A DNA stretch of 64,000 bases, from positions 2,108,001-2,172,000 of the forward strand of contig NC_022600.1 in assembly GCF_000484535.1 (NCBI RefSeq). The letters are read 5' to 3'. A program made the position numbers and the translations under genes. This document shows positions 1 through 64,000 of the stretch, piece after piece (position 1 is the first letter of the stretch; each line of letters opens with the position of its first letter). The DNA comes from Gloeobacter kilaueensis JS1. Its GTDB lineage: Bacteria > Cyanobacteriota > Cyanobacteriia > Gloeobacterales > Gloeobacteraceae. A model generated the notes under the pieces. The model was not told the DNA's origin and made no database searches. It saw nothing but the letters and a program-made list of their open reading frames with translations.

Positions 1-2
1 AG

Positions 3-260
3 TTAGGCCGCCTGCTGGGACTCGATCCGTCCGAGGTGCCCGACAACGTGCTCTACCCCAATGCCTCCAACACGATCTTTGCTCGCTCCACCTCCGGGAC
101 TATCGAGCAACTCAAAGGTGTGGTCCTGTTTGGGCAGGGACCAAGCCTGGCAGAGGCGGGCCGCACCGATCGCACGATCGAAAGCGAACAACTGCGCACC
201 GTCGCCTACAGCCTGCGCAACCGCAGCTGCGGCCAGAAACCGGCGACCGCCCTCAAGTAA
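3..260 (+). CDS. C-terminal end of an unknown protein (partial)
   Basis: The reading frame is open from the window edge to a TAA stop at 258-260, giving 85 residues of a gene that begins outside the window. The fragment has no recognisable domain, signal or membrane segment; it is mixed polar with one cysteine near the end (RSCGQK). Its length and lack of in-frame stops support coding, but an internal start at GTG 36 would also give a short protein. I do not recognise the family. Confidence 0.4.
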   Translation, partial: LGRLLGLDPSEVPDNVLYPNASNTIFARSTSGTIEQLKGVVLFGQGPSLAEAGRTDRTIESEQLRTVAYSLRNRSCGQKPATALK

Positions 261-284
261 GCGCCGGCCCTTTGCTCAAAAAGT

Positions 285-617
285 CTATATGGCAATTGGC
301 CAGCGCCGCTCGACCAGCAGGTAGCGGGCGACATCGAGGGGGTTGGCCCGGCGGGTGTGGAACAGTTCGCGCAGGTTGGTGCTGCGGGATCGAAAACCGA
401 CGATCTTTTGCAGCTGGCCATCTTCGGCTACCAACAGATCGCCTTTTTGGACCTGTCGGCCCCCGACAGTCACCTTCAGGCCGTCCGGTCCCGCCTTCAC
501 GTCCAGTCTCTCCTTGGTCGTGACGAGGACGACCGACTGGGTGATTGGTTCACTGGCCGCTCTGGTCGTTGATGCCATCGGGAACTGCCTCCAGGTACGC
601 TTCAAGGTTGAGGTCAT
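285..617 (-). CDS. small protein of unknown function
   Basis: A 110-residue frame starts with ATG at 617, preceded by a G-rich stretch that could act as a ribosome binding site; a second ATG (MASTTRAA) 13 codons in is an alternative start. The middle (KGDLLVAEDGQLQKIVGFRSRSTN) reads like a small beta-rich fold and the C-terminus is basic and hydrophobic. There is no signal peptide or known motif. It is convergent with the partial gene upstream. Function unknown. Confidence 0.45.
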   Translation of the reverse strand: MTSTLKRTWRQFPMASTTRAASEPITQSVVLVTTKERLDVKAGPDGLKVTVGGRQVQKGDLLVAEDGQLQKIVGFRSRSTNLRELFHTRRANPLDVARYLLVERRWPIAI

Positions 618-699
618 ATTAGCCCCCAGGGTACTGAGAAGGAACCTGACAGTTCCCTCAGCCGGTCCCTGCAGATCCTCGACCGGGCACCGGGCCGTG

Positions 700-868
700 G
701 TTTGACTGAAGAATAAAACTTTTTAAAGTGGATGGGCAATTGAGCGGGTTCTCGCTTATCTGGCAGCGGGCGGAGCGCTCAAAAACCTGGAACCCCGGCC
801 CGCCGGAGGCTGTCAAGGAGATCAGTGTGGATACCAGCGGGCTGCGTTCGCTTCGGCGCAGCCTTTTT
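700..868 (+). ncRNA. candidate small RNA ending in an intrinsic terminator
   Basis: The gap between the small unknown gene and radC holds a clear plus-strand terminator at 840-868 but no plus-strand gene upstream of it. A TTGACT hexamer lies at 702-707 and the sequence after it can form several short GC hairpins. This would fit a non-coding transcript of roughly 130-150 nt. I cannot match it to 6S, SRP, tmRNA or RNase P RNA from its sequence. The start point is a guess. Confidence 0.22.
840..868 (+). terminator. intrinsic terminator
   Basis: Perfect 7-bp stem GGCTGCG (840-846) and CGCAGCC (857-863) around a 10-nt loop, followed directly by TTTTT (864-868). The T-run lies on the plus strand only, so it does not serve radC, which is on the minus strand. 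Confidence 0.6.
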
Positions 869-874
869 CTTGGG

Positions 875-1585
875 TCAGGACTGCCAGAGGGCGGTGGTCC
901 GCCGCAGGCTGGTGCAGCTGTGCTGAGCGACAATCACGTGGTCGAGCACCGGAATCTGCAGGGTCCGGGCGCATTCGAGCAGCTGGCGGGTGAGGCGCAG
1001 ATCCTCCGCCGAAGGGTCGGTGATCCCGGAAGGATGGTTGTGGGCGACGATGATCCCCGCCGCTGCCTGGCGGATCGCCTCGCGGAAGATCTCGCGCGGG
1101 TGGGCGAGGGTTTCATCGAGGGTGCCAAGGGTGACGATCCGGTGGGCGATGAGCCGATTCTTGATATCGAGCAGGAGCACGGCGAACTGTTCCTGGCGGG
1201 CAAAGGCCATCTCGGCCCTGAGCACCGCCGCCACAGCCTGGGGACTATCGACGACGGGGCGCGGCGCTGGGGGTGCCAGAAAAACCCGCCGGCCCAGTTC
1301 AAGGGCGGCAAGCAGGCTGGCGGCCCTCGCCGGTCCAATGCCCGGCTGGAGCATCAGTTCAGCGGCGCTGATGTCGCGCAGGTGCGCCAGCGGGTCGCAG
1401 CCCGGCCCTTCGAGGGAGCGCAGGAGCCGCTGGGCCAGCCCAATGGCGCTCAGGCCGTTCGCCTGGCCGCTGCCCAATAAAATCGCGAGCAGTTCGGCGG
1501 TGGCCAGTCCCCTGGGGCCACCGTCGAACAGTCGTTCCCGTGGCCGCTCGCAGGCGGGCAATTCGGCGATGCGCAGAGCTTCCAT
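875..1585 (-). CDS. radC: RadC-family JAB/JAMM domain protein
   Basis: The 236-residue protein has the full RadC layout: an N-terminal RxRERL segment, a helix-hairpin-helix region (LQPGIGPARAASLLAALELGRR, about residues 79-100) and a C-terminal JAB/MPN domain. The JAMM metal site is intact: H182-x-H184 in AHNHPSG, then S192 and D195. The family is usually annotated as a DNA repair protein, but the biochemical role in bacteria is poorly defined. The length is normal and the gene is monocistronic. Family assignment is firm. Confidence 0.93.
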   Translation of the reverse strand: MEALRIAELPACERPRERLFDGGPRGLATAELLAILLGSGQANGLSAIGLAQRLLRSLEGPGCDPLAHLRDISAAELMLQPGIGPARAASLLAALELGRRVFLAPPAPRPVVDSPQAVAAVLRAEMAFARQEQFAVLLLDIKNRLIAHRIVTLGTLDETLAHPREIFREAIRQAAAGIIVAHNHPSGITDPSAEDLRLTRQLLECARTLQIPVLDHVIVAQHSCTSLRRTTALWQS

Positions 1586-1641
1586 ACCGTGAGCCTAGCC
1601 GGATCGCCGGTTGTCCGCCGCACCGCACAGGACCGGACGCT

Positions 1642-3816
1642 TCAAAATGTCGATTTGAGGCCGAGCCGGAAGTTTGTCCCCGGTGCCGGGTTGCCGTAGG
1701 ACTTTTCAAAGTAGGTGCCGAGCAAATTTTCGATGTAGGCGTTTGCCGTCAGATTTTCACCCATCGGGACACGCAGCGAGAGATCGAGGGTGGCGTAGCC
1801 GGGCAGCGTCGAGCCGGTGGGCAGCTTCGCGATGTGCTCAAGAAAGATCGGATTGTTGGTAGCCGGGTCGCGCACTTCGATGTCCGAGGGGCCGACGTGG
1901 TAGGTATCGACCGAGCGGCCACCGACGACGTTGGCAAACAGGGCAGCGCGAAAACCACTCGGAGTGGCGTAGGAGAGGCCGAGGTTGCCGACCAAAAAAG
2001 GCACGAGCTGGTACTGGGTCTGGCTGATGTCGGGCCGCAGGCCATCGATGATCCGGGCGTCGGTGTAGGTGCCGGTGGCAAAGAGTTCCCAGCGCGGCGA
2101 CATCTTCCAGTTGAAGCCAAATTCAAGGCCGGTGATATAGACCGCCGGATAATTGACCCGCACCCGGTCGCCGTTGATGTAGCCCAGCGAGGCAAAGTAC
2201 GGAAAATCTGGCTGGCGCGGGTCCACCAGGTTGATCGTAAGCAGATTGCGCACGTCGGAGATAAACGTGCTGAAGCGCAGGCTGGTACTTGGGGTCGGTT
2301 CCCAGTCAAAACCTGCATCCCAGAAGCTTCCCCGCTCAGGTAGCAGATTCGGGTTGCCCTTGTGGACGGTCTTGCCGTAGAGGTCGTCGAAGTTGGGAGC
2401 CTTGAAGCCCTGGCTCCAGTTGGAGCGCAGGGCAAAGTTGGGCGCTATCTGCCAGCGCACGCCGATACTCGGGTCGAAGGAATTGCCATACTGGCTGGTG
2501 ACGCTGTAGCGCGCCCCCGCATTCATCAGCAGATTCGGTGCCAGGCGAAATTCGTTGAGAAAAAAGACCGCAGGCCGATCGAGGCTGGTGTTGTAGTCTA
2601 CCTGGTTGAGGTTGACCACCTCGGAGGTGCCGATCTCCTTGAGCCAGTCGAGCCCGTAGGTCAGGTTCCAGCTGGGGGTGAGCTGCCAGTTGTGGGTGGC
2701 GCGCAGGCCCAGCAGGTAGACGCCGGTCTGAAAGTCCTCGCCCGCCGGATCGAGTTCCCGGTTGCGCGAGCGGTCGAGCGACAGGCGCACCTGGGCGGTC
2801 GAGTCGTTGCCCTGCCCCAGTTTGCTGTCCCAGGTGAGGGCCACCCCCCAGGTGTCGGTGCTCAGGCGCGACTTGTGATCGTTGTTGAAGCCCAACTGCT
2901 CGGCGCTCAAGCCGGCGAAGACGTTCGTGCGGGTGTCGGTGATCGAAAAGGGCGAGACGCCCTTGGCGGTGTTGCGGATGTAGGTGTCGAGGCTCAGGGT
3001 GTTGCGCGGATCGATGTCGTAGCTGAGGTTGAGGTTGTAGGAGCGCTGAGAAAAATCGCCGTTGGGCCGGATGCCGGTCAGCCGCCCGACGGGCCGCTCG
3101 ACCGAGTAGAAGTAATTGTTGAGGGTGTTGAAATTTTCGTAAGCCAGGTTGTAGGTAAAGTTGCCGGAGCGGCCCTGGTAGTACGCGCCGTACTTGCTGT
3201 AGCCGTAGCTGCCAAATTCGACACTCACCTGGCCTTCCAGGGGCCGGGTCGGTTTGCGGGTAATCACGTTGATCACCCCGCCGAGGGCGGTACTGCCGTA
3301 GAGGGTGGTGCCGCCAGTGGGCATCACCTCCACCCGCTCGACGTTGTTGACCGGGATCTCGCCGGGGTCGAAGTGCTGCTGGTTGAGGTTGCTGATCGGT
3401 CTGCCGTCGATCAAGATCGCTGTACTCGTCGTGGGCAGCCCCCGGATGAAGTGGCCGTTGTGAACGTCGGAACCGGCACCGTAGATGTTGGAAGCCACCC
3501 CCGGCACGTTGCGGATTGCATCGCCCAGGGTGCGCGCCCCCTTTTGCTCCAGCTGGCGGCGGTCGATCGTATAGACCGGGGCGGTGGTCTCGCTCTGGCG
3601 GCGCGTTCGCACCGAGCCGGTGACGATCACCTCGTCGAGATCGTTTGTCTGGGCCTCACTGGCCTGGGTGGCCTGGGCAATCTGGGACCATTCCGCCGGG
3701 GCAAGATCGGCGGCCCGCGTCGAGGGGCGCGGCAACTCCTCTGCCGCCGCCGCTCCTCCAGCCATCACAAAAAATGCGCAGCCCAAAATCGGGCTCGCCC
3801 AAAAGCGCCTGTCCAT
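1642..3816 (-). CDS. TonB-dependent outer-membrane receptor
   Basis: About 724 residues from ATG 3816, chosen because AGGAAAG lies just upstream and a signal peptide follows (MDRRFWASPILGCAFFVMAGGAAAAEE); a longer frame reaches 3885. The mature N-terminus carries a TonB-box-like stretch (DLDEVIVTGS), then a plug domain (TIDRRQLEQKGARTLGDAIRNVPG; YGSTALGGVINVITRKP) and a 22-strand-type barrel ending in a terminal Phe, as expected for outer-membrane barrels. It would import a siderophore, corrinoid or similar ligand using TonB energy. The substrate cannot be read from sequence, and no ABC importer is adjacent. Confidence 0.92.
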   Translation of the reverse strand: MDRRFWASPILGCAFFVMAGGAAAAEELPRPSTRAADLAPAEWSQIAQATQASEAQTNDLDEVIVTGSVRTRRQSETTAPVYTIDRRQLEQKGARTLGDAIRNVPGVASNIYGAGSDVHNGHFIRGLPTTSTAILIDGRPISNLNQQHFDPGEIPVNNVERVEVMPTGGTTLYGSTALGGVINVITRKPTRPLEGQVSVEFGSYGYSKYGAYYQGRSGNFTYNLAYENFNTLNNYFYSVERPVGRLTGIRPNGDFSQRSYNLNLSYDIDPRNTLSLDTYIRNTAKGVSPFSITDTRTNVFAGLSAEQLGFNNDHKSRLSTDTWGVALTWDSKLGQGNDSTAQVRLSLDRSRNRELDPAGEDFQTGVYLLGLRATHNWQLTPSWNLTYGLDWLKEIGTSEVVNLNQVDYNTSLDRPAVFFLNEFRLAPNLLMNAGARYSVTSQYGNSFDPSIGVRWQIAPNFALRSNWSQGFKAPNFDDLYGKTVHKGNPNLLPERGSFWDAGFDWEPTPSTSLRFSTFISDVRNLLTINLVDPRQPDFPYFASLGYINGDRVRVNYPAVYITGLEFGFNWKMSPRWELFATGTYTDARIIDGLRPDISQTQYQLVPFLVGNLGLSYATPSGFRAALFANVVGGRSVDTYHVGPSDIEVRDPATNNPIFLEHIAKLPTGSTLPGYATLDLSLRVPMGENLTANAYIENLLGTYFEKSYGNPAPGTNFRLGLKSTF

Positions 3817-3994
3817 GGTGACTTTCCTGCTCACAGCTGCCTGGGAGCCAACCCCCCCGGTGCGCAGCCCAATACCTGAGAGCATCGTAACATTAGATTA
3901 CAAATTTATTTCATTATTCTTTCATAAAATCTGTTGGCGCTTCGCCGGGCCAGAAAACACGTTAGGATGATCGTCCGAGTATCAGAGACTACAC

Positions 3995-5158
3995 ATGCGT
4001 CTGGCGGCCCGACTGGAGAAGCTCCAGTCCAACGTGTTTAGCTTGATGGACGAGGCGAAGGCGAAGGCGCGCCGGGCCGGCAAGCCGGTGGTGGACCTGT
4101 CGCTGGGTTCATCGGATCTGTCTCCACCCGCCCACGCCATCGAGAGCATCCGCCGCTCGCTGGGCGATCCGGCTTCCCACGGCTATCTGCTCTTTCAGGG
4201 CACCCGCTCGTTTCGCGAAGCCTGCGCCACCTGGTACGCCGGGCGCTACGGCCTGCTTCTTGATCCGGAGAGCGAAATTCTGCCTTTGATCGGTTCTCAA
4301 GAAGGCACCGCCCACATTCCGCTCGCCGTGCTCAACCCCGGCGATGTGGCGCTGCTTTTAGATCCGGGCTATCCGTCCCACATCGGCGGCGTCTATCTGG
4401 CGGGTGGGCAGATCTACCCGCTCGAACTCAAGCCGGAACACGGCTTTTTGCCCCAGCTGGAGCGCATTCCCGAAGAAGTGGTTGCCAGAAGCCGGATGCT
4501 GGTGCTGAGCTATCCCCATAATCCGACCACCGCCACCGCACCGCTGGCCTTCTTTGAGCGGGCCGTCGCCTTCTGCCGCCGCCACGACATCGTTCTGGTC
4601 CACGACTTTCCGTACTCCGACTTTGTCCTCGAAGGCGAGCGCGCCCCTTCGATTCTGCAGGCCGATCCCGAGCGCAGCGTATCGATCGAATTTTTTAGTT
4701 TTTCCAAGTCCTTTCACATGGGGGGCTTTCGCATCGGCTTCGCTGTCGGCAACCGCGAGTTGATAAGCGCCCTGCGTCAGGTCAAGGCAGCGGTCGATTT
4801 TAACCAGTACCGGGGCATTCTCGATGGAGCGGAGGCGGCTCTGCGCGGACCCCAGGACTACCTCGACGCGGCGCTCGCCGTCTTTCGCTCCCGGCGCGAC
4901 CGGGCGGTGGCGGCCCTGGCCAAAATTGGCTGGCAGGTAACAGCGCCGAAGGCGACGATGTACCTGTGGCCGCAACTGCCCGCCAGCTGGCGGGGCAGCT
5001 CGGCAGAATTTTGCATCCGTCTGGTCGAAGAGACCGGCGTCGCCCTCGCCCCCGGTTCGGGCTTTGGCCGCTCCGGCGAGGGGTACGTGCGCTTTGCCCT
5101 CGTCCATCCTGAAGACGTTCTCGAAGAGGCGATCGAGCGCATCGCCCGCTTCTTTTAG
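3995..5158 (+). CDS. class I/II PLP-dependent aminotransferase
   Basis: 387 residues, normal for fold-type I aminotransferases of the LL-diaminopimelate/aspartate type. Visible landmarks are the N-terminal substrate region (VDLSLGSSDLSPP), the PN-type motif SYPHNPTTA and the Schiff-base lysine K238 in SFSKSFHMGGFRIGF; the C-terminal Arg region is YVRFALVHPED. It is divergent from the TonB receptor across an AT-rich 178-bp gap that probably holds both promoters. The exact amino donor is unknown; LL-DAP aminotransferase-like or a general amino-acid transaminase are both possible. Confidence 0.88.
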   Translation: MRLAARLEKLQSNVFSLMDEAKAKARRAGKPVVDLSLGSSDLSPPAHAIESIRRSLGDPASHGYLLFQGTRSFREACATWYAGRYGLLLDPESEILPLIGSQEGTAHIPLAVLNPGDVALLLDPGYPSHIGGVYLAGGQIYPLELKPEHGFLPQLERIPEEVVARSRMLVLSYPHNPTTATAPLAFFERAVAFCRRHDIVLVHDFPYSDFVLEGERAPSILQADPERSVSIEFFSFSKSFHMGGFRIGFAVGNRELISALRQVKAAVDFNQYRGILDGAEAALRGPQDYLDAALAVFRSRRDRAVAALAKIGWQVTAPKATMYLWPQLPASWRGSSAEFCIRLVEETGVALAPGSGFGRSGEGYVRFALVHPEDVLEEAIERIARFF

Positions 5159-5159
5159 T

Positions 5160-5540
5160 TCAGCAATTGCTCCCCTGGCAATTCTGACCTTCGATCCGGC
5201 AGGCCAGCTCGTGGGCCAGATCGTAGCCGCTCGCGTCGGGCAGATCGTCGGAGCGCACGAAGCCACCCACTGCCGAGTGCTCCTTGAGCACGGCAAAGGC
5301 ATTGGCCAGCTCGTGCAGGAGCGCCTCGTCACTGTCAGGCAGCGGCGCTCTGAGCACCGGGATGCCGTGCAGTTCGCAGTGCTGGTACTGGGCTTCGGTG
5401 CTCACCACATGCACCGGGTAGCGCCCGTTTAGAATCAAGCATTCTTTTTTCTCAGGCGATCGAGAATGGTGAACCAGCGAAAAACAACCTCGTATCCGGT
5501 GGGCGAGGCGGGTCAAGCGCGAGAGGTCGATCGGAAGCAT
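5160..5540 (-). CDS. hypothetical protein
   Basis: A 126-residue frame whose stop abuts the stop of the aminotransferase, a tail-to-tail arrangement typical of real genes. It is Cys/His-containing (EKKECLILNG, QYQHCELHGI, and a C-terminal CRIEGQNCQGSNC) with an alpha/beta-like middle, and has no signal or membrane segment. I do not recognise a family. Only one ATG is available at the start; a later non-ATG start is possible. Confidence 0.5.
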   Translation of the reverse strand: MLPIDLSRLTRLAHRIRGCFSLVHHSRSPEKKECLILNGRYPVHVVSTEAQYQHCELHGIPVLRAPLPDSDEALLHELANAFAVLKEHSAVGGFVRSDDLPDASGYDLAHELACRIEGQNCQGSNC

Positions 5541-5758
5541 GGCGTGCCTGAGCAGATCTCCAAATACCAGAATGCCCTATCGCCCGCCGCTTTGCCAGAA
5601 ATTACGTCAGGTGGAGTAGTAAAATTTCGTTTATGTATTTTGGCATACAAAAATCCGGCCCCGATACCAAAAAGCCTCCCCAAAGATAGATGCTTTCTGG
5701 TGGGCGGCGGTTCCTGCTAAAGTGGCGATTCAGAAGCCGCCTGGAGCGCCTGTCTGTC

Positions 5759-7501
5759 ATGCCCACCCTCGAATCCTCCCGCAAGTTTGCCGCCGGTTCG
5801 CCGATTTTTACCGTTGTCGGGCTGCTGGCGCTGTGCCTGGCTTTCTTTTTCTGGCGGCTCGACGCCTACACGCTCTTCGACCGTACCGAGACGGAGACGG
5901 CGGAGGTGGCCCGGCAGATGTTCGCAAGTGGCGATTGGGTGACGCCCATCTTTAACGGCATCCGATACTTCGACAAGCCGGTGTTGCTGTACTGGCTGAT
6001 GGCCATCGGTTTTCAGTTTTTTGGGGTGGGCGAGTGGGGGGTGCGCCTGCCTTCGGCGCTGTTTGCCACCGTGCTCGTGCTCATCACCTACGGCTTTACC
6101 CGGCGCTTGTTGGGTGCCCGTCCGGCGCTACTCGCCACGACGATCTTGATTGCCAATCCGTTCGTCTTTGGGCTGGCGCGCACGGGGGTGACCGACATGG
6201 GCCTGGGCTGCTTTATGGCGGCGGCCCTCTACGGCTGGTACTGGTCCTTTAGTGAAAAGCGGCCCTGGGGCTACTGGCTGGGCTTTGCCTGTTTGGCGGG
6301 GGCGGTGCTGATCAAAGGCCCCATCGGGCTGTTGCTGCCGGGGCTGACGATTCTCATCTTCGCAGCCTGGAGCGGCCAGTGGCGACGGCTCGCTGAGCTG
6401 CCCTGGCTCGGGGGCACGGCCCTTTTTGCACTTTTGACCCTGCCCTGGTACGTGCTGGTCACCCAGGCGAACGGTGCCGGTTTCTTATGGACGTTTTTCT
6501 TTCATCACAACATCGACCGCTTTTTGAGCGTCATCGATAACCAGCCGGGGCCGTGGTACTACTACCTGCTCTATACCCCGGCGGGTTTCTTTCCCTGGGT
6601 CGCTCTTTTGCCCGTGACCTTGCCGCAGTTGGCCCGCTTTGAGTGGGTGCGGCGGAGCTACTGGCAGCAGCGGCCACCGGCTGAACAGTTGCGTTTGTTT
6701 TTATGCCTCTGGTTTGCGATCGTGCTCGTCTTTTTGAGCACCGCCTCCACCAAGCTGCCCCACTACATCATGCCGGCCCTACCGGCCCTCGCTCTGCTCT
6801 GTGCCATCGTCTGGGAAAGCCAGATGCGCCAGGCAAAAGGCCCGCTCCTCCGCCTCGGCCTCGCAGGCATTGCCGGTTTCTGGCTGTTGCTGGCGGTGGC
6901 CTTCGCAGTCGCCCCGCGCCTGATTAGCGATCCGACCCTGCCGGATCTGCGGGCGAGCCTGGAGGCGACCGGCCTGCCCTGGATGCTTGCCGGTATCTGT
7001 CTGGCCGCTGCGATTGCCGCTGTCGCAGCCCTGGTGCGCGCTCAGCTGGAGTGGGCCTGGGCGGGCAACCTGTTGGCTTTCTTTTTGCTTTTTATCGCCC
7101 TCATCAACGGCCTGATGCCGCTGCTGGAGCCCCAGTTGCATGGCCCGCTTCTGGCGATTGCCAACCGCCTGCACCGGGAGGTCCGCCCCGGCATTCTGCC
7201 CGCCTCGCTCAACGTCTACGCCCCCAGCCTGAATTTTTATGGCCGCATCGACCGTATCCCCGTCTACATCAAAAGCCCCCAGGTCCGCTACCAGATGGCC
7301 CAATCCGAGCGGATGCTGCTGGTGACCACTGCCCAGGCCCTGTGCGATCACTGGATGCTCTTGAACGAGTACCCGATTATCTACAGCGCCGGTATCTACC
7401 GCATCTACGACATCCCGCCCCACTCGCGGCTTCGCTACTCAAAATCTGAGGCATGTCAGCAGATGCACACACTAGATGTGCAGAACTTTCGGGTACACTA
7501 G
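5759..7501 (+). CDS. ArnT/PMT-like membrane glycosyltransferase (GT83)
   Basis: About 580 residues from ATG 5759 (the frame extends to 5690). It is a polytopic membrane protein with roughly a dozen hydrophobic helices. The first periplasmic loop carries the acidic catalytic-type motif (DRTETETAEVARQMFASGDWVTP), followed by YFDKPVLLYWL and TKLPHYIMPALPALAL, all hallmarks of the ArnT/PMT superfamily using polyprenyl-phosphate sugar donors. It probably modifies an envelope glycan or lipid. It is followed closely by ftsW on the same strand. The acceptor is unknown. Confidence 0.87.
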   Translation: MPTLESSRKFAAGSPIFTVVGLLALCLAFFFWRLDAYTLFDRTETETAEVARQMFASGDWVTPIFNGIRYFDKPVLLYWLMAIGFQFFGVGEWGVRLPSALFATVLVLITYGFTRRLLGARPALLATTILIANPFVFGLARTGVTDMGLGCFMAAALYGWYWSFSEKRPWGYWLGFACLAGAVLIKGPIGLLLPGLTILIFAAWSGQWRRLAELPWLGGTALFALLTLPWYVLVTQANGAGFLWTFFFHHNIDRFLSVIDNQPGPWYYYLLYTPAGFFPWVALLPVTLPQLARFEWVRRSYWQQRPPAEQLRLFLCLWFAIVLVFLSTASTKLPHYIMPALPALALLCAIVWESQMRQAKGPLLRLGLAGIAGFWLLLAVAFAVAPRLISDPTLPDLRASLEATGLPWMLAGICLAAAIAAVAALVRAQLEWAWAGNLLAFFLLFIALINGLMPLLEPQLHGPLLAIANRLHREVRPGILPASLNVYAPSLNFYGRIDRIPVYIKSPQVRYQMAQSERMLLVTTAQALCDHWMLLNEYPIIYSAGIYRIYDIPPHSRLRYSKSEACQQMHTLDVQNFRVH

Positions 7502-7523
7502 CAGAAAAATCCAGCCCTCTGCC

Positions 7524-8822
7524 ATGCCCACGCTTCTGAATCGCCCACCGACCGTTGCCTCACCCCGTCCCGGCAACCCGGCCTTTGCCGACTGGGCTGC
7601 CGAAGCGCGGCTGCTGGTCGTTCTCACCCTCTGCTGGCTCGGTTTCGGCTTGCTGGTTCTTTTTTCGGCCTCACTACCGGTGGGGGTGCTGCAGTACGGC
7701 GACGGCCTGCGCTTTTTGATCCGCCAGGCGCTCGCCGCCGCAGTTGGCCTGGGGCTTTTAGCCTGGCTCTGCCGCACCCGCCTCGACCGCCTCTTTTCGC
7801 TGGCGCTGCCTGTCTTTGTAGTGCTGGCGGCGATGGTCTGGCTGGTCAAAGTGCCGGGGATCGGGGTCGAACTCAATGGGGCGCGGCGCTGGATCGACCT
7901 CGGACCGCTCTCGCTGCAGCCTTCTGAGCTGATCAAACCTTTCTTGCTGTTGCTCGCCGCACCGATTATCGCAAGTTGGCGGCAGCTACCCAACCCCAGG
8001 CGCTTGATGGCTCTTGCCGGGGCGGCGCTGGCGGTGGGCGGTGTGCTCATGCAGCCGGATCTGGGCACGGCAGCTTTGATGGGCCTGGTGCTCTGGTTGA
8101 TGGCCTTTATCGGCGGCATTCCTCTGGGCGGCCTCTTGGCAGTGCTGGTGGGCGGCGGCGCGGTCGCTGTCTGGAAGGTGAGCAACACCGCTTACCAGAT
8201 GGGCCGGGTAACGGCCTTTCTCGATCCCTGGCAGGTGGCCCGCGCCGAAGGCTACCAGCTGGTGCAGAGCTTAATTGCCGTCGGTTCGGGGGGCATCCAG
8301 GGAACAGGTTACGGGCTTTCGGCGCAAAAAGCTTCCTTTTTGCCCTATCCTTACTCCGACTTTATCTTCTCGGTCTTCTGCGAAGAATTCGGCCTCATCG
8401 GTAGCGTCGCCTTCGTCCTCTTTTTGCTGCTATTTCTGGTGGTCGGGCTGCGGGTGGCGGTGCGCTGCGCGGAGCCTTCGCGCCGTCTGCTCGCCGCCGG
8501 GAGCACGCTCATCCTGGTGGGCCAGGCATTTTTGCACATCGCGGTGGTGATCGGGGCGGTCCCGCCCAAGGGCATCCCCCTACCGCTGGTGAGCTACGGC
8601 GGCAGCGGCCTGATCGCGAGCTTGCTCTGCTGTGGTCTGCTCATTCGCACTGCCCGCGAGATGAACCTCGCTCCGGCGGTGCGCTTTGTAGGCCGTCGGC
8701 GGCCCGCCCCTGGGCGTCCCCGCCGTCCGTCCCGCCGCCCTCCCCGCCCGGAAGCAGCGTCGGAACCGGCACGACCGGCGACATTGCCCGCCTACTTGCT
8801 TGCCTCGACCCGCGTTCGTTAG
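7524..8822 (+). CDS. ftsW: FtsW-type SEDS peptidoglycan polymerase
   Basis: 432 residues from ATG 7524; the frame is open to 7476 inside the preceding gene, but the downstream ATG fits the family start. About ten transmembrane helices and the SEDS signatures are visible: GARRWIDLGPLSLQPSELIK, the QSLIAVGSGGIQGTGYG loop and PLPLVSYGGSGLIA near the C-terminus. SEDS proteins polymerise lipid II with a partner class B PBP; FtsW acts at the septum and RodA in elongation. The C-terminal 50 residues are an unusual Arg/Pro-rich tail (RRRPAPGRPRRPSRRPPRPE). RodA is the alternative name. Confidence 0.9.
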   Translation: MPTLLNRPPTVASPRPGNPAFADWAAEARLLVVLTLCWLGFGLLVLFSASLPVGVLQYGDGLRFLIRQALAAAVGLGLLAWLCRTRLDRLFSLALPVFVVLAAMVWLVKVPGIGVELNGARRWIDLGPLSLQPSELIKPFLLLLAAPIIASWRQLPNPRRLMALAGAALAVGGVLMQPDLGTAALMGLVLWLMAFIGGIPLGGLLAVLVGGGAVAVWKVSNTAYQMGRVTAFLDPWQVARAEGYQLVQSLIAVGSGGIQGTGYGLSAQKASFLPYPYSDFIFSVFCEEFGLIGSVAFVLFLLLFLVVGLRVAVRCAEPSRRLLAAGSTLILVGQAFLHIAVVIGAVPPKGIPLPLVSYGGSGLIASLLCCGLLIRTAREMNLAPAVRFVGRRRPAPGRPRRPSRRPPRPEAASEPARPATLPAYLLASTRVR

Positions 8823-8873
8823 AGCACTTGTATCACGACTGACGGCGGCCAGGATGGGCGGTGGGCAGAATCC

Positions 8874-11591
8874 TCACGGTGGCAGCACCGCTCCTGCTTC
8901 CCGATGCCCGTGTCTGGGTAATTGCACGGGCCGCCAGTCTCCCGACGCCGCAAAGGACGCCCACCAAAAAGGGTGCGACCGCTGCGGCTGGTTTAGAATT
9001 GCCAGCTGCGCCTGCCGGAGCGCTTCGGAGCGCCCTGCCCCCGCTGCCAACCGCTTATAGAACCGTTTCATCAGCTCCGCCGTCGTCCGGTCCCCCACCG
9101 CCCACAGGGCGAGCATCTGGCTTCTTGTCCCCGCCAGGGCCAGGGCTCGCCTCAGCCCCTGTACGCCCTCGCCGCCGACGACGGGACCGGCTCCGCTCTG
9201 GCAGGCCGATATCACCGCCAGTTCGGTCCCCTCCAGGTCGAGTCCCTGGGCTTCGAGGGCGGTGAGTACGCCGTCTTCGCTTCCCGAGGAGCGGACATTG
9301 AAGCCTGCCAGGGCGACTCCAGAGCGCAACAGCGGCTCCTGGGAGTCGGCTTCATTCTCGGTACTGTCCTGGTCTTCGAGAAAGAAGCCGTGGGTGGCCA
9401 GGTGCAACAGCGCCGGGGAGTGGGTAGCTTTGAGGGCGTTCTCGGTCGCCTGCGCTCCGATCAAAAGCCGGGTTGTAGGGGTGCCCAGCAACCGGGCGAC
9501 GGCAGTGGCCTCGGCTCTTGCCCCTGGCAGGGGTTGGACGGTGAAGCCCGCTAGAGCGGAGGAGCGCAGGTTCTCCTGCGACGAGCGCGGGCGTTCTATT
9601 TCGCTTATCTTTCCAGCTGCTTGCCCCTTCCCGGTGACAGGTTGGGCAGCAAGGAACGGGGCAGGACCAGCGCGGCCAAAATCTGGCCCCCCCACTACCA
9701 GCGGTGCGCTTCGAGGTGTCGGTGGTGCGACCTGGGCCAGACGGGGCAGTTCGCGCCCAGAAACAAGGTAGGTGAGGGTGTGAGCCTGCAGCAAAAAGTG
9801 TCCATCTGGCCCAATCAGGGCAGCGAAGGGCACGGTGTTGAGCTGTCCATCGGGGGCAATCAGCAGGTGCTTGACTTGCAGGTGGCTTGCCAAGGGAGCA
9901 AGAAGCTTTTTGTACAGGAGGCGGGCAAGCTTGCGGACCGGGCCATCGACTGGAGCAGTCGGATCGAGCAACCAGCCGCGCCAGGTGTCTACCAGCCTGT
10001 CTATCTGTCGGGCATCGCCAAGATCGACCCCGAGGGGCGACCCCGTGGGCGAGAGCAGGTAGGCGGCGTAGCGCGGTGCCCCGAAGTGCTGGGCGGGGGT
10101 GGCCGACTGCAATTCAAAGGGACGGTAGAGCACGAACTCGACGAGTACCGCGTCCTTGGGCAGCGCTTGCTGAACCGCCTGGAGAGTGAGTGGGCGGGAA
10201 AAAGCACCCGGAGGACCACCGGTAGTTACCAGACTGTCCTCCAGTTGGTGGACCTGAGCACGCAGCGCCCTCACCTGGGTCTGGTATTGCTCGGGCGGTA
10301 GATCGGACTGCTGGAAGACGAGGGAGGCGAGTTGGGCGCGGGTATCGGCCAACTGCTGCAGGGGTTGCTGAGCGTTGGCGGGTAGGCGCAGACGCAGGCG
10401 GGCCAGGGCAAGCGTCGCTTCCTCCAGCACCCGGCCTTTGCGGCTGAGGATCGTAGCGAGAGCGAGGCGGGCGGCCTGAGGATCGGTTGGCAAACGGGAC
10501 AGGTGCAACCAGAGGGTAAAATCGGCAGCTTCTTTGAGGGATCTGAGGTAGGCAAGGCTGCGGGGTTGGGAGGCAGCCGGGAGGTTGAGCGTGAGGTTAT
10601 CCTCCTGGATGTCGAGAATCTGCTGGAGAATCTGGCGGGCATCGTCGAGTCGGTTTTGACCGAGGCGGAGCAGAGACAGCTCGAAGAGACTCTCGATCAC
10701 ATACGGATGCCGTGGCCCCAGGGCTTTCTCAAAAATGGCCAGACCGCGCTGGAAAAGTGCATCGGCACTCGTGTATTCGCCGCGCTCCCGGTACAGTCTG
10801 GCCAGGTTGTTGAGGTTCGCCGCCACGTTCCGATGTTCTGGCCCCAAAACCTTCTGCCAGATCGTCAGGGCTCGCTTGAGGAGGGGCTCAGCTCCGGTGT
10901 AATCTCCCCGGTCGGTGTACAGAATAGCCAGATTGTTGAGAGTCATCGCCACGTCCTGATGCTCCGGCCCCCGGACTTTTTCGAGGATGGCCAGGGCACG
11001 CCTGTACAGGGGCTCGGCCTCAGCGTCATTGCCTTGACTCGAGTACAAGATGGCCAGATTGCCGAGGATCACCGCCACGACCGGATGCTCCGGCCCCCGA
11101 ACTTTTTCGAGGATGGTCAGGGCACGCCTGTACAGGGGCTCGGCCCTGGCGTAGTCCCCCTGGTCGGCATACAGGACAGCGAGATTGCTGAGGGTCATCG
11201 CCACGTCCTGATGCTCCGGCCCCCGGACTTTTTCGAGGATGGCCAGGGTACGCCCGTACAGGGGCTCGGCTCCGGCATAATTGCCCTGACTGTAGTACAG
11301 GCTGGCCAGGTCGTTGAGGCTCTGGGCCACCTCCGGGTGCTCTGGCCCCAGGACTTTTTCACGAATAGCCAGAGCCCGTTCGCTCAAAGGCTGGGCCTGC
11401 CCGTACTGGCCCATCTCCTGCAGCCGGATACTTTGCTCGTACAATCGCTTCGCTTCTGCCAGCTCCTCCTGCGATACCTGTACCGGTTGTGCCTGAGTAG
11501 ACTGCGGACAGGCGAAACCCAGGCTGGCTATCAGGGACAAAACGGAGAGCCACCGACGAGCAGAACGGCTTAGAGAAAAGGGCAATTGCAT
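8874..11591 (-). CDS. exported TPR-CHAT caspase-like protein
   Basis: 905 residues. An N-terminal signal peptide (SVLSLIASLGFACPQSTQAQ) is followed by about six kinesin-light-chain-type TPRs of 42 residues (roughly 43-300; repeated GPEHPxVAxxLNNLAxLY), a helical linker (300-470), then a C-terminal CHAT domain (about 475-890). The caspase-fold dyad is present: His734 in HLATHGFF and Cys797 in SACQSG. CHAT proteins are proteases or pseudo-proteases related to caspases and separases. The gene follows a sigma-like membrane protein by 16 bp, so the two are almost surely co-transcribed. Its target is unknown; the partner is an obvious candidate. Confidence 0.9.
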   Translation of the reverse strand: MQLPFSLSRSARRWLSVLSLIASLGFACPQSTQAQPVQVSQEELAEAKRLYEQSIRLQEMGQYGQAQPLSERALAIREKVLGPEHPEVAQSLNDLASLYYSQGNYAGAEPLYGRTLAILEKVRGPEHQDVAMTLSNLAVLYADQGDYARAEPLYRRALTILEKVRGPEHPVVAVILGNLAILYSSQGNDAEAEPLYRRALAILEKVRGPEHQDVAMTLNNLAILYTDRGDYTGAEPLLKRALTIWQKVLGPEHRNVAANLNNLARLYRERGEYTSADALFQRGLAIFEKALGPRHPYVIESLFELSLLRLGQNRLDDARQILQQILDIQEDNLTLNLPAASQPRSLAYLRSLKEAADFTLWLHLSRLPTDPQAARLALATILSRKGRVLEEATLALARLRLRLPANAQQPLQQLADTRAQLASLVFQQSDLPPEQYQTQVRALRAQVHQLEDSLVTTGGPPGAFSRPLTLQAVQQALPKDAVLVEFVLYRPFELQSATPAQHFGAPRYAAYLLSPTGSPLGVDLGDARQIDRLVDTWRGWLLDPTAPVDGPVRKLARLLYKKLLAPLASHLQVKHLLIAPDGQLNTVPFAALIGPDGHFLLQAHTLTYLVSGRELPRLAQVAPPTPRSAPLVVGGPDFGRAGPAPFLAAQPVTGKGQAAGKISEIERPRSSQENLRSSALAGFTVQPLPGARAEATAVARLLGTPTTRLLIGAQATENALKATHSPALLHLATHGFFLEDQDSTENEADSQEPLLRSGVALAGFNVRSSGSEDGVLTALEAQGLDLEGTELAVISACQSGAGPVVGGEGVQGLRRALALAGTRSQMLALWAVGDRTTAELMKRFYKRLAAGAGRSEALRQAQLAILNQPQRSHPFWWASFAASGDWRPVQLPRHGHREAGAVLPP
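10834..11361 (-). repeat. 126-bp tandem DNA repeats encoding TPRs
   Basis: Near-identical blocks recur every 126 bp (for example the GCTCCGG start at 10961, 11087 and 11213, with diverged copies at 10835 and 11339). They encode 42-residue TPR units. The high DNA identity of the middle copies suggests recent duplication or gene conversion inside the gene. Confidence 0.8.
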
Positions 11592-11607
11592 CTTCCAACG
11601 TCCGCAA

Positions 11608-13479
11608 CTATTCGTACTTGTTTGTAGCTGCAGAACTCGCGCCTGATGCAGGAACGCTCTTTTGAGGGTCTTGTGCTGCCCGGTGGCAGCTCCAGCGGTG
11701 TTGTTCCGCTTCCAACGCCACCCGGTAGCGCCCGCTTCGGAGAGTGGCTTCCCGCCGCGTCGATAGGTCCTCTAATCTGCCAGCGGCCAGAAGGGTCTGT
11801 AGTGCGCCCAGTACGAGTGCATCCACCTGCTCACCGCCAGAGACGATGATTTCAGGAGAGGGGCTGCCCTCTACCGGCGTACCATCCGCTCCCAGGGTGG
11901 CTTCGATGACAGCGAAGCCCGCCAATCCTGCCGGCACGGGGGCTGCAGCTGCGAGGGCGGCGCACAGGTTCCTGGCATCCGATGGAATGGAGAGATCATC
12001 CGGCTCGCGCACCCTGTCGGGGAGCCTTCCAGTATTCGCTGGAGGCCGCTTTGTCTCTGTTTTGCTGAAATTTTGGACACGCTTAGACGCCCCGGCGGTA
12101 CCTGCTTTTGAGATGGAAAGGCCGTGTTTGTCCTGGGGTCTGGGCATGCTGCGCTGCGTCTGGGACGTGGCGGAGCTTGCGCTTTGTTGGGCAGACCGCG
12201 CAGATGAAGCGGCGGAGACGGTCCGGGGAGAAGGGCTGCTTGTAGCCGCAATCGGCTGTTTCGCAGCACTTTTTATCGGAGTCGAGAAGGGGCGACCAGC
12301 CGTGGCAGGTTGTGGTCTGTGCTCGATCGGTGAGCGCAGGGGAGGCTGCAGTTCGGAGGGTACGAACACGAACAGCGCCCAGGCTGCGGCCACTGCTCCC
12401 GTCGCCGCAGATGCCACCTGCAGCGCCCTCGAACCGCTCGCCCAGACTTGTGATGGCGCGGGGCCGGCCAGTAGCTCGTCCAGCAACTCTCCTACCGGGC
12501 CACCGGCAAGCTCGGGCGGTGCGAATACGGTCCCTTGCCACCCCGAGCGGCGCACCAGCTCCGGCAATGCTTGCTCGAAGGCAGCCCGCGCCACTGTACC
12601 GGAGGCTCCAGCGGGCCCGGTTGCAGGCTGCAACCTGCCCTCCGATAGTCCCCGACAGAAAGCCGTTCCACCGCAATCGTCCTCGAAATTTTCGCCTAAA
12701 ATCTCCGCCAGCCTCTCGGCGGCGCGCTTGAGCTTCTGGCTCACCCGGCCAGGGGTCAGCCTTACCGAGCGGGCCACCTCCTGTTGCCGCTCCCCCCGCA
12801 GGTGTACCCGCTCGACGAGCAGCCGCTCCGCCTCTGCCAGCCTCTCCAGAGCCCGCAAAAACCGCTCCCGGCACTGATCTTCGAGCAACTGGTTTTCAGG
12901 GCTACCCTCCTTGCTGGCGACGGTCTCGCCCAGGGCGGGCAGATCTCCGTCTTGCTGGGTCGTTCCTACTGGAGCATCGAGGGACAGAGGTGCGTGGGCC
13001 CACCGCCTGAGCCAGCGGCGCACCCGCCCGCCGTCCGTCTGCGGCACCCGCCGCCCCCAGTCAACGTCGATCTCGGAGCACAGGCGCTTGTACACCGGGA
13101 GGAGCACGTACACCTTAAACCAGGGTCCAAAGTGACCGCGCTCGGGGTCGAACTGGGGCAGACGGGCGTGGACCATGAGTTTGACTTCTTCGCTCAACAG
13201 TTCGGCGTCAAAGCGCGGATGGCTCCCGGCGGGCGAACGGCGACAGAACTCCCGGCACAACCGCTCGAGTACACCGTGGAACTCCCCGAGACCAGCCCGG
13301 CTCGCCTCGCGCTCCAACCGCCCCAGGCACTGGATTTTTTCTGTAGAAGAAAGACCCGCTGCGGCAACGACCTGCTGTCGCTTGCGCTCGATCGGTTGGA
13401 GGACCACAGCCAGTTGGTGCAATTGCTCGGCCTTGCTCTGGCGGGGGAATCGCTGCTCGAAAGGGAGAATATTGTCCAC
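11608..13479 (-). CDS. sigma-70-like protein fused to a TM helix and TonB_C-like periplasmic domain
   Basis: 623 residues from GTG 13479. The N-terminal half resembles an ECF-type sigma factor: a region 2-like part (FDPERGHFGPWFKVYVLLPVYKRL, about 110-133) and a region 4 helix-turn-helix (QQEVARSVRLTPGRVSQKLKRAAERL, about 232-257). A single hydrophobic helix follows at about 353-373, then a Ser/Pro-rich linker (374-500). The C-terminus (515-595) reads like a TonB C-terminal-type beta-alpha-beta domain (AVIEATLGADGTPVEG). The HTH would face the cytoplasm and the C-terminus the periplasm. It lies 16 bp upstream of the CHAT gene. The sigma call is from motif reading and needs a profile search. 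Confidence 0.72.
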   Translation of the reverse strand: MDNILPFEQRFPRQSKAEQLHQLAVVLQPIERKRQQVVAAAGLSSTEKIQCLGRLEREASRAGLGEFHGVLERLCREFCRRSPAGSHPRFDAELLSEEVKLMVHARLPQFDPERGHFGPWFKVYVLLPVYKRLCSEIDVDWGRRVPQTDGGRVRRWLRRWAHAPLSLDAPVGTTQQDGDLPALGETVASKEGSPENQLLEDQCRERFLRALERLAEAERLLVERVHLRGERQQEVARSVRLTPGRVSQKLKRAAERLAEILGENFEDDCGGTAFCRGLSEGRLQPATGPAGASGTVARAAFEQALPELVRRSGWQGTVFAPPELAGGPVGELLDELLAGPAPSQVWASGSRALQVASAATGAVAAAWALFVFVPSELQPPLRSPIEHRPQPATAGRPFSTPIKSAAKQPIAATSSPSPRTVSAASSARSAQQSASSATSQTQRSMPRPQDKHGLSISKAGTAGASKRVQNFSKTETKRPPANTGRLPDRVREPDDLSIPSDARNLCAALAAAAPVPAGLAGFAVIEATLGADGTPVEGSPSPEIIVSGGEQVDALVLGALQTLLAAGRLEDLSTRREATLRSGRYRVALEAEQHRWSCHRAAQDPQKSVPASGASSAATNKYE

Positions 13480-14395
13480 CGGTGTGACCTCATACTGTCA
13501 AGAAGACGCAAAAAGGGAAGCCCGCTACGGGACAGAGCTTGATAATATAAACCCCGCTTCATAGTAATAGGGGAAATGATAGCGCAGTTCGTTCATTTCT
13601 CAATCTCCTTGAAATAGGGAATTGTCGATTGACAACTGCCGCAGAACGTTGCACAGGGGCTTCTATACAGTTAGGGAAAGGAACACCCAGAGGTTACTTT
13701 TCGGGTGGATCAGAAAAAATTTTGGCAGAGGACTAAACCTGGCCCTCATTTTTGGATACAGGGATTCTGAGACAGTACATTCGCGGTCGGATGGCCAGTT
13801 AGCCACTCCCACAGCAGGGTAATCCACCTGCACGGATGCCTGTCTCCTGTAAAATCTGCTTCTGCCTGCCGTCGCGAACTTCGAGGGGTGCCGTCGTCAT
13901 TCGGCTAAGAGTTCGGGGGGGTTCTATCGCAATGATTTCTGAGAGCAAAACAGGCAGGTACACAGACTTTACAGGAGTGCTACTCGTGGCATTTTTCTGT
14001 TCTCGCACAACAGCATCATCCGTGCGCTGCTCCTTGCCGCTGCCAGCGCTCGATCTCTACTCTGCAACCAGCGATAAATTATGCAAAGAAAACGAATGAA
14101 ACTATTGAGTCAGCCAGCCAGTTCCGGTAGCAATTTGCTGTTGTCTTCGCTCGACTATCGCCTGTATCGCCTGGGCTGGAACCACCGCCTGCACAGTCCT
14201 CCCCATCCCATCCTCTGGATAGTGATGAGCTTGAGCTATCTATACCGCAGGGGATTCAAGGAGGCGTCCCGGTGGGCAGCAACGCAGCACTCTCAGCGCG
14301 CAGAAAAGCGAGACTGACCTGGCGGCGAAGAAATCGCGGCTCGACAGACCGGGGCGCTCAACCAGGAACAAAGACCAACTCAAGGAGCATATCCA
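13480..14395 (+). other. long intergenic region without a convincing gene
   Basis: About 0.9 kb between the sigma-like gene and the pentapeptide gene. Short frames exist on both strands, the best being an ATG at 14081 giving 78 residues, but none has a clear family, ribosome binding site or neighbour logic. The stretch next to 13479 is AT-rich (around 13540-13620) and likely holds the promoter of the sigma-like/CHAT unit. I see no tRNA or repeat array here. Confidence 0.5.
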
Positions 14396-15778
14396 ATGGC
14401 AAATCTGCAGCACCTGAAAATACTCCTGAGCGGCACTCTGCAGTTTGCAGCGTGGCGGAAGGCCAACGGAAACCTTCGGCCCGATCTGGCGGCGGCCATC
14501 CTGCAGGGAGTGAATCTGTACTACGCGGATCTGGGTGAGGCCGACTTGAATGGAGCCAACCTGGGGGGAGCGAATCTGGGGGGAGCCAACCTGGGCGGGG
14601 CGAGCTTGAACGGAGCCAACCTGAGCGGAGCCAACCTGGGCGGGGCGGATTTAAGAGGGGCGGACCTGAGTGAGGCCGACTTGAGCTGGGCTGACTTGAA
14701 CTGGGCCGATCTGAGCGGGGCCAACCTGGGCAGAGCGGATCTGAGCGGATCGAACTTGAACTGGGCCGATCTGCGCGGAGCGTATCTGGGTGGAACGGAT
14801 CTGAGCAAGGCAGACCTGCGCGAAGCAAGCCTGAGCGGGGCCGCTTACCTCAAGGGCGTGGACCTGCACGGGGCCAACCTGAGTGGAGCCAACCTGAGCA
14901 GGGTGATCATGAATGGCGTGGACCTGGAAGAGGCGGACCTGCGTGGGGCAAACCTGGGCGGGGCGGACTTGCGCAGGGCGAACTTGAACAGGGCGAAGCT
15001 GAGTGGAGCGAACCTGGAGCGCGCGAACCTGAAGGGAGCGGACCTGAGCGGCGCAGATCTGCGCCAAGTCCGTCTGGCCGGTTGTTGCCTTGAGGAGGCA
15101 ATTTTGCAAGGCTGTCGGGTATACGGGACGGCTGCCTGGGACGTCAAAATCAACGAGCGCACCGATCAGCGCAATCTCCTCATCACCGATGTGGGTGAAG
15201 CTGCAGTGAGCGTGGACAACTTGAAGATCGCCCGGTTTCTCCACCTCCTGCTCGACAACACCGAACTTAAAGACGCCATCGACGCGCTCACCTTAAAGGC
15301 AGTGCTGATTCTGGGGCATTTTTCGCCGGAGCGACAGTCCGTCCTCGCTGCCCTGCAAGGGGAACTGCGCCGGCGCGATCACCTGCCCATTGTCTTCAAC
15401 TTTGCCGGTAGCGAAACCCAGACGACGATCGAAACGGTCAGGGCTCTGGCGGGCCTGTCGAGGTTTGTCATCGCCGATCTCGCCGATGGCAGGAGCATCC
15501 CTGCACAGCTGCACACGACCGTCTCCGAGTTGGACAACCGGGCGTTCGTGCTCATCGCCGAAAAAAGCAGCCGAATACATGGACAAGTTGAAAATTTCTT
15601 GAATCGGGTGAACGTTGTGCAAGCCATCTTCGAGTACAGTTCACCGGAACACTTGATGGCATCGCTTGTGGAACGAGTGGTAGCTTCCGCCCAGGCGTGG
15701 TCCGAGCAGTTGTGCAACCGGCACACAAGGCCCATCACAACCCCTTTACTGTCCGACATTGCTTCGTCGGGTAACTGA
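14396..15778 (+). CDS. pentapeptide-repeat protein with TIR-like C-terminal domain
   Basis: 460 residues; AAGGAG precedes ATG 14396. An N-terminal helix region (FAAWRKANGNLRPDL) leads into about 38 pentapeptide repeats A(D/N)LxG, residues 38-235, which form a right-handed quadrilateral beta-helix. After a YGTAAWDVKI junction comes an alpha/beta domain (about 298-435: KAVLILGHFSPERQSVLAAL, then RFVIADLADGRSIP) with the alternating strand/helix order of TIR-like folds, known at the C-terminus of many cyanobacterial pentapeptide proteins. A catalytic Glu typical of NADase TIRs is not obvious. A sensing or defence-related role is possible but unproven. Confidence 0.85.
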   Translation: MANLQHLKILLSGTLQFAAWRKANGNLRPDLAAAILQGVNLYYADLGEADLNGANLGGANLGGANLGGASLNGANLSGANLGGADLRGADLSEADLSWADLNWADLSGANLGRADLSGSNLNWADLRGAYLGGTDLSKADLREASLSGAAYLKGVDLHGANLSGANLSRVIMNGVDLEEADLRGANLGGADLRRANLNRAKLSGANLERANLKGADLSGADLRQVRLAGCCLEEAILQGCRVYGTAAWDVKINERTDQRNLLITDVGEAAVSVDNLKIARFLHLLLDNTELKDAIDALTLKAVLILGHFSPERQSVLAALQGELRRRDHLPIVFNFAGSETQTTIETVRALAGLSRFVIADLADGRSIPAQLHTTVSELDNRAFVLIAEKSSRIHGQVENFLNRVNVVQAIFEYSSPEHLMASLVERVVASAQAWSEQLCNRHTRPITTPLLSDIASSGN

Positions 15779-15891
15779 GCAGTTTTCAGATGCCGAATGG
15801 CCAACTTTGATCTATGAGTACCGTTGTCTAACTTCCTGCAGACTGGTACCGGGGGCAGAGCCGCCACCTGTAGCCGGGTGCGACGATTTTT

Positions 15892-16398
15892 ATGGAGGCT
15901 GATGCGGGAGATACTCAGGTGGAAAGTCAAGCTAATTCGCAGGACAAAGTGGCGGCGGGTGCAGCGAGAAAAGGCACTCTGGCTGGTCTATTTGCGGTTC
16001 GAGGCGATGCGGAGAATGCTGTACGTGATTTGATGCGCGCTGGTTTTGCAGACGAGCAACTTGGTTTTGAGAGCCGGGCGGCAACGGGAACTCGCCCTGA
16101 CGACGTGCTGGTACGCCCGCCGGGAGGGGGAGCGGCGGGTGATGCCCTGCGCGGAGCAGGCTTGAACGTCAGCCGAAGCACCCCCGTCGAAGATGGGCTG
16201 ACCGGTCCCCCCGCTGGGCGGGATGTGGGCAAGCGCCACTTTACCTCTCCGTTCATCGACGATCTATCGGAACCCGCCCGGCACTACCTGCAAAGCAGCG
16301 TCCAGAGTGGAGCGATGGCGGTATTCGTCCAGGCTGCTGAGCGCTTTGAAGAAGCAAAGGCGATCCTCTTAGAACACGGTGCTGATATCCACGCCTGA
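15892..16398 (+). CDS. YflT-like general stress protein domain
   Basis: 168 residues from ATG 15892; GTG 15919 is an alternative start with GGGAG upstream. The N-terminal core (AVRGDAENAVRDLMRAGFADEQLGF) is the pattern of the heat-induced stress protein YflT domain, which occurs in small general-stress proteins. A Gly/Pro-rich middle is followed by a C-terminal helix pair (PARHYLQSSVQSGAMAVFVQA; AKAILLEHGADIHA) that repeats the same kind of ferredoxin-like half. Soluble and probably cytoplasmic. Function within the family is undefined. Confidence 0.6.
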   Translation: MEADAGDTQVESQANSQDKVAAGAARKGTLAGLFAVRGDAENAVRDLMRAGFADEQLGFESRAATGTRPDDVLVRPPGGGAAGDALRGAGLNVSRSTPVEDGLTGPPAGRDVGKRHFTSPFIDDLSEPARHYLQSSVQSGAMAVFVQAAERFEEAKAILLEHGADIHA

Positions 16399-16437
16399 GG
16401 CCCCGCTTATCAGCCAAGACCTCCACAGCGGTGGCAG

Positions 16438-18288
16438 TTAAAAGGGCAGATCGTCTTCCTCGTCGATTACAGGCGGCGGAGCGCTGGCCGGGGCCGGCTC
16501 GTCGCTGGTTTCACCGTCGAAGTTGACCACCGCGCCGTTGAAAAACTCTGCCAGGCCGTGGGCGGCCCGGTCCAGTTCGTCCGGCTCCTCGATTGTCTGG
16601 GGAGAACGCGGCTCCGGTAGGGGGGGCGAGACAGCAGGCGGGGGTGCCGGCTCTGGAGGAGCAGAGGCAGGAGGGCTGAAGCTCACCGGCGGCGGGGTGT
16701 AGCTGTCCGCCGGTGGGGGCGGTGCGCTCGGGGCAACCTGGGGCTCCTTGCCGACGGCGAACTTGATATCGACGGCGGTGCCCAGAAATTGCTGGAGGAC
16801 TTCTTGAATTTGCTTGAGGCGCTTCGGTTCACTCGCCCGCTTCACCAGAGCCGCCGAGTTAAAGCCGATCACAACCTGCCTGGCGGTTTGCTCGTAACAG
16901 AAGCTGGAGGACATCAGGCTCTGGGTCGGCTGAGGAATCAACCTCAGCCACTCCTGCCAGCGGTCGCGCAGCAGAGCGGGGGTGGCCGGGATGGCGGGTG
17001 GTGGGGCCGAAGTCGGCGGTGGAGGGGGAGGCGGAGGACTGGCAGCAGGGGGAGGAGCAGGCGGAGCGGGGGACGGCGGAGCGGGGGGAGGAGGCACCGC
17101 CGGTTTGGAAGCTGGAATACTGGCTGGAGGCGGAGCAGTAGCGGTGGCTGGAGGTTTTGGAGCCGGGGAGGGTAGCGGCCTCGCTGGAGTTTCAGTGCGC
17201 TCTGCTGGGGGGGCAAGCAGACTCAGCAGGCTCACCTCCAGCCACAACCGGGGCTGGGTCGAAGCTTTAATTTGCGGCTCGGCCTGGCGCAACCGTTCCT
17301 GCAGTGCCAGAAGTTGGGCGGCGCTATAAAATTTTGCCCGCTCGACGAGCTGCTGCCAGGTAGGAGCGGTGAGGGCAACTAGGTCGCGCCGGTCAGGAGC
17401 AGTGAGGGCAATCAGCAGATCGCGGTAAAAGCCCAGCAGATCCTGCAGCACCTGCAGGGGCTCCTTGCCGCTGTCGAGCAGGCGGCGCACCTGCTCGATG
17501 AGCGCGGTGCTATCCGCTGCCTGAATGCTGTCTACGAGCGCGAGCAATTCTCGCTCTGGCACCGCGCCCACCAGTTGCCAGACGCGCTCCGCATCGATCA
17601 CCCCGTCTAAGAGCGCGAGCTGATCGAGCAGGCTCTCGGCGTCGCGCAGACCGCCCTGGGCGATCTGGGCTACCAGTTCGAGCGCTTCGGTCTCGACGTT
17701 GATATTTTCTTTGAAGGCAATCGCCTCCAGGTGATCGACCATCTCGGTGAGCGGAATGCGCCGAAAATCGAAGCGCTGGCAGCGCGAGATCACTGTCGGC
17801 AGCACCTTCTGGGGGTCGGTGGTGGCGAGCACAAAAGTGACGTGGGCGGGCGGCTCTTCGAGGGTCTTGAGCAGGCAGTTGAAGGCTGCCGAGCTGAGCA
17901 TATGCACCTCGTCCAGGATGTAAATTTTTCTGCGGCTCTGGACGGGAGCGAACTGGGCGCGCTCAATCAGTTCGCGAATATTATCGACGCCGGTGTTGGA
18001 GGCAGCGTCGATCTCGATCACATCGAGGGCGCTGCCCCCCGCAATCGCCAGGCACTGCTCGCAGGAACCGCAAGGATCGGGCGTCGGACCGGCGATGCAG
18101 TTGAGCGCCTTGGCGATCAGCCGGGCGGTGGTCGTCTTGCCGGTGCCACGGGAGCCTGTAAATAAATAAGCGTTGGCGATCCGGTTGGTTTTAAGAGCGT
18201 TGGTGAGGGTGGCGATGATCGGCCCCTGACCCACCACGTCGCCGAAGCGCTGGGGCCGATACTTGTGGTGCAGAGGCTCGTAGACCAT
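16438..18288 (-). CDS. dnaX: DNA polymerase III subunit gamma/tau
   Basis: 616 residues. The clamp-loader AAA+ core is complete: Walker A GSRGTGKTT (45-53), zinc cysteines C64, C73, C76 and C79, Walker B DEVH (126-129) and the SRC arginine-finger motif (168-170). Domain III follows to about residue 370. A Pro-rich linker with long runs of Pro and Ala separates it from the C-terminal tau region. No intein is present, unlike the split dnaX of Synechocystis. I saw no obvious slippage heptamer, so production of a short gamma form is undetermined. Confidence 0.95.
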   Translation of the reverse strand: MVYEPLHHKYRPQRFGDVVGQGPIIATLTNALKTNRIANAYLFTGSRGTGKTTTARLIAKALNCIAGPTPDPCGSCEQCLAIAGGSALDVIEIDAASNTGVDNIRELIERAQFAPVQSRRKIYILDEVHMLSSAAFNCLLKTLEEPPAHVTFVLATTDPQKVLPTVISRCQRFDFRRIPLTEMVDHLEAIAFKENINVETEALELVAQIAQGGLRDAESLLDQLALLDGVIDAERVWQLVGAVPERELLALVDSIQAADSTALIEQVRRLLDSGKEPLQVLQDLLGFYRDLLIALTAPDRRDLVALTAPTWQQLVERAKFYSAAQLLALQERLRQAEPQIKASTQPRLWLEVSLLSLLAPPAERTETPARPLPSPAPKPPATATAPPPASIPASKPAVPPPPAPPSPAPPAPPPAASPPPPPPPPTSAPPPAIPATPALLRDRWQEWLRLIPQPTQSLMSSSFCYEQTARQVVIGFNSAALVKRASEPKRLKQIQEVLQQFLGTAVDIKFAVGKEPQVAPSAPPPPADSYTPPPVSFSPPASAPPEPAPPPAVSPPLPEPRSPQTIEEPDELDRAAHGLAEFFNGAVVNFDGETSDEPAPASAPPPVIDEEDDLPF

Positions 18289-18313
18289 GGCGGGGTACGC
18301 TCGAACGTTCCAC

Positions 18314-18383
18314 TATTATCGCCACCGGAGCGCTACAGCTATCTCACCTATTATCGCCACCGGAGCGCTACAGCTATCTCACC
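18314..18383 (+). repeat. 35-bp tandem duplication
   Basis: A 35-bp segment (18314-18348) is repeated exactly and head to tail at 18349-18383, just upstream of dnaX. Because 35 is not a multiple of three, any reading frame through the two copies is shifted. Confidence 0.9.
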
Positions 18384-18479
18384 CTGCGCCGGGGCATTCG
18401 CTACGAGCGCGGCTGGGTAGAGTGGTGCGACAAGGCGCTCACTGCCCTGCGCTCGCCAGTTTCTAAGCAGGACGGTTGA
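18348..18479 (+). pseudogene. possible C-terminal remnant of a PadR-like regulator
   Basis: Downstream of the tandem duplication one frame reads RYSYLTLRRGIRYERGWVEW followed by CDKALTAL and runs to a stop near 18480. It resembles the C-terminal helices of small PadR-type regulators but has no start or DNA-binding domain. The duplication breaks the frame upstream. The assignment is tentative; it may be chance coding-like sequence. Confidence 0.25.
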
Positions 18480-18528
18480 TCTGGACCGTTACAATCAAAA
18501 GCTGATCATCCGGAGGAGTCCCACTGTA

Positions 18529-19632
18529 ATGCCCCTGCCCCGCACCGTCGTCCTCAACGGCAGTTACCTGTCGCTGCGCCCGACCGGCATCGGCCAGTAC
18601 ATCCTCAATCTGTTGCGCTGCTGGCAGCAGGAAGGGCGGCCCCTGCGCGCCTTATTGCCGGAGCAATATCTATCCGCTGGACCGAAAGCGCACAGCGAGA
18701 TTGTCCGTACCCCCGGCCACCTGGCGCGGCTGGGCTGGAACCAGTTCGTGCTGCCGACAAAGTTGCGCAAGGGCGAGGTGCTCTTCAACCCGGTGCCGGA
18801 AGGCTCCGTTCTCAGTCCTTGCCCGCAGGTGAGCACTGCCCATGACGTGATTCCGCTCATCTTCCCAGAATTTTTTCCGCGCAAGCAGGCGTACTTTCGG
18901 TATCTGGTGCCCGCCTGCCTGCGCAGTTCCACCCACATTCTCTGTGACTCGGCGCAGACCAGGGCCGATCTGGTGCGCTTTTATGATCTCGACCCGGCGA
19001 AGATGAGCGTCGTGCCCCTCGCCTGCGACCGCTCGCGCTTCTATCCGCGCCCTGTATTGCCCGAACGGCTTGCGCGCTACGAGTTGGCTCCTGGCAACTA
19101 TTTTTTTTATGTCGGTGCCCACGAGCCCCACAAGAACCTCGCCCGGCTCATCGAGGCGTTTGCCCAGGTAGCTGGAGAGTGGCCGGGGGTGCTCGCCATC
19201 GCCGGGGCGTTCGACCCGCGCTACACTCCGGCCCTGGTCCGGCTCACCGAAAAATTGCAGATTGCCCATCGCGTCCGCTGGCTCGACTATCTCGACCCCG
19301 ACGATCTTCCCTGCGTCTACAGCGCTGCCCATGCTTTCGTCTTCCCAAGCCTCTACGAAGGCTTTGGCCTACCGGTGCTGGAGGCGATGGCCTGCGGCAC
19401 AGCGGTGCTCGCTTCCGCACGGGGCTCACTGGCGGAGGTGACAGGTGAGGCAGCGGTGCTGGTCGAAGCCGAATGCCCGGATGCGATCGCTGACGGGATG
19501 CGGCAACTATTGGAACCAGCGGTCCGAGCAGATTACCGCGCACGCGGCCTTGCCCAGGCACAGCGCTTTAGCTGGGAGCGCACCGCCCGCACGAGCTGGG
19601 AACTGATCGATAAGGCGAGGGAGGAGACCTAA
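18529..19632 (+). CDS. GT4-family glycosyltransferase
   Basis: 367 residues; GGAGGAG lies upstream of ATG 18529. The N-terminal Rossmann domain starts with LRPTGIGQYILNLL (donor/acceptor glycine loop); the C-terminal domain carries YVGAHEPHKNLARLIEAF and the GT4 nucleotide-sugar motif SLYEGFGLPVLEAMACG with the E-x7-E pair. A retaining, GT-B enzyme acting on envelope polysaccharide or glycolipid is likely. No sugar pathway genes are adjacent, so donor and acceptor are unknown. Confidence 0.9.
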   Translation: MPLPRTVVLNGSYLSLRPTGIGQYILNLLRCWQQEGRPLRALLPEQYLSAGPKAHSEIVRTPGHLARLGWNQFVLPTKLRKGEVLFNPVPEGSVLSPCPQVSTAHDVIPLIFPEFFPRKQAYFRYLVPACLRSSTHILCDSAQTRADLVRFYDLDPAKMSVVPLACDRSRFYPRPVLPERLARYELAPGNYFFYVGAHEPHKNLARLIEAFAQVAGEWPGVLAIAGAFDPRYTPALVRLTEKLQIAHRVRWLDYLDPDDLPCVYSAAHAFVFPSLYEGFGLPVLEAMACGTAVLASARGSLAEVTGEAAVLVEAECPDAIADGMRQLLEPAVRADYRARGLAQAQRFSWERTARTSWELIDKAREET

Positions 19633-19923
19633 CTCCCCGGCCCCTCCCCTGCCGGGAAGACAAGCCTGCCACTGACTTCACCCATCCCGCCTGTAGCCCA
19701 GTTACAGTGAACCCCCCCTCGTATATTGCTATTGGTTCCAAGGTAGCGGTGAGGACTGTGCCCCCCCTTGCGGCTTTGACCGCGTGGAAGAGATTGTCCC
19801 CCGCTATCAAGGACCGGCAAAGCTGAACCGTATCGAGTGGCACTGACCACGTATCACGAGGCTAGACTTTTGCCGTCCTGCGGAACTTGCCTACCTCCTC
19901 TGAAGCTTCAACTGGAGACACTC
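19633..19923 (+). mobile_element. non-coding left part of the IS110-family element
   Basis: About 290 bp without a gene lies directly upstream of the IS110 transposase. It contains short stems (for example GTGG/CCAC near 19837-19850) and, at its outer edge, a palindrome (CCCGGC / GCCGGG near 19637-19658). In IS110-group elements this position encodes a structured bridge (seeker) RNA that pairs with target and donor DNA. The exact IS ends cannot be fixed from one copy. Confidence 0.45.
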
Positions 19924-20952
19924 ATGCAGCGAGACGGTTCACAAAACGACTATCAGCTATTTGTCGGTATTGATGTGGCGGCACTCACTGTCACTGCCGC
20001 CTGGCTGCTCACCCACGCAAAGCCTACCGCTGCCATCACACTGCCCCAAACCCCCGAAGGACACTGCCAATTGGCCGAACGCTTACTCGCCGTCTGTCCC
20101 ACCGCCGCTGAGGTGTTAGTGGTCATCGAAGCCACAGGCTCCTACTGGATGCGACTGGCCACATTTCTGGCGCTCAAAGGTTTTGCCGTCAGTGTGGTCA
20201 ACCCCGCTCAGTCTCATTACTTTGCCAGGGCACTGCTCAAGCGTTCCAAAAGCGATGCGCTTGATGCCCAGACGCTTGCCCAACTCGCTGCCGCCCTGCA
20301 ACCTGGTCTTTGGCAGCCGCCGCCTGAGATTTATTACCAACTCCAACAGCGCCTGCAGCATCGCGATGCCTTGCTGCAGCAACGCCAACAACTGCACAAC
20401 CAGTTGCACGCTCTGCGGCAATTTCCGTTGGTGGTGGCGGCGGTACAAGCGAGTCTGGAGCAGTTGAGCCACACCTTCGATGAGCAGATTGCGCAGATGG
20501 AAGCTCAGCTAGAAGCGCTGCTCGCCCAAGACTCGCTTTGGCATCAAGCTGCAACCAAGCTGCGCACTATCAAAGGCATTGGGTCTGTCACCGCTGGGTG
20601 GGTGTTGGTGAGTACCCTCAACTTCGGCTGCTGTGCAACGGTGGAAGCGGCGGTGGCCTACGCGGGTCTCGCTCCCCGCTCCCACCGTAGCGGCACCAGC
20701 CTTCATAGACCAGAGCGCATCGGCCATGCAGGCAATGCCCGCTTACGCACGGCGCTGTATATGGCGAGCTTGAGTGCGATCCGCTGCAATCAGCAGATTA
20801 AAAGCTTTTACCAGCGGCTACGAGCAGCCGGTAAACCGGCAAAGGTAGCGCTTTGCGCTGCGGCTCGCAAACTCTTACACATTGCCTGGGCGGTTGTGAA
20901 AACAGACACGCCTTTCGATGCAGAGCACGGCAGGTTGGTTTGCTTGCAGTAG
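19924..20952 (+). CDS. IS110-family transposase
   Basis: 342 residues from ATG 19924, which has GGAGA upstream; the frame is open to 19837. The N-terminal DEDD (RuvC-like) domain shows VGIDVA, VVIEATGSYW and KSDALDAQTLA; a coiled-coil of Gln-rich helices follows; the C-terminal Tnp20 domain has LRTIKGIGSVTAGWVL and AYAGLAPRSHRSGTS with GNARLRTALY. This is an intact DEDD transposase that works with a bridge RNA and leaves no typical terminal inverted repeats. The gene has no frameshift and may be active. Confidence 0.93.
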   Translation: MQRDGSQNDYQLFVGIDVAALTVTAAWLLTHAKPTAAITLPQTPEGHCQLAERLLAVCPTAAEVLVVIEATGSYWMRLATFLALKGFAVSVVNPAQSHYFARALLKRSKSDALDAQTLAQLAAALQPGLWQPPPEIYYQLQQRLQHRDALLQQRQQLHNQLHALRQFPLVVAAVQASLEQLSHTFDEQIAQMEAQLEALLAQDSLWHQAATKLRTIKGIGSVTAGWVLVSTLNFGCCATVEAAVAYAGLAPRSHRSGTSLHRPERIGHAGNARLRTALYMASLSAIRCNQQIKSFYQRLRAAGKPAKVALCAAARKLLHIAWAVVKTDTPFDAEHGRLVCLQ

Positions 20953-21155
20953 GGCGGAGGAAGAGAAGAAAGGAGGAGGCTGCTTGACTCTCAATACCGT
21001 ATCTCTTCTCCTCTGCCCGGCGGGGGCAGGGGAGGAGAGCGGGGGGCAGGGGGGGTGTGGAGGGGTGGGGGACGGTTTTGTGGAAAAGCCTGCTTCCAGC
21101 AACCCAGCCCGAAACCTGTTTTCTTATTTCATCAACGTTAGAAACCCAGAAAATT
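20953..21155 (+). repeat. G-rich palindromic repeat beside the IS110 element
   Basis: The gap after the transposase holds an imperfect hairpin (CTCCTCTGCCC, loop GGCG, GGGCAGGGGAG; about 21008-21037) followed by G-runs of 6, 7, 4 and 5 to 21071, a strong G-quadruplex pattern on the plus strand. A related sequence in inverted orientation (CCCGGC, CCCTCCCCTGCC) lies at the left edge of the element near 19637-19658. It may be a dispersed palindromic repeat used as the insertion target. No gene is visible. Confidence 0.5.
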
Positions 21156-21851
21156 TCAGGGAGCCACCGCCTGTGCCGCCCGCAGTCCAACGCTCTCCAC
21201 ACGAGGGGTGATGAATACCAGCCCGAGGGTCCGTCCCTTTGAGAGAAAGGGATTGAGAAAGCCGCCCAGCTCGTAAACCTGTCCGCTTTTGAGCGACTGA
21301 GTACTACCGAGCCGCAGGCGGTAAACGTCCGGGGGGAGATTCGGGCGCTCCCGCTCCACCGGGCTGCCCCATTCGAGGCGCGTCTCAAGCACCGTACTGC
21401 CGTCCGGCTGGATCGTCGGCTTGAGTGCAAGGACAATCCCGGCTCTGATCGTACTCAGCGTCGCGGACGGCACCGGCCCGGTGCTCGTCGTAGCGAGAGT
21501 CTGCAGAACCATGTTGTAGTCTTTTTGAGCATCTAAAAAAGCTTCTCGATCGCTGAGCACCACGAGCTGTGTGTCTGCGATCAGTTTGCCCCGGCCCTGC
21601 TTGAGCAGGTCGTTCACCCGCCCAAGCAGGAGGGCTGGATCGCTCGAATCAAGGCCAGCGGCCACCACCTCCGGCAACTCGACGATCTTGATCTGGCAGT
21701 TCACCTGCTGCTTTGGGGTCTTTGCGGCCTCCAGATCGACAGTAGCCGCCGATACAGTGGGAAGGGCGTTCGCTGCCCGCATTCCAAAAAAGATGGCGAG
21801 GCAGGAGGCAAGAAGACCAATTTTTAGCTGGTCACGTCGTCGTATTTTCAT
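21156..21851 (-). CDS. miniature secretin-domain-like exported protein
   Basis: 231 residues with an N-terminal signal (LKIGLLASCLAIFFGMRAANA). The mature part follows the order of a secretin core: VNCQIKIVELPEVVAAGL, KLIADTQLVVLSDREAFL (like the ssPrlvtldn.eA strand), AGIVLALKPTIQPDGSTVLE (like G..L.VtP.i..dg) and SLKSGQVYELGGFL with a final VFITPR. It lacks the ring-building N-domains and membrane-crossing length of true secretins. Possible roles are an accessory or a degenerate secretin; no pilus or secretion genes are adjacent. The family call is by pattern only. Confidence 0.6.
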   Translation of the reverse strand: MKIRRRDQLKIGLLASCLAIFFGMRAANALPTVSAATVDLEAAKTPKQQVNCQIKIVELPEVVAAGLDSSDPALLLGRVNDLLKQGRGKLIADTQLVVLSDREAFLDAQKDYNMVLQTLATTSTGPVPSATLSTIRAGIVLALKPTIQPDGSTVLETRLEWGSPVERERPNLPPDVYRLRLGSTQSLKSGQVYELGGFLNPFLSKGRTLGLVFITPRVESVGLRAAQAVAP

Positions 21852-21949
21852 GACGGATTCTCAAGCTGAGCCCCTGGACCAGGGCGGCGCTCAACTTGTT
21901 CCCGTAATGGAGATATCGGCAGCGGTGCTCGATAGTGCGCCCCTGAAAT

Positions 21950-24070
21950 CTACCAGACCCGGCAGGCGTTGGCGCGCACCATCGGATCGCCGCTCTTGCA
22001 GCCGAAGGCTCTGGCAAATTCGGGCGAATTGGAGACAGTGCCGTTTACCCGGTACTCCGGCAGCGAGTGGGGATCGGTAAGGGCGCGCAGGCGCTTGTCC
22101 TCGTCGGTCTGGTTGGAGCACCAGATCTGGCCAAAGCCGATGAAGAAGCGCTGCTCGGGCGTGTAACCGTCAACGCGGCCCGTCGCCTGATCCGCGACAG
22201 CTCCGAGCAACTTGCCAGGATCGCTGGGCTGGTTGAGAGCCTGGGTAAAGGTTTTGCCAGGATCGACGGTGGGCCTGGCAGCCGATTGGGCGAGAGTTTC
22301 CATCAACGCCATGTAGGCGATGCGCAGCCCGCCATTGTCGGCGACGTTTTCGCCTAAAGTCAGTTTGCCATTGAGTTTGACATCCCCCACTGCCTTGTAG
22401 CCGCCGTACTGATCGACCACACAACCGGCGCGCTGCTCGAAGGCTCTGGCATCCGCTGCAGTCCACCAGTCGCGCAGATTGCCTTTGTCGTCGAACTGGC
22501 GGCCCTGGTCGTCGAAGCCGTGGGTCATCTCGTGGCCAATCACCGCACCGATGCTGCCGTAGTTGACCGGATCGTCGATGTTGACATCGAAGAAGGGCGG
22601 CTGCAGGATGCCCGCCGGGAAGTTGATGTCGTTGTTTTGCGGATCGTAGTAGGCGTTGACCGTCGGCGGCGTCATCTGCCACTCCTGGCGATCGACGGGT
22701 TTGCCGATCTTGCTGAGCTGGCGCTGAAACTCAAAAGCGGCGCTGCGCTCGACGTTGCCCAGGTAGTCGCCCGGCTTGATCGTGAGCGTAGAGTAGTCGC
22801 GCCAGCGCTCGGGGTAGCCCACTTTTTTGGCGAAGGCTTTGAGTTTGGTTAAAGCCTGCTGCCGGGTGGGCTCGCTCATCCAGTCGAGCTGTTTGATGTC
22901 CTGGTTGAGCGCTGTTTCGAGGGCGCTCACCAGTTTGAGAATGCGCGCCTTGCCCTGCTCGCCGAAGGTCTGCTCGGCGTAGATCTTGCCCAGATCTTCG
23001 CCCAGATCCCGGTCGGTCGCCTGGACACAGCGCTTCCAGCGCTGTGCGATCTCTTTGGCACCGGTGAGGTACTTGCCGCGAAAGGCAAAGTTGGCATCGA
23101 CGAAGGGCGCGCTCAGATAGGGGGCGGAGACCCGGATCAGGTGCCAGCGCAGGTAGGTCTTCAGATCCGCCAGCTCCGTCGAGGCCGTCAGTTTACCCAG
23201 CGCCTGGGTAAAAGCGGGGATCGACACGTCGAGGCTATCGAAGGCCGGGGTGTTCGCCGCCTTGAAGTAGGCTTTCCAGTCAAACTCGGGGCTGAGGTTT
23301 ACCAGTTGCTGGACGGTGTACTTGTGGTAGACCTTGTTCGGATCGCGGCGCTGGACGCGATCGAGCGAAGCGGTGGCCAGTTGGGTCTCAAGCTTGAGCA
23401 CCGTCGCCGCATCTTTTTGGGCCGTCGCCGCCGGTTCTCCTGCCAGGCCAAAGAGCTTTTCGGCGTACTGCTGGTAGACCTTGCGCGTCTCGACGGACCT
23501 GGGATCGTCCTTGAGGTAGTAGTCGCGGTCCGGCAGGCCCAGACCGCCTTGATCGAGCCCGGCGATTACCGTGGTCGAGTCTTTGGCATCCGGCTCGGAG
23601 GACAACTGGAAAAATACCGGTACGCCGATCCTGTGCAGGTAGGCGACGAGGGCCGGGAGATCTTGTTTGCTCTTTAACCCGGCGATGCGGTCGAGCTGCG
23701 GTTTGAGGGGTGCAAGACCGAGGCTGTCGATCTTTTGCTCGTCCATGCAGGCGGCGTAGTAGGTGCCGATCTTGGCGGTGGCACCGGTGGGTTGAGCGGC
23801 GGCCTGTTCGAGGATGGTCCGCAACTTCTGGCGGTTATTTTCAGCCAGCACGTTGAAGCGCCCCCAGGTCGATTGGTCCGCAGGGATCGGGTTGTTCTTG
23901 AGCCAGCCGCCGCAGGCGTACTGGTAGAAGTTCTGGCAGGCGGGGGTGGAGGTGTCGAGAGCCGACAGATCGAAACTGCCGACGGTGGAGGGCGTTTCCG
24001 CCCGGACCGGCAGGGCAAAAGACAGGGTGACGGCGGCGGCCCACAGGCCGGTGGCCACAATTTGGCGCAT
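21950..24070 (-). CDS. M13-family (neprilysin/PepO-like) zinc metallopeptidase
   Basis: About 706 residues from ATG 24070, chosen for GAGGAA upstream and the signal peptide that follows (QIVATGLWAAAVTLSFALPVRA). The M13 N-lobe (ACQNFYQYACGGWLKNNPIP) and C-lobe are complete: zinc ligands H513-E514-x-x-H517 in GHEMTHGFDDQGRQFD, the third ligand in GENVADNGG, and the terminal CxxW (CRVW). The enzyme cleaves oligopeptides in the periplasm. Length is normal and the gene stands alone. Confidence 0.94.
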   Translation of the reverse strand: MRQIVATGLWAAAVTLSFALPVRAETPSTVGSFDLSALDTSTPACQNFYQYACGGWLKNNPIPADQSTWGRFNVLAENNRQKLRTILEQAAAQPTGATAKIGTYYAACMDEQKIDSLGLAPLKPQLDRIAGLKSKQDLPALVAYLHRIGVPVFFQLSSEPDAKDSTTVIAGLDQGGLGLPDRDYYLKDDPRSVETRKVYQQYAEKLFGLAGEPAATAQKDAATVLKLETQLATASLDRVQRRDPNKVYHKYTVQQLVNLSPEFDWKAYFKAANTPAFDSLDVSIPAFTQALGKLTASTELADLKTYLRWHLIRVSAPYLSAPFVDANFAFRGKYLTGAKEIAQRWKRCVQATDRDLGEDLGKIYAEQTFGEQGKARILKLVSALETALNQDIKQLDWMSEPTRQQALTKLKAFAKKVGYPERWRDYSTLTIKPGDYLGNVERSAAFEFQRQLSKIGKPVDRQEWQMTPPTVNAYYDPQNNDINFPAGILQPPFFDVNIDDPVNYGSIGAVIGHEMTHGFDDQGRQFDDKGNLRDWWTAADARAFEQRAGCVVDQYGGYKAVGDVKLNGKLTLGENVADNGGLRIAYMALMETLAQSAARPTVDPGKTFTQALNQPSDPGKLLGAVADQATGRVDGYTPEQRFFIGFGQIWCSNQTDEDKRLRALTDPHSLPEYRVNGTVSNSPEFARAFGCKSGDPMVRANACRVW

Positions 24071-24213
24071 CGGATTCCTCAAGATGGTGAAACGGGTGAG
24101 TGGGACACAAGCTTGTCCGCTTTGCGAGCACCGTCGGTTCCTTGTGAGGACAACTTGCGGACCCACTGCAGCCAATCGATAAGCTAGATTCAGTGCGCAC
24201 CCGATGTCGTCCT

Positions 24214-24942
24214 ATGTTCCGTAACTTTTTATTGCTGCTATTCGCCGTTCTCCTCCTGCCTGCCCCAGTTCTGGCGGCAGAACCCGCCGAACCGCTCGAA
24301 AAGCAGGTGCTCGAAATCATCCAGCGCCACCCGGAGGCGGTCTACAACGCCCTGCGCACCTACAAGCTGCAGGCCGACCGCGCCCAGCAGTTGGGCGAGT
24401 GGCGAGAAAACCTCAAAAAGCCCATCCAGGTGAATATTGCCGGTGCCCCGGTGCGGGGCCGGATGGATGCGCCGCTCACCCTGGTCGAGTTTTCAGATTT
24501 TCAGTGCCCCTTCTGCGGTCAGGCCCAATCGACGCTGCGCGCTCTTGAGAGCAAGTACAAGGACCAGTTGCGCGTCGTCTACCTCAACCTGCCGCTGCCG
24601 ATCCATCCCCAGGCGCAAGCCGCCGCTCTCGCCGCCTGGGCCGCCGGTCGCCAGGGGAGGTTCTTCGAGTACCACGACCGGCTTTTTGCCCTCAACGAAA
24701 ATCTCCAGGCCGACAGCTTCGAGTCCATCGCCCGCGATCTGGGCCTCGATCTGGCCCAGTTCAACCGCGACCGCGAGAGCCCCGAAGCCCTCGCCCGCGT
24801 CGCCGCCGACGTGCAGCAGGCGATCGACCTCAAGCTCGACTCCACACCGAGCTTCGTGCTCAACGGCGTACTCATCAAAGGTGCCCGGCCCCTCGCTGAC
24901 TTTGAAGAGGTGATCAAGCTGGTGCGCCCGCAGCCGGGCTGA
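24214..24942 (+). CDS. DsbA-like thioredoxin-fold exported protein
   Basis: About 242 residues from ATG 24214 (a GTG 21 bp upstream is also possible). A signal peptide (FRNFLLLLFAVLLLPAPVLA) is followed by a helical segment, then a DsbA-type thioredoxin fold with the CPFC active site (C98-P-F-C101) and a cis-Pro loop (STPSFVLNG). It likely oxidises or isomerises disulfides in the periplasm. Its 3' end overlaps the histidine kinase gene on the other strand by 29 bp. Confidence 0.9.
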   Translation: MFRNFLLLLFAVLLLPAPVLAAEPAEPLEKQVLEIIQRHPEAVYNALRTYKLQADRAQQLGEWRENLKKPIQVNIAGAPVRGRMDAPLTLVEFSDFQCPFCGQAQSTLRALESKYKDQLRVVYLNLPLPIHPQAQAAALAAWAAGRQGRFFEYHDRLFALNENLQADSFESIARDLGLDLAQFNRDRESPEALARVAADVQQAIDLKLDSTPSFVLNGVLIKGARPLADFEEVIKLVRPQPG

Positions 24943-26761
24943 GTTGATCGGCGCTCATGAGCGGTAGTGTAACCGTGAAGGTCGCTCCCAGATTGGGGCC
25001 AGGGCTCTCGGCTCCCACCGTGCCGCCGTGCAGTTCAACGAGGTGGCGCACGATCGCAAGCCCGAGGCCGAGGCCGCCGAAGATGCGGGTGCTGGTGCTG
25101 TCGGCCTGGCGAAAGCGGTCGAAGACGTAGGGCAGAAACTCCGCTGGAATACCGGCACCGCTGTCTGCGACGACGATCCGAGCCTGGTTCTCGCCGCGCT
25201 CGATGCTCACCCGGATGCGGCCCTCCTGGGGCGTGAACTTGATCGCGTTCGACAACAAGTTCCAGACCACTTGCTGCAGGCGGTTCGGGTCCGCCACCAC
25301 CGTGCAGGGCAGGGGCGGAAAATCGGTTACCAGCGCAATCGCCTTGGCCTCCGCTGCCGTGCGCATCGTCTCGATCGCTGCTTCGACGACGCCCTGGACG
25401 TTCAGCGGCTGCACCGTGAGGCGCAACTTGCCGGTGATGATCCGCGAGACATCGAGCAGGTCTTCGGTAAGGCGGGCCTGGGCGCGGGCGTTGCGCTCGA
25501 TCGCGTCGAGGGCGAGCGCCACCCGCGTCTGGTCGAGCTGTCCGCGCCGCAATAACTGGGTAAAGCCCAAAATCGAGTTGAGGGGGGTGCGCAGTTCGTG
25601 GGAGACCGTTGCCAGAAATTCGTCCTTCATCCGGTTGGCCGTCTCCGCCCGGTTGCGCTCGCGCTGCTCAGCAGCGTACAGCCGGGCATTGTCGAGGGCA
25701 AGGGCCGCCCGCCGAGCGAGATCTTCGGCCAGTTGCAGATCGCCCGGCCCGTAGCGGCGCTCCGATCCGGCAATTGCCAGCGTCAGTGCCCCGAGAAGGC
25801 GGCCCCTTGCAGCCAGAGGCACGATCAGCGCCGAGCGAATTCCAAGTTGCTCCAACAACTCCAGATGCTCGTCACTGTAGGCCAGTTCCAGAAGCAACGC
25901 TTCTGGAACTTCCTCGAATAGCTCCGCACAACCGGTGCGAATGACGCGGGCCACCCCCCGGCTTGCCAGAGGATCGATCGGGTAGTGCTCACACAGTTGC
26001 TGGGCCAGCGCCTCCTTGCATGGATCGGCGTGCAGAGCCGTCAGACAGCGGGGAGTACCGTCCGCTTCGATCAGATCGACGGCGAACCAGTCGGCGATCT
26101 GGGGAACGGCCAGCCTGGCCAGACTGGCAAAGGTCGTCTCGACATCGAGGGAACTGGCGAGCACCACGCTCGAATCGGCCAGAAAGCGATAGCGCCTTTC
26201 GCTCTGCTCGATCGTCTTGTAGATCACCTGCTCGCGCTGCAATAGAGCGGCGAAGGCATCCTCCGAGCGCCTGCGATCGGTGATGTCGTTGCTGATGAGG
26301 ATGAGGGAGCTGATGTCGCCCTGCCGGCGGATCGGCCCCACCTGGGAGTGGTACCAGAAGATTTCACCGCTGGGGCTGACGGTGGACGCCTCGTAGCCCA
26401 TCGCTTCACCGCTGGCAAGTACTTGGGCAAAGACGCGGCGGACGCGCTCGTGGTGCTCCGGTAGCACGTAGTCGTAGATACTCTGCCCGATCATCTGGTC
26501 GCGCTCATAGCCCGGCAGCCCCCGGTTGATAAACAGGATCTGTCCCTGCCGATCGACGGTCGTGATCAAGTCTGGGGCGTGCTGCACCAGCGAGCGCCAG
26601 CTCTCCTCATAGGGCTCACCTGCCGGGCCGCCGTTGAGGCGGGCGCGGCTTTCAAGAAGCTGAATTTGTAGCTGTCTGCAGGTTTCTTCGAGTTGAAGGA
26701 CGTGCTCGCGGGTGGCCTGAAGTTCCCCTTCCAGCGGAAGGGATTGGGCGGCATCGCTCAT
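24914..26761 (-). CDS. PAS-GAF hybrid sensor histidine kinase (cytosolic)
   Basis: About 615 residues from ATG 26761; the frame extends to 26869. Order: N-terminal coiled coil, PAS domain with PAC (APDLITTVDRQGQILFINRG; GEIFWYHSQVGPIRR), GAF domain (FLADSSVVLASSLDVETTF to ALDNARLYAAEQ), then HisKA with phospho-acceptor H388 in VSHELRTPLNS and a HATPase_c domain (N box NLLSNAIKF, G1 VADSGAGIP, G2 GGLGLGLAIV). There are no membrane segments. No response regulator is adjacent, so it is an orphan kinase. Confidence 0.94.
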   Translation of the reverse strand: MSDAAQSLPLEGELQATREHVLQLEETCRQLQIQLLESRARLNGGPAGEPYEESWRSLVQHAPDLITTVDRQGQILFINRGLPGYERDQMIGQSIYDYVLPEHHERVRRVFAQVLASGEAMGYEASTVSPSGEIFWYHSQVGPIRRQGDISSLILISNDITDRRRSEDAFAALLQREQVIYKTIEQSERRYRFLADSSVVLASSLDVETTFASLARLAVPQIADWFAVDLIEADGTPRCLTALHADPCKEALAQQLCEHYPIDPLASRGVARVIRTGCAELFEEVPEALLLELAYSDEHLELLEQLGIRSALIVPLAARGRLLGALTLAIAGSERRYGPGDLQLAEDLARRAALALDNARLYAAEQRERNRAETANRMKDEFLATVSHELRTPLNSILGFTQLLRRGQLDQTRVALALDAIERNARAQARLTEDLLDVSRIITGKLRLTVQPLNVQGVVEAAIETMRTAAEAKAIALVTDFPPLPCTVVADPNRLQQVVWNLLSNAIKFTPQEGRIRVSIERGENQARIVVADSGAGIPAEFLPYVFDRFRQADSTSTRIFGGLGLGLAIVRHLVELHGGTVGAESPGPNLGATFTVTLPLMSADQLSPAAGAPA

Positions 26762-27147
26762 CGCTGGTTCCCCAGGAAGGTAATGATATTCCCGACGCTG
26801 CCAGGGGTAGTTGCCCAGCCGAAGGCAAGCGGTTACGCTTCCTATGGTAGCGGAAACTTCCCTCAGCAAGCGCCCCTGACGGACGCTGCCAATTTCAATG
26901 TGCCCCGTCTGTGTGGCTCTTGAATAGTGCCTATCAATTCAGTGGACATCGCTCTCAAATACATCTTCAAGATGCCCGAACTTTACTAGATTTTCTCTCG
27001 TCATCTCCTCACTCAAAAACAATACATCGTTCGTCTCTACTTCTCATTTGAAGTCGGTGCGGGTGAGTTTCGAGCGGCTGATGCTGGGCCGAGCGCAGAT
27101 TGCCTTGAAAAGAATTTGCGTATTTCTATCATTAAGGTTGGACCTGC
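26762..27147 (+). other. intergenic region, nothing recognised
   Basis: The stretch between the kinase start and the MerR stop includes an AT-richer segment (26930-27060). Short frames on both strands have no family. It presumably holds the kinase promoter near 26770-26900. A decayed gene cannot be excluded. Confidence 0.4.
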
Positions 27148-27618
27148 TCAAGCGGGAGTGGCTTCGACCCGCTCGATCAAACTGCACAGGTGCTCGCTGC
27201 TTGGATCGTCGAAATCCTTGTGCCGCCACTGGTCGCGGTAGGTTGCGAGTACCCCCTTCAGCGATTGGAGGCGGGAGATCTGTTCTTCCAGTTCGGTAAT
27301 CTTGTTCTCCAGCAGGGAAACGACCACCGGGCAGGCGGGATCACCCCGGCCCCGCATACTGAGAATCTGGCGAATTTCCGCCAGGGAAAAGCGCAGAATC
27401 TGAGCCTTCTTGATAAATTCCAGTCTCCGCTTTGCCGAAGTGTCGTAGTAGCGATAACCGCTCCTGCTGCGTTGGGCCGGTTCGAGAAGCCCCAAACTCT
27501 CGTAGTAGCGGATCGTGGCCACCGCCACCCCGCTTAGATGGGCGAGTTCGCCGATCTTCCAGAGCTGAGCACCGCCTGCTTCTTGAAGCTTTTGCTCGAC
27601 ACCTATGCCCATGCCCAC
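27148..27618 (-). CDS. MerR-family heavy-metal regulator
   Basis: 156 residues. The winged HTH is typical (WKIGELAHLSGVAVATIRYYESLGLLEPAQRSRSGYRYY), followed by the long dimerisation helix and a C-terminal metal loop with GDPACPVV and HLCSLIE, so two cysteines are placed as in CueR/ZntR/PbrR-type sensors. It is divergent from copA with a MerR-type promoter in the gap, so it most likely activates copA under excess copper. A different metal is possible because C-terminal spacing is not that of CueR exactly. Confidence 0.88.
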   Translation of the reverse strand: MGMGIGVEQKLQEAGGAQLWKIGELAHLSGVAVATIRYYESLGLLEPAQRSRSGYRYYDTSAKRRLEFIKKAQILRFSLAEIRQILSMRGRGDPACPVVVSLLENKITELEEQISRLQSLKGVLATYRDQWRHKDFDDPSSEHLCSLIERVEATPA

Positions 27619-27645
27619 CGCCGGGTAGAGATCTCATCTTAACCC

Positions 27646-27677
27646 TTGACTCTCAAGTTCACTTGAGGGTCTAGCCT
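27646..27677 (+). promoter_or_regulatory. MerR-type promoter/operator of copA
   Basis: TTGACT (27646-27651) and TAGCCT (27672-27677) are separated by about 20 bp, the overlong spacer that MerR activators remodel. A near-perfect dyad, arms ACTCTCAAGT (27649-27658) and ACTTGAGGGT (27661-27670), fills the spacer. It sits 26 bp before the copA start. Confidence 0.75.
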
Positions 27678-27702
27678 GAAAGAAGCAAGGGAAGGCAGGG
27701 CG

Positions 27703-29964
27703 ATGCAGATGCAACTGAAGATTCCGGCGATGCACTGCGGCGGTTGTGCCCAGGCGGTGAGACGGGCTGTGCTGGAACTAGATCCCGGTGCGCAGATAGA
27801 TGTGGATCTACAAGCGCGCACGGTGCAGATCGAATCGAAGCACCCGGAGGAGAACCTGCACCAGGTTCTCGCCGAAGCGGGCTATCCGCCGGAGAAGGCG
27901 GGGGAAGCTGAAGGTTACGGGCAACAGGCCATAGCGGACGACAGCAGCACCGAAGCTGTAGACGAGCAGGAGGCGGTGTACCGGCGGACGATGGGCAAAT
28001 TTGCCTTTGCGGCGGCGATTGCGGTGCCGGTGCTGCTCGTGGGACTGGGAGATTATGTTCCGGCCCTGGCCAGGCTGCTGATGCCTTACCAGCAGGTGGT
28101 CGGCCTGGTTTCGGCGGTCCTCAGCCTGGCGGTCCTTGCCTGGTCGGGGGCGGAGTTTTTTAAGGGAGCCTGGCACAACTTCCGCAACCACAACGCCAAT
28201 ATGGACACGCTGATTGCCCTGGGAACCGGGGCAGCGTGGCTCTACTCGTTCTTTGTCGTCGTCGCACCGGGGCTTTTTCCGGTGTCGGCGCGCGGCACGT
28301 TCTTCGATGTCGCGGTGGTGGTGACTGCCCTGGTACTGTTGGGTCAGGCGCTCGAAGCGCGGGCCCGTGGCCGGGCCAATGCCGCTTTGGGAGCCCTCCT
28401 CGATCTGCAGGCCAAGACGGCGCGGGTGCTCCGCGACGGCCAGGAAATGGACCTGCCGGTGGCCCAGGTGCGGGTGGGCGACATTCTGCTGGTGCGGCCC
28501 GGCGAAAAAGTGCCCGTGGACGGAGTGATTGTCCAGGGCGAATCGGCGATCGATGAATCGGTCGTCACCGGCGAATCGGTGCCGGTGGACAAAAAATCTG
28601 GCGACGGGGTGATCGGCTCCAGCCTCAATACGACCGGTGCTTTTCGGATGCGGGCCACCCGCGTCGGTGAGGAGACTACCCTCGCCCAAATCGTGCGTCT
28701 GGTGGGCGAGGCCCAGAGTACGAAGGTACCGATTGCCCGCCTGGTGGACACCGTGTCGCGCTACTTCGTGCCCGGCGTGGCGATCGTCGCTATCCTCACG
28801 TTTTTAGTCTGGTTCAACCTCGGTGCGCCCCTCAATCTGGCGGTGGTGACGGCGGTGACGGTGCTCGTGATCGCCTGTCCCTGTGCCCTGGGGCTGGCGG
28901 CTCCTATTAGTCTGGTGGCGGGACTGGGCAGAGCCGCCGAAAACGGCGTGCTGGTGCGCAATGGCGAGGCACTTGAGACGGCTTCCAAGCTTACGACGAT
29001 CGTGCTCGACAAGACCGGCACGATCACCCTCGGCAGACCGGAGTTGACCGATGTGCTGCCTGTGGCCGGGTTCAATCTGGATACATTGCTGGCTCTGGCC
29101 GCCGCCGCTGACCGCAACAGTGAGCATCCGCTCGCTACCGCCATCGTCAAAGGCGCTCAGGCGCGAGGCACCCAAGCGGCTGAGCCCGAACGCTTCCGGT
29201 CCATTCCTGGCCAGGGCGTCGAGGCAACAGTTGATGGGCGAACGGTGCTGGTGGGCAATGCCCGGCTGATGGAGGCCCAGAACGTGGCGATGGCAGCCTT
29301 CCAGGGCGATGCGGCGCGGCTGGCCAACTCGGGCAAGACGGCGATGTTCGTGGCGGTGGACGGGCAGGCGGCGGGCATTCTCGCCGTGGCAGACACGGTG
29401 AAACCCGATTCGCTCGCAGCGATCCGGGCTTTCGCTCGGATGGGCATCGAGGTGGCAATGATCACCGGCGACAACGAGCGCACGGCTCAAGCCATTGCCC
29501 GGCAGGTGGGCATTGAGCGGGTCATAGCCGGGGTGCAGCCCCAGGACAAGGCCCAGCAGGTGCAACGGTTGCAGGGCGAAGGGCGCACCGTCGGCATGGT
29601 CGGTGACGGGGTAAACGACGCTCCGGCTCTGGCCCAGGCGGATGTTGGTTTTGCGATCGGTACGGGCACCGACGTTGCCATCGAGGCGGCGGACATCACC
29701 CTGGTTGGCGGCTCGTTGCGCTCGGTGGTCTACGCCATCCAGATCTCGCGGGCCACCCTGGGCAACATCAAGCAGAACCTCTTCGGCGCTTTTATCTACA
29801 ACAGTCTGGGCATCCCGGTGGCGGCGGGGCTCTTTTATCCGCTGTTTGGCTGGCTGCTCTCGCCCATCCTCGCCGGGGGAGCGATGGCTCTTTCGAGCAT
29901 TACCGTCGTACTCAACGCCAGCCGCCTGCGGCTTTTTGCTCCCAAATCCGTTTCGGAGGCATAA
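27703..29964 (+). CDS. copA: Cu(I)-exporting P1B-type ATPase
   Basis: 753 residues. One N-terminal heavy-metal domain carries MHCGGC (C12-x-x-C15). It is followed by eight predicted TM helices, the A-domain TGES (VTGESVPV), the TM6 metal motif C392-P-C394 (CPCALG), phosphorylation Asp D436 in DKTGT, the nucleotide-binding SEHP (NSEHPLA) and GDGVNDAPAL. The CPCALG core with a CxxC domain marks a P1B-1 copper or silver pump. It is preceded by a MerR operator and followed 3 bp later by a cupredoxin gene. Confidence 0.95.
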   Translation: MQMQLKIPAMHCGGCAQAVRRAVLELDPGAQIDVDLQARTVQIESKHPEENLHQVLAEAGYPPEKAGEAEGYGQQAIADDSSTEAVDEQEAVYRRTMGKFAFAAAIAVPVLLVGLGDYVPALARLLMPYQQVVGLVSAVLSLAVLAWSGAEFFKGAWHNFRNHNANMDTLIALGTGAAWLYSFFVVVAPGLFPVSARGTFFDVAVVVTALVLLGQALEARARGRANAALGALLDLQAKTARVLRDGQEMDLPVAQVRVGDILLVRPGEKVPVDGVIVQGESAIDESVVTGESVPVDKKSGDGVIGSSLNTTGAFRMRATRVGEETTLAQIVRLVGEAQSTKVPIARLVDTVSRYFVPGVAIVAILTFLVWFNLGAPLNLAVVTAVTVLVIACPCALGLAAPISLVAGLGRAAENGVLVRNGEALETASKLTTIVLDKTGTITLGRPELTDVLPVAGFNLDTLLALAAAADRNSEHPLATAIVKGAQARGTQAAEPERFRSIPGQGVEATVDGRTVLVGNARLMEAQNVAMAAFQGDAARLANSGKTAMFVAVDGQAAGILAVADTVKPDSLAAIRAFARMGIEVAMITGDNERTAQAIARQVGIERVIAGVQPQDKAQQVQRLQGEGRTVGMVGDGVNDAPALAQADVGFAIGTGTDVAIEAADITLVGGSLRSVVYAIQISRATLGNIKQNLFGAFIYNSLGIPVAAGLFYPLFGWLLSPILAGGAMALSSITVVLNASRLRLFAPKSVSEA

Positions 29965-29967
29965 CTC

Positions 29968-30345
29968 ATGAATGCCATTCAACTACTTGTCAATCTCATT
30001 GGCTTTGGCCTGATCGCTGCGATTGTCTGGTGGTTCTTCTTCTACAAGAACCAGGCCGCCACAGCGCGCCGTTCAGCAGGCGATTTGCAGGAAGTCGATA
30101 TCACCGTGCGGGGCGGCTACAGTCCCGCCCAGATCGTCGTCGAAGCGGGCAGGCCCGTGCGGCTTCACTTCACCCGCAAAGAATCCTCCGCCTGCAGCGA
30201 GGAAATCGTCTTTCCCCAGTTCGGCAAGCGCGCCCGTCTGCCGGAAAATCGTACCGTTACCCTCGAAGTCACCCCCGAGCGGCCCGGCGAGTACGAATTT
30301 GCCTGCGGCATGAACATGCTCCACGGCAAACTCATCGCCCGCTGA
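29968..30345 (+). CDS. membrane-anchored cupredoxin
   Basis: 125 residues. One N-terminal TM helix (LLVNLIGFGLIAAIVWWFFF) anchors a cupredoxin-like beta domain. Likely copper ligands are in SACSEEIVFPQF and FACGMNMLHG, with Cys, Met and His residues. The start is 3 bp after the copA stop, so it is translated as an operon. It may hand periplasmic copper to, or accept it from, CopA. Its last 39 bp recur at 46466-46504 (see repeat). Confidence 0.85.
   Translation: MNAIQLLVNLIGFGLIAAIVWWFFFYKNQAATARRSAGDLQEVDITVRGGYSPAQIVVEAGRPVRLHFTRKESSACSEEIVFPQFGKRARLPENRTVTLEVTPERPGEYEFACGMNMLHGKLIAR
30307..30345 (+). repeat. left 39-bp direct repeat (end of the cupredoxin gene)
   Basis: The last 13 codons including stop of the cupredoxin gene match 46466-46504 at 38 of 39 positions in the same orientation. 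Together they bracket the 16-kb metal block, as attachment-site-like repeats would. Confidence 0.85.
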
Positions 30346-30349
30346 GGAA

Positions 30350-30400
30350 CAGCGCCAGGCGCTGAGCGAAAATATACGTATTATCAGCGCCAGACTGGCG
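30350..30400 (+). repeat. two short perfect inverted repeats inside the left junction
   Basis: CAGCGCC-A-GGCGCTG (30350-30364) and CGCCAG-A-CTGGCG (30388-30400) lie just inside the left end of the metal block, between the cupredoxin stop and the TolC-type gene. They could be hairpins ending the copA transcript or protein sites at the junction. There is no T-run. Confidence 0.45.
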
Positions 30401-30520
30401 ACTCCTGATGAACGACGACAGTACCAAAACGGCTACTTCTGCAGTTGTAGATTGGTTGAAAGCCATGCCCTCTCTAGCTTTTACCGGTAGAAGTGCGCAA
30501 CACTTACAAAAGCAGTCCGG

Positions 30521-31837
30521 CTATAACTCAGAAAGCTCGGTGCCCGTTGCCTTTTCGATATCTGCCCAAGCGTTCTGATAGGCGACCACGGTGTCGAGAT
30601 AGGCGGAGCGAATCTGCTGGTCAGATTGCTGGGCAAGGATGACAGTCGCCAGCCCAGCCTTGCCGACCTCATAGCTGCGTCGCGCCAATCGAACCACCTC
30701 GGCAGAATCAGGAAGCAAGCGCTTTTGGTATCTGCGAATGTTTTCCTGGGCGGTTGTGAGATCCTGATAAGCCGTTTGTACCTCAGCGGCGATCTGGGCA
30801 CGGATCGCCGTAGTCTGTAATTCTGACTGCTCGATAACAGCTTCAGCCTTAAAGATCTCACCTCGCTGGTTGTAGAACACAGGCAGAGGAATATTGGCAC
30901 CGATGAGCAATCCCTGAGTCTGTGGGTCGCCAATATTGTTTGCGGTGAAGGTGATACCCATGATTGCCTGCACATCCGGCGTTCGTAGCGAATCAGCAAC
31001 CCGCAACTGGGCACGGGCGACAGCAGTTTGCTGAACTGCAACGCGCAGATCGAGCCGGTGGGCGTAGGCGCGCTCCAGCAATTCCTCGGCGGAGGGTATC
31101 CGGGTGTTCTGAGTCGGAGTAAGCTCGGTTTTCTGAATATCGAGATTAAACAGGCTCTTGTCGCGCACATCGAGAGCAGTTTGGGGGCTTTCGCCCAACA
31201 AAGCATTGAGTTGCACCCGTGAGCGCTGAACGCGGCTGAGGGCAGTGGTGCGCTGGGGCTCGCCCTGGTTGCGGGCCAGCTCAGCTTGAAATAACTCCGC
31301 CTCAGCCACTGCCCCGGCATTGAATCGCTTGCGCACCAACTCCACTAATTGCCTTAACAACCGGATTTGCTCATCGATGGCCTGAACCTGGGCTTCAGAG
31401 GTGGCGAACTCGGCGTAGGCCCGCCGTACTTGAGAATGGATATCAAAGCGTTGGGCGTTCAGCTGCAGCTGAGTCAATTCGTATTCATTTGCCGCGAGCT
31501 GCAACCGAGCGTCTCGCTTTCCTCCCAATTCAAATGTCTGGGCTATGCTCACCTGCTGAAGATTATTGAAGAGGGCATAAGCATCGAAGAAACCGTAGGC
31601 TACTGAGAAGATCGGGTTGGGGACGGCACCGGCAATGGTAATGTCGGCTTGACCGATTTTGAGGATACGACGGGCCGTTACCAGTTGTGGATTGCGCTCG
31701 TCAGCCCGAGCGAATGCTTCGCTGAGAGTCAACTGGAAGCCAGAGGGAGCTTGCACCTGGGCGCAGGCTGAAATCCCAAAATCTGGTATTCCGAGCAGAG
31801 CAGCGAGAAAGATACCTGGGAGTTTTGACAACCTCAT
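30521..31837 (-). CDS. TolC/CusC-type outer-membrane factor
   Basis: 438 residues with a signal sequence (LPGIFLAALLGIPDFGISACAQ). The two-fold TolC repeat is visible: LTLSEAFARADERNPQLVTARRIL at the start, paired coiled-coil helices, and GANIPLPVFYNQRGE in the second half. It is the last gene of the minus-strand pump operon RND-adaptor-OMF (36234 to 30521) and forms the exit duct. It is a close paralogue of the plus-strand factor at 42351-43709; the shared C-terminal stretch QQIRSAYLD is nearly identical. Confidence 0.9.
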   Translation of the reverse strand: MRLSKLPGIFLAALLGIPDFGISACAQVQAPSGFQLTLSEAFARADERNPQLVTARRILKIGQADITIAGAVPNPIFSVAYGFFDAYALFNNLQQVSIAQTFELGGKRDARLQLAANEYELTQLQLNAQRFDIHSQVRRAYAEFATSEAQVQAIDEQIRLLRQLVELVRKRFNAGAVAEAELFQAELARNQGEPQRTTALSRVQRSRVQLNALLGESPQTALDVRDKSLFNLDIQKTELTPTQNTRIPSAEELLERAYAHRLDLRVAVQQTAVARAQLRVADSLRTPDVQAIMGITFTANNIGDPQTQGLLIGANIPLPVFYNQRGEIFKAEAVIEQSELQTTAIRAQIAAEVQTAYQDLTTAQENIRRYQKRLLPDSAEVVRLARRSYEVGKAGLATVILAQQSDQQIRSAYLDTVVAYQNAWADIEKATGTELSEL

Positions 31838-31864
31838 CGCAGCAATCCCTTTGAATGCTTCTAT

Positions 31865-33085
31865 TTACTGGTTGACAAGTTGAATCGCGCGTCCATGCAA
31901 CTCGACGCTGCCTTTGACTGCTATCTTTTCTCCGGGGGCAAGGCCAGATTTTACTTCCACCTGCGAATCAAAGGTGCGACCGAGGATGAGACGGCGCTCT
32001 TCGTAAGTATGGTGGTCTTGCTCGACGTAAGCAACATAAGTCTCGCCGCTTTTTTGAACCGCAGCTGTAGGCACCGCGAGCACTGAAATGCTACCTGAAA
32101 GCAGAGTGAGGCGAGCGAACATCTGGGGCTTGAGTCTACCACTAGAGTTGTCGATAGTCGCTCGCACTGCCAGGGTACGCGTTTGCGGATCGAGGCCGGG
32201 TGCGATGTAGTCAAGTCGGCCACTGAAGGTTTTGCCGGGGTAACTATCGACGCGGGCCGTTGCAGGCAGCCCGATCCGGGTTGAAGCGATATCTTTTTCG
32301 AACACCTGGGCAATGAGCCACACCTTCGTCAAATCCGCTACGACAAACAGCGGCTTACTACCATCCACAAGTTCGCCCGGATTGAAATTGCGTGCTGCGA
32401 TGATGCCAGAGCGAGGAGTACGGACCATCACAGTGTTGTCAACCTTTTGCTCGCGCACCACTCGATTCGCCTCGCCTGGACCCATCCCCAAAAGCCGCAG
32501 CCGCTCAGAAGCAGTGGTGATTAGGGCATGGCGCTTGCGGACGAGACTGTGCAGAACAGCTGCTGCCTTTAGATACTCGCTTCGTGCCTGCTCAAAATCG
32601 GCGCGGACACCAACTTTTTCGGCCAAAAGCTGCTTTTCTCGCTCGAAGGTGCTCCTAGTAAGAGTCAATTGCACCTGGTCTTGCTCGCGCTCGGCGTCGA
32701 GTTCGAGAATCTGCTGGAGCAACTCCGATTCAATCTGAGCCACCTCGCTGCTGCGCAGGATGGCAAGCAGTTGACCGGCTACCACTCGCTCGCCAGGTTG
32801 GACAGCGATCCGCTCGACTCGCCCCGATACAGGGGAAGCGATCTCCGTAGTACGGTCAGCAGCGCTTTGAACCTGACCGCTTGCAACGATCTCAACCGGG
32901 AGAATGCGCTTCGTGACCGTAGAGGTGGTGATCTGGACCTGGCGAAGTTCACCGGCTTCGAGTCGAAGCCGCACAGGTCCGTCGGCCTTCGACGGTTTCG
33001 CCCGGGGTTGGGCGCTGGAGATTTTCGCGGTGCAACTGGTGAGTAAGCTACCGAGGAGCAGTGCAATCAGCAGTGGAAGCTTCAC
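31865..33085 (-). CDS. RND periplasmic adaptor (CusB/CzcB type)
   Basis: 406 residues from GTG 33085; the start overlaps the RND stop (GTGA), showing translational coupling, and GGGAG lies upstream. It has a lipoprotein signal (LIALLLGSLLTSC), a biotinyl-lipoyl hairpin flanked by helices (QVQSAADRTTEIASPVSGRVERI; MVRTPRSGIIAARNFNPGELV), a beta-barrel (PGKTFSGRLDYIAPGLDPQTRTLAV) and a membrane-proximal domain. It bridges the inner-membrane pump and the outer-membrane factor. No Cys/Met/His-rich metal tail is visible. Confidence 0.92.
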   Translation of the reverse strand: MKLPLLIALLLGSLLTSCTAKISSAQPRAKPSKADGPVRLRLEAGELRQVQITTSTVTKRILPVEIVASGQVQSAADRTTEIASPVSGRVERIAVQPGERVVAGQLLAILRSSEVAQIESELLQQILELDAEREQDQVQLTLTRSTFEREKQLLAEKVGVRADFEQARSEYLKAAAVLHSLVRKRHALITTASERLRLLGMGPGEANRVVREQKVDNTVMVRTPRSGIIAARNFNPGELVDGSKPLFVVADLTKVWLIAQVFEKDIASTRIGLPATARVDSYPGKTFSGRLDYIAPGLDPQTRTLAVRATIDNSSGRLKPQMFARLTLLSGSISVLAVPTAAVQKSGETYVAYVEQDHHTYEERRLILGRTFDSQVEVKSGLAPGEKIAVKGSVELHGRAIQLVNQ

Positions 33086-36000
33086 TTGACAGCTGTCTCC
33101 CGAATTTCAATGGGCAATGGGTCCGCTTGCTCCTGCGCCGTGTTGGGGGACGGTGCAAAGTAGCGGTAAAGGGTTGGCAGGACCAGTAATGTAAGTGCCG
33201 TAGCTGACACCAGTCCACCAATAATCACGATGGCGAAGGGTTTTTGGGTTTGCGCACCAATTTCGTTAGATAGCGCCGCAGGCAGCAGTCCTAGGGTGGC
33301 AACTGTTGCAGTCATCAGCACTGGGCGCATTCGGGCCACTGCCCCTTCAAAGACTGCTTCTTGCAGTTCCAGGCCCCGGCGTTGCAGCTCGCCCACGCAG
33401 GAGACAAGCAAAATGCCATTTTGAACGGCCACCCCAAAAAGAGCGATGAAGCCGACCCCCGCCGATATCGAGAAGTACGTGCCCGTGAAGAATAGCCCCA
33501 GCACCCCGCCAATGGCCGCCAGCGGTACGACCGCGAAGACGACAGCAGCGCTCCTGATGGTGCCAAAAGCAGCATAGAGGATTCCCAGAATGATGAGGAT
33601 AGTCACCGGCAACACGACCGCGAGTTGGGCAAGGGCCTCCTGCTGCCGCTGGAACTCGCCGCTCCAGATAATTCGATAGCCAGATGGAATCTGAATTTCG
33701 GACGCGACTCGACGCTGGGCGTCAGCCACCGCAGCTGCCAGATCCCGACCGCGCACGTTGGCCCGGATGGTCGAAAGTCTTGAACCCGCCTCGCGCCAGA
33801 CCTGGGTGGCACCGTCTACTTCTTTAAGCGAGGCCACCTGGGCCAGGGGAATTTTGGTACCCGCCGGAGTATCGATCAGCACGCGGGCGAGTGCTGTCTC
33901 ACTGTCGCGATAGGACGGAGCGAGGCGGACAGAGAGGTCGAAGCGTCGCTCCCCTTCGATGATCGAAGTGGCGACTTTGCCAGCCATCGCCGTTTCAACC
34001 AGAGCCTGCAAGTCGGAGACATTCAGGCCATAGCGCGCAGCCTGGGTGCGGTCGATTGTGACGGCGAATTGCGGTTGGCCCAGCAGCGGATCGACGATCA
34101 CATCGACAATCCCCGGTGTCTGGCGCATGAGCCTGCCCACCCGGCTTCCGAGTTCTTCCAGCTTCAGCAGATCAGGACCGGCGATCTTGGCCACCAGTGA
34201 ACCCTGGACACCCGAGAGTGCCTCGTCGAGCATCATCTGGATGTACTGGCTGAAGTAGTAGTCCACTCCAGGAATCTGTTCGAGATCACGGCGCATTGCA
34301 ACGATGAGTGCATTTTTGTCCGCGTGGAACGCGGAGCGCCATTCACGGGCCGGTTTGAGGTCCACGAAGTATTCTTGATCAGCGAATCGCATCGGGTCGG
34401 TCCCGTCGTCCGGTCCACCTTCCTGGGAGAGAACCTGTACAACTTCCGGATAACGAAGCAGGCAATTGCGCACCTTGCGCGCCACGGCAACGGAATGTTC
34501 AAGGGTGACCGAGCCGGGTTTAATCGTGGTGCGTAGCCAAATGTTGCCCTCGTCGAGGTGGGGCAAGAACTCGCTGCCCAACTGCAAGAAAACCAGCGCA
34601 GCGACCACCGAGGCGGCTACAGCTCCGCCAATCACAGGCGCGGGATGAGCAAGCGACCAGCGCAGCGAGGGGATGTAGAGGCGGCGAGCAAAATGCACCA
34701 CCGGGCTTTCGCGCTCGACGAGGGGTTTACCCACCAAAAAGATCGCGCACAGAACCGGGATAAGGGTGAGGGCAGCCACAGCCGCTCCCAAAAGGGCAGC
34801 GACCATCGTCAGTGCCAAGGGGCGAAATAGTTTTCCTTCTACCCCGCCAAAAGTGAAGATGGGTAGGAAGGTGACAACGATGACACCGATGCCGTAGAGT
34901 ACGGGCCGACCGACTTCCTGGGCGGAGTGGGTCAAAAGTTGCAAGCGCTCGCGCATGCTCAACTGCTGCCCTTCGCTCGCCAGGCGACGCACAATGTTTT
35001 CGCTCATCACCACCGCCCCGTCTACCAGGATGCCGAAATCGATCGCCCCCAGCGACAGCAAATTCGCCGGAACTCCCGCCAGACTCAAGACGATGAAGGC
35101 CACCAGGACCGATAGGGGAATGACACAGGCAGTGATGAGCGCCGATCGACCGTCGAACAGAAAGAGCCACAGCACAGCGATCACCAGGGCGATGCCCACC
35201 GCCACGTTCTCACCGACCGTGTGCAAGGTGTTGTTGATCAGACCCAGGCGGTCGTACAGGGGCACGAGCTTGACCCCTTCGGGCAGACGGGAGCGGATCT
35301 CCGGAAGCTTTTTGTAGAGACTTTCGAGCACTTTCGAAGGATTCTCGCCCGAGCGCATCCAGATGATTCCCTCGATCACATCCTCCTTGGTATCCAGACC
35401 CACCTGCCCGCGCCGCACCCTGGGGCCGACGGTTACCTCGGCAACATCGCGCACCAGCACCGGCGTTCCGGCGCTCGGGGTGGCGACGACCACCGCAGCG
35501 ATGTCAGCCTGACCTGCAAGCAGGCCCAGCTCGCGCACGATGAAAGCCTGGTTGTTTTTTTGAATGAAGCCGCCGCCTGTGGTGGCATTAGAGTTGGTGA
35601 GCGCCTCGTAGACCTGCTGGAGGGTGACGCCGTGCGCCTGCAACCGTTCCGGATCGACGTTTACCTGATAGGTTTTGGTGGGGCCACCCTGACTGATAAC
35701 ATCGATCACTCCTGGAATCTGCCGGAACGCCTTCTCCAGCTCCCACTCCTGAATGGCCCGCAGCCCCATCGGCGTGTAGTAAGGACTCTGGAGGGTGTAG
35801 CGGTAAATTTCGCGCACCGAGCCGCCGACATCCGCGTCGAGCCCCGGCTGGGCATCCTCCGGCAAGTCTGCCCCGGCAATCCTTTCGAGCACCTGCTGGC
35901 GGGCAAGGCTGGTGGGTGTGCCATCCTTGAATGTCATGGTCACAATCGACAAACCGTAGAGCGAGATCGACCGCAAAGCCGTCTGGTTGGGAATGCCATT

Positions 36001-36234
36001 TAGCTCTTTTTCTAGAGGCACCGTCACAGCGCGCTCGACCTCCTCGGTGCCCTTGCCTGGATATAGCGTGATCACTCGCACCAGCGGATCAGACAACTCT
36101 GGATAAGCCTCCAGGGGCAAGAATCGCCAGGCCAGGCCGCCTACGATCGCTATCGCCAGGGCGAGGACGATTGTCAACCAGCGTTTGGCCAGAGCGAACC
36201 CGATCAAGCGCTCGACTGGATGATTTGTAGTCAT
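33082..36234 (-). CDS. HME-RND metal efflux pump (CzcA/CusA family)
   Basis: About 1050 residues; ATG 36234 is preferred since GGAG sits 6 bp upstream (frame opens at 36270). Twelve TM helices and two large periplasmic loops are present. The TM4 proton-relay motif GAIDFGILVDGAVVMSEN is of the CzcA (divalent cation) type. It drives export of heavy metal cations with proton influx. First gene of a three-gene pump operon with its own adaptor and outer-membrane factor. Zn/Co/Cd specificity is inferred from the motif and the neighbouring ZntA-like gene. Confidence 0.93.
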   Translation of the reverse strand: MTTNHPVERLIGFALAKRWLTIVLALAIAIVGGLAWRFLPLEAYPELSDPLVRVITLYPGKGTEEVERAVTVPLEKELNGIPNQTALRSISLYGLSIVTMTFKDGTPTSLARQQVLERIAGADLPEDAQPGLDADVGGSVREIYRYTLQSPYYTPMGLRAIQEWELEKAFRQIPGVIDVISQGGPTKTYQVNVDPERLQAHGVTLQQVYEALTNSNATTGGGFIQKNNQAFIVRELGLLAGQADIAAVVVATPSAGTPVLVRDVAEVTVGPRVRRGQVGLDTKEDVIEGIIWMRSGENPSKVLESLYKKLPEIRSRLPEGVKLVPLYDRLGLINNTLHTVGENVAVGIALVIAVLWLFLFDGRSALITACVIPLSVLVAFIVLSLAGVPANLLSLGAIDFGILVDGAVVMSENIVRRLASEGQQLSMRERLQLLTHSAQEVGRPVLYGIGVIVVTFLPIFTFGGVEGKLFRPLALTMVAALLGAAVAALTLIPVLCAIFLVGKPLVERESPVVHFARRLYIPSLRWSLAHPAPVIGGAVAASVVAALVFLQLGSEFLPHLDEGNIWLRTTIKPGSVTLEHSVAVARKVRNCLLRYPEVVQVLSQEGGPDDGTDPMRFADQEYFVDLKPAREWRSAFHADKNALIVAMRRDLEQIPGVDYYFSQYIQMMLDEALSGVQGSLVAKIAGPDLLKLEELGSRVGRLMRQTPGIVDVIVDPLLGQPQFAVTIDRTQAARYGLNVSDLQALVETAMAGKVATSIIEGERRFDLSVRLAPSYRDSETALARVLIDTPAGTKIPLAQVASLKEVDGATQVWREAGSRLSTIRANVRGRDLAAAVADAQRRVASEIQIPSGYRIIWSGEFQRQQEALAQLAVVLPVTILIILGILYAAFGTIRSAAVVFAVVPLAAIGGVLGLFFTGTYFSISAGVGFIALFGVAVQNGILLVSCVGELQRRGLELQEAVFEGAVARMRPVLMTATVATLGLLPAALSNEIGAQTQKPFAIVIIGGLVSATALTLLVLPTLYRYFAPSPNTAQEQADPLPIEIRETAVK

Positions 36235-36313
36235 GCCCATCTCCGTTGTGCAAAATCCAGCGGTGCTCACGCACAGCCAGCAAGCTCAGGTGCGAAGAAA
36301 AATTTCTCCGTTA

Positions 36314-36328
36314 GTTACAAAGCGTAAC
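36314..36328 (-). promoter_or_regulatory. dyad upstream of the minus-strand pump operon
   Basis: A perfect inverted repeat, GTTAC and GTAAC around five bases, lies about 80 bp before the RND start in an AT-rich 154-bp gap. It may be an operator for a separate pump promoter. No sequence-specific factor can be named. Confidence 0.35.
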
Positions 36329-36388
36329 AAGGAAAGCCAAATTATGAAATAGGTATGAAAACTTAAATTGCTTTGGCCAGGCTTTCCT

Positions 36389-37348
36389 TCAAGGAGTTTG
36401 CTGCAGCAGATCCAGGCAGTGAGGAATCAGATCCGCACATAGCAGCGCTACACAGGCAAAGGCCAGCCAGGTAACTGCCAACCGCCAGCCCGGCACAGTT
36501 GGCCGTGGGCCGGGTACCTCGCCATGCAGACCGATCAAGTGTTCCAGGCGCTCCTCGAAGTCTTCGCCGGTAGTCGCGCACGGGCAGGCGTCACCGCTCG
36601 GGACGTGTTCTTCCAATACTTTCAGCAAAATGTTCGCCAGTCTGAGCGGTTGACCGGTCAAGCTCGCCGCCATCTCGTCGGCAGCAAGTTCGCGTTCCCG
36701 GACGAACCCTTTGTAAGCTCGTCGGCCTAAGCGGATCCGAGACGCCGCCGTTGACAAACCAGCAGCGATGGCAGCGAGCAAATTGTCCTGCCGGGCAACG
36801 TGCGCCAGCTCGTGGGCGAGCACTGGGCGCAACTGCTCCACCGACAACTGCTCGAAGTACCAGCTGGACAGATAGACTACCGGCCGGCGAAAACCCATGA
36901 CTAGGGCGACGGGTTTTTGGGTGAGCAGACGTCGCAGGAGTGGCGCGTCCATCCCGGCCTCCGCTGACAAGGTGTCGAGCAAAACCTGTGCTTCGCTCAC
37001 CTGCGCGTCTGTGCGAGAACAGGCCCGCAGTTGATCAGCAAGACGCAGGTGGCGCAGGATGTACACGCAAACGCCCGGAATGGTGAGTGCTGCGAACCCC
37101 AGTAGCGGCCACAGCGGCAGCCCAGCCAGGCCATGAGCGATCCAAGCAAGACCTCCCGCCTGCAAGTCTTCCAGAATGTGCCATAAGACGAGGCAACCGG
37201 TGGCTGCAGGAGCGGCCAGTTCGATGAGCTGTGCCTGCCGCCTGCACTCCCATCGCCGCTCGTCACGCAACCGCACCCGCGTCCAGTACCCGAGGCCCAG
37301 TGCGAAAGTTGCCCCCCCAAGCACGGGAAAAAGCAGTTCAACGAGCAT
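36389..37348 (-). CDS. BlaR1-like M56 membrane protease (regulatory)
   Basis: About 320 residues from ATG 37348, which has GGGGGAGGAGG directly before it and overlaps the end of the BlaI gene by 11 bp. Four or so TM helices surround the M56 zinc site H179-E-x-x-H183 (LAHELAHVARQDN) and the ERELAAD third-ligand motif. There is no penicillin-binding sensor as in BlaR1; instead a Cys pair (GDACPCATTGED) lies near the C-terminus and could bind metal. By analogy with BlaR1/MecR1 and with PetP of Synechocystis, it probably destroys the adjacent BlaI-type repressor upon a signal. Confidence 0.85.
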   Translation of the reverse strand: MLVELLFPVLGGATFALGLGYWTRVRLRDERRWECRRQAQLIELAAPAATGCLVLWHILEDLQAGGLAWIAHGLAGLPLWPLLGFAALTIPGVCVYILRHLRLADQLRACSRTDAQVSEAQVLLDTLSAEAGMDAPLLRRLLTQKPVALVMGFRRPVVYLSSWYFEQLSVEQLRPVLAHELAHVARQDNLLAAIAAGLSTAASRIRLGRRAYKGFVRERELAADEMAASLTGQPLRLANILLKVLEEHVPSGDACPCATTGEDFEERLEHLIGLHGEVPGPRPTVPGWRLAVTWLAFACVALLCADLIPHCLDLLQQTP

Positions 37349-37781
37349 CCTCCTCCCCCTCAAGTCGGCGCACCCGTTCGCGCAACTGCCCCAGCTTCCC
37401 AGGGCCACCGCTTACCTGTCGGCGCTCATCGAGTAAAGCGCAAAGCGCATCAGGGAATTCTCCCAGAAGATTGTCCAGAACATGGCCTAGAACGTGGTGC
37501 AAGAAATCCTCTCGACTCATCGAAGGCAGGTAGAACCGTGTTTTGCCGTTTTTGAAAACGACTTTGAGCAAATCCTTTTCGGCCAGAGCCGTCATCGTTC
37601 CCACGATCGTCTGGTGGGTTGGACCCCCGCTCTGTGACAGAAGCAGGTGAACATCTTTGCCAGACATAGGGTTGGTTGCCGACCAGACGACCTCCATAAT
37701 TTCTGCTTCGAGATCCCCGAGCACCTTCTTGAGACCCGTCTGGTTTGGACGAAACACAGCGTGGATATTTGCCAGATCCAT
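37338..37781 (-). CDS. BlaI/MecI/CopY-family repressor
   Basis: 147 residues. An N-terminal winged helix (LKKVLGDLEAEIMEVVWSATNPMSGKDVHLLL, then HQTIVGTMTALAEKDLLKV) is followed by a dimerisation region. It lacks the CxCx4CxC copper hook of CopY, so metal sensing is presumably not direct. It is transcribed into the M56 gene (overlap) and divergent from the plus-strand pump operon, so it likely represses both directions from the dyads in the 125-bp gap. Confidence 0.87.
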   Translation of the reverse strand: MDLANIHAVFRPNQTGLKKVLGDLEAEIMEVVWSATNPMSGKDVHLLLSQSGGPTHQTIVGTMTALAEKDLLKVVFKNGKTRFYLPSMSREDFLHHVLGHVLDNLLGEFPDALCALLDERRQVSGGPGKLGQLRERVRRLEGEEDAR

Positions 37782-37829
37782 TGCGATTTCTTAGTGCGAC
37801 GCGGGCGAGAACGGTTCTAATTCACATAT

Positions 37830-37867
37830 TTCGGAGGGCGTCCGAATTTGTAGAAATTCGGACTACA
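37830..37867 (+). promoter_or_regulatory. nested dyad operator cluster between BlaI and the plus-strand pump operon
   Basis: Three overlapping inverted repeats: TTCGGA/TCCGAA with 5-bp spacer (37830-37846); TCCGAATTT/AAATTCGGA around GTAG (37841-37862, perfect 9-bp arms); and TGTAG/CTACA with 9-bp spacer (37849-37867). BlaI-family operators are dyads of TACA/TGTA half-sites, so this is the likely BlaI target controlling both transcription units. Confidence 0.65.
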
Positions 37868-37906
37868 CTCGAAATAGTTGCATTGTAACAGGGGGAAGGT
37901 AGGCGG

Positions 37907-39166
37907 ATGCGGAACCGGTTTGCCTCGAAGCTCGGGTTCCTGCCTTTGCTGGTACTCCTAGTAGCGTGTTCGGCACCTGCAACGCAGGTACCCATCGGGG
38001 AGACGGCCAGAGCGGCACGGGAGCCGAGTGTGGTCGCACTTACCCCAGAGATGGTCGAGCGGGCTGGTGTGCGCACAGCTACCGTCCGTCGAAGGCCGTT
38101 ACTTGGTACAGAAACTTATAGTGCGACGGTGGAGCCGACGCGTACGGGGGCAGCGGTGGTTGCTTCACTGGTCAACGGCACCGTCACCAGGCTGCTCGTC
38201 GATCTTGGTCAGAGCGTGCGCCAGGGCCAGGCGCTGCTGGAGATGGTAAGTCCAGAGGCAGGCCAGGCGAAGGCGGAGTACCGCTCGGCTCTCGCCCGCC
38301 TGGAGCAGGCGAAGACGCGGTCCAATCTTGCCCAGACCCAGGTGGATCTGGCCGGGGCCGCCGTACAGCGCGAAAAGCTGCTCGTCGCAAAAGGGATCAG
38401 CGCCCTGCAGTCACAGCAGGAGGCTGAGGCGCGGCTTGCGGGGATTCGGGCAGATCGGGCGACTGCCCGTTCAGATGTAGGTGTCGCGCAGGCAGCGGCG
38501 GCGGCAGCGGCTTCTCGATTGCGCGCGTTCGGCCTGGGTGCCGGACAGTTGCGCCAGATCGCCCAGGGTGAAGATCTCGACCCGCGCCTGTTCGTGGTGA
38601 GTCCCATTGCTGGCAGGGTGATTGCGTTGCAGGCGCAATTGGGTCAGGCGGTGGCACTCACCGCGCCATTGATGACGGTGGGAGATCTCGATCGGGTCTA
38701 CGTGCAGTTGCTGGTACCCCAGGCGCGTCTGGCAGAACTGAACCCTGGCGATTTGGTGCGGTTTATGAGCGAAGTGGCACCGGGACGAACTTTTGTCGGG
38801 CGGGTGCTCCGCCAAGCCCAGAGCCTGGATCCAACCACACGCAACGCTGAGGTGCGCGTGGAGATCGCCAATCCGGGAAGTGTGCTCAAACCAGGGACGC
38901 TGGTGCAGGCGACGGTGCGTACCCGGCTGGCCGGCGATGCTATCGTCCTCCCGGCCACCGCTCTGCAACAAGTCAAAGGCAAGGACGTAGTGTTCGTGAA
39001 AATCGGACCAAATACCTTCCGCGCCCGCCCGGTCGCTGTCGGGCAAAAGACTGCCGAAGCTGCCCAGATCCTCCGTGGGGTAGCAGCCGGGGAATCAGTG
39101 GTGACGAATGGCTCTTTCTCGATTAAGGCGGAACTACTCAAAGCCTCGCTCCAGGAAGAGGAGTAA
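37907..39166 (+). CDS. RND periplasmic adaptor (CzcB type)
   Basis: 419 residues with a GGGGGAAGG site before ATG 37907 and a lipoprotein signal (LLVLLVAC). Beta-barrel and lipoyl parts are clear (VASLVNGTVTRLLVDLGQSVRQGQALLEM; VVSPIAGRVIALQAQLGQAV), and long coiled-coil helices rich in Ala and Gln follow (about 125-205). It starts the plus-strand operon adaptor-RND-OMF-ATPase-ZIP. The gap to the RND gene is 6 bp. Confidence 0.92.
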   Translation: MRNRFASKLGFLPLLVLLVACSAPATQVPIGETARAAREPSVVALTPEMVERAGVRTATVRRRPLLGTETYSATVEPTRTGAAVVASLVNGTVTRLLVDLGQSVRQGQALLEMVSPEAGQAKAEYRSALARLEQAKTRSNLAQTQVDLAGAAVQREKLLVAKGISALQSQQEAEARLAGIRADRATARSDVGVAQAAAAAAASRLRAFGLGAGQLRQIAQGEDLDPRLFVVSPIAGRVIALQAQLGQAVALTAPLMTVGDLDRVYVQLLVPQARLAELNPGDLVRFMSEVAPGRTFVGRVLRQAQSLDPTTRNAEVRVEIANPGSVLKPGTLVQATVRTRLAGDAIVLPATALQQVKGKDVVFVKIGPNTFRARPVAVGQKTAEAAQILRGVAAGESVVTNGSFSIKAELLKASLQEEE

Positions 39167-39172
39167 GTATAG

Positions 39173-42100
39173 ATGAGCAATGCACGAACCCAAACGGCTC
39201 CCGATGCACAGCTTCAAACCATTCCGGAGGCGAAAGGCATCGCCAGATGGGTTTACAGCGCCCTGCGCCAGCGGGTGCTCATCCTGGCCCTGTTACTCGT
39301 TGTGCTGGGTATAGGCGTTACCTCCCTGCTCAAAGTCAAGGTCAACTCGGTGCCCGACATCTCTAACCTGCAGGTCACCGTCACTGTGAATGCCCGTGGC
39401 CTGGCCCCACAGGAAGTAGAGCAGTACGTCACCTATCCGGTCGAGCTGAATCTGCAGAATCTTCCCCGGCTGCAGTATGTCCGGTCGGTTTCCAAATACG
39501 CTCTATCCCAGGTAACTGCCATTTTCGAGGACGGCACCGATATCTATTGGGCCAGGCAACAGGTAGCCGAGCGCCTGCGCGGCGTTCAAGAACAGTTCCC
39601 CGCCGGGCAAATCGACCTGGAACTGGGTCCCATCGCCACGGGTCTGGGAGAAGTACTCATCTTTCGCGTTCAGGGGCCGGGTTACAGTTTGATGCAACTG
39701 CGCGACATCCTCGACTGGCAGATCGCACCGGTGCTGCGGGGCGTGAGCGGGGTAGACACTGTGGACACGATGGGGGGCGCTGCCAAGGAGTACCAGGTGC
39801 GTCTTTTACCGGACAAGCTGCGTGGGTACGCCCTGACCCCCGCCCAGGTGATGGATGCCCTGCGAAACAGTAACCAGAATGCTGGGGGCGGCTACTACGT
39901 CCAGAACGAAAACCAGATTCTGATTCGCGGCAAAGGTTTACTTCAGAACCTCCAGGACATCGGCCAGGTAGTCGTTACTCGCACCACCAGAGGCATCGTG
40001 CGCGTCCGGGATGTGGCGGAGGTGGCGATCGGCAGTCGGCTCTCTCAAGGGGCGATCACCGCCAACGGTAGAGGAGAGACGGTGGCCGGTATCGTGATCA
40101 TGCGGCTCGGGGAGAACCCAAAGCAGGTGATCACCCGCGTCCAGCGAAAAATTTCCGAACTGCGGCCCAGCTTGCCCCCCGGTGTCAATATCAAGAGCGT
40201 CTACAACCAGGAAGACCTCATCGACCGGGCGATCGAGACGGTGGCGGAGAATCTGGCTGTCGGTGCCGCGCTGGTGGTGATTATCTTGTTCTTGCTGCTG
40301 GGCAGCTTTCGCGGTGGCCTGGTGACAGCGGCGGCTATCCCCCTGTCGCTGGTGGGTGCTGCGACATTTCTGGCGTACACCAACACCTCCGGCAACCTCC
40401 TGTCGCTCGGTGCCCTTGACTTCGGGCTGCTGGTGGACGGCTCGGTGGTGATGGTCGAGAACATCATGCGCCGCCTCGCTGACAACCGCCCTCTGCCCGA
40501 GGAGCGCCTTGCCGTGGTTCAGCAGGCAGCAGGAGAGATGGCCCGACCGGTCTTGTTCGCCGTCAGCATCATCATCGTCGTCTACCTCCCGATCTTGTTC
40601 TTGACGGGGGTGGCAGGGAAGACCTTCCAGCCGATGGCGCTGACGGTGGTGGCGGCGCTGGCTTCCTCGCTGGTGGTTGCCCTTTTCGTCACTCCGGTGC
40701 TCGCCTACTTCGCGTTCAAGAACCCGCCCAAGGAAGAGGAAACCTGGGTGCTCAGGGCGATACGGTATCCCTATGAAAGGCTGCTGGCCTGGTGTACCGG
40801 CAATCGTTTGTGGACTGCGGTGATTGCCCTCGGCTTCTTTCTGGTGAGCCTGTTTCCCCTGACATTCCTGGGAGCGGAATTCATCCCGCAGCTTTCGGAG
40901 GGCTCCCTGGTGCTCAGTCTCGTCCGTCCGCCCGCTAGTTCGCTCGAAGCGGCAGTGCGTCAGACAAGCTTGATCGAAAAAGTGCTCAAGGAATTCCCGG
41001 ACATCGAGACGACGATGGGCCGCACAGGCCGTTCGGAGACGGCCTTTGACCCGATGGGTCCAGATGTGACGGATTTCTACGTTATCCTCAAGCCCCGCTC
41101 TGAGTGGAAGCAATTTAAGACCCAAGACGAAATCGAAGAAGCAATCGGCAAACGGTTGGCTGAGGCAGTTCCTGGAGCCGCCATCTCGATCGGTCAACCC
41201 ATCGAGAACCGTACCAACGAACTTATCGCCGGTGCCAAGGCTGACGTCGCCGTCCGTCTCTATGGCCCGGATCTTGACCAGCTCAAGAAGACAGGCGATG
41301 CTATCGCGCAGACCGTGGGAACGGTAAGCGGAGCCGTCGATGTTGTCACCGAGAAAGTAGATGGCCTCCCCTCGATCAGCGCCCAGATCGATCGCTCAAA
41401 ACTGGCCGCCTACGGCATCAGTACCCAGGCGGTGATGGAGACGGTCGAGGCGTCCGTCAGCGGCAAAGTTGTCGGCAAAGTGTTCCAGGGTAGACCGCGC
41501 TACAACCTGGTAGTGCGCTTCGCTCCCTCGGCTTTACCGAATATCGAAAGCCTTGCCAATTTACCTGTGGCAACGACTTCAGGTCAGTTGATTCCACTAT
41601 CTTCGGTGGCACGGGTTGCTATCGATGAAGGGCCAGCCCAGATTTCCCATCGTTCTGGAGAACGGGTGCTCACAGTGCAGATGAACGTGCGCGGTCGGGA
41701 TCTTGGAGGTTTCGTAGCCGATGCCCAGAAAGCGGTGGAGAGCAAGGTCGCCTTGCCCTCCGGCTACCGTATCGAGTGGGGAGGTGAATTTGAAAATTTG
41801 CAAGAAGCACAGGGAAGGCTGTTCGTCCTCGTGCCGCTGACGCTGGTCTTGATCTTTATCTTGCTTTACAGCACCTATGGCAGCTTTCGCCCCGGTGTGC
41901 TCATCTTCTTGAACGTGCCGCTTGCCCTCTCCGGCGGGTTGCTGGCCCTCGCGCTGAGGAGCCTTCCTCTGTCGGTAACTGCCGGGGTGGGCTTCATTGC
42001 TCTATTCGGTGTTGCCGTGCTCAATGGCGTCGTGTTGGTCTCCACGATCCGCAAGCTTGAGGAAGAAGGTTTGCCCGCCGAGGCAGCTGCCCAAGAAGGG

Positions 42101-42361
42101 GCCAGAGAACGATTGCGGCCCGTGTTGATGACAGCCCTGGTCGCCTCGCTGGGTTTCGTACCGATGGCTCTGGCGACAGGACCTGGAGCAGAAGTCCAGC
42201 GTCCTCTTGCCACTGTGGTAATCGGTGGCCTCATCACTGCCACCTTGCTCACGCTACTTGTCCTGCCTGCCCTTTATCCTGTGATCTGTGGACGCGACGG
42301 ATTCAAACTGCTGTGGCGCTCTAAAGACAGGCGTCACTCGGCCAGTAGCGATGCCCCTTAG
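39173..42361 (+). CDS. HME-RND metal efflux pump (CzcA family)
   Basis: 1062 residues. The N-terminal TM1 (RVLILALLLVVLGIGVTSLL), the HME loop (VPDISNLQVTVTVNARGLAPQEVEQ) and the TM4 proton-relay motif GALDFGLLVDGSVVMVEN are typical of CzcA-type divalent cation exporters. The C-terminal half repeats the TM pattern (GVGFIALFGVAVLNGVVLV). It lies directly after its adaptor and overlaps the following outer-membrane factor gene. Zn/Cd/Co is the likely substrate group given the ZntA-like ATPase and ZIP gene in the same unit. Confidence 0.94.
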   Translation: MSNARTQTAPDAQLQTIPEAKGIARWVYSALRQRVLILALLLVVLGIGVTSLLKVKVNSVPDISNLQVTVTVNARGLAPQEVEQYVTYPVELNLQNLPRLQYVRSVSKYALSQVTAIFEDGTDIYWARQQVAERLRGVQEQFPAGQIDLELGPIATGLGEVLIFRVQGPGYSLMQLRDILDWQIAPVLRGVSGVDTVDTMGGAAKEYQVRLLPDKLRGYALTPAQVMDALRNSNQNAGGGYYVQNENQILIRGKGLLQNLQDIGQVVVTRTTRGIVRVRDVAEVAIGSRLSQGAITANGRGETVAGIVIMRLGENPKQVITRVQRKISELRPSLPPGVNIKSVYNQEDLIDRAIETVAENLAVGAALVVIILFLLLGSFRGGLVTAAAIPLSLVGAATFLAYTNTSGNLLSLGALDFGLLVDGSVVMVENIMRRLADNRPLPEERLAVVQQAAGEMARPVLFAVSIIIVVYLPILFLTGVAGKTFQPMALTVVAALASSLVVALFVTPVLAYFAFKNPPKEEETWVLRAIRYPYERLLAWCTGNRLWTAVIALGFFLVSLFPLTFLGAEFIPQLSEGSLVLSLVRPPASSLEAAVRQTSLIEKVLKEFPDIETTMGRTGRSETAFDPMGPDVTDFYVILKPRSEWKQFKTQDEIEEAIGKRLAEAVPGAAISIGQPIENRTNELIAGAKADVAVRLYGPDLDQLKKTGDAIAQTVGTVSGAVDVVTEKVDGLPSISAQIDRSKLAAYGISTQAVMETVEASVSGKVVGKVFQGRPRYNLVVRFAPSALPNIESLANLPVATTSGQLIPLSSVARVAIDEGPAQISHRSGERVLTVQMNVRGRDLGGFVADAQKAVESKVALPSGYRIEWGGEFENLQEAQGRLFVLVPLTLVLIFILLYSTYGSFRPGVLIFLNVPLALSGGLLALALRSLPLSVTAGVGFIALFGVAVLNGVVLVSTIRKLEEEGLPAEAAAQEGARERLRPVLMTALVASLGFVPMALATGPGAEVQRPLATVVIGGLITATLLTLLVLPALYPVICGRDGFKLLWRSKDRRHSASSDAP

Positions 42362-43709
42362 TAAGCGCATACAACGTGCAGTGATTGCAATGACCAGAAC
42401 TACGCGGTTGTCTCTAGGATTCGTTGTTGTCGGCTTGCTGTTGGCATCAGCTGTGTCCGCGACTGCACAGCCCATCTTCCCGTCCTCCAATGCTGCTCTG
42501 CGCCTTGGTCTTTCTGAGGCGTTTGCGAGCGCCGAAGCGCGCAATCTGCAACTTGCCGCCGCCCGGCGCAACCTGGGGCTGGCCCAGGCGGACATCACCG
42601 CCGCTGGGGCGGTTCCCAATCCCCAACTGGCCGTCTCCTACGGGTTCGGGCCGGTATTCAGTGACAATGGTGAACCACAACAGGTGAGCCTTGCCCAGAC
42701 CCTCCAACTTGGAGGCAAACGGCAGGCACGGTTGGATCTCGCTGACACCCAGTACCGGCTCGCGGTCCTCGAACTGAATGCATCGCGCTTCGAGATCCGT
42801 GGACGGGTACGCAGGGCTTATGCTGAGCTTGCGGCAGCAGAGGCAACGGCTCGCTCCCTTGATGCTCAGGGCTCCCTCGCAGACCGGCTGGTGGAAACCG
42901 CTCGGGCGCGTGTCGAGGCAGGAGCTGCACCCAGATCTGAACTATTGCAGGCCCAACTGGTCCGCGCTCAATTGCAACCGCAACGGGTTCAGGCCGAGGG
43001 CCGCATCGAAAATGCCCGTGCCCAACTGGCAACCCAACTGGGAGATGGACCGGAGCAGCAGGTGGAACTGACGGACGAAGGACTATTTCAGCTCTCCGCA
43101 GAGAAAACCGAACTCGTCCCCCGTCCGAACACGCCCCTGCCATCTCTAGAATCGCTAACCGAACGGGCTTACGAAAGGCGTCCGGAACTACAGGCTGCGC
43201 TGCAGCAGATCGAAGTGGCGCGCCGTCAACTGCGCCTCGCCCAGGCTCTGCGCACTCCAGATCTGCAGGTGGGGGCAGCGTACCTGTTCACTACGGCCAG
43301 AAGCGCACCGCTGGCCAGCGGTTTCGCTCTTTCTTTTGGGGTGACGTTGCCGATCTTCTACAACCAGACCGGCGAAGTTACCAGGGCCGAGGCCGCCATC
43401 GACCAGAGCAGCGCGCGGGTGACGGCTCTGCGCCAGAGTGTCACCACTTCTGTCCGTGTCGCTTACCGCTCGCTGGTCGTCGCTCAAAGTAACGTCTCGC
43501 GCTACCGCAGCGAATTGCTGCCTGCCTCCGAAAATGTCCTCGACCTCGCACGCCAGGGTTATCAACTGGGCAAAGCTCCCCTCAGCAGCGTCATCCTGGC
43601 TCAGCAGGCGGACCAGCAGATCCGCTCCGCCTATCTCGACGCCGTAGTCGCCTATCAAAACGCTTACGCGGATCTCGAGGTCGCTGTGGGAGAACCACTC
43701 GATTTCTAG
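42351..43709 (+). CDS. TolC/CzcC-type outer-membrane factor
   Basis: About 453 residues from ATG 42351, which overlaps the RND stop by 11 bp; ATG 42390 is an alternative that gives a cleaner signal peptide (RLSLGFVVVGLLLASAVSATA). Tandem TolC repeats are seen (LRLGLSEAFASAEARNLQLAAARR; LTERAYERRPELQAALQQIE) with long coiled-coil helices. It is paralogous to the minus-strand factor at 30521-31837, with which it shares long near-identical C-terminal DNA. Confidence 0.9.
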   Translation: MPLSKRIQRAVIAMTRTTRLSLGFVVVGLLLASAVSATAQPIFPSSNAALRLGLSEAFASAEARNLQLAAARRNLGLAQADITAAGAVPNPQLAVSYGFGPVFSDNGEPQQVSLAQTLQLGGKRQARLDLADTQYRLAVLELNASRFEIRGRVRRAYAELAAAEATARSLDAQGSLADRLVETARARVEAGAAPRSELLQAQLVRAQLQPQRVQAEGRIENARAQLATQLGDGPEQQVELTDEGLFQLSAEKTELVPRPNTPLPSLESLTERAYERRPELQAALQQIEVARRQLRLAQALRTPDLQVGAAYLFTTARSAPLASGFALSFGVTLPIFYNQTGEVTRAEAAIDQSSARVTALRQSVTTSVRVAYRSLVVAQSNVSRYRSELLPASENVLDLARQGYQLGKAPLSSVILAQQADQQIRSAYLDAVVAYQNAYADLEVAVGEPLDF

Positions 43710-43741
43710 CGCCCCATCACCATCGCTCGGAGAGTACCTTC

Positions 43742-45712
43742 ATGCCGCACCCTCACCAAACAGGCTGCAACCACTGCGAAGATGACCAATCCAACAAGCC
43801 CCGCGCTCTCGATCAAGATCATGATCATGACCACGAGCACGACAACCAGGGCGGATTCGACCTCAGGAGCACAGCCCTACCCCTGGTTGTCGTGCTCGTC
43901 CTGCTGATCCTGGGTTCTATTTTCGAGCAGAAGCTGCACAATACGCCTTACCGGTTCGGCGAATTCCTCATTTTGCTGCCCGCCTATCTACTGAGTGGCT
44001 GGAGTGTGCTGCGCGCTGCAGCGCGCAACATTCTGCGCGGCAAGATATTTGACGAGAACTTCCTGATGAGTATTGCGACTTTGGGAGCGATCGCGATTGA
44101 CCAGTTGCCCGAGGCTGTGGGCGTGATGCTGTTTTTTAAGGTAGGCGAACTTTTCCAGGACTACTCGATCAACCGCTCACGCAACTCGATCCGGGCGCTT
44201 CTGGAGGTGCGCCCTGACTACGCTAACGTCAAAATCGACGAAGACGTCCAAAAAGTGTCTCCGGAGCAAGTCGAGATTGGGCAGCAGATCCTGGTTCGAC
44301 CCGGTGAAAAAATTCCTCTCGACGGAGAGGTGCTGGAAGGGTCTTCTCAGGTAGATACCTCGGCACTGACCGGGGAATCTGTGCCCCGCCCAATCGAAGT
44401 CGGCGATACCGTGCTTGCAGGCATGCTCAACCGCTCAGGGGTTCTCACCCTCAAGGTAACCAGACCATTCGGAGAATCGTCGATCGCCAAGATTTTGGAT
44501 CTGGTAGAGAACGCCAGCAGCAAAAAAGCGGAAACTGAGAAGTTCATCACAAAGTTTGCCAGGTACTATACCCCTGTCGTAGTCTTTGGTGCTTTAGCCG
44601 TCGCTGTCCTTCCGCCCCTACTGGTGCCTGGTGCCACCTTTTCGCAGTGGCTCTATCGCGCCCTGGTGCTGTTGGTCATCTCCTGTCCCTGTGGCCTCGT
44701 CATCAGCATCCCGCTCGGCTATTTCGGCGGGGTGGGTGGCGCGGCCCGTCGAGGCATCCTGGTCAAGGGTTCGACTTTCCTCGATACCCTCACCGCCGTC
44801 AGGACCGTCGTCTTCGACAAGACAGGAACACTGACCAAAGGGGTCTTTAAAGTGACCCGAATCGTTCCCAAGACCGGCTTTGAGCAAGCAGAACTGCTGC
44901 CGCTCGCTGCCAAGGCTGAATCTCTGTCCAACCACCCGGTAGCCCAATCCATTCGAGACGCCTACGGCAGCACTGTCGAACCATCCGAGGTACACGATTA
45001 CGAGGAGATAGCCGGTCACGGCATCCGGGCCAACGTGCAGGGACGTCAGGTCGTGGCCGGTAACGACCGCTTGCTGCATCGCGAAGGCATTGCTCACGAC
45101 GAGTGCCAGGTGGATGGTACTGTTGTCCACATAGCTGTGGATGGCCGCTACGCAGGTTACATCGTCATCTCCGATGAAATCAAAGAAGATGCTGCCCGGG
45201 CAGTCTCACAACTCAAAAAGTTGGGGGTGTCTAAGACCGTAATGCTGACAGGCGACAGCCGTGCGGTGGCCGAGGAGGTTGCCCGCAGGCTCGATCTGGA
45301 CGATTACGTCGCCGAGTTGCTGCCCGAGCACAAAGTAGAAGCGCTTGAAAAGCTCATGGCAAAGACAGCAAGCGGTGGCAAGGCCGTCTTTATCGGCGAT
45401 GGGATCAACGATGCCCCGGTGATCGCAAGGGCCGATGTGGGCATGGCTATGGGCGCTCTGGGTTCCGACGCCGCTATCGAGACAGCGGATGTCGTGATCA
45501 TGACCGACGCACCATCCAAAGTGGCCGAAGCAATCGAGATCGCCCGCAAGACCAGAAGCATTGTCCTGCAGAACATCGGCTTGGCCCTGGCGGTAAAAGG
45601 CGTATTCATCACTTTGGGCCTCTTCGGTCTAGCCTCAATGTGGGAGGCTGTCTTCGCCGACGTGGGAGTGGCGCTGTTGGCCATATTCAACGCCACCAGA
45701 GTCCTTAAATAG
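43742..45712 (+). CDS. Zn/Cd-type P1B ATPase (ZntA/CadA-like)
   Basis: 656 residues. The short N-terminus has a His/Asp-rich patch (DHDHDHEHD) after CNHC instead of a folded metal domain. The core has TGES (LTGESVPRP), C315-P-C317 in CPCGLV, phosphorylation D359 in DKTGT, NHPVA and GDGINDAPVI. CPCGL(V) with a histidine-rich head is seen in P1B-2 Zn/Cd/Pb pumps. It exports metal from cytoplasm to periplasm, from where the RND pump can remove it. Same operon as the CzcBAC-like genes. Confidence 0.92.
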   Translation: MPHPHQTGCNHCEDDQSNKPRALDQDHDHDHEHDNQGGFDLRSTALPLVVVLVLLILGSIFEQKLHNTPYRFGEFLILLPAYLLSGWSVLRAAARNILRGKIFDENFLMSIATLGAIAIDQLPEAVGVMLFFKVGELFQDYSINRSRNSIRALLEVRPDYANVKIDEDVQKVSPEQVEIGQQILVRPGEKIPLDGEVLEGSSQVDTSALTGESVPRPIEVGDTVLAGMLNRSGVLTLKVTRPFGESSIAKILDLVENASSKKAETEKFITKFARYYTPVVVFGALAVAVLPPLLVPGATFSQWLYRALVLLVISCPCGLVISIPLGYFGGVGGAARRGILVKGSTFLDTLTAVRTVVFDKTGTLTKGVFKVTRIVPKTGFEQAELLPLAAKAESLSNHPVAQSIRDAYGSTVEPSEVHDYEEIAGHGIRANVQGRQVVAGNDRLLHREGIAHDECQVDGTVVHIAVDGRYAGYIVISDEIKEDAARAVSQLKKLGVSKTVMLTGDSRAVAEEVARRLDLDDYVAELLPEHKVEALEKLMAKTASGGKAVFIGDGINDAPVIARADVGMAMGALGSDAAIETADVVIMTDAPSKVAEAIEIARKTRSIVLQNIGLALAVKGVFITLGLFGLASMWEAVFADVGVALLAIFNATRVLK

Positions 45713-45727
45713 TCGAGGCAATTTTTG

Positions 45728-46453
45728 ATGGGCAACTTGCGCTTCGAGGTCTTCGCCTATGCTCTGCTGCCTGCCGTAGCGATCGTTGCAGGTGGAATTT
45801 TTGCTGCCTTCAAGCCACCACAGGCAAGTGCCAGGAGTATCATCCAGCATTTTGCGGCGGGCGTCTTGTTCTCCAGCATTGGAGTCGAACTGTTGCCTAA
45901 CATCGTTCGGGAGCATGCCCCTGTCGAAGTGATTCTCGGTTTCTCGACGGGGGTAGGGGCGATGCTGGTCCTGCGGCAGTGGACACGGGCCAGAGCAAAG
46001 TCCGAGAGCGACTCCCAGCAAACGGCGAGCAGTTTGATCGCCACGGTTGGAGTCGATGTGGCAATCGATGGCGCGCTTGTGGGTGTCGGTTTTGCTGCAG
46101 GGGCGGAGTCGGGGCGGTTACTCGCCTTGGCCCTGGCCCTCGAAGCGTTGTTCCTCGGCCTGAGTGCGGCGGGTGCGTTGACAAAGTCCGGCGCGAGCCG
46201 CAGGCGTACCATCTCGGCAACCCTGGTCCTGGCTTTGCTATTCGTCCTTGGTGCGGGTACAGGAACGACCTTACTGGCAGGACTCAAAGGGCCGTATTTG
46301 GAAGTCGTACTGTCCTTCGGACTCGCTGCACTGTTGTTTCTGGTGACGGAGGAACTGCTCGTGGAAGCGCACCAGGAACTTGAAACCCCGTTCACCACAG
46401 CTACCTTCTTCGCTGGCTTCCTGTTGTTCCTGGTGCTTGGAATGATCAATTAG
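45728..46453 (+). CDS. ZIP-family metal transporter
   Basis: About 241 residues from ATG 45728 (a TTG precedes it). Eight hydrophobic helices are visible with ZIP-type landmarks: QHFAAGVLFSSIGVELLP (the metal-binding HxxxG helix), GVDVAIDGALVGVGFAAG (in place of HN..DG) and a final EELLVEAHQE. The ZIP helix 4 reads DVAIDG rather than HNFPEG, so metal choice may differ. It is last in the pump/ATPase unit. It may bring metal in, or work in either direction; direction cannot be read from sequence. Confidence 0.75.
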   Translation: MGNLRFEVFAYALLPAVAIVAGGIFAAFKPPQASARSIIQHFAAGVLFSSIGVELLPNIVREHAPVEVILGFSTGVGAMLVLRQWTRARAKSESDSQQTASSLIATVGVDVAIDGALVGVGFAAGAESGRLLALALALEALFLGLSAAGALTKSGASRRRTISATLVLALLFVLGAGTGTTLLAGLKGPYLEVVLSFGLAALLFLVTEELLVEAHQELETPFTTATFFAGFLLFLVLGMIN

Positions 46454-46465
46454 TACGACAGTGGT

Positions 46466-46504
46466 GGCATGAACATGCTCCACGACAAACTCATCGCCCG
46501 CTGA
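46466..46504 (+). pseudogene. 39-bp remnant of a cupredoxin 3' end; right direct repeat
   Basis: It encodes GMNMLHDKLIAR-stop, matching the final residues of the cupredoxin at 29968-30345 (38/39 bases), but no more of the gene is present upstream. It marks the right edge of the 16-kb metal block. Confidence 0.85.
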
Positions 46505-46522
46505 AGCATTCCTCACCTTCAG

Positions 46523-46551
46523 TTGACGAACTGTTGCCCCAGGGCTATTCT
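46523..46551 (+). promoter_or_regulatory. sigma-70-type promoter of arsR
   Basis: TTGACG (46523-46528) and TATTCT (46546-46551) with a 17-bp spacer, 28 bp before the arsR start. Confidence 0.65.
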
Positions 46552-46556
46552 GAGCT

Positions 46557-46574
46557 TATCGCCAAACGACGATA
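46557..46574 (+). promoter_or_regulatory. ArsR operator dyad at the arsR start
   Basis: TATCG (46557-46561) and CGATA (46570-46574) separated by 8 bp lie just after the -10, where a repressor would block initiation. The same architecture recurs upstream of arsI. Confidence 0.6.
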
Positions 46575-46578
46575 GACG

Positions 46579-46929
46579 ATGTTTGTTTCCAAACCGACGG
46601 CCTGCCCTGCCTGCAATGTGTCTGTAGCAGGTGCCCCAGTGGCGCTTATCCCTGCCGACGAGCGCGCCGAGCAGGATCTGGCCACGCTCTGCAAAGCCCT
46701 TGGCCATCCCATCCGGGTACGTATCTTAAAAATTCTTGCCGCCCGCCGCAGCTGTGTGTGCGGCGATCTCGTTGAGATGCTGCCGATTGCCCAGTCCACC
46801 GTCTCCGAGCATCTGCGCATCCTCAAGCAGGCGGGCCTGATCCAGGGAGAGGTGGACGGCCCCAGGGTGTGCTACTGCATCCAGCCTGCCAGCCTCGACC
46901 GCCTCAAGCAGTTGGTGACGGCGCTTTGA
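46579..46929 (+). CDS. arsR: ArsR-family metalloregulator
   Basis: 116 residues. The winged HTH includes the alpha-3 metal site C59-V-C61 (SCVCGDLVEMLPIAQSTVSEHLR) found in arsenic- and cadmium-sensing ArsR members. Additional Cys pairs lie at the N-terminus (C9-x-x-C12) and near the C-terminus (C98-x-C100), so up to six thiols could serve As(III). It probably represses itself and arsI from two similar dyads. A terminator hairpin overlaps its stop codon. Confidence 0.88.
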   Translation: MFVSKPTACPACNVSVAGAPVALIPADERAEQDLATLCKALGHPIRVRILKILAARRSCVCGDLVEMLPIAQSTVSEHLRILKQAGLIQGEVDGPRVCYCIQPASLDRLKQLVTAL

Positions 46930-46944
46930 GCGCTGTCTTTTTTT
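46917..46944 (+). terminator. intrinsic terminator spanning the arsR stop codon
   Basis: Left arm GACGGCGCT (46917-46925), loop TTG, right arm AGCGCTGTC (46929-46937) with one G-T wobble, then seven T (46938-46944). The TGA stop lies across the loop, separating arsR from the arsI unit. Confidence 0.75.
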
Positions 46945-46951
46945 ACCCGCT

Positions 46952-46971
46952 TCATCGGTTATCGACGATGA
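46952..46971 (+). promoter_or_regulatory. ArsR operator dyad before arsI
   Basis: TCATCG (46952-46957) and CGATGA (46966-46971) with an 8-bp spacer, matching the spacing and core of the dyad upstream of arsR. It lies 27 bp before the arsI start. Confidence 0.6.
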
Positions 46972-46997
46972 ACAGTTATCGTTTTCAGGAGAAAGCC

Positions 46998-47444
46998 ATG
47001 CCATTCAGACCCCACATCAGCCTCGACGTTGCCGATATCGACCGCTCCGTGCGCTTTTACAGCACCGTCTTTGCCACGGAGCCGACCAAGCACTACCCCG
47101 ACTACGCCAACTTCCGGCTCACTGCCCCGGCGTTGCACCTGGCCGTTGTCCTGGCACCCGGTCGGGAAGGGAGGCGGACAGGCGGCGAGCACTTCGGCGT
47201 CGAATTTTTAGAAGCTAGTGAGCTGGCGGGCTGGCGAGAACGGGCCGAAGCGGCTGGCCTTGCGCTGCGGGTCGAGGAAGCGGTCACCTGTTGCTATGCG
47301 GTCGCGGATAAATTCTGGCTCAGCGACCCGGACGGGCACGAGTGGGAGTTCTGGCTGCGCCTGGAGGAAGCGGATAGCCTGGCCACAGCTGCGCCGCAGA
47401 TCACTTCTGCCGCTGTCTGCTGCGCACCAGCCTGCTGCGAATGA
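46998..47444 (+). CDS. arsI: ArsI/CadI-family dioxygenase (VOC fold)
   Basis: 148 residues from ATG 46998 with AGGAG upstream. The VOC/glyoxalase fold starts HISLDVADIDRSVRFYSTVF and has the ArsI hallmark vicinal pair C98-C99 (VTCCYA) plus DPDGHEWEFW. ArsI is a C-As lyase that demethylates trivalent organoarsenicals; the related CadI is cadmium-induced. The extra C-terminal CC (AVCCAPACCE) may also bind metal. The gene overlaps the aquaporin gene by 4 bp (ATGA). Confidence 0.85.
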   Translation: MPFRPHISLDVADIDRSVRFYSTVFATEPTKHYPDYANFRLTAPALHLAVVLAPGREGRRTGGEHFGVEFLEASELAGWRERAEAAGLALRVEEAVTCCYAVADKFWLSDPDGHEWEFWLRLEEADSLATAAPQITSAAVCCAPACCE

Positions 47445-48172
47445 ATACAGGGCGGCTGCCGTTCTGGAAGGAGAATCCACACTTCCTGAAAGCGTTGCTG
47501 GCCGAGGCAATTGGCACTTTCTGCCTGGTCTATGCCGGGACGGGGGCGGTGGTGGTCGATGCCATCTCCGGCGGGGCAGTCACCCACCTTGGAGTCAGCT
47601 TTGTCTTTGGGGCGGTGGTCGGAGCTTTGATCTACGCCTTCGCCCCCATCAGCGGTGCGCACTTCAACCCGGCGGTCACCCTCTGCCTGTGGTCGCTCGG
47701 AAAGTTTCCGGCGCGCCGGGTGCCCGGTTTTGTGCTGGTGCAACTGATCGCTGCCAGTATCGGCAGCGTCGCGGTGCGGGCTTGCTTCGGCAGTGCCGCC
47801 CGGCTCGGGGCGACAGTACCGCTCGCAGGAAACTGGGCACAATCGTTTGCTGTGGAGCTGATGCTCACGTTCATGCTGCTCATCGTCATCTGCGGCTCGG
47901 CCCTCAATCCGGCAGCCTTGAGGGGCTTCGCAGGGATAGCCATCGGTCTGACGGTGGGATTGGAGGCGGCCTTCGGTGGACCGGTGAGCGGCGCTTCGAT
48001 GAACCCGGCCCGCTCCTTCGGCCCGGCGCTGGTGAGTTGGACCTGGGAGGCGCACTGGGTGTACTGGCTAGCACCAATACTCGGTGCCCTCATCGCAGGG
48101 CAGGTATGGCGCTGGCTGGGCAGCGCTACGGACGAACCTCGGAACAAACAGGAAAGAGAGAAATATTTATGA
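47441..48172 (+). CDS. aquaglyceroporin-type MIP channel
   Basis: 243 residues. Six TM helices carry both NPA motifs (ISGAHFNPAVTLC and VSGASMNPARSFG). It overlaps arsI and arsC by 4 bp each, so it is tightly co-translated with the arsenic genes. In several bacteria an aquaglyceroporin (AqpS) in an ars operon lets As(III) leave the cell after ArsC reduces arsenate. A role as arsenite channel is therefore likely; the water/glycerol alternative cannot be excluded. Confidence 0.88.
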   Translation: MNTGRLPFWKENPHFLKALLAEAIGTFCLVYAGTGAVVVDAISGGAVTHLGVSFVFGAVVGALIYAFAPISGAHFNPAVTLCLWSLGKFPARRVPGFVLVQLIAASIGSVAVRACFGSAARLGATVPLAGNWAQSFAVELMLTFMLLIVICGSALNPAALRGFAGIAIGLTVGLEAAFGGPVSGASMNPARSFGPALVSWTWEAHWVYWLAPILGALIAGQVWRWLGSATDEPRNKQEREKYL

Positions 48173-48621
48173 AGCGCGTGATGTTTGTGTGCAAGCAGAA
48201 TTCAGCCCGCTCGCAGATGGCCGAAGGATTTACCCGAGCGCTGGGAGGCAGGTCCATCGAAGTGACAAGCAGTGGTTTGCAATCGAGCTTCGTTCAGCCC
48301 CTGGCTATCGCCGTGATGGCCGAGGTAGGCATCGATATTTCAGGCCAGACTTCCAAACCTTTGAGCGATTTTCAGCCCGAGAATTTCGACATCGTGATCT
48401 CGCTCTGCGGTTGCGGGGTGAACTTGCCGGAAAGCTGGCTGCTGCGCGACATCTTCGAGGACTGGCAGCTCGACGATCCCGCCGGTCAACCGATCGAAAC
48501 TTTTCGCCGCGTCCGCGATGAAATCAAAGCGCGGGTGAGCGCCCTGGTATCCACCCACGCCCCAGGCGACGAAGAGAAAAGCCCCCCCGGCAGCGGGCCG
48601 GTTCAGACGGCGATCGTGTAA
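48169..48621 (+). CDS. arsC: arsenate reductase, LMW-PTPase type
   Basis: 150 residues. The P-loop CKQNSARSQMAEGF gives the C-x5-R nucleophile loop (CKQNSAR), and an adjacent Cys pair (SLCGCGVNLPESW) gives the resolving cysteines. The fold is that of thioredoxin- or glutaredoxin-linked ArsC. It reduces arsenate to arsenite. The C-terminal tail is Ser/Pro-rich. Its end overlaps the converging gene by 19 bp. No ArsB or Acr3 pump is present nearby. Confidence 0.92.
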   Translation: MKRVMFVCKQNSARSQMAEGFTRALGGRSIEVTSSGLQSSFVQPLAIAVMAEVGIDISGQTSKPLSDFQPENFDIVISLCGCGVNLPESWLLRDIFEDWQLDDPAGQPIETFRRVRDEIKARVSALVSTHAPGDEEKSPPGSGPVQTAIV

Positions 48622-49511
48622 TCGGCGGTGATTATTTTGCCGTTTCTTTGAAACTGTGCCCAGAGTCGGTAGGTGCCCGGTCCAGGAAAGACGGTCTTAA
48701 AGCTCACACTGCCAGGCTCTGCCTTCTGAGAAGCAGCCATCTGGTCCATACCGGCCATCTGCTGCCTCTCACCGTGGGTATGGTGCATCTCGGCCATCGC
48801 ACCCATGCTGTGCCCGCCTTGATCTTCCGGATGGGCGTGCAGATAATCGGCGGCGGTAAGAACCGGAGACTGGCGGATCACCACCAGATGACCCATCGCT
48901 CCCAGATAGGGCTGCAGGTCGGTTACGGGATTGCCGTTCCCATCTTTGATGAAAAAAGTAAGGGGCGTCTGTCGGCCAGGCGCGATCGATCCGGAATCCA
49001 GCTTCAAGGTGACAGTCAGATCGCCGGCGCGCTTGCTCAAAGGGCTGTCTGGGGTGAGGGGAACTGAAGCGGTGCTGCCGGACCCGGCCTGCAGGTGCAG
49101 TGCGCTCACCTGCGGGCTGCCTCCCTGGGGCAGGTAGTCGGCGAAGGCGGTGTAGCTGCCACTGGCAGGCAGATTCGCCGTCACCCGAAAGCGGCCCCCG
49201 CCGACGTATTGCGGATGGAGGTGATCGAAGAAGGTGAGGTCGTCGCTGACCACGATCAGGTGCATCAGTTTCTCATGCTGGAGGGCAAAGCGCTCGACGG
49301 GCCTCCCCCTGCCGTCGCGCACAAAAATCAGCATCGCCTGCGGCTTACCCGGCTTCAGTTGAGCAGGTGAAACGGTGGCGCGGCTGCTGCTGGTCGTCTT
49401 TGTCGCCCCCGGCATCGCCATTGACTCCAGGCTGTGCGGGCCGTGGGCCAGGGCGGGGATGGCGGCCATTCCACCCAGGACGAGAAGCACTGCCAGCTTG
49501 CGTATCGACAT
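48603..49511 (-). CDS. exported His/Met-rich two-domain protein (FixH/YtkA-like)
   Basis: 302 residues from ATG 49511 with GGGAGAAAAG upstream and a signal peptide (IRKLAVLLVLGGMAAIPALA). Two copies of a beta-rich domain are seen: the first ends KLMHLIVVSDDLTFFDHLHP (about 81-100), the second MGHLVVIRQSPVLTAADYLH plus AHP (about 206-228). A His/Met-rich loop (225-258; HSMGAMAEMHHTHGERQQMAGM) follows, suited to Cu(I)/Ag(I) or Zn. It is the last gene of the second metal operon and may act as a periplasmic metal carrier for the pump. Function is inferred. Confidence 0.75.
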   Translation of the reverse strand: MSIRKLAVLLVLGGMAAIPALAHGPHSLESMAMPGATKTTSSSRATVSPAQLKPGKPQAMLIFVRDGRGRPVERFALQHEKLMHLIVVSDDLTFFDHLHPQYVGGGRFRVTANLPASGSYTAFADYLPQGGSPQVSALHLQAGSGSTASVPLTPDSPLSKRAGDLTVTLKLDSGSIAPGRQTPLTFFIKDGNGNPVTDLQPYLGAMGHLVVIRQSPVLTAADYLHAHPEDQGGHSMGAMAEMHHTHGERQQMAGMDQMAASQKAEPGSVSFKTVFPGPGTYRLWAQFQRNGKIITADYTIAV

Positions 49512-49547
49512 CTTTTCTCCCTCGTCGGTATATCTAGACAAAAGCGA

Positions 49548-52500
49548 TTATTCTCCATCGACCCGCACACCCGCATCTTCGATCCGGTAAGCGTAATCGT
49601 CGAAAACGGGCGGCCTGCGAGCGGCGAAGCGCTCGAACAGGGCCGGGATCACTACCAGCGTCAGGGCGGTGGAGGTAAAAAGCCCCCCAAAGACGACGAC
49701 TGCCAGGGGCTGGAGAATTTCTTTGCCCGCCCCGCCCCCGATCATCAGGGGCAGCATCGCTAGAGCAGCGGTGAGGGCGGTCATCAGCACGGGCGAGAGC
49801 CGTTCGAGGGTGCCTTCGATGAGAGCGTCCTCGACAGCTTCTCCCGCCGCCAGGCGCTGGTAGTAGGTGGTGACAAGGATGATGCCGTTGCGGTTGGCGA
49901 CGCCAAAGAGGGTGATAAAGCCCACCAGCGAGGCCACCGAGAGCACCCCGCCGCCGAGCCGGACGGCGACGATGCCGCCAATCAGGGCGAGGGGCAGATT
50001 GGCAAGGATGAGCAAAGTGGCCCGCAGCGAGCGAACCGCCCGATAGAGTAAAAAGACGACGACCAGCAAAGCGAGCAGGCCAAAGAGCAATAACTCGCGG
50101 GTGGCCCGCTCCTGGGCCTCGAACTGGCCGCCGTACTGGAGGTAGTAGCCGCTGGGCAATTGTACCTGGGCGGCAATCTTCTCCCGCGCCTGGGCAATGA
50201 GCGATCCGATGTCGCGCCCGGAGACGTTGGCAGAGATGACGATCCGCCGCGAGACGTTCTGGCGGTTGATCGTGTTTGGTCCCTCGCCCAGGACGACTGT
50301 GGCCACGGCGGAGAGCGGAATTTTCTGTCCGGTTGGGGTGTCGAGGACGAGCGCCTGCAGCGATTCGGGCCGGTTGCGCGCCTCTGGAGCGAGCCAGACG
50401 ACGAGGTTGAAGAGGCGCTGCGCTTCGAGGACCTGGGAGACGACCCGGCCATTAAAGGCCGTCTCGATCTGCTCGGCGATCTGGCCCACGCTCAGGCCAT
50501 AGCGGGCCGCCGCCGATCGATCGAAGCGCACGGTGTACTGCTCGACCGGCACCTGGGGCTCTATTTGCAGATCTACGACGCCGTTTATGTTCTTCATGAG
50601 CTGAGAAATCTCGGCTGCCTTAGTGCGCAGGATGTCCAGATCCGGCCCGAAGAGCTTGATTGCGACAGCGGCGCGGGTGCCGGAGAGCACTTCGTCGATG
50701 CGGTGGGAGATAAAGCCGCCAACGTTGACGGCCACCCCAGGAAAGCGGCCCAACTCGGCGCGGATCGTGGCGAGCACTTTCTCGCGATCGGTGGCGTTGG
50801 GGGCAATCTGCACGTCGAGTTCGCCGAAGTTGACCCCGCCCGCGTCGTCGTCGCCGGGGGCGCGACCGGCGCGAAACTGGGCGGTCTCGATCTCGGGGTG
50901 GCGGATCAGCGCTTTTTCCATCGCCGCCCCGATCTGCTGGGTGGAGGCGAGCGAAGCGCCAGGGAGCTGCGAGACGGCGATCACCAGGCTGCGCTCCTGG
51001 AACTCGGGCAAAAAGGTGCGGCCTAAGGAGGGGATCAAGGCGAGGGAGAGCCCAAAAGCGAGCAGCGAGCCGCCCAAAACGGGAGCCGGGTGGCGCAGTG
51101 CCCAGGTAAGAATCGGGCGGTAGAGCCGCTTGAGGAGGCGGACGGTGGGCGTCTCTTCGGTGGGCAGGGGCCGGTCGGCCAGAAGCAGATAACACAGCGC
51201 CGGTGTCAGCGTCAGCGCCACCAAGAGCGAGGCGAGAATCGAGAGCCCGTAGGCGAGGCCCAGGGGCGTGAAGATCTGCCCTTCCACTCCAGAAAGAACG
51301 AAGACCGGGGCAATCGCCGCACAGAGGATGAGCGTTGCAAAGACCACCGAGCTGCGAATCTGGGCCGACGCCTGAAAGATCACCTTGAGGGCGGGCTGGG
51401 GATCGAGCGAGCGGGCGTTCTCGCGCAAGCGGCGATAGACGTTCTCCGCGTCGATGATCGCATCGTCGATCACTTCTCCCAGGGCGATGGCCAGACCTCC
51501 CAGGCTCATCGTATTGAGGCCCACCCCAAAGGCATTGAGCGCCAGCAGCCCCAACCCGATCGACAGCGGTAGGGCGGCGAGGGTGACGAGCATCGTCCGC
51601 CAGTTGCCCAGAAAAAAAATCAAGATCACCGCGACGATGAGCGCCCCATCCCTGAGGGCGTCCACCACGTTGCCCACGGAGGTCTCGATAAAATCCTGCT
51701 GGCGAAAGGTCGTCGTCACCTTCACATCCTTCGGCAAGGTCGGTTGCAACTCCGCCATCGCCTGCTCGACGGCGCGGGTGACGGTGGGCGTGTCAGCAAA
51801 AGGCTGGCGGGTAACGGTGACAATCACGGCGGGTTTGCCGTCAAAAGAACCGTCCCCCCGCCGTACACCCGAACCGATCGCGATGCGGGCGACATCGGCC
51901 AGGCGCACCGCAACGCCCTGGCGCACCGCGACCACCGAGGTGCGCAGGTCCGCCAGCGAGGCGATCCGCCCGACGCCCCGAATCAAAAATTCCCGATCCG
52001 GCGTCTGCAAAAAGCCGCCCGCAGCGTTGACATTTGCCTGCCGCACCGCTTCTGTCACCTGATTGAGGCTGACGCCGTACTGTTTGAGCTTCACCGGTTC
52101 TACCAATACCTGGTACTGCCGCTCGCCTCCCCCCAGCACCAGCACCCGCGTGACGCCAGGAACCGCCAAAAGCCGGTTGCGGATCTGCCAGTTGGCGATC
52201 GCCGCCAGATCCAGTAGAGCCGTCGGTTTTGGAACTTTTATGTCGGAATCGACTGTGAGGGCGTACTTGATCACATCGCCCACGGGTGAACTGATGGGCG
52301 AGAGGATGGGCGCGCCTGCGCCCTGGGGCAGGCGGGGCACCACCTGATCGACCCGCTCGGTGACGAGCTGGCGGGCGCGGAAGATGTCCGTGTTCCAGCC
52401 AAAGACAATCGTCACCACCGAGAGGCCCACCGACGAACTCGATCGAATGTCCACAAGGCCCGGCAGGCCGCCCAGGGCGCTTTCTAAGGGCAGGGTGACG

Positions 52501-52691
52501 AGAGATTCTACTTCTTCTGGGGCGAGTCCCACCGCTTCGGTCTGGATCACCACCTGGGGCGGAGCAAAGTTGGGAAAGACATCGAGGGGCAGCCGCACGA
52601 TCGTGGCGGTGCCAAAGATGAGCAGGGCAACCGAAGCGATCACCACCAGCCAGCGCTGGGCCAGCGACCAGAGGATCAGGCGGTTGAGCAT
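49548..52691 (-). CDS. HME-RND family efflux pump (third RND)
   Basis: 1047 residues; GAGGAGGAACGGG precedes ATG 52691. The TM1 (RWLVVIASVALLIFGTATIV) and loop landmarks (LDVFPNFAPPQVVIQTEAVGLAPEEVE) are RND-like. TM4 reads ALGEVIDDAIIDAENVYRR rather than the DFG-LVD-GAVV motif of the other two pumps, placing it in a separate HME subgroup. It follows its adaptor by 15 bp and precedes the His/Met-rich protein by 36 bp. No outer-membrane factor gene lies in the unit. Confidence 0.92.
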   Translation of the reverse strand: MLNRLILWSLAQRWLVVIASVALLIFGTATIVRLPLDVFPNFAPPQVVIQTEAVGLAPEEVESLVTLPLESALGGLPGLVDIRSSSSVGLSVVTIVFGWNTDIFRARQLVTERVDQVVPRLPQGAGAPILSPISSPVGDVIKYALTVDSDIKVPKPTALLDLAAIANWQIRNRLLAVPGVTRVLVLGGGERQYQVLVEPVKLKQYGVSLNQVTEAVRQANVNAAGGFLQTPDREFLIRGVGRIASLADLRTSVVAVRQGVAVRLADVARIAIGSGVRRGDGSFDGKPAVIVTVTRQPFADTPTVTRAVEQAMAELQPTLPKDVKVTTTFRQQDFIETSVGNVVDALRDGALIVAVILIFFLGNWRTMLVTLAALPLSIGLGLLALNAFGVGLNTMSLGGLAIALGEVIDDAIIDAENVYRRLRENARSLDPQPALKVIFQASAQIRSSVVFATLILCAAIAPVFVLSGVEGQIFTPLGLAYGLSILASLLVALTLTPALCYLLLADRPLPTEETPTVRLLKRLYRPILTWALRHPAPVLGGSLLAFGLSLALIPSLGRTFLPEFQERSLVIAVSQLPGASLASTQQIGAAMEKALIRHPEIETAQFRAGRAPGDDDAGGVNFGELDVQIAPNATDREKVLATIRAELGRFPGVAVNVGGFISHRIDEVLSGTRAAVAIKLFGPDLDILRTKAAEISQLMKNINGVVDLQIEPQVPVEQYTVRFDRSAAARYGLSVGQIAEQIETAFNGRVVSQVLEAQRLFNLVVWLAPEARNRPESLQALVLDTPTGQKIPLSAVATVVLGEGPNTINRQNVSRRIVISANVSGRDIGSLIAQAREKIAAQVQLPSGYYLQYGGQFEAQERATRELLLFGLLALLVVVFLLYRAVRSLRATLLILANLPLALIGGIVAVRLGGGVLSVASLVGFITLFGVANRNGIILVTTYYQRLAAGEAVEDALIEGTLERLSPVLMTALTAALAMLPLMIGGGAGKEILQPLAVVVFGGLFTSTALTLVVIPALFERFAARRPPVFDDYAYRIEDAGVRVDGE

Positions 52692-52706
52692 CCCGTTCCT
52701 CCTCGA

Positions 52707-54143
52707 TTAGCGCTGGGGAGGGCGGGAGGAGGACACCCCCGCCGGTGGACGAGCGGCTGGCGCTGCCGGGCGGCCAGTGCGTCGCGCCACCCCCACCCCG
52801 GCAACAAAGGAACCCACAGCGATCAGGACACCTCCGACGACCCAGCTCCACCAGGGCAACGCCGCCCTGTCTGCCTTTGCTGTGGGTCTAGAATCAGAAT
52901 TTTCGGCGCTCACCTGACCAGAAGCACTCTCCTCGGCTGCCAGACTCCCTTTGAGCGCCTGGGCGCGCAGTTGAAAGGCGCGCTGGGTGACGACCCTATC
53001 GCCTGGAGCCAGGCCGTCTTTGACCTCGATAAGATCCTCCCCGTCCGTCCGTCCCAGTTGCACTTCGGTTGGAACGAAAGCCTCGCCCTTCTGGACGTAG
53101 ACGAGCTTCTGGCCATCGGCGTCGATCACCGCCGTGCGGGGGATTACCGCTACCGCCCTGGAGGCTCTGCCTGTCACCAGGCGCAGGGTAGCGAACATGC
53201 CGGGCTTGAGTTGCCCGTCCGGGTTGGCCAGAATTGCCCGCACCCCGAGCGTGCGCGTGTCCGCATCGATGGCGGGATCGACGGAGGCCACCCGGCCCCG
53301 GAACGTTCGATTCGGATAGGCCGCGACACTCACCTCGACCGGCTCCCCTGGCCGGACCTGGGCGAGGTCCTTTTCGTAGACCGCCGCCGTTGCCCAGACT
53401 GCTGTCAGATCGATGATCTTGTAGAGTGGCTTGCCGGGTTCGACCGCCTCGCCCGCTGTCACCCGTTGTTCGGCGACGACCCCCGCCACAGGAGCGGCGA
53501 GGGCAACGATGCCGTCGGCGCGGGCGCTCACCCCGCGCTGGCCCAACTGACTGAGGCGGCTTTTAAGAAGCGCGTCCGCAAGCTGGACCTGGGCGCGTGC
53601 CGCCTCCCGGTCAGCCCGCACCTGGTTGCGCTCAGCCTCCGCCAGCTGAAAATCCCTCCGCGCCGAAATTCCTTTTGTGAGCAGGTCTTTTTCGCGCTGA
53701 TAATTCGCCTCCGCCAGGGCCAGCCGCGCTTCTGCCTGCTTAAAAGCGGTGCGCGCCTGCACCCTGCTGCGGGCCGCCTCGACCGCCAGTTGCCGGATCT
53801 CAGGACTATCGAGGGTGGCGAGTACCTGGCCGGTGCGCACCGCCTGGGCCCGGCTCGCGTAGAGCGCCAGCACCCGCCCTGCCAGCGGTGCGTTCACATC
53901 CGCCGAATGGCTCGGGATCGCCTCGATCTTGCCGTTGACTGCCAGGCCACTGCTCAGCAGGCGCTGTTGGACCGGGCGGACGACCAGGCCCATCGCCTTC
54001 TGGACATCGGGTGCCACCCGCACCGCCTCCGCCGCCTGATGCTGCTCGAAAGCGTCGTCGTGGCCGCCGTGCGCCCCAGCCGGAACCGCAAGGGCGAGTA
54101 CTACCACCGCCGCCAGAAACCAGACCCTGCCTCGCGCTTCCAT
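52707..54143 (-). CDS. RND periplasmic adaptor with C-terminal TM helix
   Basis: About 478 residues from ATG 54143, chosen because a signal peptide (RVWFLAAVVVLALAVPAGAHG) follows and GGAG is upstream; the frame opens at 54266. The mature N-terminus is His-rich (HGGHDDAFEQHQ). Hairpin, lipoyl (NAPLAGRVLALYASRAQAV; LAAPVAGVVAEQRVTAGEAV) and barrel parts (PNRTFRGRVASVDPAIDADTR) are normal. Unusually, a TM helix (WWSWVVGGVLIAVGSFVAGVG) and a Pro-rich tail end the protein. Adaptors are normally anchored only at the N-terminus. Confidence 0.88.
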   Translation of the reverse strand: MEARGRVWFLAAVVVLALAVPAGAHGGHDDAFEQHQAAEAVRVAPDVQKAMGLVVRPVQQRLLSSGLAVNGKIEAIPSHSADVNAPLAGRVLALYASRAQAVRTGQVLATLDSPEIRQLAVEAARSRVQARTAFKQAEARLALAEANYQREKDLLTKGISARRDFQLAEAERNQVRADREAARAQVQLADALLKSRLSQLGQRGVSARADGIVALAAPVAGVVAEQRVTAGEAVEPGKPLYKIIDLTAVWATAAVYEKDLAQVRPGEPVEVSVAAYPNRTFRGRVASVDPAIDADTRTLGVRAILANPDGQLKPGMFATLRLVTGRASRAVAVIPRTAVIDADGQKLVYVQKGEAFVPTEVQLGRTDGEDLIEVKDGLAPGDRVVTQRAFQLRAQALKGSLAAEESASGQVSAENSDSRPTAKADRAALPWWSWVVGGVLIAVGSFVAGVGVARRTGRPAAPAARPPAGVSSSRPPQR

Positions 54144-54219
54144 CTCGATCGCTCCAGAACAAGCCTGCCGCCATCGCTCAACCAACTTTAGCCTGTTTTG
54201 CAGAGGGTGCAAAAGATTT

Positions 54220-55137
54220 TCAAGGCAGCTCCAGCAGGTGGGGCAGAGCAAAGATGAGCCAGGCAAGACCAGGCGGCACCAGCAGTGTCAATTTCCAGAT
54301 CCGGGACCACTGTCGGGCTTCCTTCGCGGCACCGGTACCGCCCTTGTGCAGGGCGACGAGCTGCCGAATGCGCCGTTCGGCTGTGGCACTTTTCAGTAGC
54401 CCACAGGCCACCCCAGAGGGAGCTGTGTTGGCGCAGGCGGCCCGGTGAAGCACCCGCGCCAGGGCAACGGGCTTGCCTGTGACGGCGACAGCCAGCGCAT
54501 CGGCTGCCAGTTCGCGCTCTGTGAACAGGTTTTGCCAGGCGAGCCAGTTGGTGGGCAGCCAGGCAGCCGCTCCCAGAAGTGTCGTGGCTACAAAGGCGAT
54601 CAGGTTGTCGCGCTGGGCAATATGGGCCAGCTCGTGAGCGAGCACCCCTTCCAGCTCCTCCGGACCGAGATTGTCCTCCATCCAGCTTGAAAGATAGAGT
54701 CGGGGCCGGAACAGTCCTGCGACGCAGGCCAGTGGCCGGTCTGAAGGAATCAGCCGCGCCTCGGGTGTGCGCTTGAGATTTAGACGGGGAGCAAGGTCCG
54801 CCAGTGTCGCGGCAATTTCGGAGGGCACCGGCTGCGACCACGCCTCCAGAGAAGCTCCAAAGCGGTACTGGCGCAGGAGAAAACCACACGCGAAGCTGGC
54901 GGCACAAAGACCCGTTCCTCCCAGTGCCCAAAGAGGCAGGCAGGCAGAACCGCCCTGACCGGCAGCCACGTCGTCCCCGTGCAGGTGCCACAGGGCAAAG
55001 CTGAAGGCAAAAGCACCGACCAAGAGGGTCGCGTAAGAGCGCACCGGTCCCGCCTGTTTGCGGGTGAGAACCAGCACCAGGCCGTAAGCGAAGGCGGCCA
55101 TGAGCAACGGCACCAGGCGTTCAATGTCCAGAGGCAT
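54220..55137 (-). CDS. BlaR1-like M56 membrane protease (second copy)
   Basis: 305 residues; GGAGG lies upstream of ATG 55137. The M56 site H168-E-x-x-H172 (LAHELAHIAQRDN) and the ERELAAD motif are intact, with several TM helices around them. No beta-lactam sensor is present. A Cys pair lies C-terminal to the active site (RAACANTAPSGVACG). It starts just after the BlaI gene stop and is followed by adaptor, RND and His/Met-rich genes. It parallels the pair at 36389-37781. Confidence 0.85.
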   Translation of the reverse strand: MPLDIERLVPLLMAAFAYGLVLVLTRKQAGPVRSYATLLVGAFAFSFALWHLHGDDVAAGQGGSACLPLWALGGTGLCAASFACGFLLRQYRFGASLEAWSQPVPSEIAATLADLAPRLNLKRTPEARLIPSDRPLACVAGLFRPRLYLSSWMEDNLGPEELEGVLAHELAHIAQRDNLIAFVATTLLGAAAWLPTNWLAWQNLFTERELAADALAVAVTGKPVALARVLHRAACANTAPSGVACGLLKSATAERRIRQLVALHKGGTGAAKEARQWSRIWKLTLLVPPGLAWLIFALPHLLELP

Positions 55138-55140
55138 CCT

Positions 55141-55569
55141 TCAATCCTCCAGATGCGAGAGCAATTCGCCCAACTCCGGCGACAGGTTCTCACTACCTTG
55201 CAAGAACCCGGCCACCGCCGCCGGAAAATCCTTCGCGAGCGAGGCGAGAACCCGGCGCACCGACGTTTCGATAAATGCCTCACGCCCAATCGTCGCCACG
55301 TACAGATAAGGCTTGGTCGAGGGATTGGTAACTTTTAATAGTCCCTTAGCGACCAGACGGCCCATCGTACAGACGACCGTCGAGTACGCCAGCTTCGCCC
55401 CTCCCGGCATCGCCTCGTGGACCTGCCGGGCGAGCACCGGCCCGTCCATCGCCCAGACCTGCTCCATGATCTCGGCTTCTTGATCGCCCAGTAGCTTTTT
55501 GAGGCCGCTTTGCGCGGTGCGCACCAGTGGCTGGCGCTGCGCCTCCCTGCCCCGGTCTATTTCGTGCAT
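55141..55569 (-). CDS. BlaI/MecI-family repressor (second copy)
   Basis: 142 residues. The winged HTH (LKKLLGDQEAEIMEQVWAMDGPVLARQVHEAM; STVVCTMGRLVAKGLLKV) is clearly related to the first BlaI in the window. It heads the operon BlaI, M56, adaptor, RND and His/Met-rich protein. Presumably the M56 protease inactivates it when metal is high. Confidence 0.86.
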   Translation of the reverse strand: MHEIDRGREAQRQPLVRTAQSGLKKLLGDQEAEIMEQVWAMDGPVLARQVHEAMPGGAKLAYSTVVCTMGRLVAKGLLKVTNPSTKPYLYVATIGREAFIETSVRRVLASLAKDFPAAVAGFLQGSENLSPELGELLSHLED

Positions 55570-55635
55570 CGTCGTTGCCGGTACCTGCCCATTTATCCTA
55601 AGGCGCGGGACTTTGCAGTGCCAGCAAATTGGTAC

Positions 55636-55995
55636 CTACCCCTGGGTGAGCAGATAAAACGAGCAGCGGTGTCCATCGGGATCGACAAAATTGAGGGCAA
55701 CTTCCCGCCTGGCGAGGGCCGGATGGTCAAACTGGCGGCGCTCGAAGGGGAGGCTACGAGCAGAACATCTACGGGCCAGCGCATCGAGGTCCGCCTGCCG
55801 GGCAAGCCGAAAACCGAAGCGCACCGGCACGACCGTCCCCGGCAGCACCAGTAGTTCCGCGCCGTAGACAGTAAAAAGAACGAATCCCGCGCTGTGATTC
55901 ACTGTGGGCGGCGCGTCAAAAAGCTGGTGGTAAAACCGCTCTGAGCGCAACAGGTCCGTTGCGCGCAATTCAAGATGCACCGCTTGAATCTGCAT
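55636..55995 (-). CDS. VOC-family (glyoxalase/bleomycin resistance-like) protein
   Basis: 119 residues with a VOC-type start (IQAVHLELRATDLLRSERFYHQLF) and end (ALNFVDPDGHRCSFYLL). The metal-ligand positions of lyases (His, Glu) are only partly evident. It is likely a small metabolic or resistance enzyme. It lies upstream of the second BlaI gene on the same strand, with a 66-bp gap. Confidence 0.75.
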   Translation of the reverse strand: MQIQAVHLELRATDLLRSERFYHQLFDAPPTVNHSAGFVLFTVYGAELLVLPGTVVPVRFGFRLARQADLDALARRCSARSLPFERRQFDHPALARREVALNFVDPDGHRCSFYLLTQG

Positions 55996-55998
55996 CGA

Positions 55999-56199
55999 CT
56001 AGCCAGAATGATGAGCTGCCCGCAGGCGGTCGATAAGCACCTGCAGCTGGTCTTTTGAGCGGCAGTGGACGTGCCGGCGCTCGCCTTGCCGGTCGCGATA
56101 AATGATGGCGTACTCGGCTCCCTCGCGGTCGTAGCGGCAGGTGAGCCAGAAGCCGGGGTTGTCCCACTCGATTTGATCCAGGCTACGCGTCTCGTTCAT
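55999..56199 (-). CDS. small hypothetical protein
   Basis: 66 residues, very acidic/basic and Tyr/His-rich (WLTCRYDREGAEYAIIYRDRQ), followed by a helix (KDQLQVLIDRLRAAHHSG). Its stop lies 3 bp before the VOC gene start, so they are probably one unit. I do not recognise the family. Confidence 0.5.
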   Translation of the reverse strand: MNETRSLDQIEWDNPGFWLTCRYDREGAEYAIIYRDRQGERRHVHCRSKDQLQVLIDRLRAAHHSG

Positions 56200-56518
56200 G
56201 ACTTACGCTTTGTACTGGAGGAGGGAGCTGAAGCACTTTTTCTCCAGATTCCCACCTCAAGTTCTTAATCTAGCTACCATTTTGGTAAGAATGTCTTCAC
56301 AGATAATCTTTAGAACTAAGTATTACATATTGAGTGATGCCACCTCCTTGCCGCACCGGCAGCGAGCCTGGTAGTATCAGTCCGGCTGCCGGTAGACTTC
56401 AGCCCCTGGGGGATCGCTTCGGGGCCGGTTTTGTGGGTCTTTACGGGTGCTGCGCCATGCATGGCCTTCCTGTTTCAATTTTTCCAACCGTTCGCTGCAG
56501 CCTTTCTGGAGATACTCG
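56200..56518 (+). other. intergenic, possible structured leader
   Basis: 319 bp with an AT-rich promoter-like first half (56260-56335) and a GC-rich second half containing potential stems such as CCGGC/GCCGG near 56380-56396 and GCCCC/GGGGC near 56402-56425. It may be the leader of the FG-GAP gene. No riboswitch class is recognised. Confidence 0.35.
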
Positions 56519-57679
56519 ATGGACATTCACTACTCGATGAAGCACTCCTGGTTCTCGCTGAGCGCAGTCTGTCTACTGACGTGCGGTCTGTTCCCAGGCA
56601 GGGCAGTGGGGCAGACGGTACCCTTCACCCTCCTGCGCAGTATACCGATACCGGGACAGCCATCCGGCCTGGCCGCCGGAGATTTCAACGGCGACGGTCG
56701 CCCGGACCTGGTCACTGCTAACTGCAATACCGATACGGTGACGCTTCTACCCAACCTGGGACGGAGTGCTGCATTTCTCGGCCTGCGCGGAGTCCGCTCC
56801 TTGCCGGTTGGAGACTGCCCCACCGCCGTTATCTTGGCCGATCTCGATCGCGATGGAGATCTAGATCTGATAACAGCCAATCTGAATGGTGGTTCGCTCT
56901 CGGTGCTCCTCAACAGTGGCAGGGGAGTTTTTGCAGCTCCTATTGAGGTTCCGGTAGGTCAGAAACCAGTCGCGGTGGCGGCGGGTGACCTCGACGCCGA
57001 TGGTGACCTGGATCTGGTATCGGCCAACTCCTCCAGCAGCAGCATCACTATTGTCAAGAATCTGGGCAGTGGTCAGTTTAGCGGTGTCGAGCGTCGCTTG
57101 AGTAGATATATCAACGCCAGTTCGGTAGCGATCGGCGATCTGGACGGTGACAAGGACCTCGACCTGGCAGTATCCGATTTTGGATCATCCACTGGCCTAC
57201 TCCTGCTACGCAACGCGGGTAACGGCACTTTCTCCACCTTTGCTCAACTAGATCCAACCTATGTGCGCACAGTCTTGCTCGGGGATCTTGATGGCGACGG
57301 CGATTTGGATCTGGTGGCGACTGGAAACGGGATCTACGACTACTCTGCAACTTGTATTTTGAAGAACAGCGGCAGTGGCAGCTTCAGCGAGACTGACCGT
57401 TTCGGCGGCTTCGGATATCCGACGGGGACAACCCTGGGCGACTTCGATGGTGATGGCGATCTCGATGTTGTGGTTGGCTTTACGTTCGATGACGGCCTTA
57501 AAGTGTTTCTCAACGATGGGGACGGGAACTTTCCAGCGGATCAGGGAACTTTCGTGCCGACGGCCAGTTTCCCATCCAGCCTGGTAAACGGCGATTTCGA
57601 TGGTGACGGCAATCTCGACGTTGCTGCGGTGTTACCCAACTTGAATGAGGTAGTCATTTTTCGGAACAGTAGTCCCTAG
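56519..57679 (+). CDS. exported FG-GAP/VCBS repeat protein
   Basis: About 386 residues from ATG 56519 with GGAG upstream; a signal peptide follows (SWFSLSAVCLLTCGLFPGRAVG). Six to seven VCBS/FG-GAP blades repeat GDFNGDGRPDLV, ADLDRDGDLDLI and GDLDGDGDLDLV with calcium-binding DxDxDG loops, giving a beta-propeller. It is an extracytoplasmic binding or adhesion-type protein. It is single-domain and without neighbours in the same unit. Confidence 0.88.
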   Translation: MDIHYSMKHSWFSLSAVCLLTCGLFPGRAVGQTVPFTLLRSIPIPGQPSGLAAGDFNGDGRPDLVTANCNTDTVTLLPNLGRSAAFLGLRGVRSLPVGDCPTAVILADLDRDGDLDLITANLNGGSLSVLLNSGRGVFAAPIEVPVGQKPVAVAAGDLDADGDLDLVSANSSSSSITIVKNLGSGQFSGVERRLSRYINASSVAIGDLDGDKDLDLAVSDFGSSTGLLLLRNAGNGTFSTFAQLDPTYVRTVLLGDLDGDGDLDLVATGNGIYDYSATCILKNSGSGSFSETDRFGGFGYPTGTTLGDFDGDGDLDVVVGFTFDDGLKVFLNDGDGNFPADQGTFVPTASFPSSLVNGDFDGDGNLDVAAVLPNLNEVVIFRNSSP

Positions 57680-57729
57680 CGAGCATGGCTTGCTATCCTA
57701 CCGGGAGAAGCAACCCAAGGATGCCGAGT

Positions 57730-59654
<1,925 letters not shown>

Positions 59655-59658
<4 letters not shown>

Positions 59659-60035
59659 GATTGCCCTCTACTGTGATGCCGGACATGGGCCTCGCCCTGG
59701 GCGAGTAAATTGAGTACATGCTCGTCGTCGAGGCGATAGTAGACGACCCGCCCCTCCCGGCGCGAGCGCACCAGCCGCAGCGAGCGCAGCAGCCGCAACT
59801 GGTGAGAGACCGCTGAGGCCGTCATCCCGAGCGCAGCGCTCAGATCGCACACGCACAGATCGCCTTCGCTTAAAGCCGTGAGAATGCGTAGACGGGTCGG
59901 ATCGCCGAAGGCAGCGAACAACTCTGCTAGATCCTGCCCATCGCCAAACACTTCCAGCCGCGCCACCGCCCGGCCCACCCCCTCCGGGTGCAGACCGACG
60001 CTCTCGCAGGTGTCGCTGATCAAAGCTTTTGCCAT
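59655..60035 (-). CDS. SmtB/ZiaR/CzrA-type metalloregulator
   Basis: 126 residues. The HTH has GDLCVCDLSAALGMTASAVSHQL with the alpha-3 pair C61-V-C63; alpha-5 carries LDDEHVLNLLAQGEAHVRHH with D104, H106, H117 and H120 in the SmtB-type order. Both sensory sites appear present, as in ZiaR. It represses the P1B-4 ATPase operon from the dyad at 60067-60090. Zn or Co are the expected effectors. Confidence 0.9.
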
Positions 60036-60066
60036 ACTCCCAGTCTAAGGCATGAAACAAACATTT

Positions 60067-60090
60067 GAGCAAGTATTCAAGTATTTGCTC
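60067..60090 (-). promoter_or_regulatory. SmtB-type operator dyad
   Basis: GAGCAA (60067-60072) and TTGCTC (60085-60090) are perfect 6-bp arms 12 bp apart, 32 bp upstream of the regulator start. SmtB-family sites are similar AT-centred dyads. Confidence 0.65.
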
Positions 60091-60158
60091 TACAACGCTG
60101 CCCAGGCGAGACCGCCGCGAACAGTGCTATCGTTGATAGCAATACTCCAGCCCTCGCG

Positions 60159-60407
60159 ATGGCAAGCCTGATCGTTCGCAACCTGAGTGACGCTTTGAAG
60201 GCAAAGTTAAAGATTCGAGCAGCGCACAATGGACGCTCGATGGAAGAGGAGGTACGGGTGATCCTGTCTGCAGTTTTGAGCGAGGATCCACCTGCTGGCA
60301 CCAATCTGGCTGAGCAGGTCCACCGGCGCTTTGCTAATCTGGGGGGATTTGACCTGCCCGAGATAGCGCGAGAACCAGTACAGCAACCTGCCTGGCTCGA
60401 TGATTGA
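60159..60407 (+). CDS. FitA-like ribbon-helix-helix antitoxin
   Basis: 82 residues. It starts ASLIVRNLSDALKAKLKIRAAHNGRSMEEEVRVILSAVL, the FitA/VapB-type RHH pattern, followed by an acidic/neutral tail that would wrap the toxin. Adjacent downstream PIN toxin starts at the next base. It should bind its own promoter. Confidence 0.88.
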   Translation: MASLIVRNLSDALKAKLKIRAAHNGRSMEEEVRVILSAVLSEDPPAGTNLAEQVHRRFANLGGFDLPEIAREPVQQPAWLDD

Positions 60408-60836
60408 GTGATAGTGATTATTCTCGATACGAATGTTTTATCTGAACTGATGCGGTCTACTCCCCATCCAGCCGTTATGGCATGGGTAGCTCAGCAAAAT
60501 CCGCAAGAATTATTTACAACCAGCATTGCCGAGGCTGAGATCTCCTATGGTGTTGCGCTTTTGGAAGCAGGACAGCGACGAACACAACTGGAGAGCGCTG
60601 TTCGTCAGATGTTCGAGCAGGATTTTTACCGGCGCATTCTCCCCTTCGATAGCCCTGCTGCTGTGCTGTATGGTCCTCTTGTAGCTCAGCGCCGGAAGCT
60701 CGGAAAACCGATTGCTCAGGCGGATGCGCAAATTGCAGCAATTGTCCGAGCGCAGGCAGCGACCCTGGCTACCCGCAATATCCGTGATTTTACAGATTGC
60801 CAGCTCTCCCTCATCAGCCCCTGGCAGGGTAGCTGA
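60408..60836 (+). CDS. FitB/VapC-like PIN-domain toxin
   Basis: 142 residues from GTG 60408, directly after the antitoxin stop. PIN-domain acidic residues appear in ILDTNVLSELM, TTSIAEAEISYG, QADAQIAAI and ATRNIRDFTDC. It is a predicted Mg-dependent ribonuclease. Coupled start and adjacency to an RHH antitoxin make the module call firm. Confidence 0.9.
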   Translation: MIVIILDTNVLSELMRSTPHPAVMAWVAQQNPQELFTTSIAEAEISYGVALLEAGQRRTQLESAVRQMFEQDFYRRILPFDSPAAVLYGPLVAQRRKLGKPIAQADAQIAAIVRAQAATLATRNIRDFTDCQLSLISPWQGS

Positions 60837-60971
60837 GGTTGCATCAGACAGTGACTGAACAAACTGTATTGCTGCAGGATGTGATTTTGCCTTTCGATAG
60901 TACTCAAATGCTCTCTGCGAAGAGGAAAACATTGCAACCAGGCAGATATACGATTTTGAAATTCGAGCGTT

Positions 60972-61271
60972 CTATTCAGGCTTTTGAAACAGCGCTGGTA
61001 GATCGCGTCGGCCACTCAGAACGCGCAGAATCTCAACCCCGTCTTCTAAGAGTCTGTAGAAAATAATGTATCCATCCACTGGCAAGCCTCGGAGACCGGG
61101 ACGAATAAAATTATAGCTTTTTCCGCTATTTGCAAAAGAGACGAGTAACCGACACTTGCGTTGAAACTCCTGGAAAAACCGTTCGCCTGCTTCAATACTT
61201 GTTTTGGCAAACTGGTCGCTGATTTCTTCGAGATCCTGGATAGCAAGCGCGTTGAGCAGATAACGACTCAT
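60972..61271 (-). CDS. ParE/RelE-type toxin
   Basis: 99 residues. Helices and strands follow ParE/RelE: AIQDLEEISDQFAKTSIEAGERFF, GKSYNFIRPGLRGLPVDGYIIFYRLLEDGVEILRVLSGRRDL. The start overlaps the antitoxin stop by 4 bp (ATGA). It inhibits gyrase or cleaves mRNA depending on subtype. Confidence 0.86.
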   Translation of the reverse strand: MSRYLLNALAIQDLEEISDQFAKTSIEAGERFFQEFQRKCRLLVSFANSGKSYNFIRPGLRGLPVDGYIIFYRLLEDGVEILRVLSGRRDLPALFQKPE

Positions 61272-61546
61272 CCCTGGATCTGGTGTCGCTGTTGCAGTCT
61301 ATGTAAGATATCGTGAATAACTGACTCGCCGTCTACTGCGGGAACGCTATCAGAGGTACAGATCGCCGCATCAATTTTCTCACGCACTTGCTCAACCCAC
61401 TCGGACTCTGCCCTGTCATGAGCATCGAGCAGACCCAGGGCAACTTCGAGTACTTCCTCTGCAGATTGATACTTTCCTAACTGCAGCTTTGTGCGAACAA
61501 AAACTTCCTGCTCAGGAGTTAGATGGATGCTCACGGTAGTAGCCAA
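61268..61546 (-). CDS. ParD/RHH-type antitoxin
   Basis: 92 residues. It starts TTVSIHLTPEQEVFVRTKLQLGKYQSAEEVLEVAL, the ParD ribbon-helix-helix and hinge, with an acidic C-terminal toxin-binding tail. It pairs with the overlapping downstream ParE-like gene. Confidence 0.86.
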   Translation of the reverse strand: MATTVSIHLTPEQEVFVRTKLQLGKYQSAEEVLEVALGLLDAHDRAESEWVEQVREKIDAAICTSDSVPAVDGESVIHDILHRLQQRHQIQG

Positions 61547-61716
61547 CGAGATTTTTCTTCTATGCTAAGCCAGAATCTTAGCTCTCACTACGGAGCGATA
61601 CAGGCACTATCGCAGACTTCTCCATCATGTAAAGGTCGGCGTTGCGGCAGGACGCGATTTTGCTTTTTGATGGTGAAGCTGGGATGCTGGGGTGTTCTCC
61701 TGGAGGCTGAGCATGA

Positions 61717-62715
61717 ATGGATGAGTTGGCGTTCGTCACCGGCGGCAACGGGTTTATCGGTGCTAACCTGGTGCGCTTGTTGCTCAGACAAGGCTGGCGG
61801 GTGCGGGCTCTGGTGCGGGATCGGACGAAGGCGCGCAACCTGGCAGGACTCGATGTCGATCTCGTCGAAGGCGACCTGCTCACAGACGACCTGGCAGCTC
61901 GGATGGCGGGATGCCGGGCCGTCTTCCACGTCGCGGCCCACTACAGTCTTTTTCAGGCCGACAAAGAAGTGCTCTGGCGCTCGAACGTGCTCGGAACCCG
62001 CAGCGTGCTGGCGGCGGCGCGGCGGGCGCAAGTGGAGCGGGTAGTCTATACTTCTTCGGTGGCGGCCATCGGCGTGGGTGGTCCGCTCACCGACGAGACC
62101 TACCAGAGTCCGCCCGAAAAGCTCATCGGCGCTTACAAGCAGTCGAAGTACTGGGCAGAGCAGGAGGCAAAGCGCGCTGTCCAGAGCGGACAGGACGTGG
62201 TGATCGTCAATCCGGCGGCTCCTATCGGCCCCTGGGACAGCAAGCCGACGCCCACGGGGGAGATTATCCTGCGCTTCTTGCGCCGCCAGATGCCCTTTTA
62301 TCTGGAGACGGGCCTCAATTTCATTCACGTGGGCGATGTGGCCGCCGGGCACCTGGCGGCCTTCGAGCGGGGCCGCACCGGCGAGCGCTACATCCTCGGG
62401 CATCGCAACCTCTCGCTCAAGCAGCTCTTTGACGAACTGGAACGGATCACAGGTATTGCCGCCCCCCAGTTCACCGTGCCTGAGTGGTTGCCCCTCGGAG
62501 TGGCCTGGTTCGATGAGCAGCTGCTGGCACCGCTCACCGGTCGCCCGCCCGCTGTGGCCATCGACGCGGTGCGCATGGCCGCCCAGACGATGTACTACGA
62601 CGCCACAAAAGCAGTGCGCGAACTGGACCTGCCCCAGACGCCGGTACGGTTGGCCCTCGAAGATGCCGTAGACTGGTTTTTGAAGAACGGATACGCCGGT
62701 GCCGCCGGGGGGTAG
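61717..62715 (+). CDS. hpnA: hopanoid-associated sugar epimerase HpnA
   Basis: 332 residues. An NAD-binding Rossmann start ([17 protein letters not shown]) and the SDR catalytic pair Y140-x3-K144 (GAYKQSKYW) identify an extended SDR/epimerase. The [10 protein letters not shown] and [13 protein letters not shown] segments are typical of HpnA. It lies 8 bp upstream of hpnH. It is thought to act in making the sugar side chain of hopanoids. Confidence 0.9.
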
Positions 62716-62723
62716 GTCTACGC

Positions 62724-63743
62724 ATGGCAGTCAGTCTCAAGCAGGTCGTCGAGATCGGCAAATATCTGATCGAGCAGCGCCTCTCAGGCCGCAAGCGCTT
62801 TGCTTTGGCCCTGATGCTCGAACCGCTGTTTCGCTGCAATCTCGCCTGTCCTGGCTGCGGCAAGATCCAGCACCCGAGCGAGATTTTGCGCAGGCACCTC
62901 ACCCCCGAAGAATGCTTCCGGGCCGTCGAAGAGTGCGGCGCGCCAGTGGTGACGATTCCCGGCGGTGAACCGCTCCTCCATCCCCAGATCGACCAGATCG
63001 TCGAGGGCATGGTGGACCGGGGCAAGTTCGTCTACCTGTGTACCAACGCCATCTTGCTAGAAAAAAGCCTCGACAAGTTTCGCCCTTCGGATTATCTCAG
63101 CTTCAGCGTCCACCTCGACGGGCTTGCCCACGAGCACGACCGGGCCGTCGATCGAGAAGGTGTCTTCGAGATCGCCGTGCGGGCGATCAAGGCCGCCAAG
63201 GCGCGGGGCTTTCGAGTGACGACCAACACGACTATCTTCAACGACACCGATCCGGCCCAGGTGCAAAAGTTCTTCGACTTTCTGACGAGCCTGGGCGTAG
63301 ATGGGATGATGGTCTCGCCCGCCTACGGCTACGAGTGGGCACCGGATCAGGAGCACTTTTTGCAGCGCGAGCAGACCCGTGCCCTGTTTCGCGCCATTCT
63401 TGCTCCTTACCGGGCCGGTGAGAACCAGTGGAACTTTAATCACAACCCCCTGTTTCTCGATTTTCTCGAAGGACTCGAAGACTACGACTGCACGCCCTGG
63501 GGGATGCCCAGCTACAGTGTGCTCGGCTGGCAAAAGCCCTGCTACCTGCTCAACGAGGGCCACTACGCAAGCTGGCAGGAGCTGCTCGATAACACCCGCT
63601 GGGAAGATTATGGGCCCAAAAGCGGGCATCCCCAGTGCCGCGACTGCATGATGCACTGCGGCTACGAACCGACCGCCGCCCTCGACGCCCTCGAACTGCA
63701 CCGGTTGCCGCGCATGGCGGCCAACCTGCTCACGGGCCGTTGA
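62724..63743 (+). CDS. hpnH: adenosylhopane synthase HpnH (radical SAM)
   Basis: 339 residues. The radical SAM cluster C38-x3-C42-x2-C45 ([12 protein letters not shown]) and the SPASM-like C-terminal cysteines ([12 protein letters not shown]) are intact. HpnH attaches adenosine to diploptene to give adenosylhopane, the first extended hopanoid. Adjacent to hpnA. The full family length is present. Confidence 0.94.
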
Positions 63744-63780
63744 TTTCGACTACCCGGTACTGTTCCCGCAAGAACCAGCC

Positions 63781-64000
63781 GTGACAACGCCCGGTACTCT
63801 GCCTGTCGATTACGGCGACATCGAGGCTGCCGCCCACCGGCTCGCTGGTGTCGCCCACCGGACACCGGTCCTCACTTCCCGCACCGTCGATGCGCTCAGC
63901 GGTGCCCAGGTCTACTTCAAGTGCGAGAACTTTCAGCGCACCGGCTCCTTCAAGTTTCGCGGTGCCTACAACGCCCTCTCCCAACTCACCGATGAGCAGA
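63781..64000 (+). CDS. threonine/serine dehydratase-like PLP enzyme, 5' part
   Basis: Reads from GTG 63781 to the window edge (73 codons). VAHRTPVLTSRTVDALSG and YFKCENFQRTGSFKFRGAYN, with the Schiff-base lysine in SFKFRG, match fold-type II threonine ammonia-lyase and serine racemase-type enzymes. The remainder lies outside the window; which substrate it uses cannot be decided from this part. Confidence 0.85.
   Translation, partial: MTTPGTLPVDYGDIEAAAHRLAGVAHRTPVLTSRTVDALSGAQVYFKCENFQRTGSFKFRGAYNALSQLTDEQ

Follow-up and report, generated by a model that had tools for sequence, protein, structure and literature searches.

What do the dense palindromes in the 125-bp gap between two divergent genes of Gloeobacter kilaueensis JS1 mean, and which protein reads them? 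The genome (G000) is a single contig of 4,724,791 bases, and the window referred to below is the whole 64,000-nucleotide stretch of it that was analysed. Relatives named in a profile scan (Gloeobacterales cyanobacteria, Aphanocapsa lilacina and Candidatus Cyanaurora vandensis) agree with its place in the Gloeobacterales. The gap and the genes on both sides of it are as follows.

37782–37906, intergenic gap of 125 bp, flanked by two start codons: ATG of blaI at 37781, minus strand, and ATG of the right adaptor gene at 37907, plus strand
37338–37781, minus strand, BlaI_1, BlaI/MecI-family repressor of 147 aa (PF03965, 65.3 bits; cut-off 22.6)
36389–37348, minus strand, M56/M48-like (BlaR1-like) membrane metallopeptidase (M48, 31.7 bits; cut-off 20.3)
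33082–36270, minus strand, left RND pump of the CusA/CzcA family (TIGR00914, 983 bits; cut-off 701)
31865–33085, minus strand, left periplasmic adaptor (HlyD_D23, 188 bits)
30521–31837, minus strand, left outer-membrane factor (OEP, 155 bits)
37907–39166, plus strand, right periplasmic adaptor (HlyD_D23, 135.5 bits)
39173–42361, plus strand, right RND pump of the CusA/CzcA family (TIGR00914, 1087.7 bits; cut-off 701)
42288–43709, plus strand, right outer-membrane factor (OEP, 164.1 bits)
43742–45712, plus strand, P-type ATPase of the cadmium (Zn/Cd/Pb) family (TIGR01512, 538 bits; cut-off 313.5)
45725–46453, plus strand, ZIP-family metal transporter (PF02535, 41 bits; cut-off 35.1)

The preliminary description of this DNA took the gap for the shared control region of two pump operons. 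Its role as a control region for both directions is supported by the findings below, and so is the neighbouring BlaI-type repressor as the best candidate to bind it; the left-hand operon is unproven. The peptidase and left RND ORFs are separated by 118 bases (36271–36388), which contain a GTTAC-N5-GTAAC repeat (noticed by eye) and could hold a separate promoter. Given this second gap, the left RND, adaptor and outer-membrane factor genes may belong to the blaI transcript or may be transcribed from a promoter of their own.

The three dyads that had been described within 38 bp (37830–37867) are all present. The first, TTCGGA-GGGCG-TCCGAA, is located at 37830–37846; the second, TCCGAATTT-GTAG-AAATTCGGA, is perfect at 37841–37862, with arms that extend to 10 bp at 37840–37863; and the third, the TGTAG/CTACA pair at 37849–37867, has arms of only 5 bp. 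When the gap was shuffled 3000 times with its dinucleotides kept, a single shuffle produced a perfect arm of 9 bp or more with a loop no longer than 12, and 0.2% of the shuffles reached the gap's summed dyad score. The palindromes of the gap are real and non-random. Perfect 9-bp dyads occur in about eight places (12 rows) across the 64-kb window, so it is the placement in the gap, and not the mere existence of a long dyad, that matters.

The same letters are better read as two non-overlapping, inward-facing sites of 17 bp than as three nested dyads. These candidate operators, and the larger block in which they are embedded, are arranged as follows.

37830–37846, operator O1 (BlaI side): TTCGGA-GGGCG-TCCGAA, a perfect 6-N5-6 dyad of 17 bp
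37847–37856, spacer between O1 and O2: 10 bp, TTTGTAGAAA (0 bp at the related loci L034 and L035)
37857–37873, operator O2 (adaptor side): TTCGGA-CTACA-CTCGAA, with a degenerate right half (4/6 pairs)
37814–37889, imperfect palindrome of 76 bp, with 26/36 arm positions complementary around GTAG: putative back-to-back divergent promoter-operator block
37814–37819, minus strand, TAGAAC, putative -10-like hexamer for blaI by position and symmetry, exactly 10 bp beyond O1
37884–37889, plus strand, TGTAAC, putative -10-like hexamer for the adaptor operon by flank symmetry, exactly 10 bp beyond O2

Both O2 and the wider symmetry of 37814–37889 are additions to the earlier account. The half-sites run TTCGGA, TCCGAA, TTCGGA and cTCGAA across the gap, and the two sites are 27 bp apart from start to start. 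The long dyad with 10-bp arms is a by-product of this arrangement, in which the inner halves of O1 and O2 (right and left, respectively) face each other, and the TGTAG/CTACA pair, with its 5-bp arms, looks accidental and needs no explanation. O1 is the only perfect TTCGGA-N5-TCCGAA in the 4.72-Mb genome. When up to two mismatches to TTCGGANNNNNTCCGAA were allowed, O1 and O2 were the only matches in the 64-kb window (2.55 are expected per 64 kb), and by our own arithmetic the chance of a second such match in the same 125-bp gap is about 0.004. With one mismatch allowed, the O1 pattern occurs in three places in the genome and a reversed control pattern in ten, and relaxed matches of this kind are thus uninformative.

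Of 703,153 placements scored across the window, the 76-bp block ranks first for symmetry. The 16-nt flanks outside O1 and O2 agree with each other in 11 of 16 positions (P of about 0.0002 for random 16-mers of the same composition), and beyond 37814–37889 the symmetry is at chance, so that longer arms add chance agreement only. The idea that the palindrome arose when a whole pump was duplicated in inverted orientation was considered and rejected, because the identities between the left and right proteins are low (39% for RND, 28% for the adaptors and 51% for the outer-membrane factors) and the DNA symmetry ends at the promoter block. Judging from the sequence, we read the block as two back-to-back promoters, each with one putative operator. 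The proposed -10 hexamers match TATAAT at just four of six positions, and their assignment is based on position and symmetry, since a promoter scan of the gap gave no consensus sigma-70 promoter. A function of the palindrome as RNA hairpin or DNA cruciform, in place of protein sites, is highly improbable. The segment 37814–37889, taken as single-stranded RNA, does fold at -24.8 kcal/mol (z = -4.83), but such folding is expected of any comparable dyad; the palindrome has no match in Rfam, the scan of the gap found no terminator-like site, and in the related loci L031–L033 the corresponding gap has one short dyad only. Transcripts starting at the proposed -10 elements would, moreover, leave the palindrome untranscribed.

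The candidate to bind these sites, BlaI_1, has an AlphaFold model (mean pLDDT 83.2) with an N-terminal winged helix and a helical dimerisation domain, the helices and wing in order. Residues 56–68 form a helix in this model that is equivalent to the recognition helix, the part of BlaI that reads DNA. The best matches by fold in the PDB are 2g9w, 1sd4, 1xsd and 1sd6, and the solved structures nearest to BlaI_1 are those of the M. tuberculosis BlaI and of staphylococcal and Bacillus-type BlaI/MecI. The closest of all, in sequence (family-profile E = 1.8e-15) as well as in fold, is M. tuberculosis BlaI Rv1846c (2g9w), with 28% identity over the structural alignment. As for a mobile source of BlaI_1, no plasmid record had a place covering 80% of it, the 12 weak matches being below 60% identity, and this possibility was dismissed.

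The adjoining peptidase probably starts at the ATG at 37348, as estimated from the sequence, so that it overlaps the blaI stop; the listed ORF begins at 37408. It has a HELAH motif, and its M56 (PF05569) score of 29.0 bits lies below the cut-off of 31, while the peptidases of L031, L035 and the second pair in the window pass it (34.3, 42.6 and 47.9 bits, respectively). In staphylococci, which have a repressor of the same family and fold whose gene likewise adjoins a membrane metallopeptidase gene, the peptidase carries a penicillin sensor domain. Unlike this, no such penicillin-binding domain was detected by Pfam in the 339-aa Gloeobacter ORF, where M48 and M56 are the only matches with E < 0.001. 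For the BlaI/MecI repressors, proteolytic inactivation has been described (PMC5772342).

The operators of the staphylococcal proteins differ from O1 and O2, as the bla/mec operator is described as of the TACA/TGTA type (PMC7253601). The TACA-N2-TGTA core of bla, mec and cop operators was not seen in the gap on inspection by eye, nor was TACANNTGTA; in the TGTAG...CTACA of the gap the order is reversed, with 9 bp between the two elements. The copper repressors CopY/CopR resemble the proposed system in that a BlaI-type DNA-binding domain controls metal export, but their operator is described as RNYKACANNTGTMRNY, 16 bp long and 6-N4-6 (PMC7253601). They also have C-terminal Cys-x-Cys metal sites, whereas BlaI_1 has a single Cys, at position 114. 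BlaI_1 is accordingly not a CopY/TcrY protein: it scores 26 bits with TIGR02698 against a cut-off of 121.95, and the Cys-x-Cys C-terminus is absent.

A close parallel is found in Clostridium thermocellum. In DAP-seq, BlaI_0696 of this bacterium recognised inverted GTCTAT hexamers five nucleotides apart, with two motifs at each of three targets; BlaI_1845 had four single repeats, as two pairs, before the gene; and binding to single motif copies was confirmed by EMSA (PMC8457756). The Gloeobacter gap likewise has inverted hexamers 5 nt apart, perfect in O1 and with four of six pairs in O2, and two such motifs at one target, although O2 is the weaker. Two inverted repeats per target promoter would correspond to four protomers, and autoregulation, a tiny regulon and a peptidase (BlaR1) gene in the operon are further features that the proposed system would share with that described for C. 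thermocellum (PMC8457756). The differences from the system in that report are the half-site, GTCTAT there and TTCGGA here; the targets, linked to the beta-lactam response there and metal-type RND pumps here; and the promoter, which in Gloeobacter is divergent and symmetric (PMC8457756).

Nine genomes of the order, including that of G. kilaueensis, were compared, and all nine have BlaI matches. Orthologs of BlaI_1 (group 1) exist in six of the nine (G. kilaueensis itself, G001, G002, G003, G005 and G008), the five others being 54–56% identical to BlaI_1 (54–55% in a multiple alignment). In all five relatives the group-1 blaI is divergent from a pump operon, but the pump is of another type, its RND protein being 68–72% identical to the third RND of the window. 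In G008 either a frameshift or an assembly error has divided this RND gene (L035, 4401–7531) into two neighbouring ORFs, both of which match the third RND of the window. A PF03965 match in two pieces, apparently a broken gene, was also seen in this genome (G008:C35:9257-9596), a few kilobases from an intact BlaI.

The divergent gap of four of the five relatives contains a perfect TTTGAA-N5-TTCAAA, and L035 has a 5-of-6 version. This dyad occurs in only five places in the nine genomes: four are group-1 blaI promoters, one per genome, and the fifth falls within an ORF of G006 that is coding; G. kilaueensis has none. The perfect TTCGGA-N5-TCCGAA, for its part, occurs in two places in the nine genomes, O1 and the inside of a coding ORF of G006. 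Second sites that are partly degenerate, as O2 is, were also found in L034, L035, L036 and L041. At L034 and L035 the two sites abut: their starts are 17 bp apart, where those of O1 and O2 are separated by 27 bp. As these distances differ by 10 bp, about one helical turn, the two bound dimers would be kept at a nearly equal relative angle.

These relatives bear directly on the earlier suggestion that the dyads overlap and are mutually exclusive, with BlaI binding in alternative registers and repressing the two directions to different, graded degrees. On paper the dyads do overlap, and the central palindrome with 10-bp arms is the most perfect of them. However, the half-sites of this central dyad face outward and lie 10 bp from each other, an arrangement seen at no relative compared, and two inward sites placed next to each other produce such a dyad automatically. 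Where the sites abut with a period of 17 bp (L034 and L035), the central dyad is reshaped and the two sites persist. Two inward sites of 17 bp are thus preserved in the relatives and the central dyad is not, which resolves the dyads into adjacent, non-overlapping sites of one geometry, and we reject the overlapping arrangement as very unlikely.

The sites could instead belong to another regulator, such as an ArsR/SmtB-type metal sensor encoded nearby. Two ORFs of the window, at 46579–46929 (just past the ZIP gene) and 59655–60035, both beside metal transport genes, are presumably ArsR-like repressors, and the TTTGAA-N5-TTCAAA of the relatives resembles the TGAA/TTCA repeats of SmtB-type operators. 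Nevertheless, no ORF in the stretches L031–L035 matches the ArsR proteins of the window, yet the site is present there; the half-site varies together with BlaI; and other BlaI clades have the same geometry with unrelated half-sites. Such a regulator is therefore unlikely, and BlaI_1 is retained as the probable binder of O1 and O2.

The difference in half-site is accompanied by changes in the recognition helix. S55, S57 and C61 are common to the five group-1 orthologs, and BlaI_1, which has T55, H56, Q57 and G61, is alone in the substitutions S55T, S57Q and C61G. Position 56 is Y in four of the orthologs and H in that of G005 (ISHSTVAC), whose operator is nevertheless of the TTTGAA type, so that a change at position 56 alone is insufficient for the new half-site. 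T55, Q57 and G61 thus occur in the sole group-1 member whose operator differs; as a single event, this coincidence in the sequences is suggestive, not proof, of a link between helix and half-site.

How far does the 6-N5-6 geometry extend? Group 2 includes BlaI_2 (55141–55569), part of a second BlaI-M56-adaptor-RND locus in the window (49548–55569); a candidate site, TTTGCT-ggcac-TGCAAA, begins 59 bp ahead of the BlaI_2 start. Six of nine group-2 loci have TTTGCA-like halves with the same 5-base spacer, and the other three group-2 BlaI promoters (in G002, G003 and G004) gave no 6-N5-6 dyad. Two group-2 loci (L036 and L041) are divergent from a pump of their own and have two sites 30 bp apart. 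Among more distant bacteria, Thermincola (L049 and L052) and a member of Eubacteriales (L050) have TACTAT-N5-ATAGTA upstream of BlaI, and a member of Sericytochromatia (L053) has TACGAT-N5-ATCGTA; the BlaI proteins of these four loci have AYTTVM helices. A further BlaI (L061, G004:C64 near 19201–19539) has the helix LAYTTIMTTLDRL and, upstream, TACGAT-tgacg-ATAGTA, which fits the TACTAT-like sites of the YTT helices.

Perfect 6-N5-6 dyads were found in six of 15 BlaI upstream regions, whereas the shuffle mean was 0.57 and a count of six was never reached in 300 shuffles. When 5-of-6 pairs were accepted, a spacer of 5 was found in 13 of the 15 regions and spacers of 3, 7 and 9 in 14 each, so only the count of perfect dyads is informative. 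Of 36 other cyanobacterial PF03965 loci, which belong to neither group, six (L064, L065, L066, L100, L076 and L095) have a perfect 6-N5-6 dyad upstream, and in four further loci the HTH was unreadable. G. kilaueensis also has a third-group BlaI with TTTGAC-N11-GTCAAA upstream (L068, 1388–1410; G000:C1 near 2040640), the counterparts in G001–G003 having TTTGAC-N5-GTCAAA. A rule for all cyanobacterial PF03965 proteins thus fails, with only six of 36 loci having the dyad; given also the promoters without it in G002–G004 and the N11 site of the third group, the geometry is a feature of this BlaI-M56 clade and not of the family.

Taken as a whole, O1 and O2 are probably twin BlaI_1 operators that shut both directions, are released through the peptidase and have a TTCGGA specificity diverged from TTTGAA. 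One BlaI_1 dimer would occupy each 17-bp site, its TTCGGA half-sites facing inward across 5 bp, and each site would cover the promoter of one direction, directly upstream of its -10 element. Since one repressor would cover both directions, BlaI_1 would simultaneously shut the operon of blaI and the peptidase gene and, in the divergent direction, the adaptor-RND-OMF-ATPase-ZIP operon. Under the stress that the pumps relieve, the M56-like membrane peptidase would inactivate BlaI_1 and both directions would open, with the autoregulation of blaI resetting the switch. We infer that the inducing signal is most likely a divalent metal, because the right operon encodes a cadmium-family ATPase and a CzcA/CusA-type RND pump. 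The TTCGGA half-site, together with the helix changes at 55, 57 and 61, would represent a specificity diverged from the TTTGAA of the sister BlaI proteins. The twin-site layout is known from other bacteria, while the sequence that the repressor would read looks new.

More tentatively, the locus may be a proteolytic BlaI-M56 switch that responds to metal stress and not to antibiotics and controls two pump operons through one symmetric promoter. Its repressor and operator may have been re-specified together (TTTGAA to TTCGGA, with helix positions 55, 57 and 61), which would prevent cross-talk between the two BlaI-M56 pairs that this genome has at a distance of about 17 kb. Among the titles and abstract openings searched, none dealt with the control of RND or metal pumps by a BlaI-M56 pair in cyanobacteria, an absence that is weak evidence of novelty.

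In short, a cluster of palindromes can be recast as a testable pair of operators, the interest of which is moderate and lies mainly in the way operator and recognition helix diverged together and in the link to metal-type pumps. It raises the question of what a peptidase with no penicillin sensor detects. The two-site 6-N5-6 BlaI operator would be extended from Clostridia to cyanobacteria of the Gloeobacterales, and from beta-lactam-linked genes to metal-type pumps. The half-sites TTTGAA, TTTGCA, TTTGAC, TTCGGA, TACTAT and TACGAT, together with the known helix sequences, may serve as a natural set for the recognition code of BlaI.
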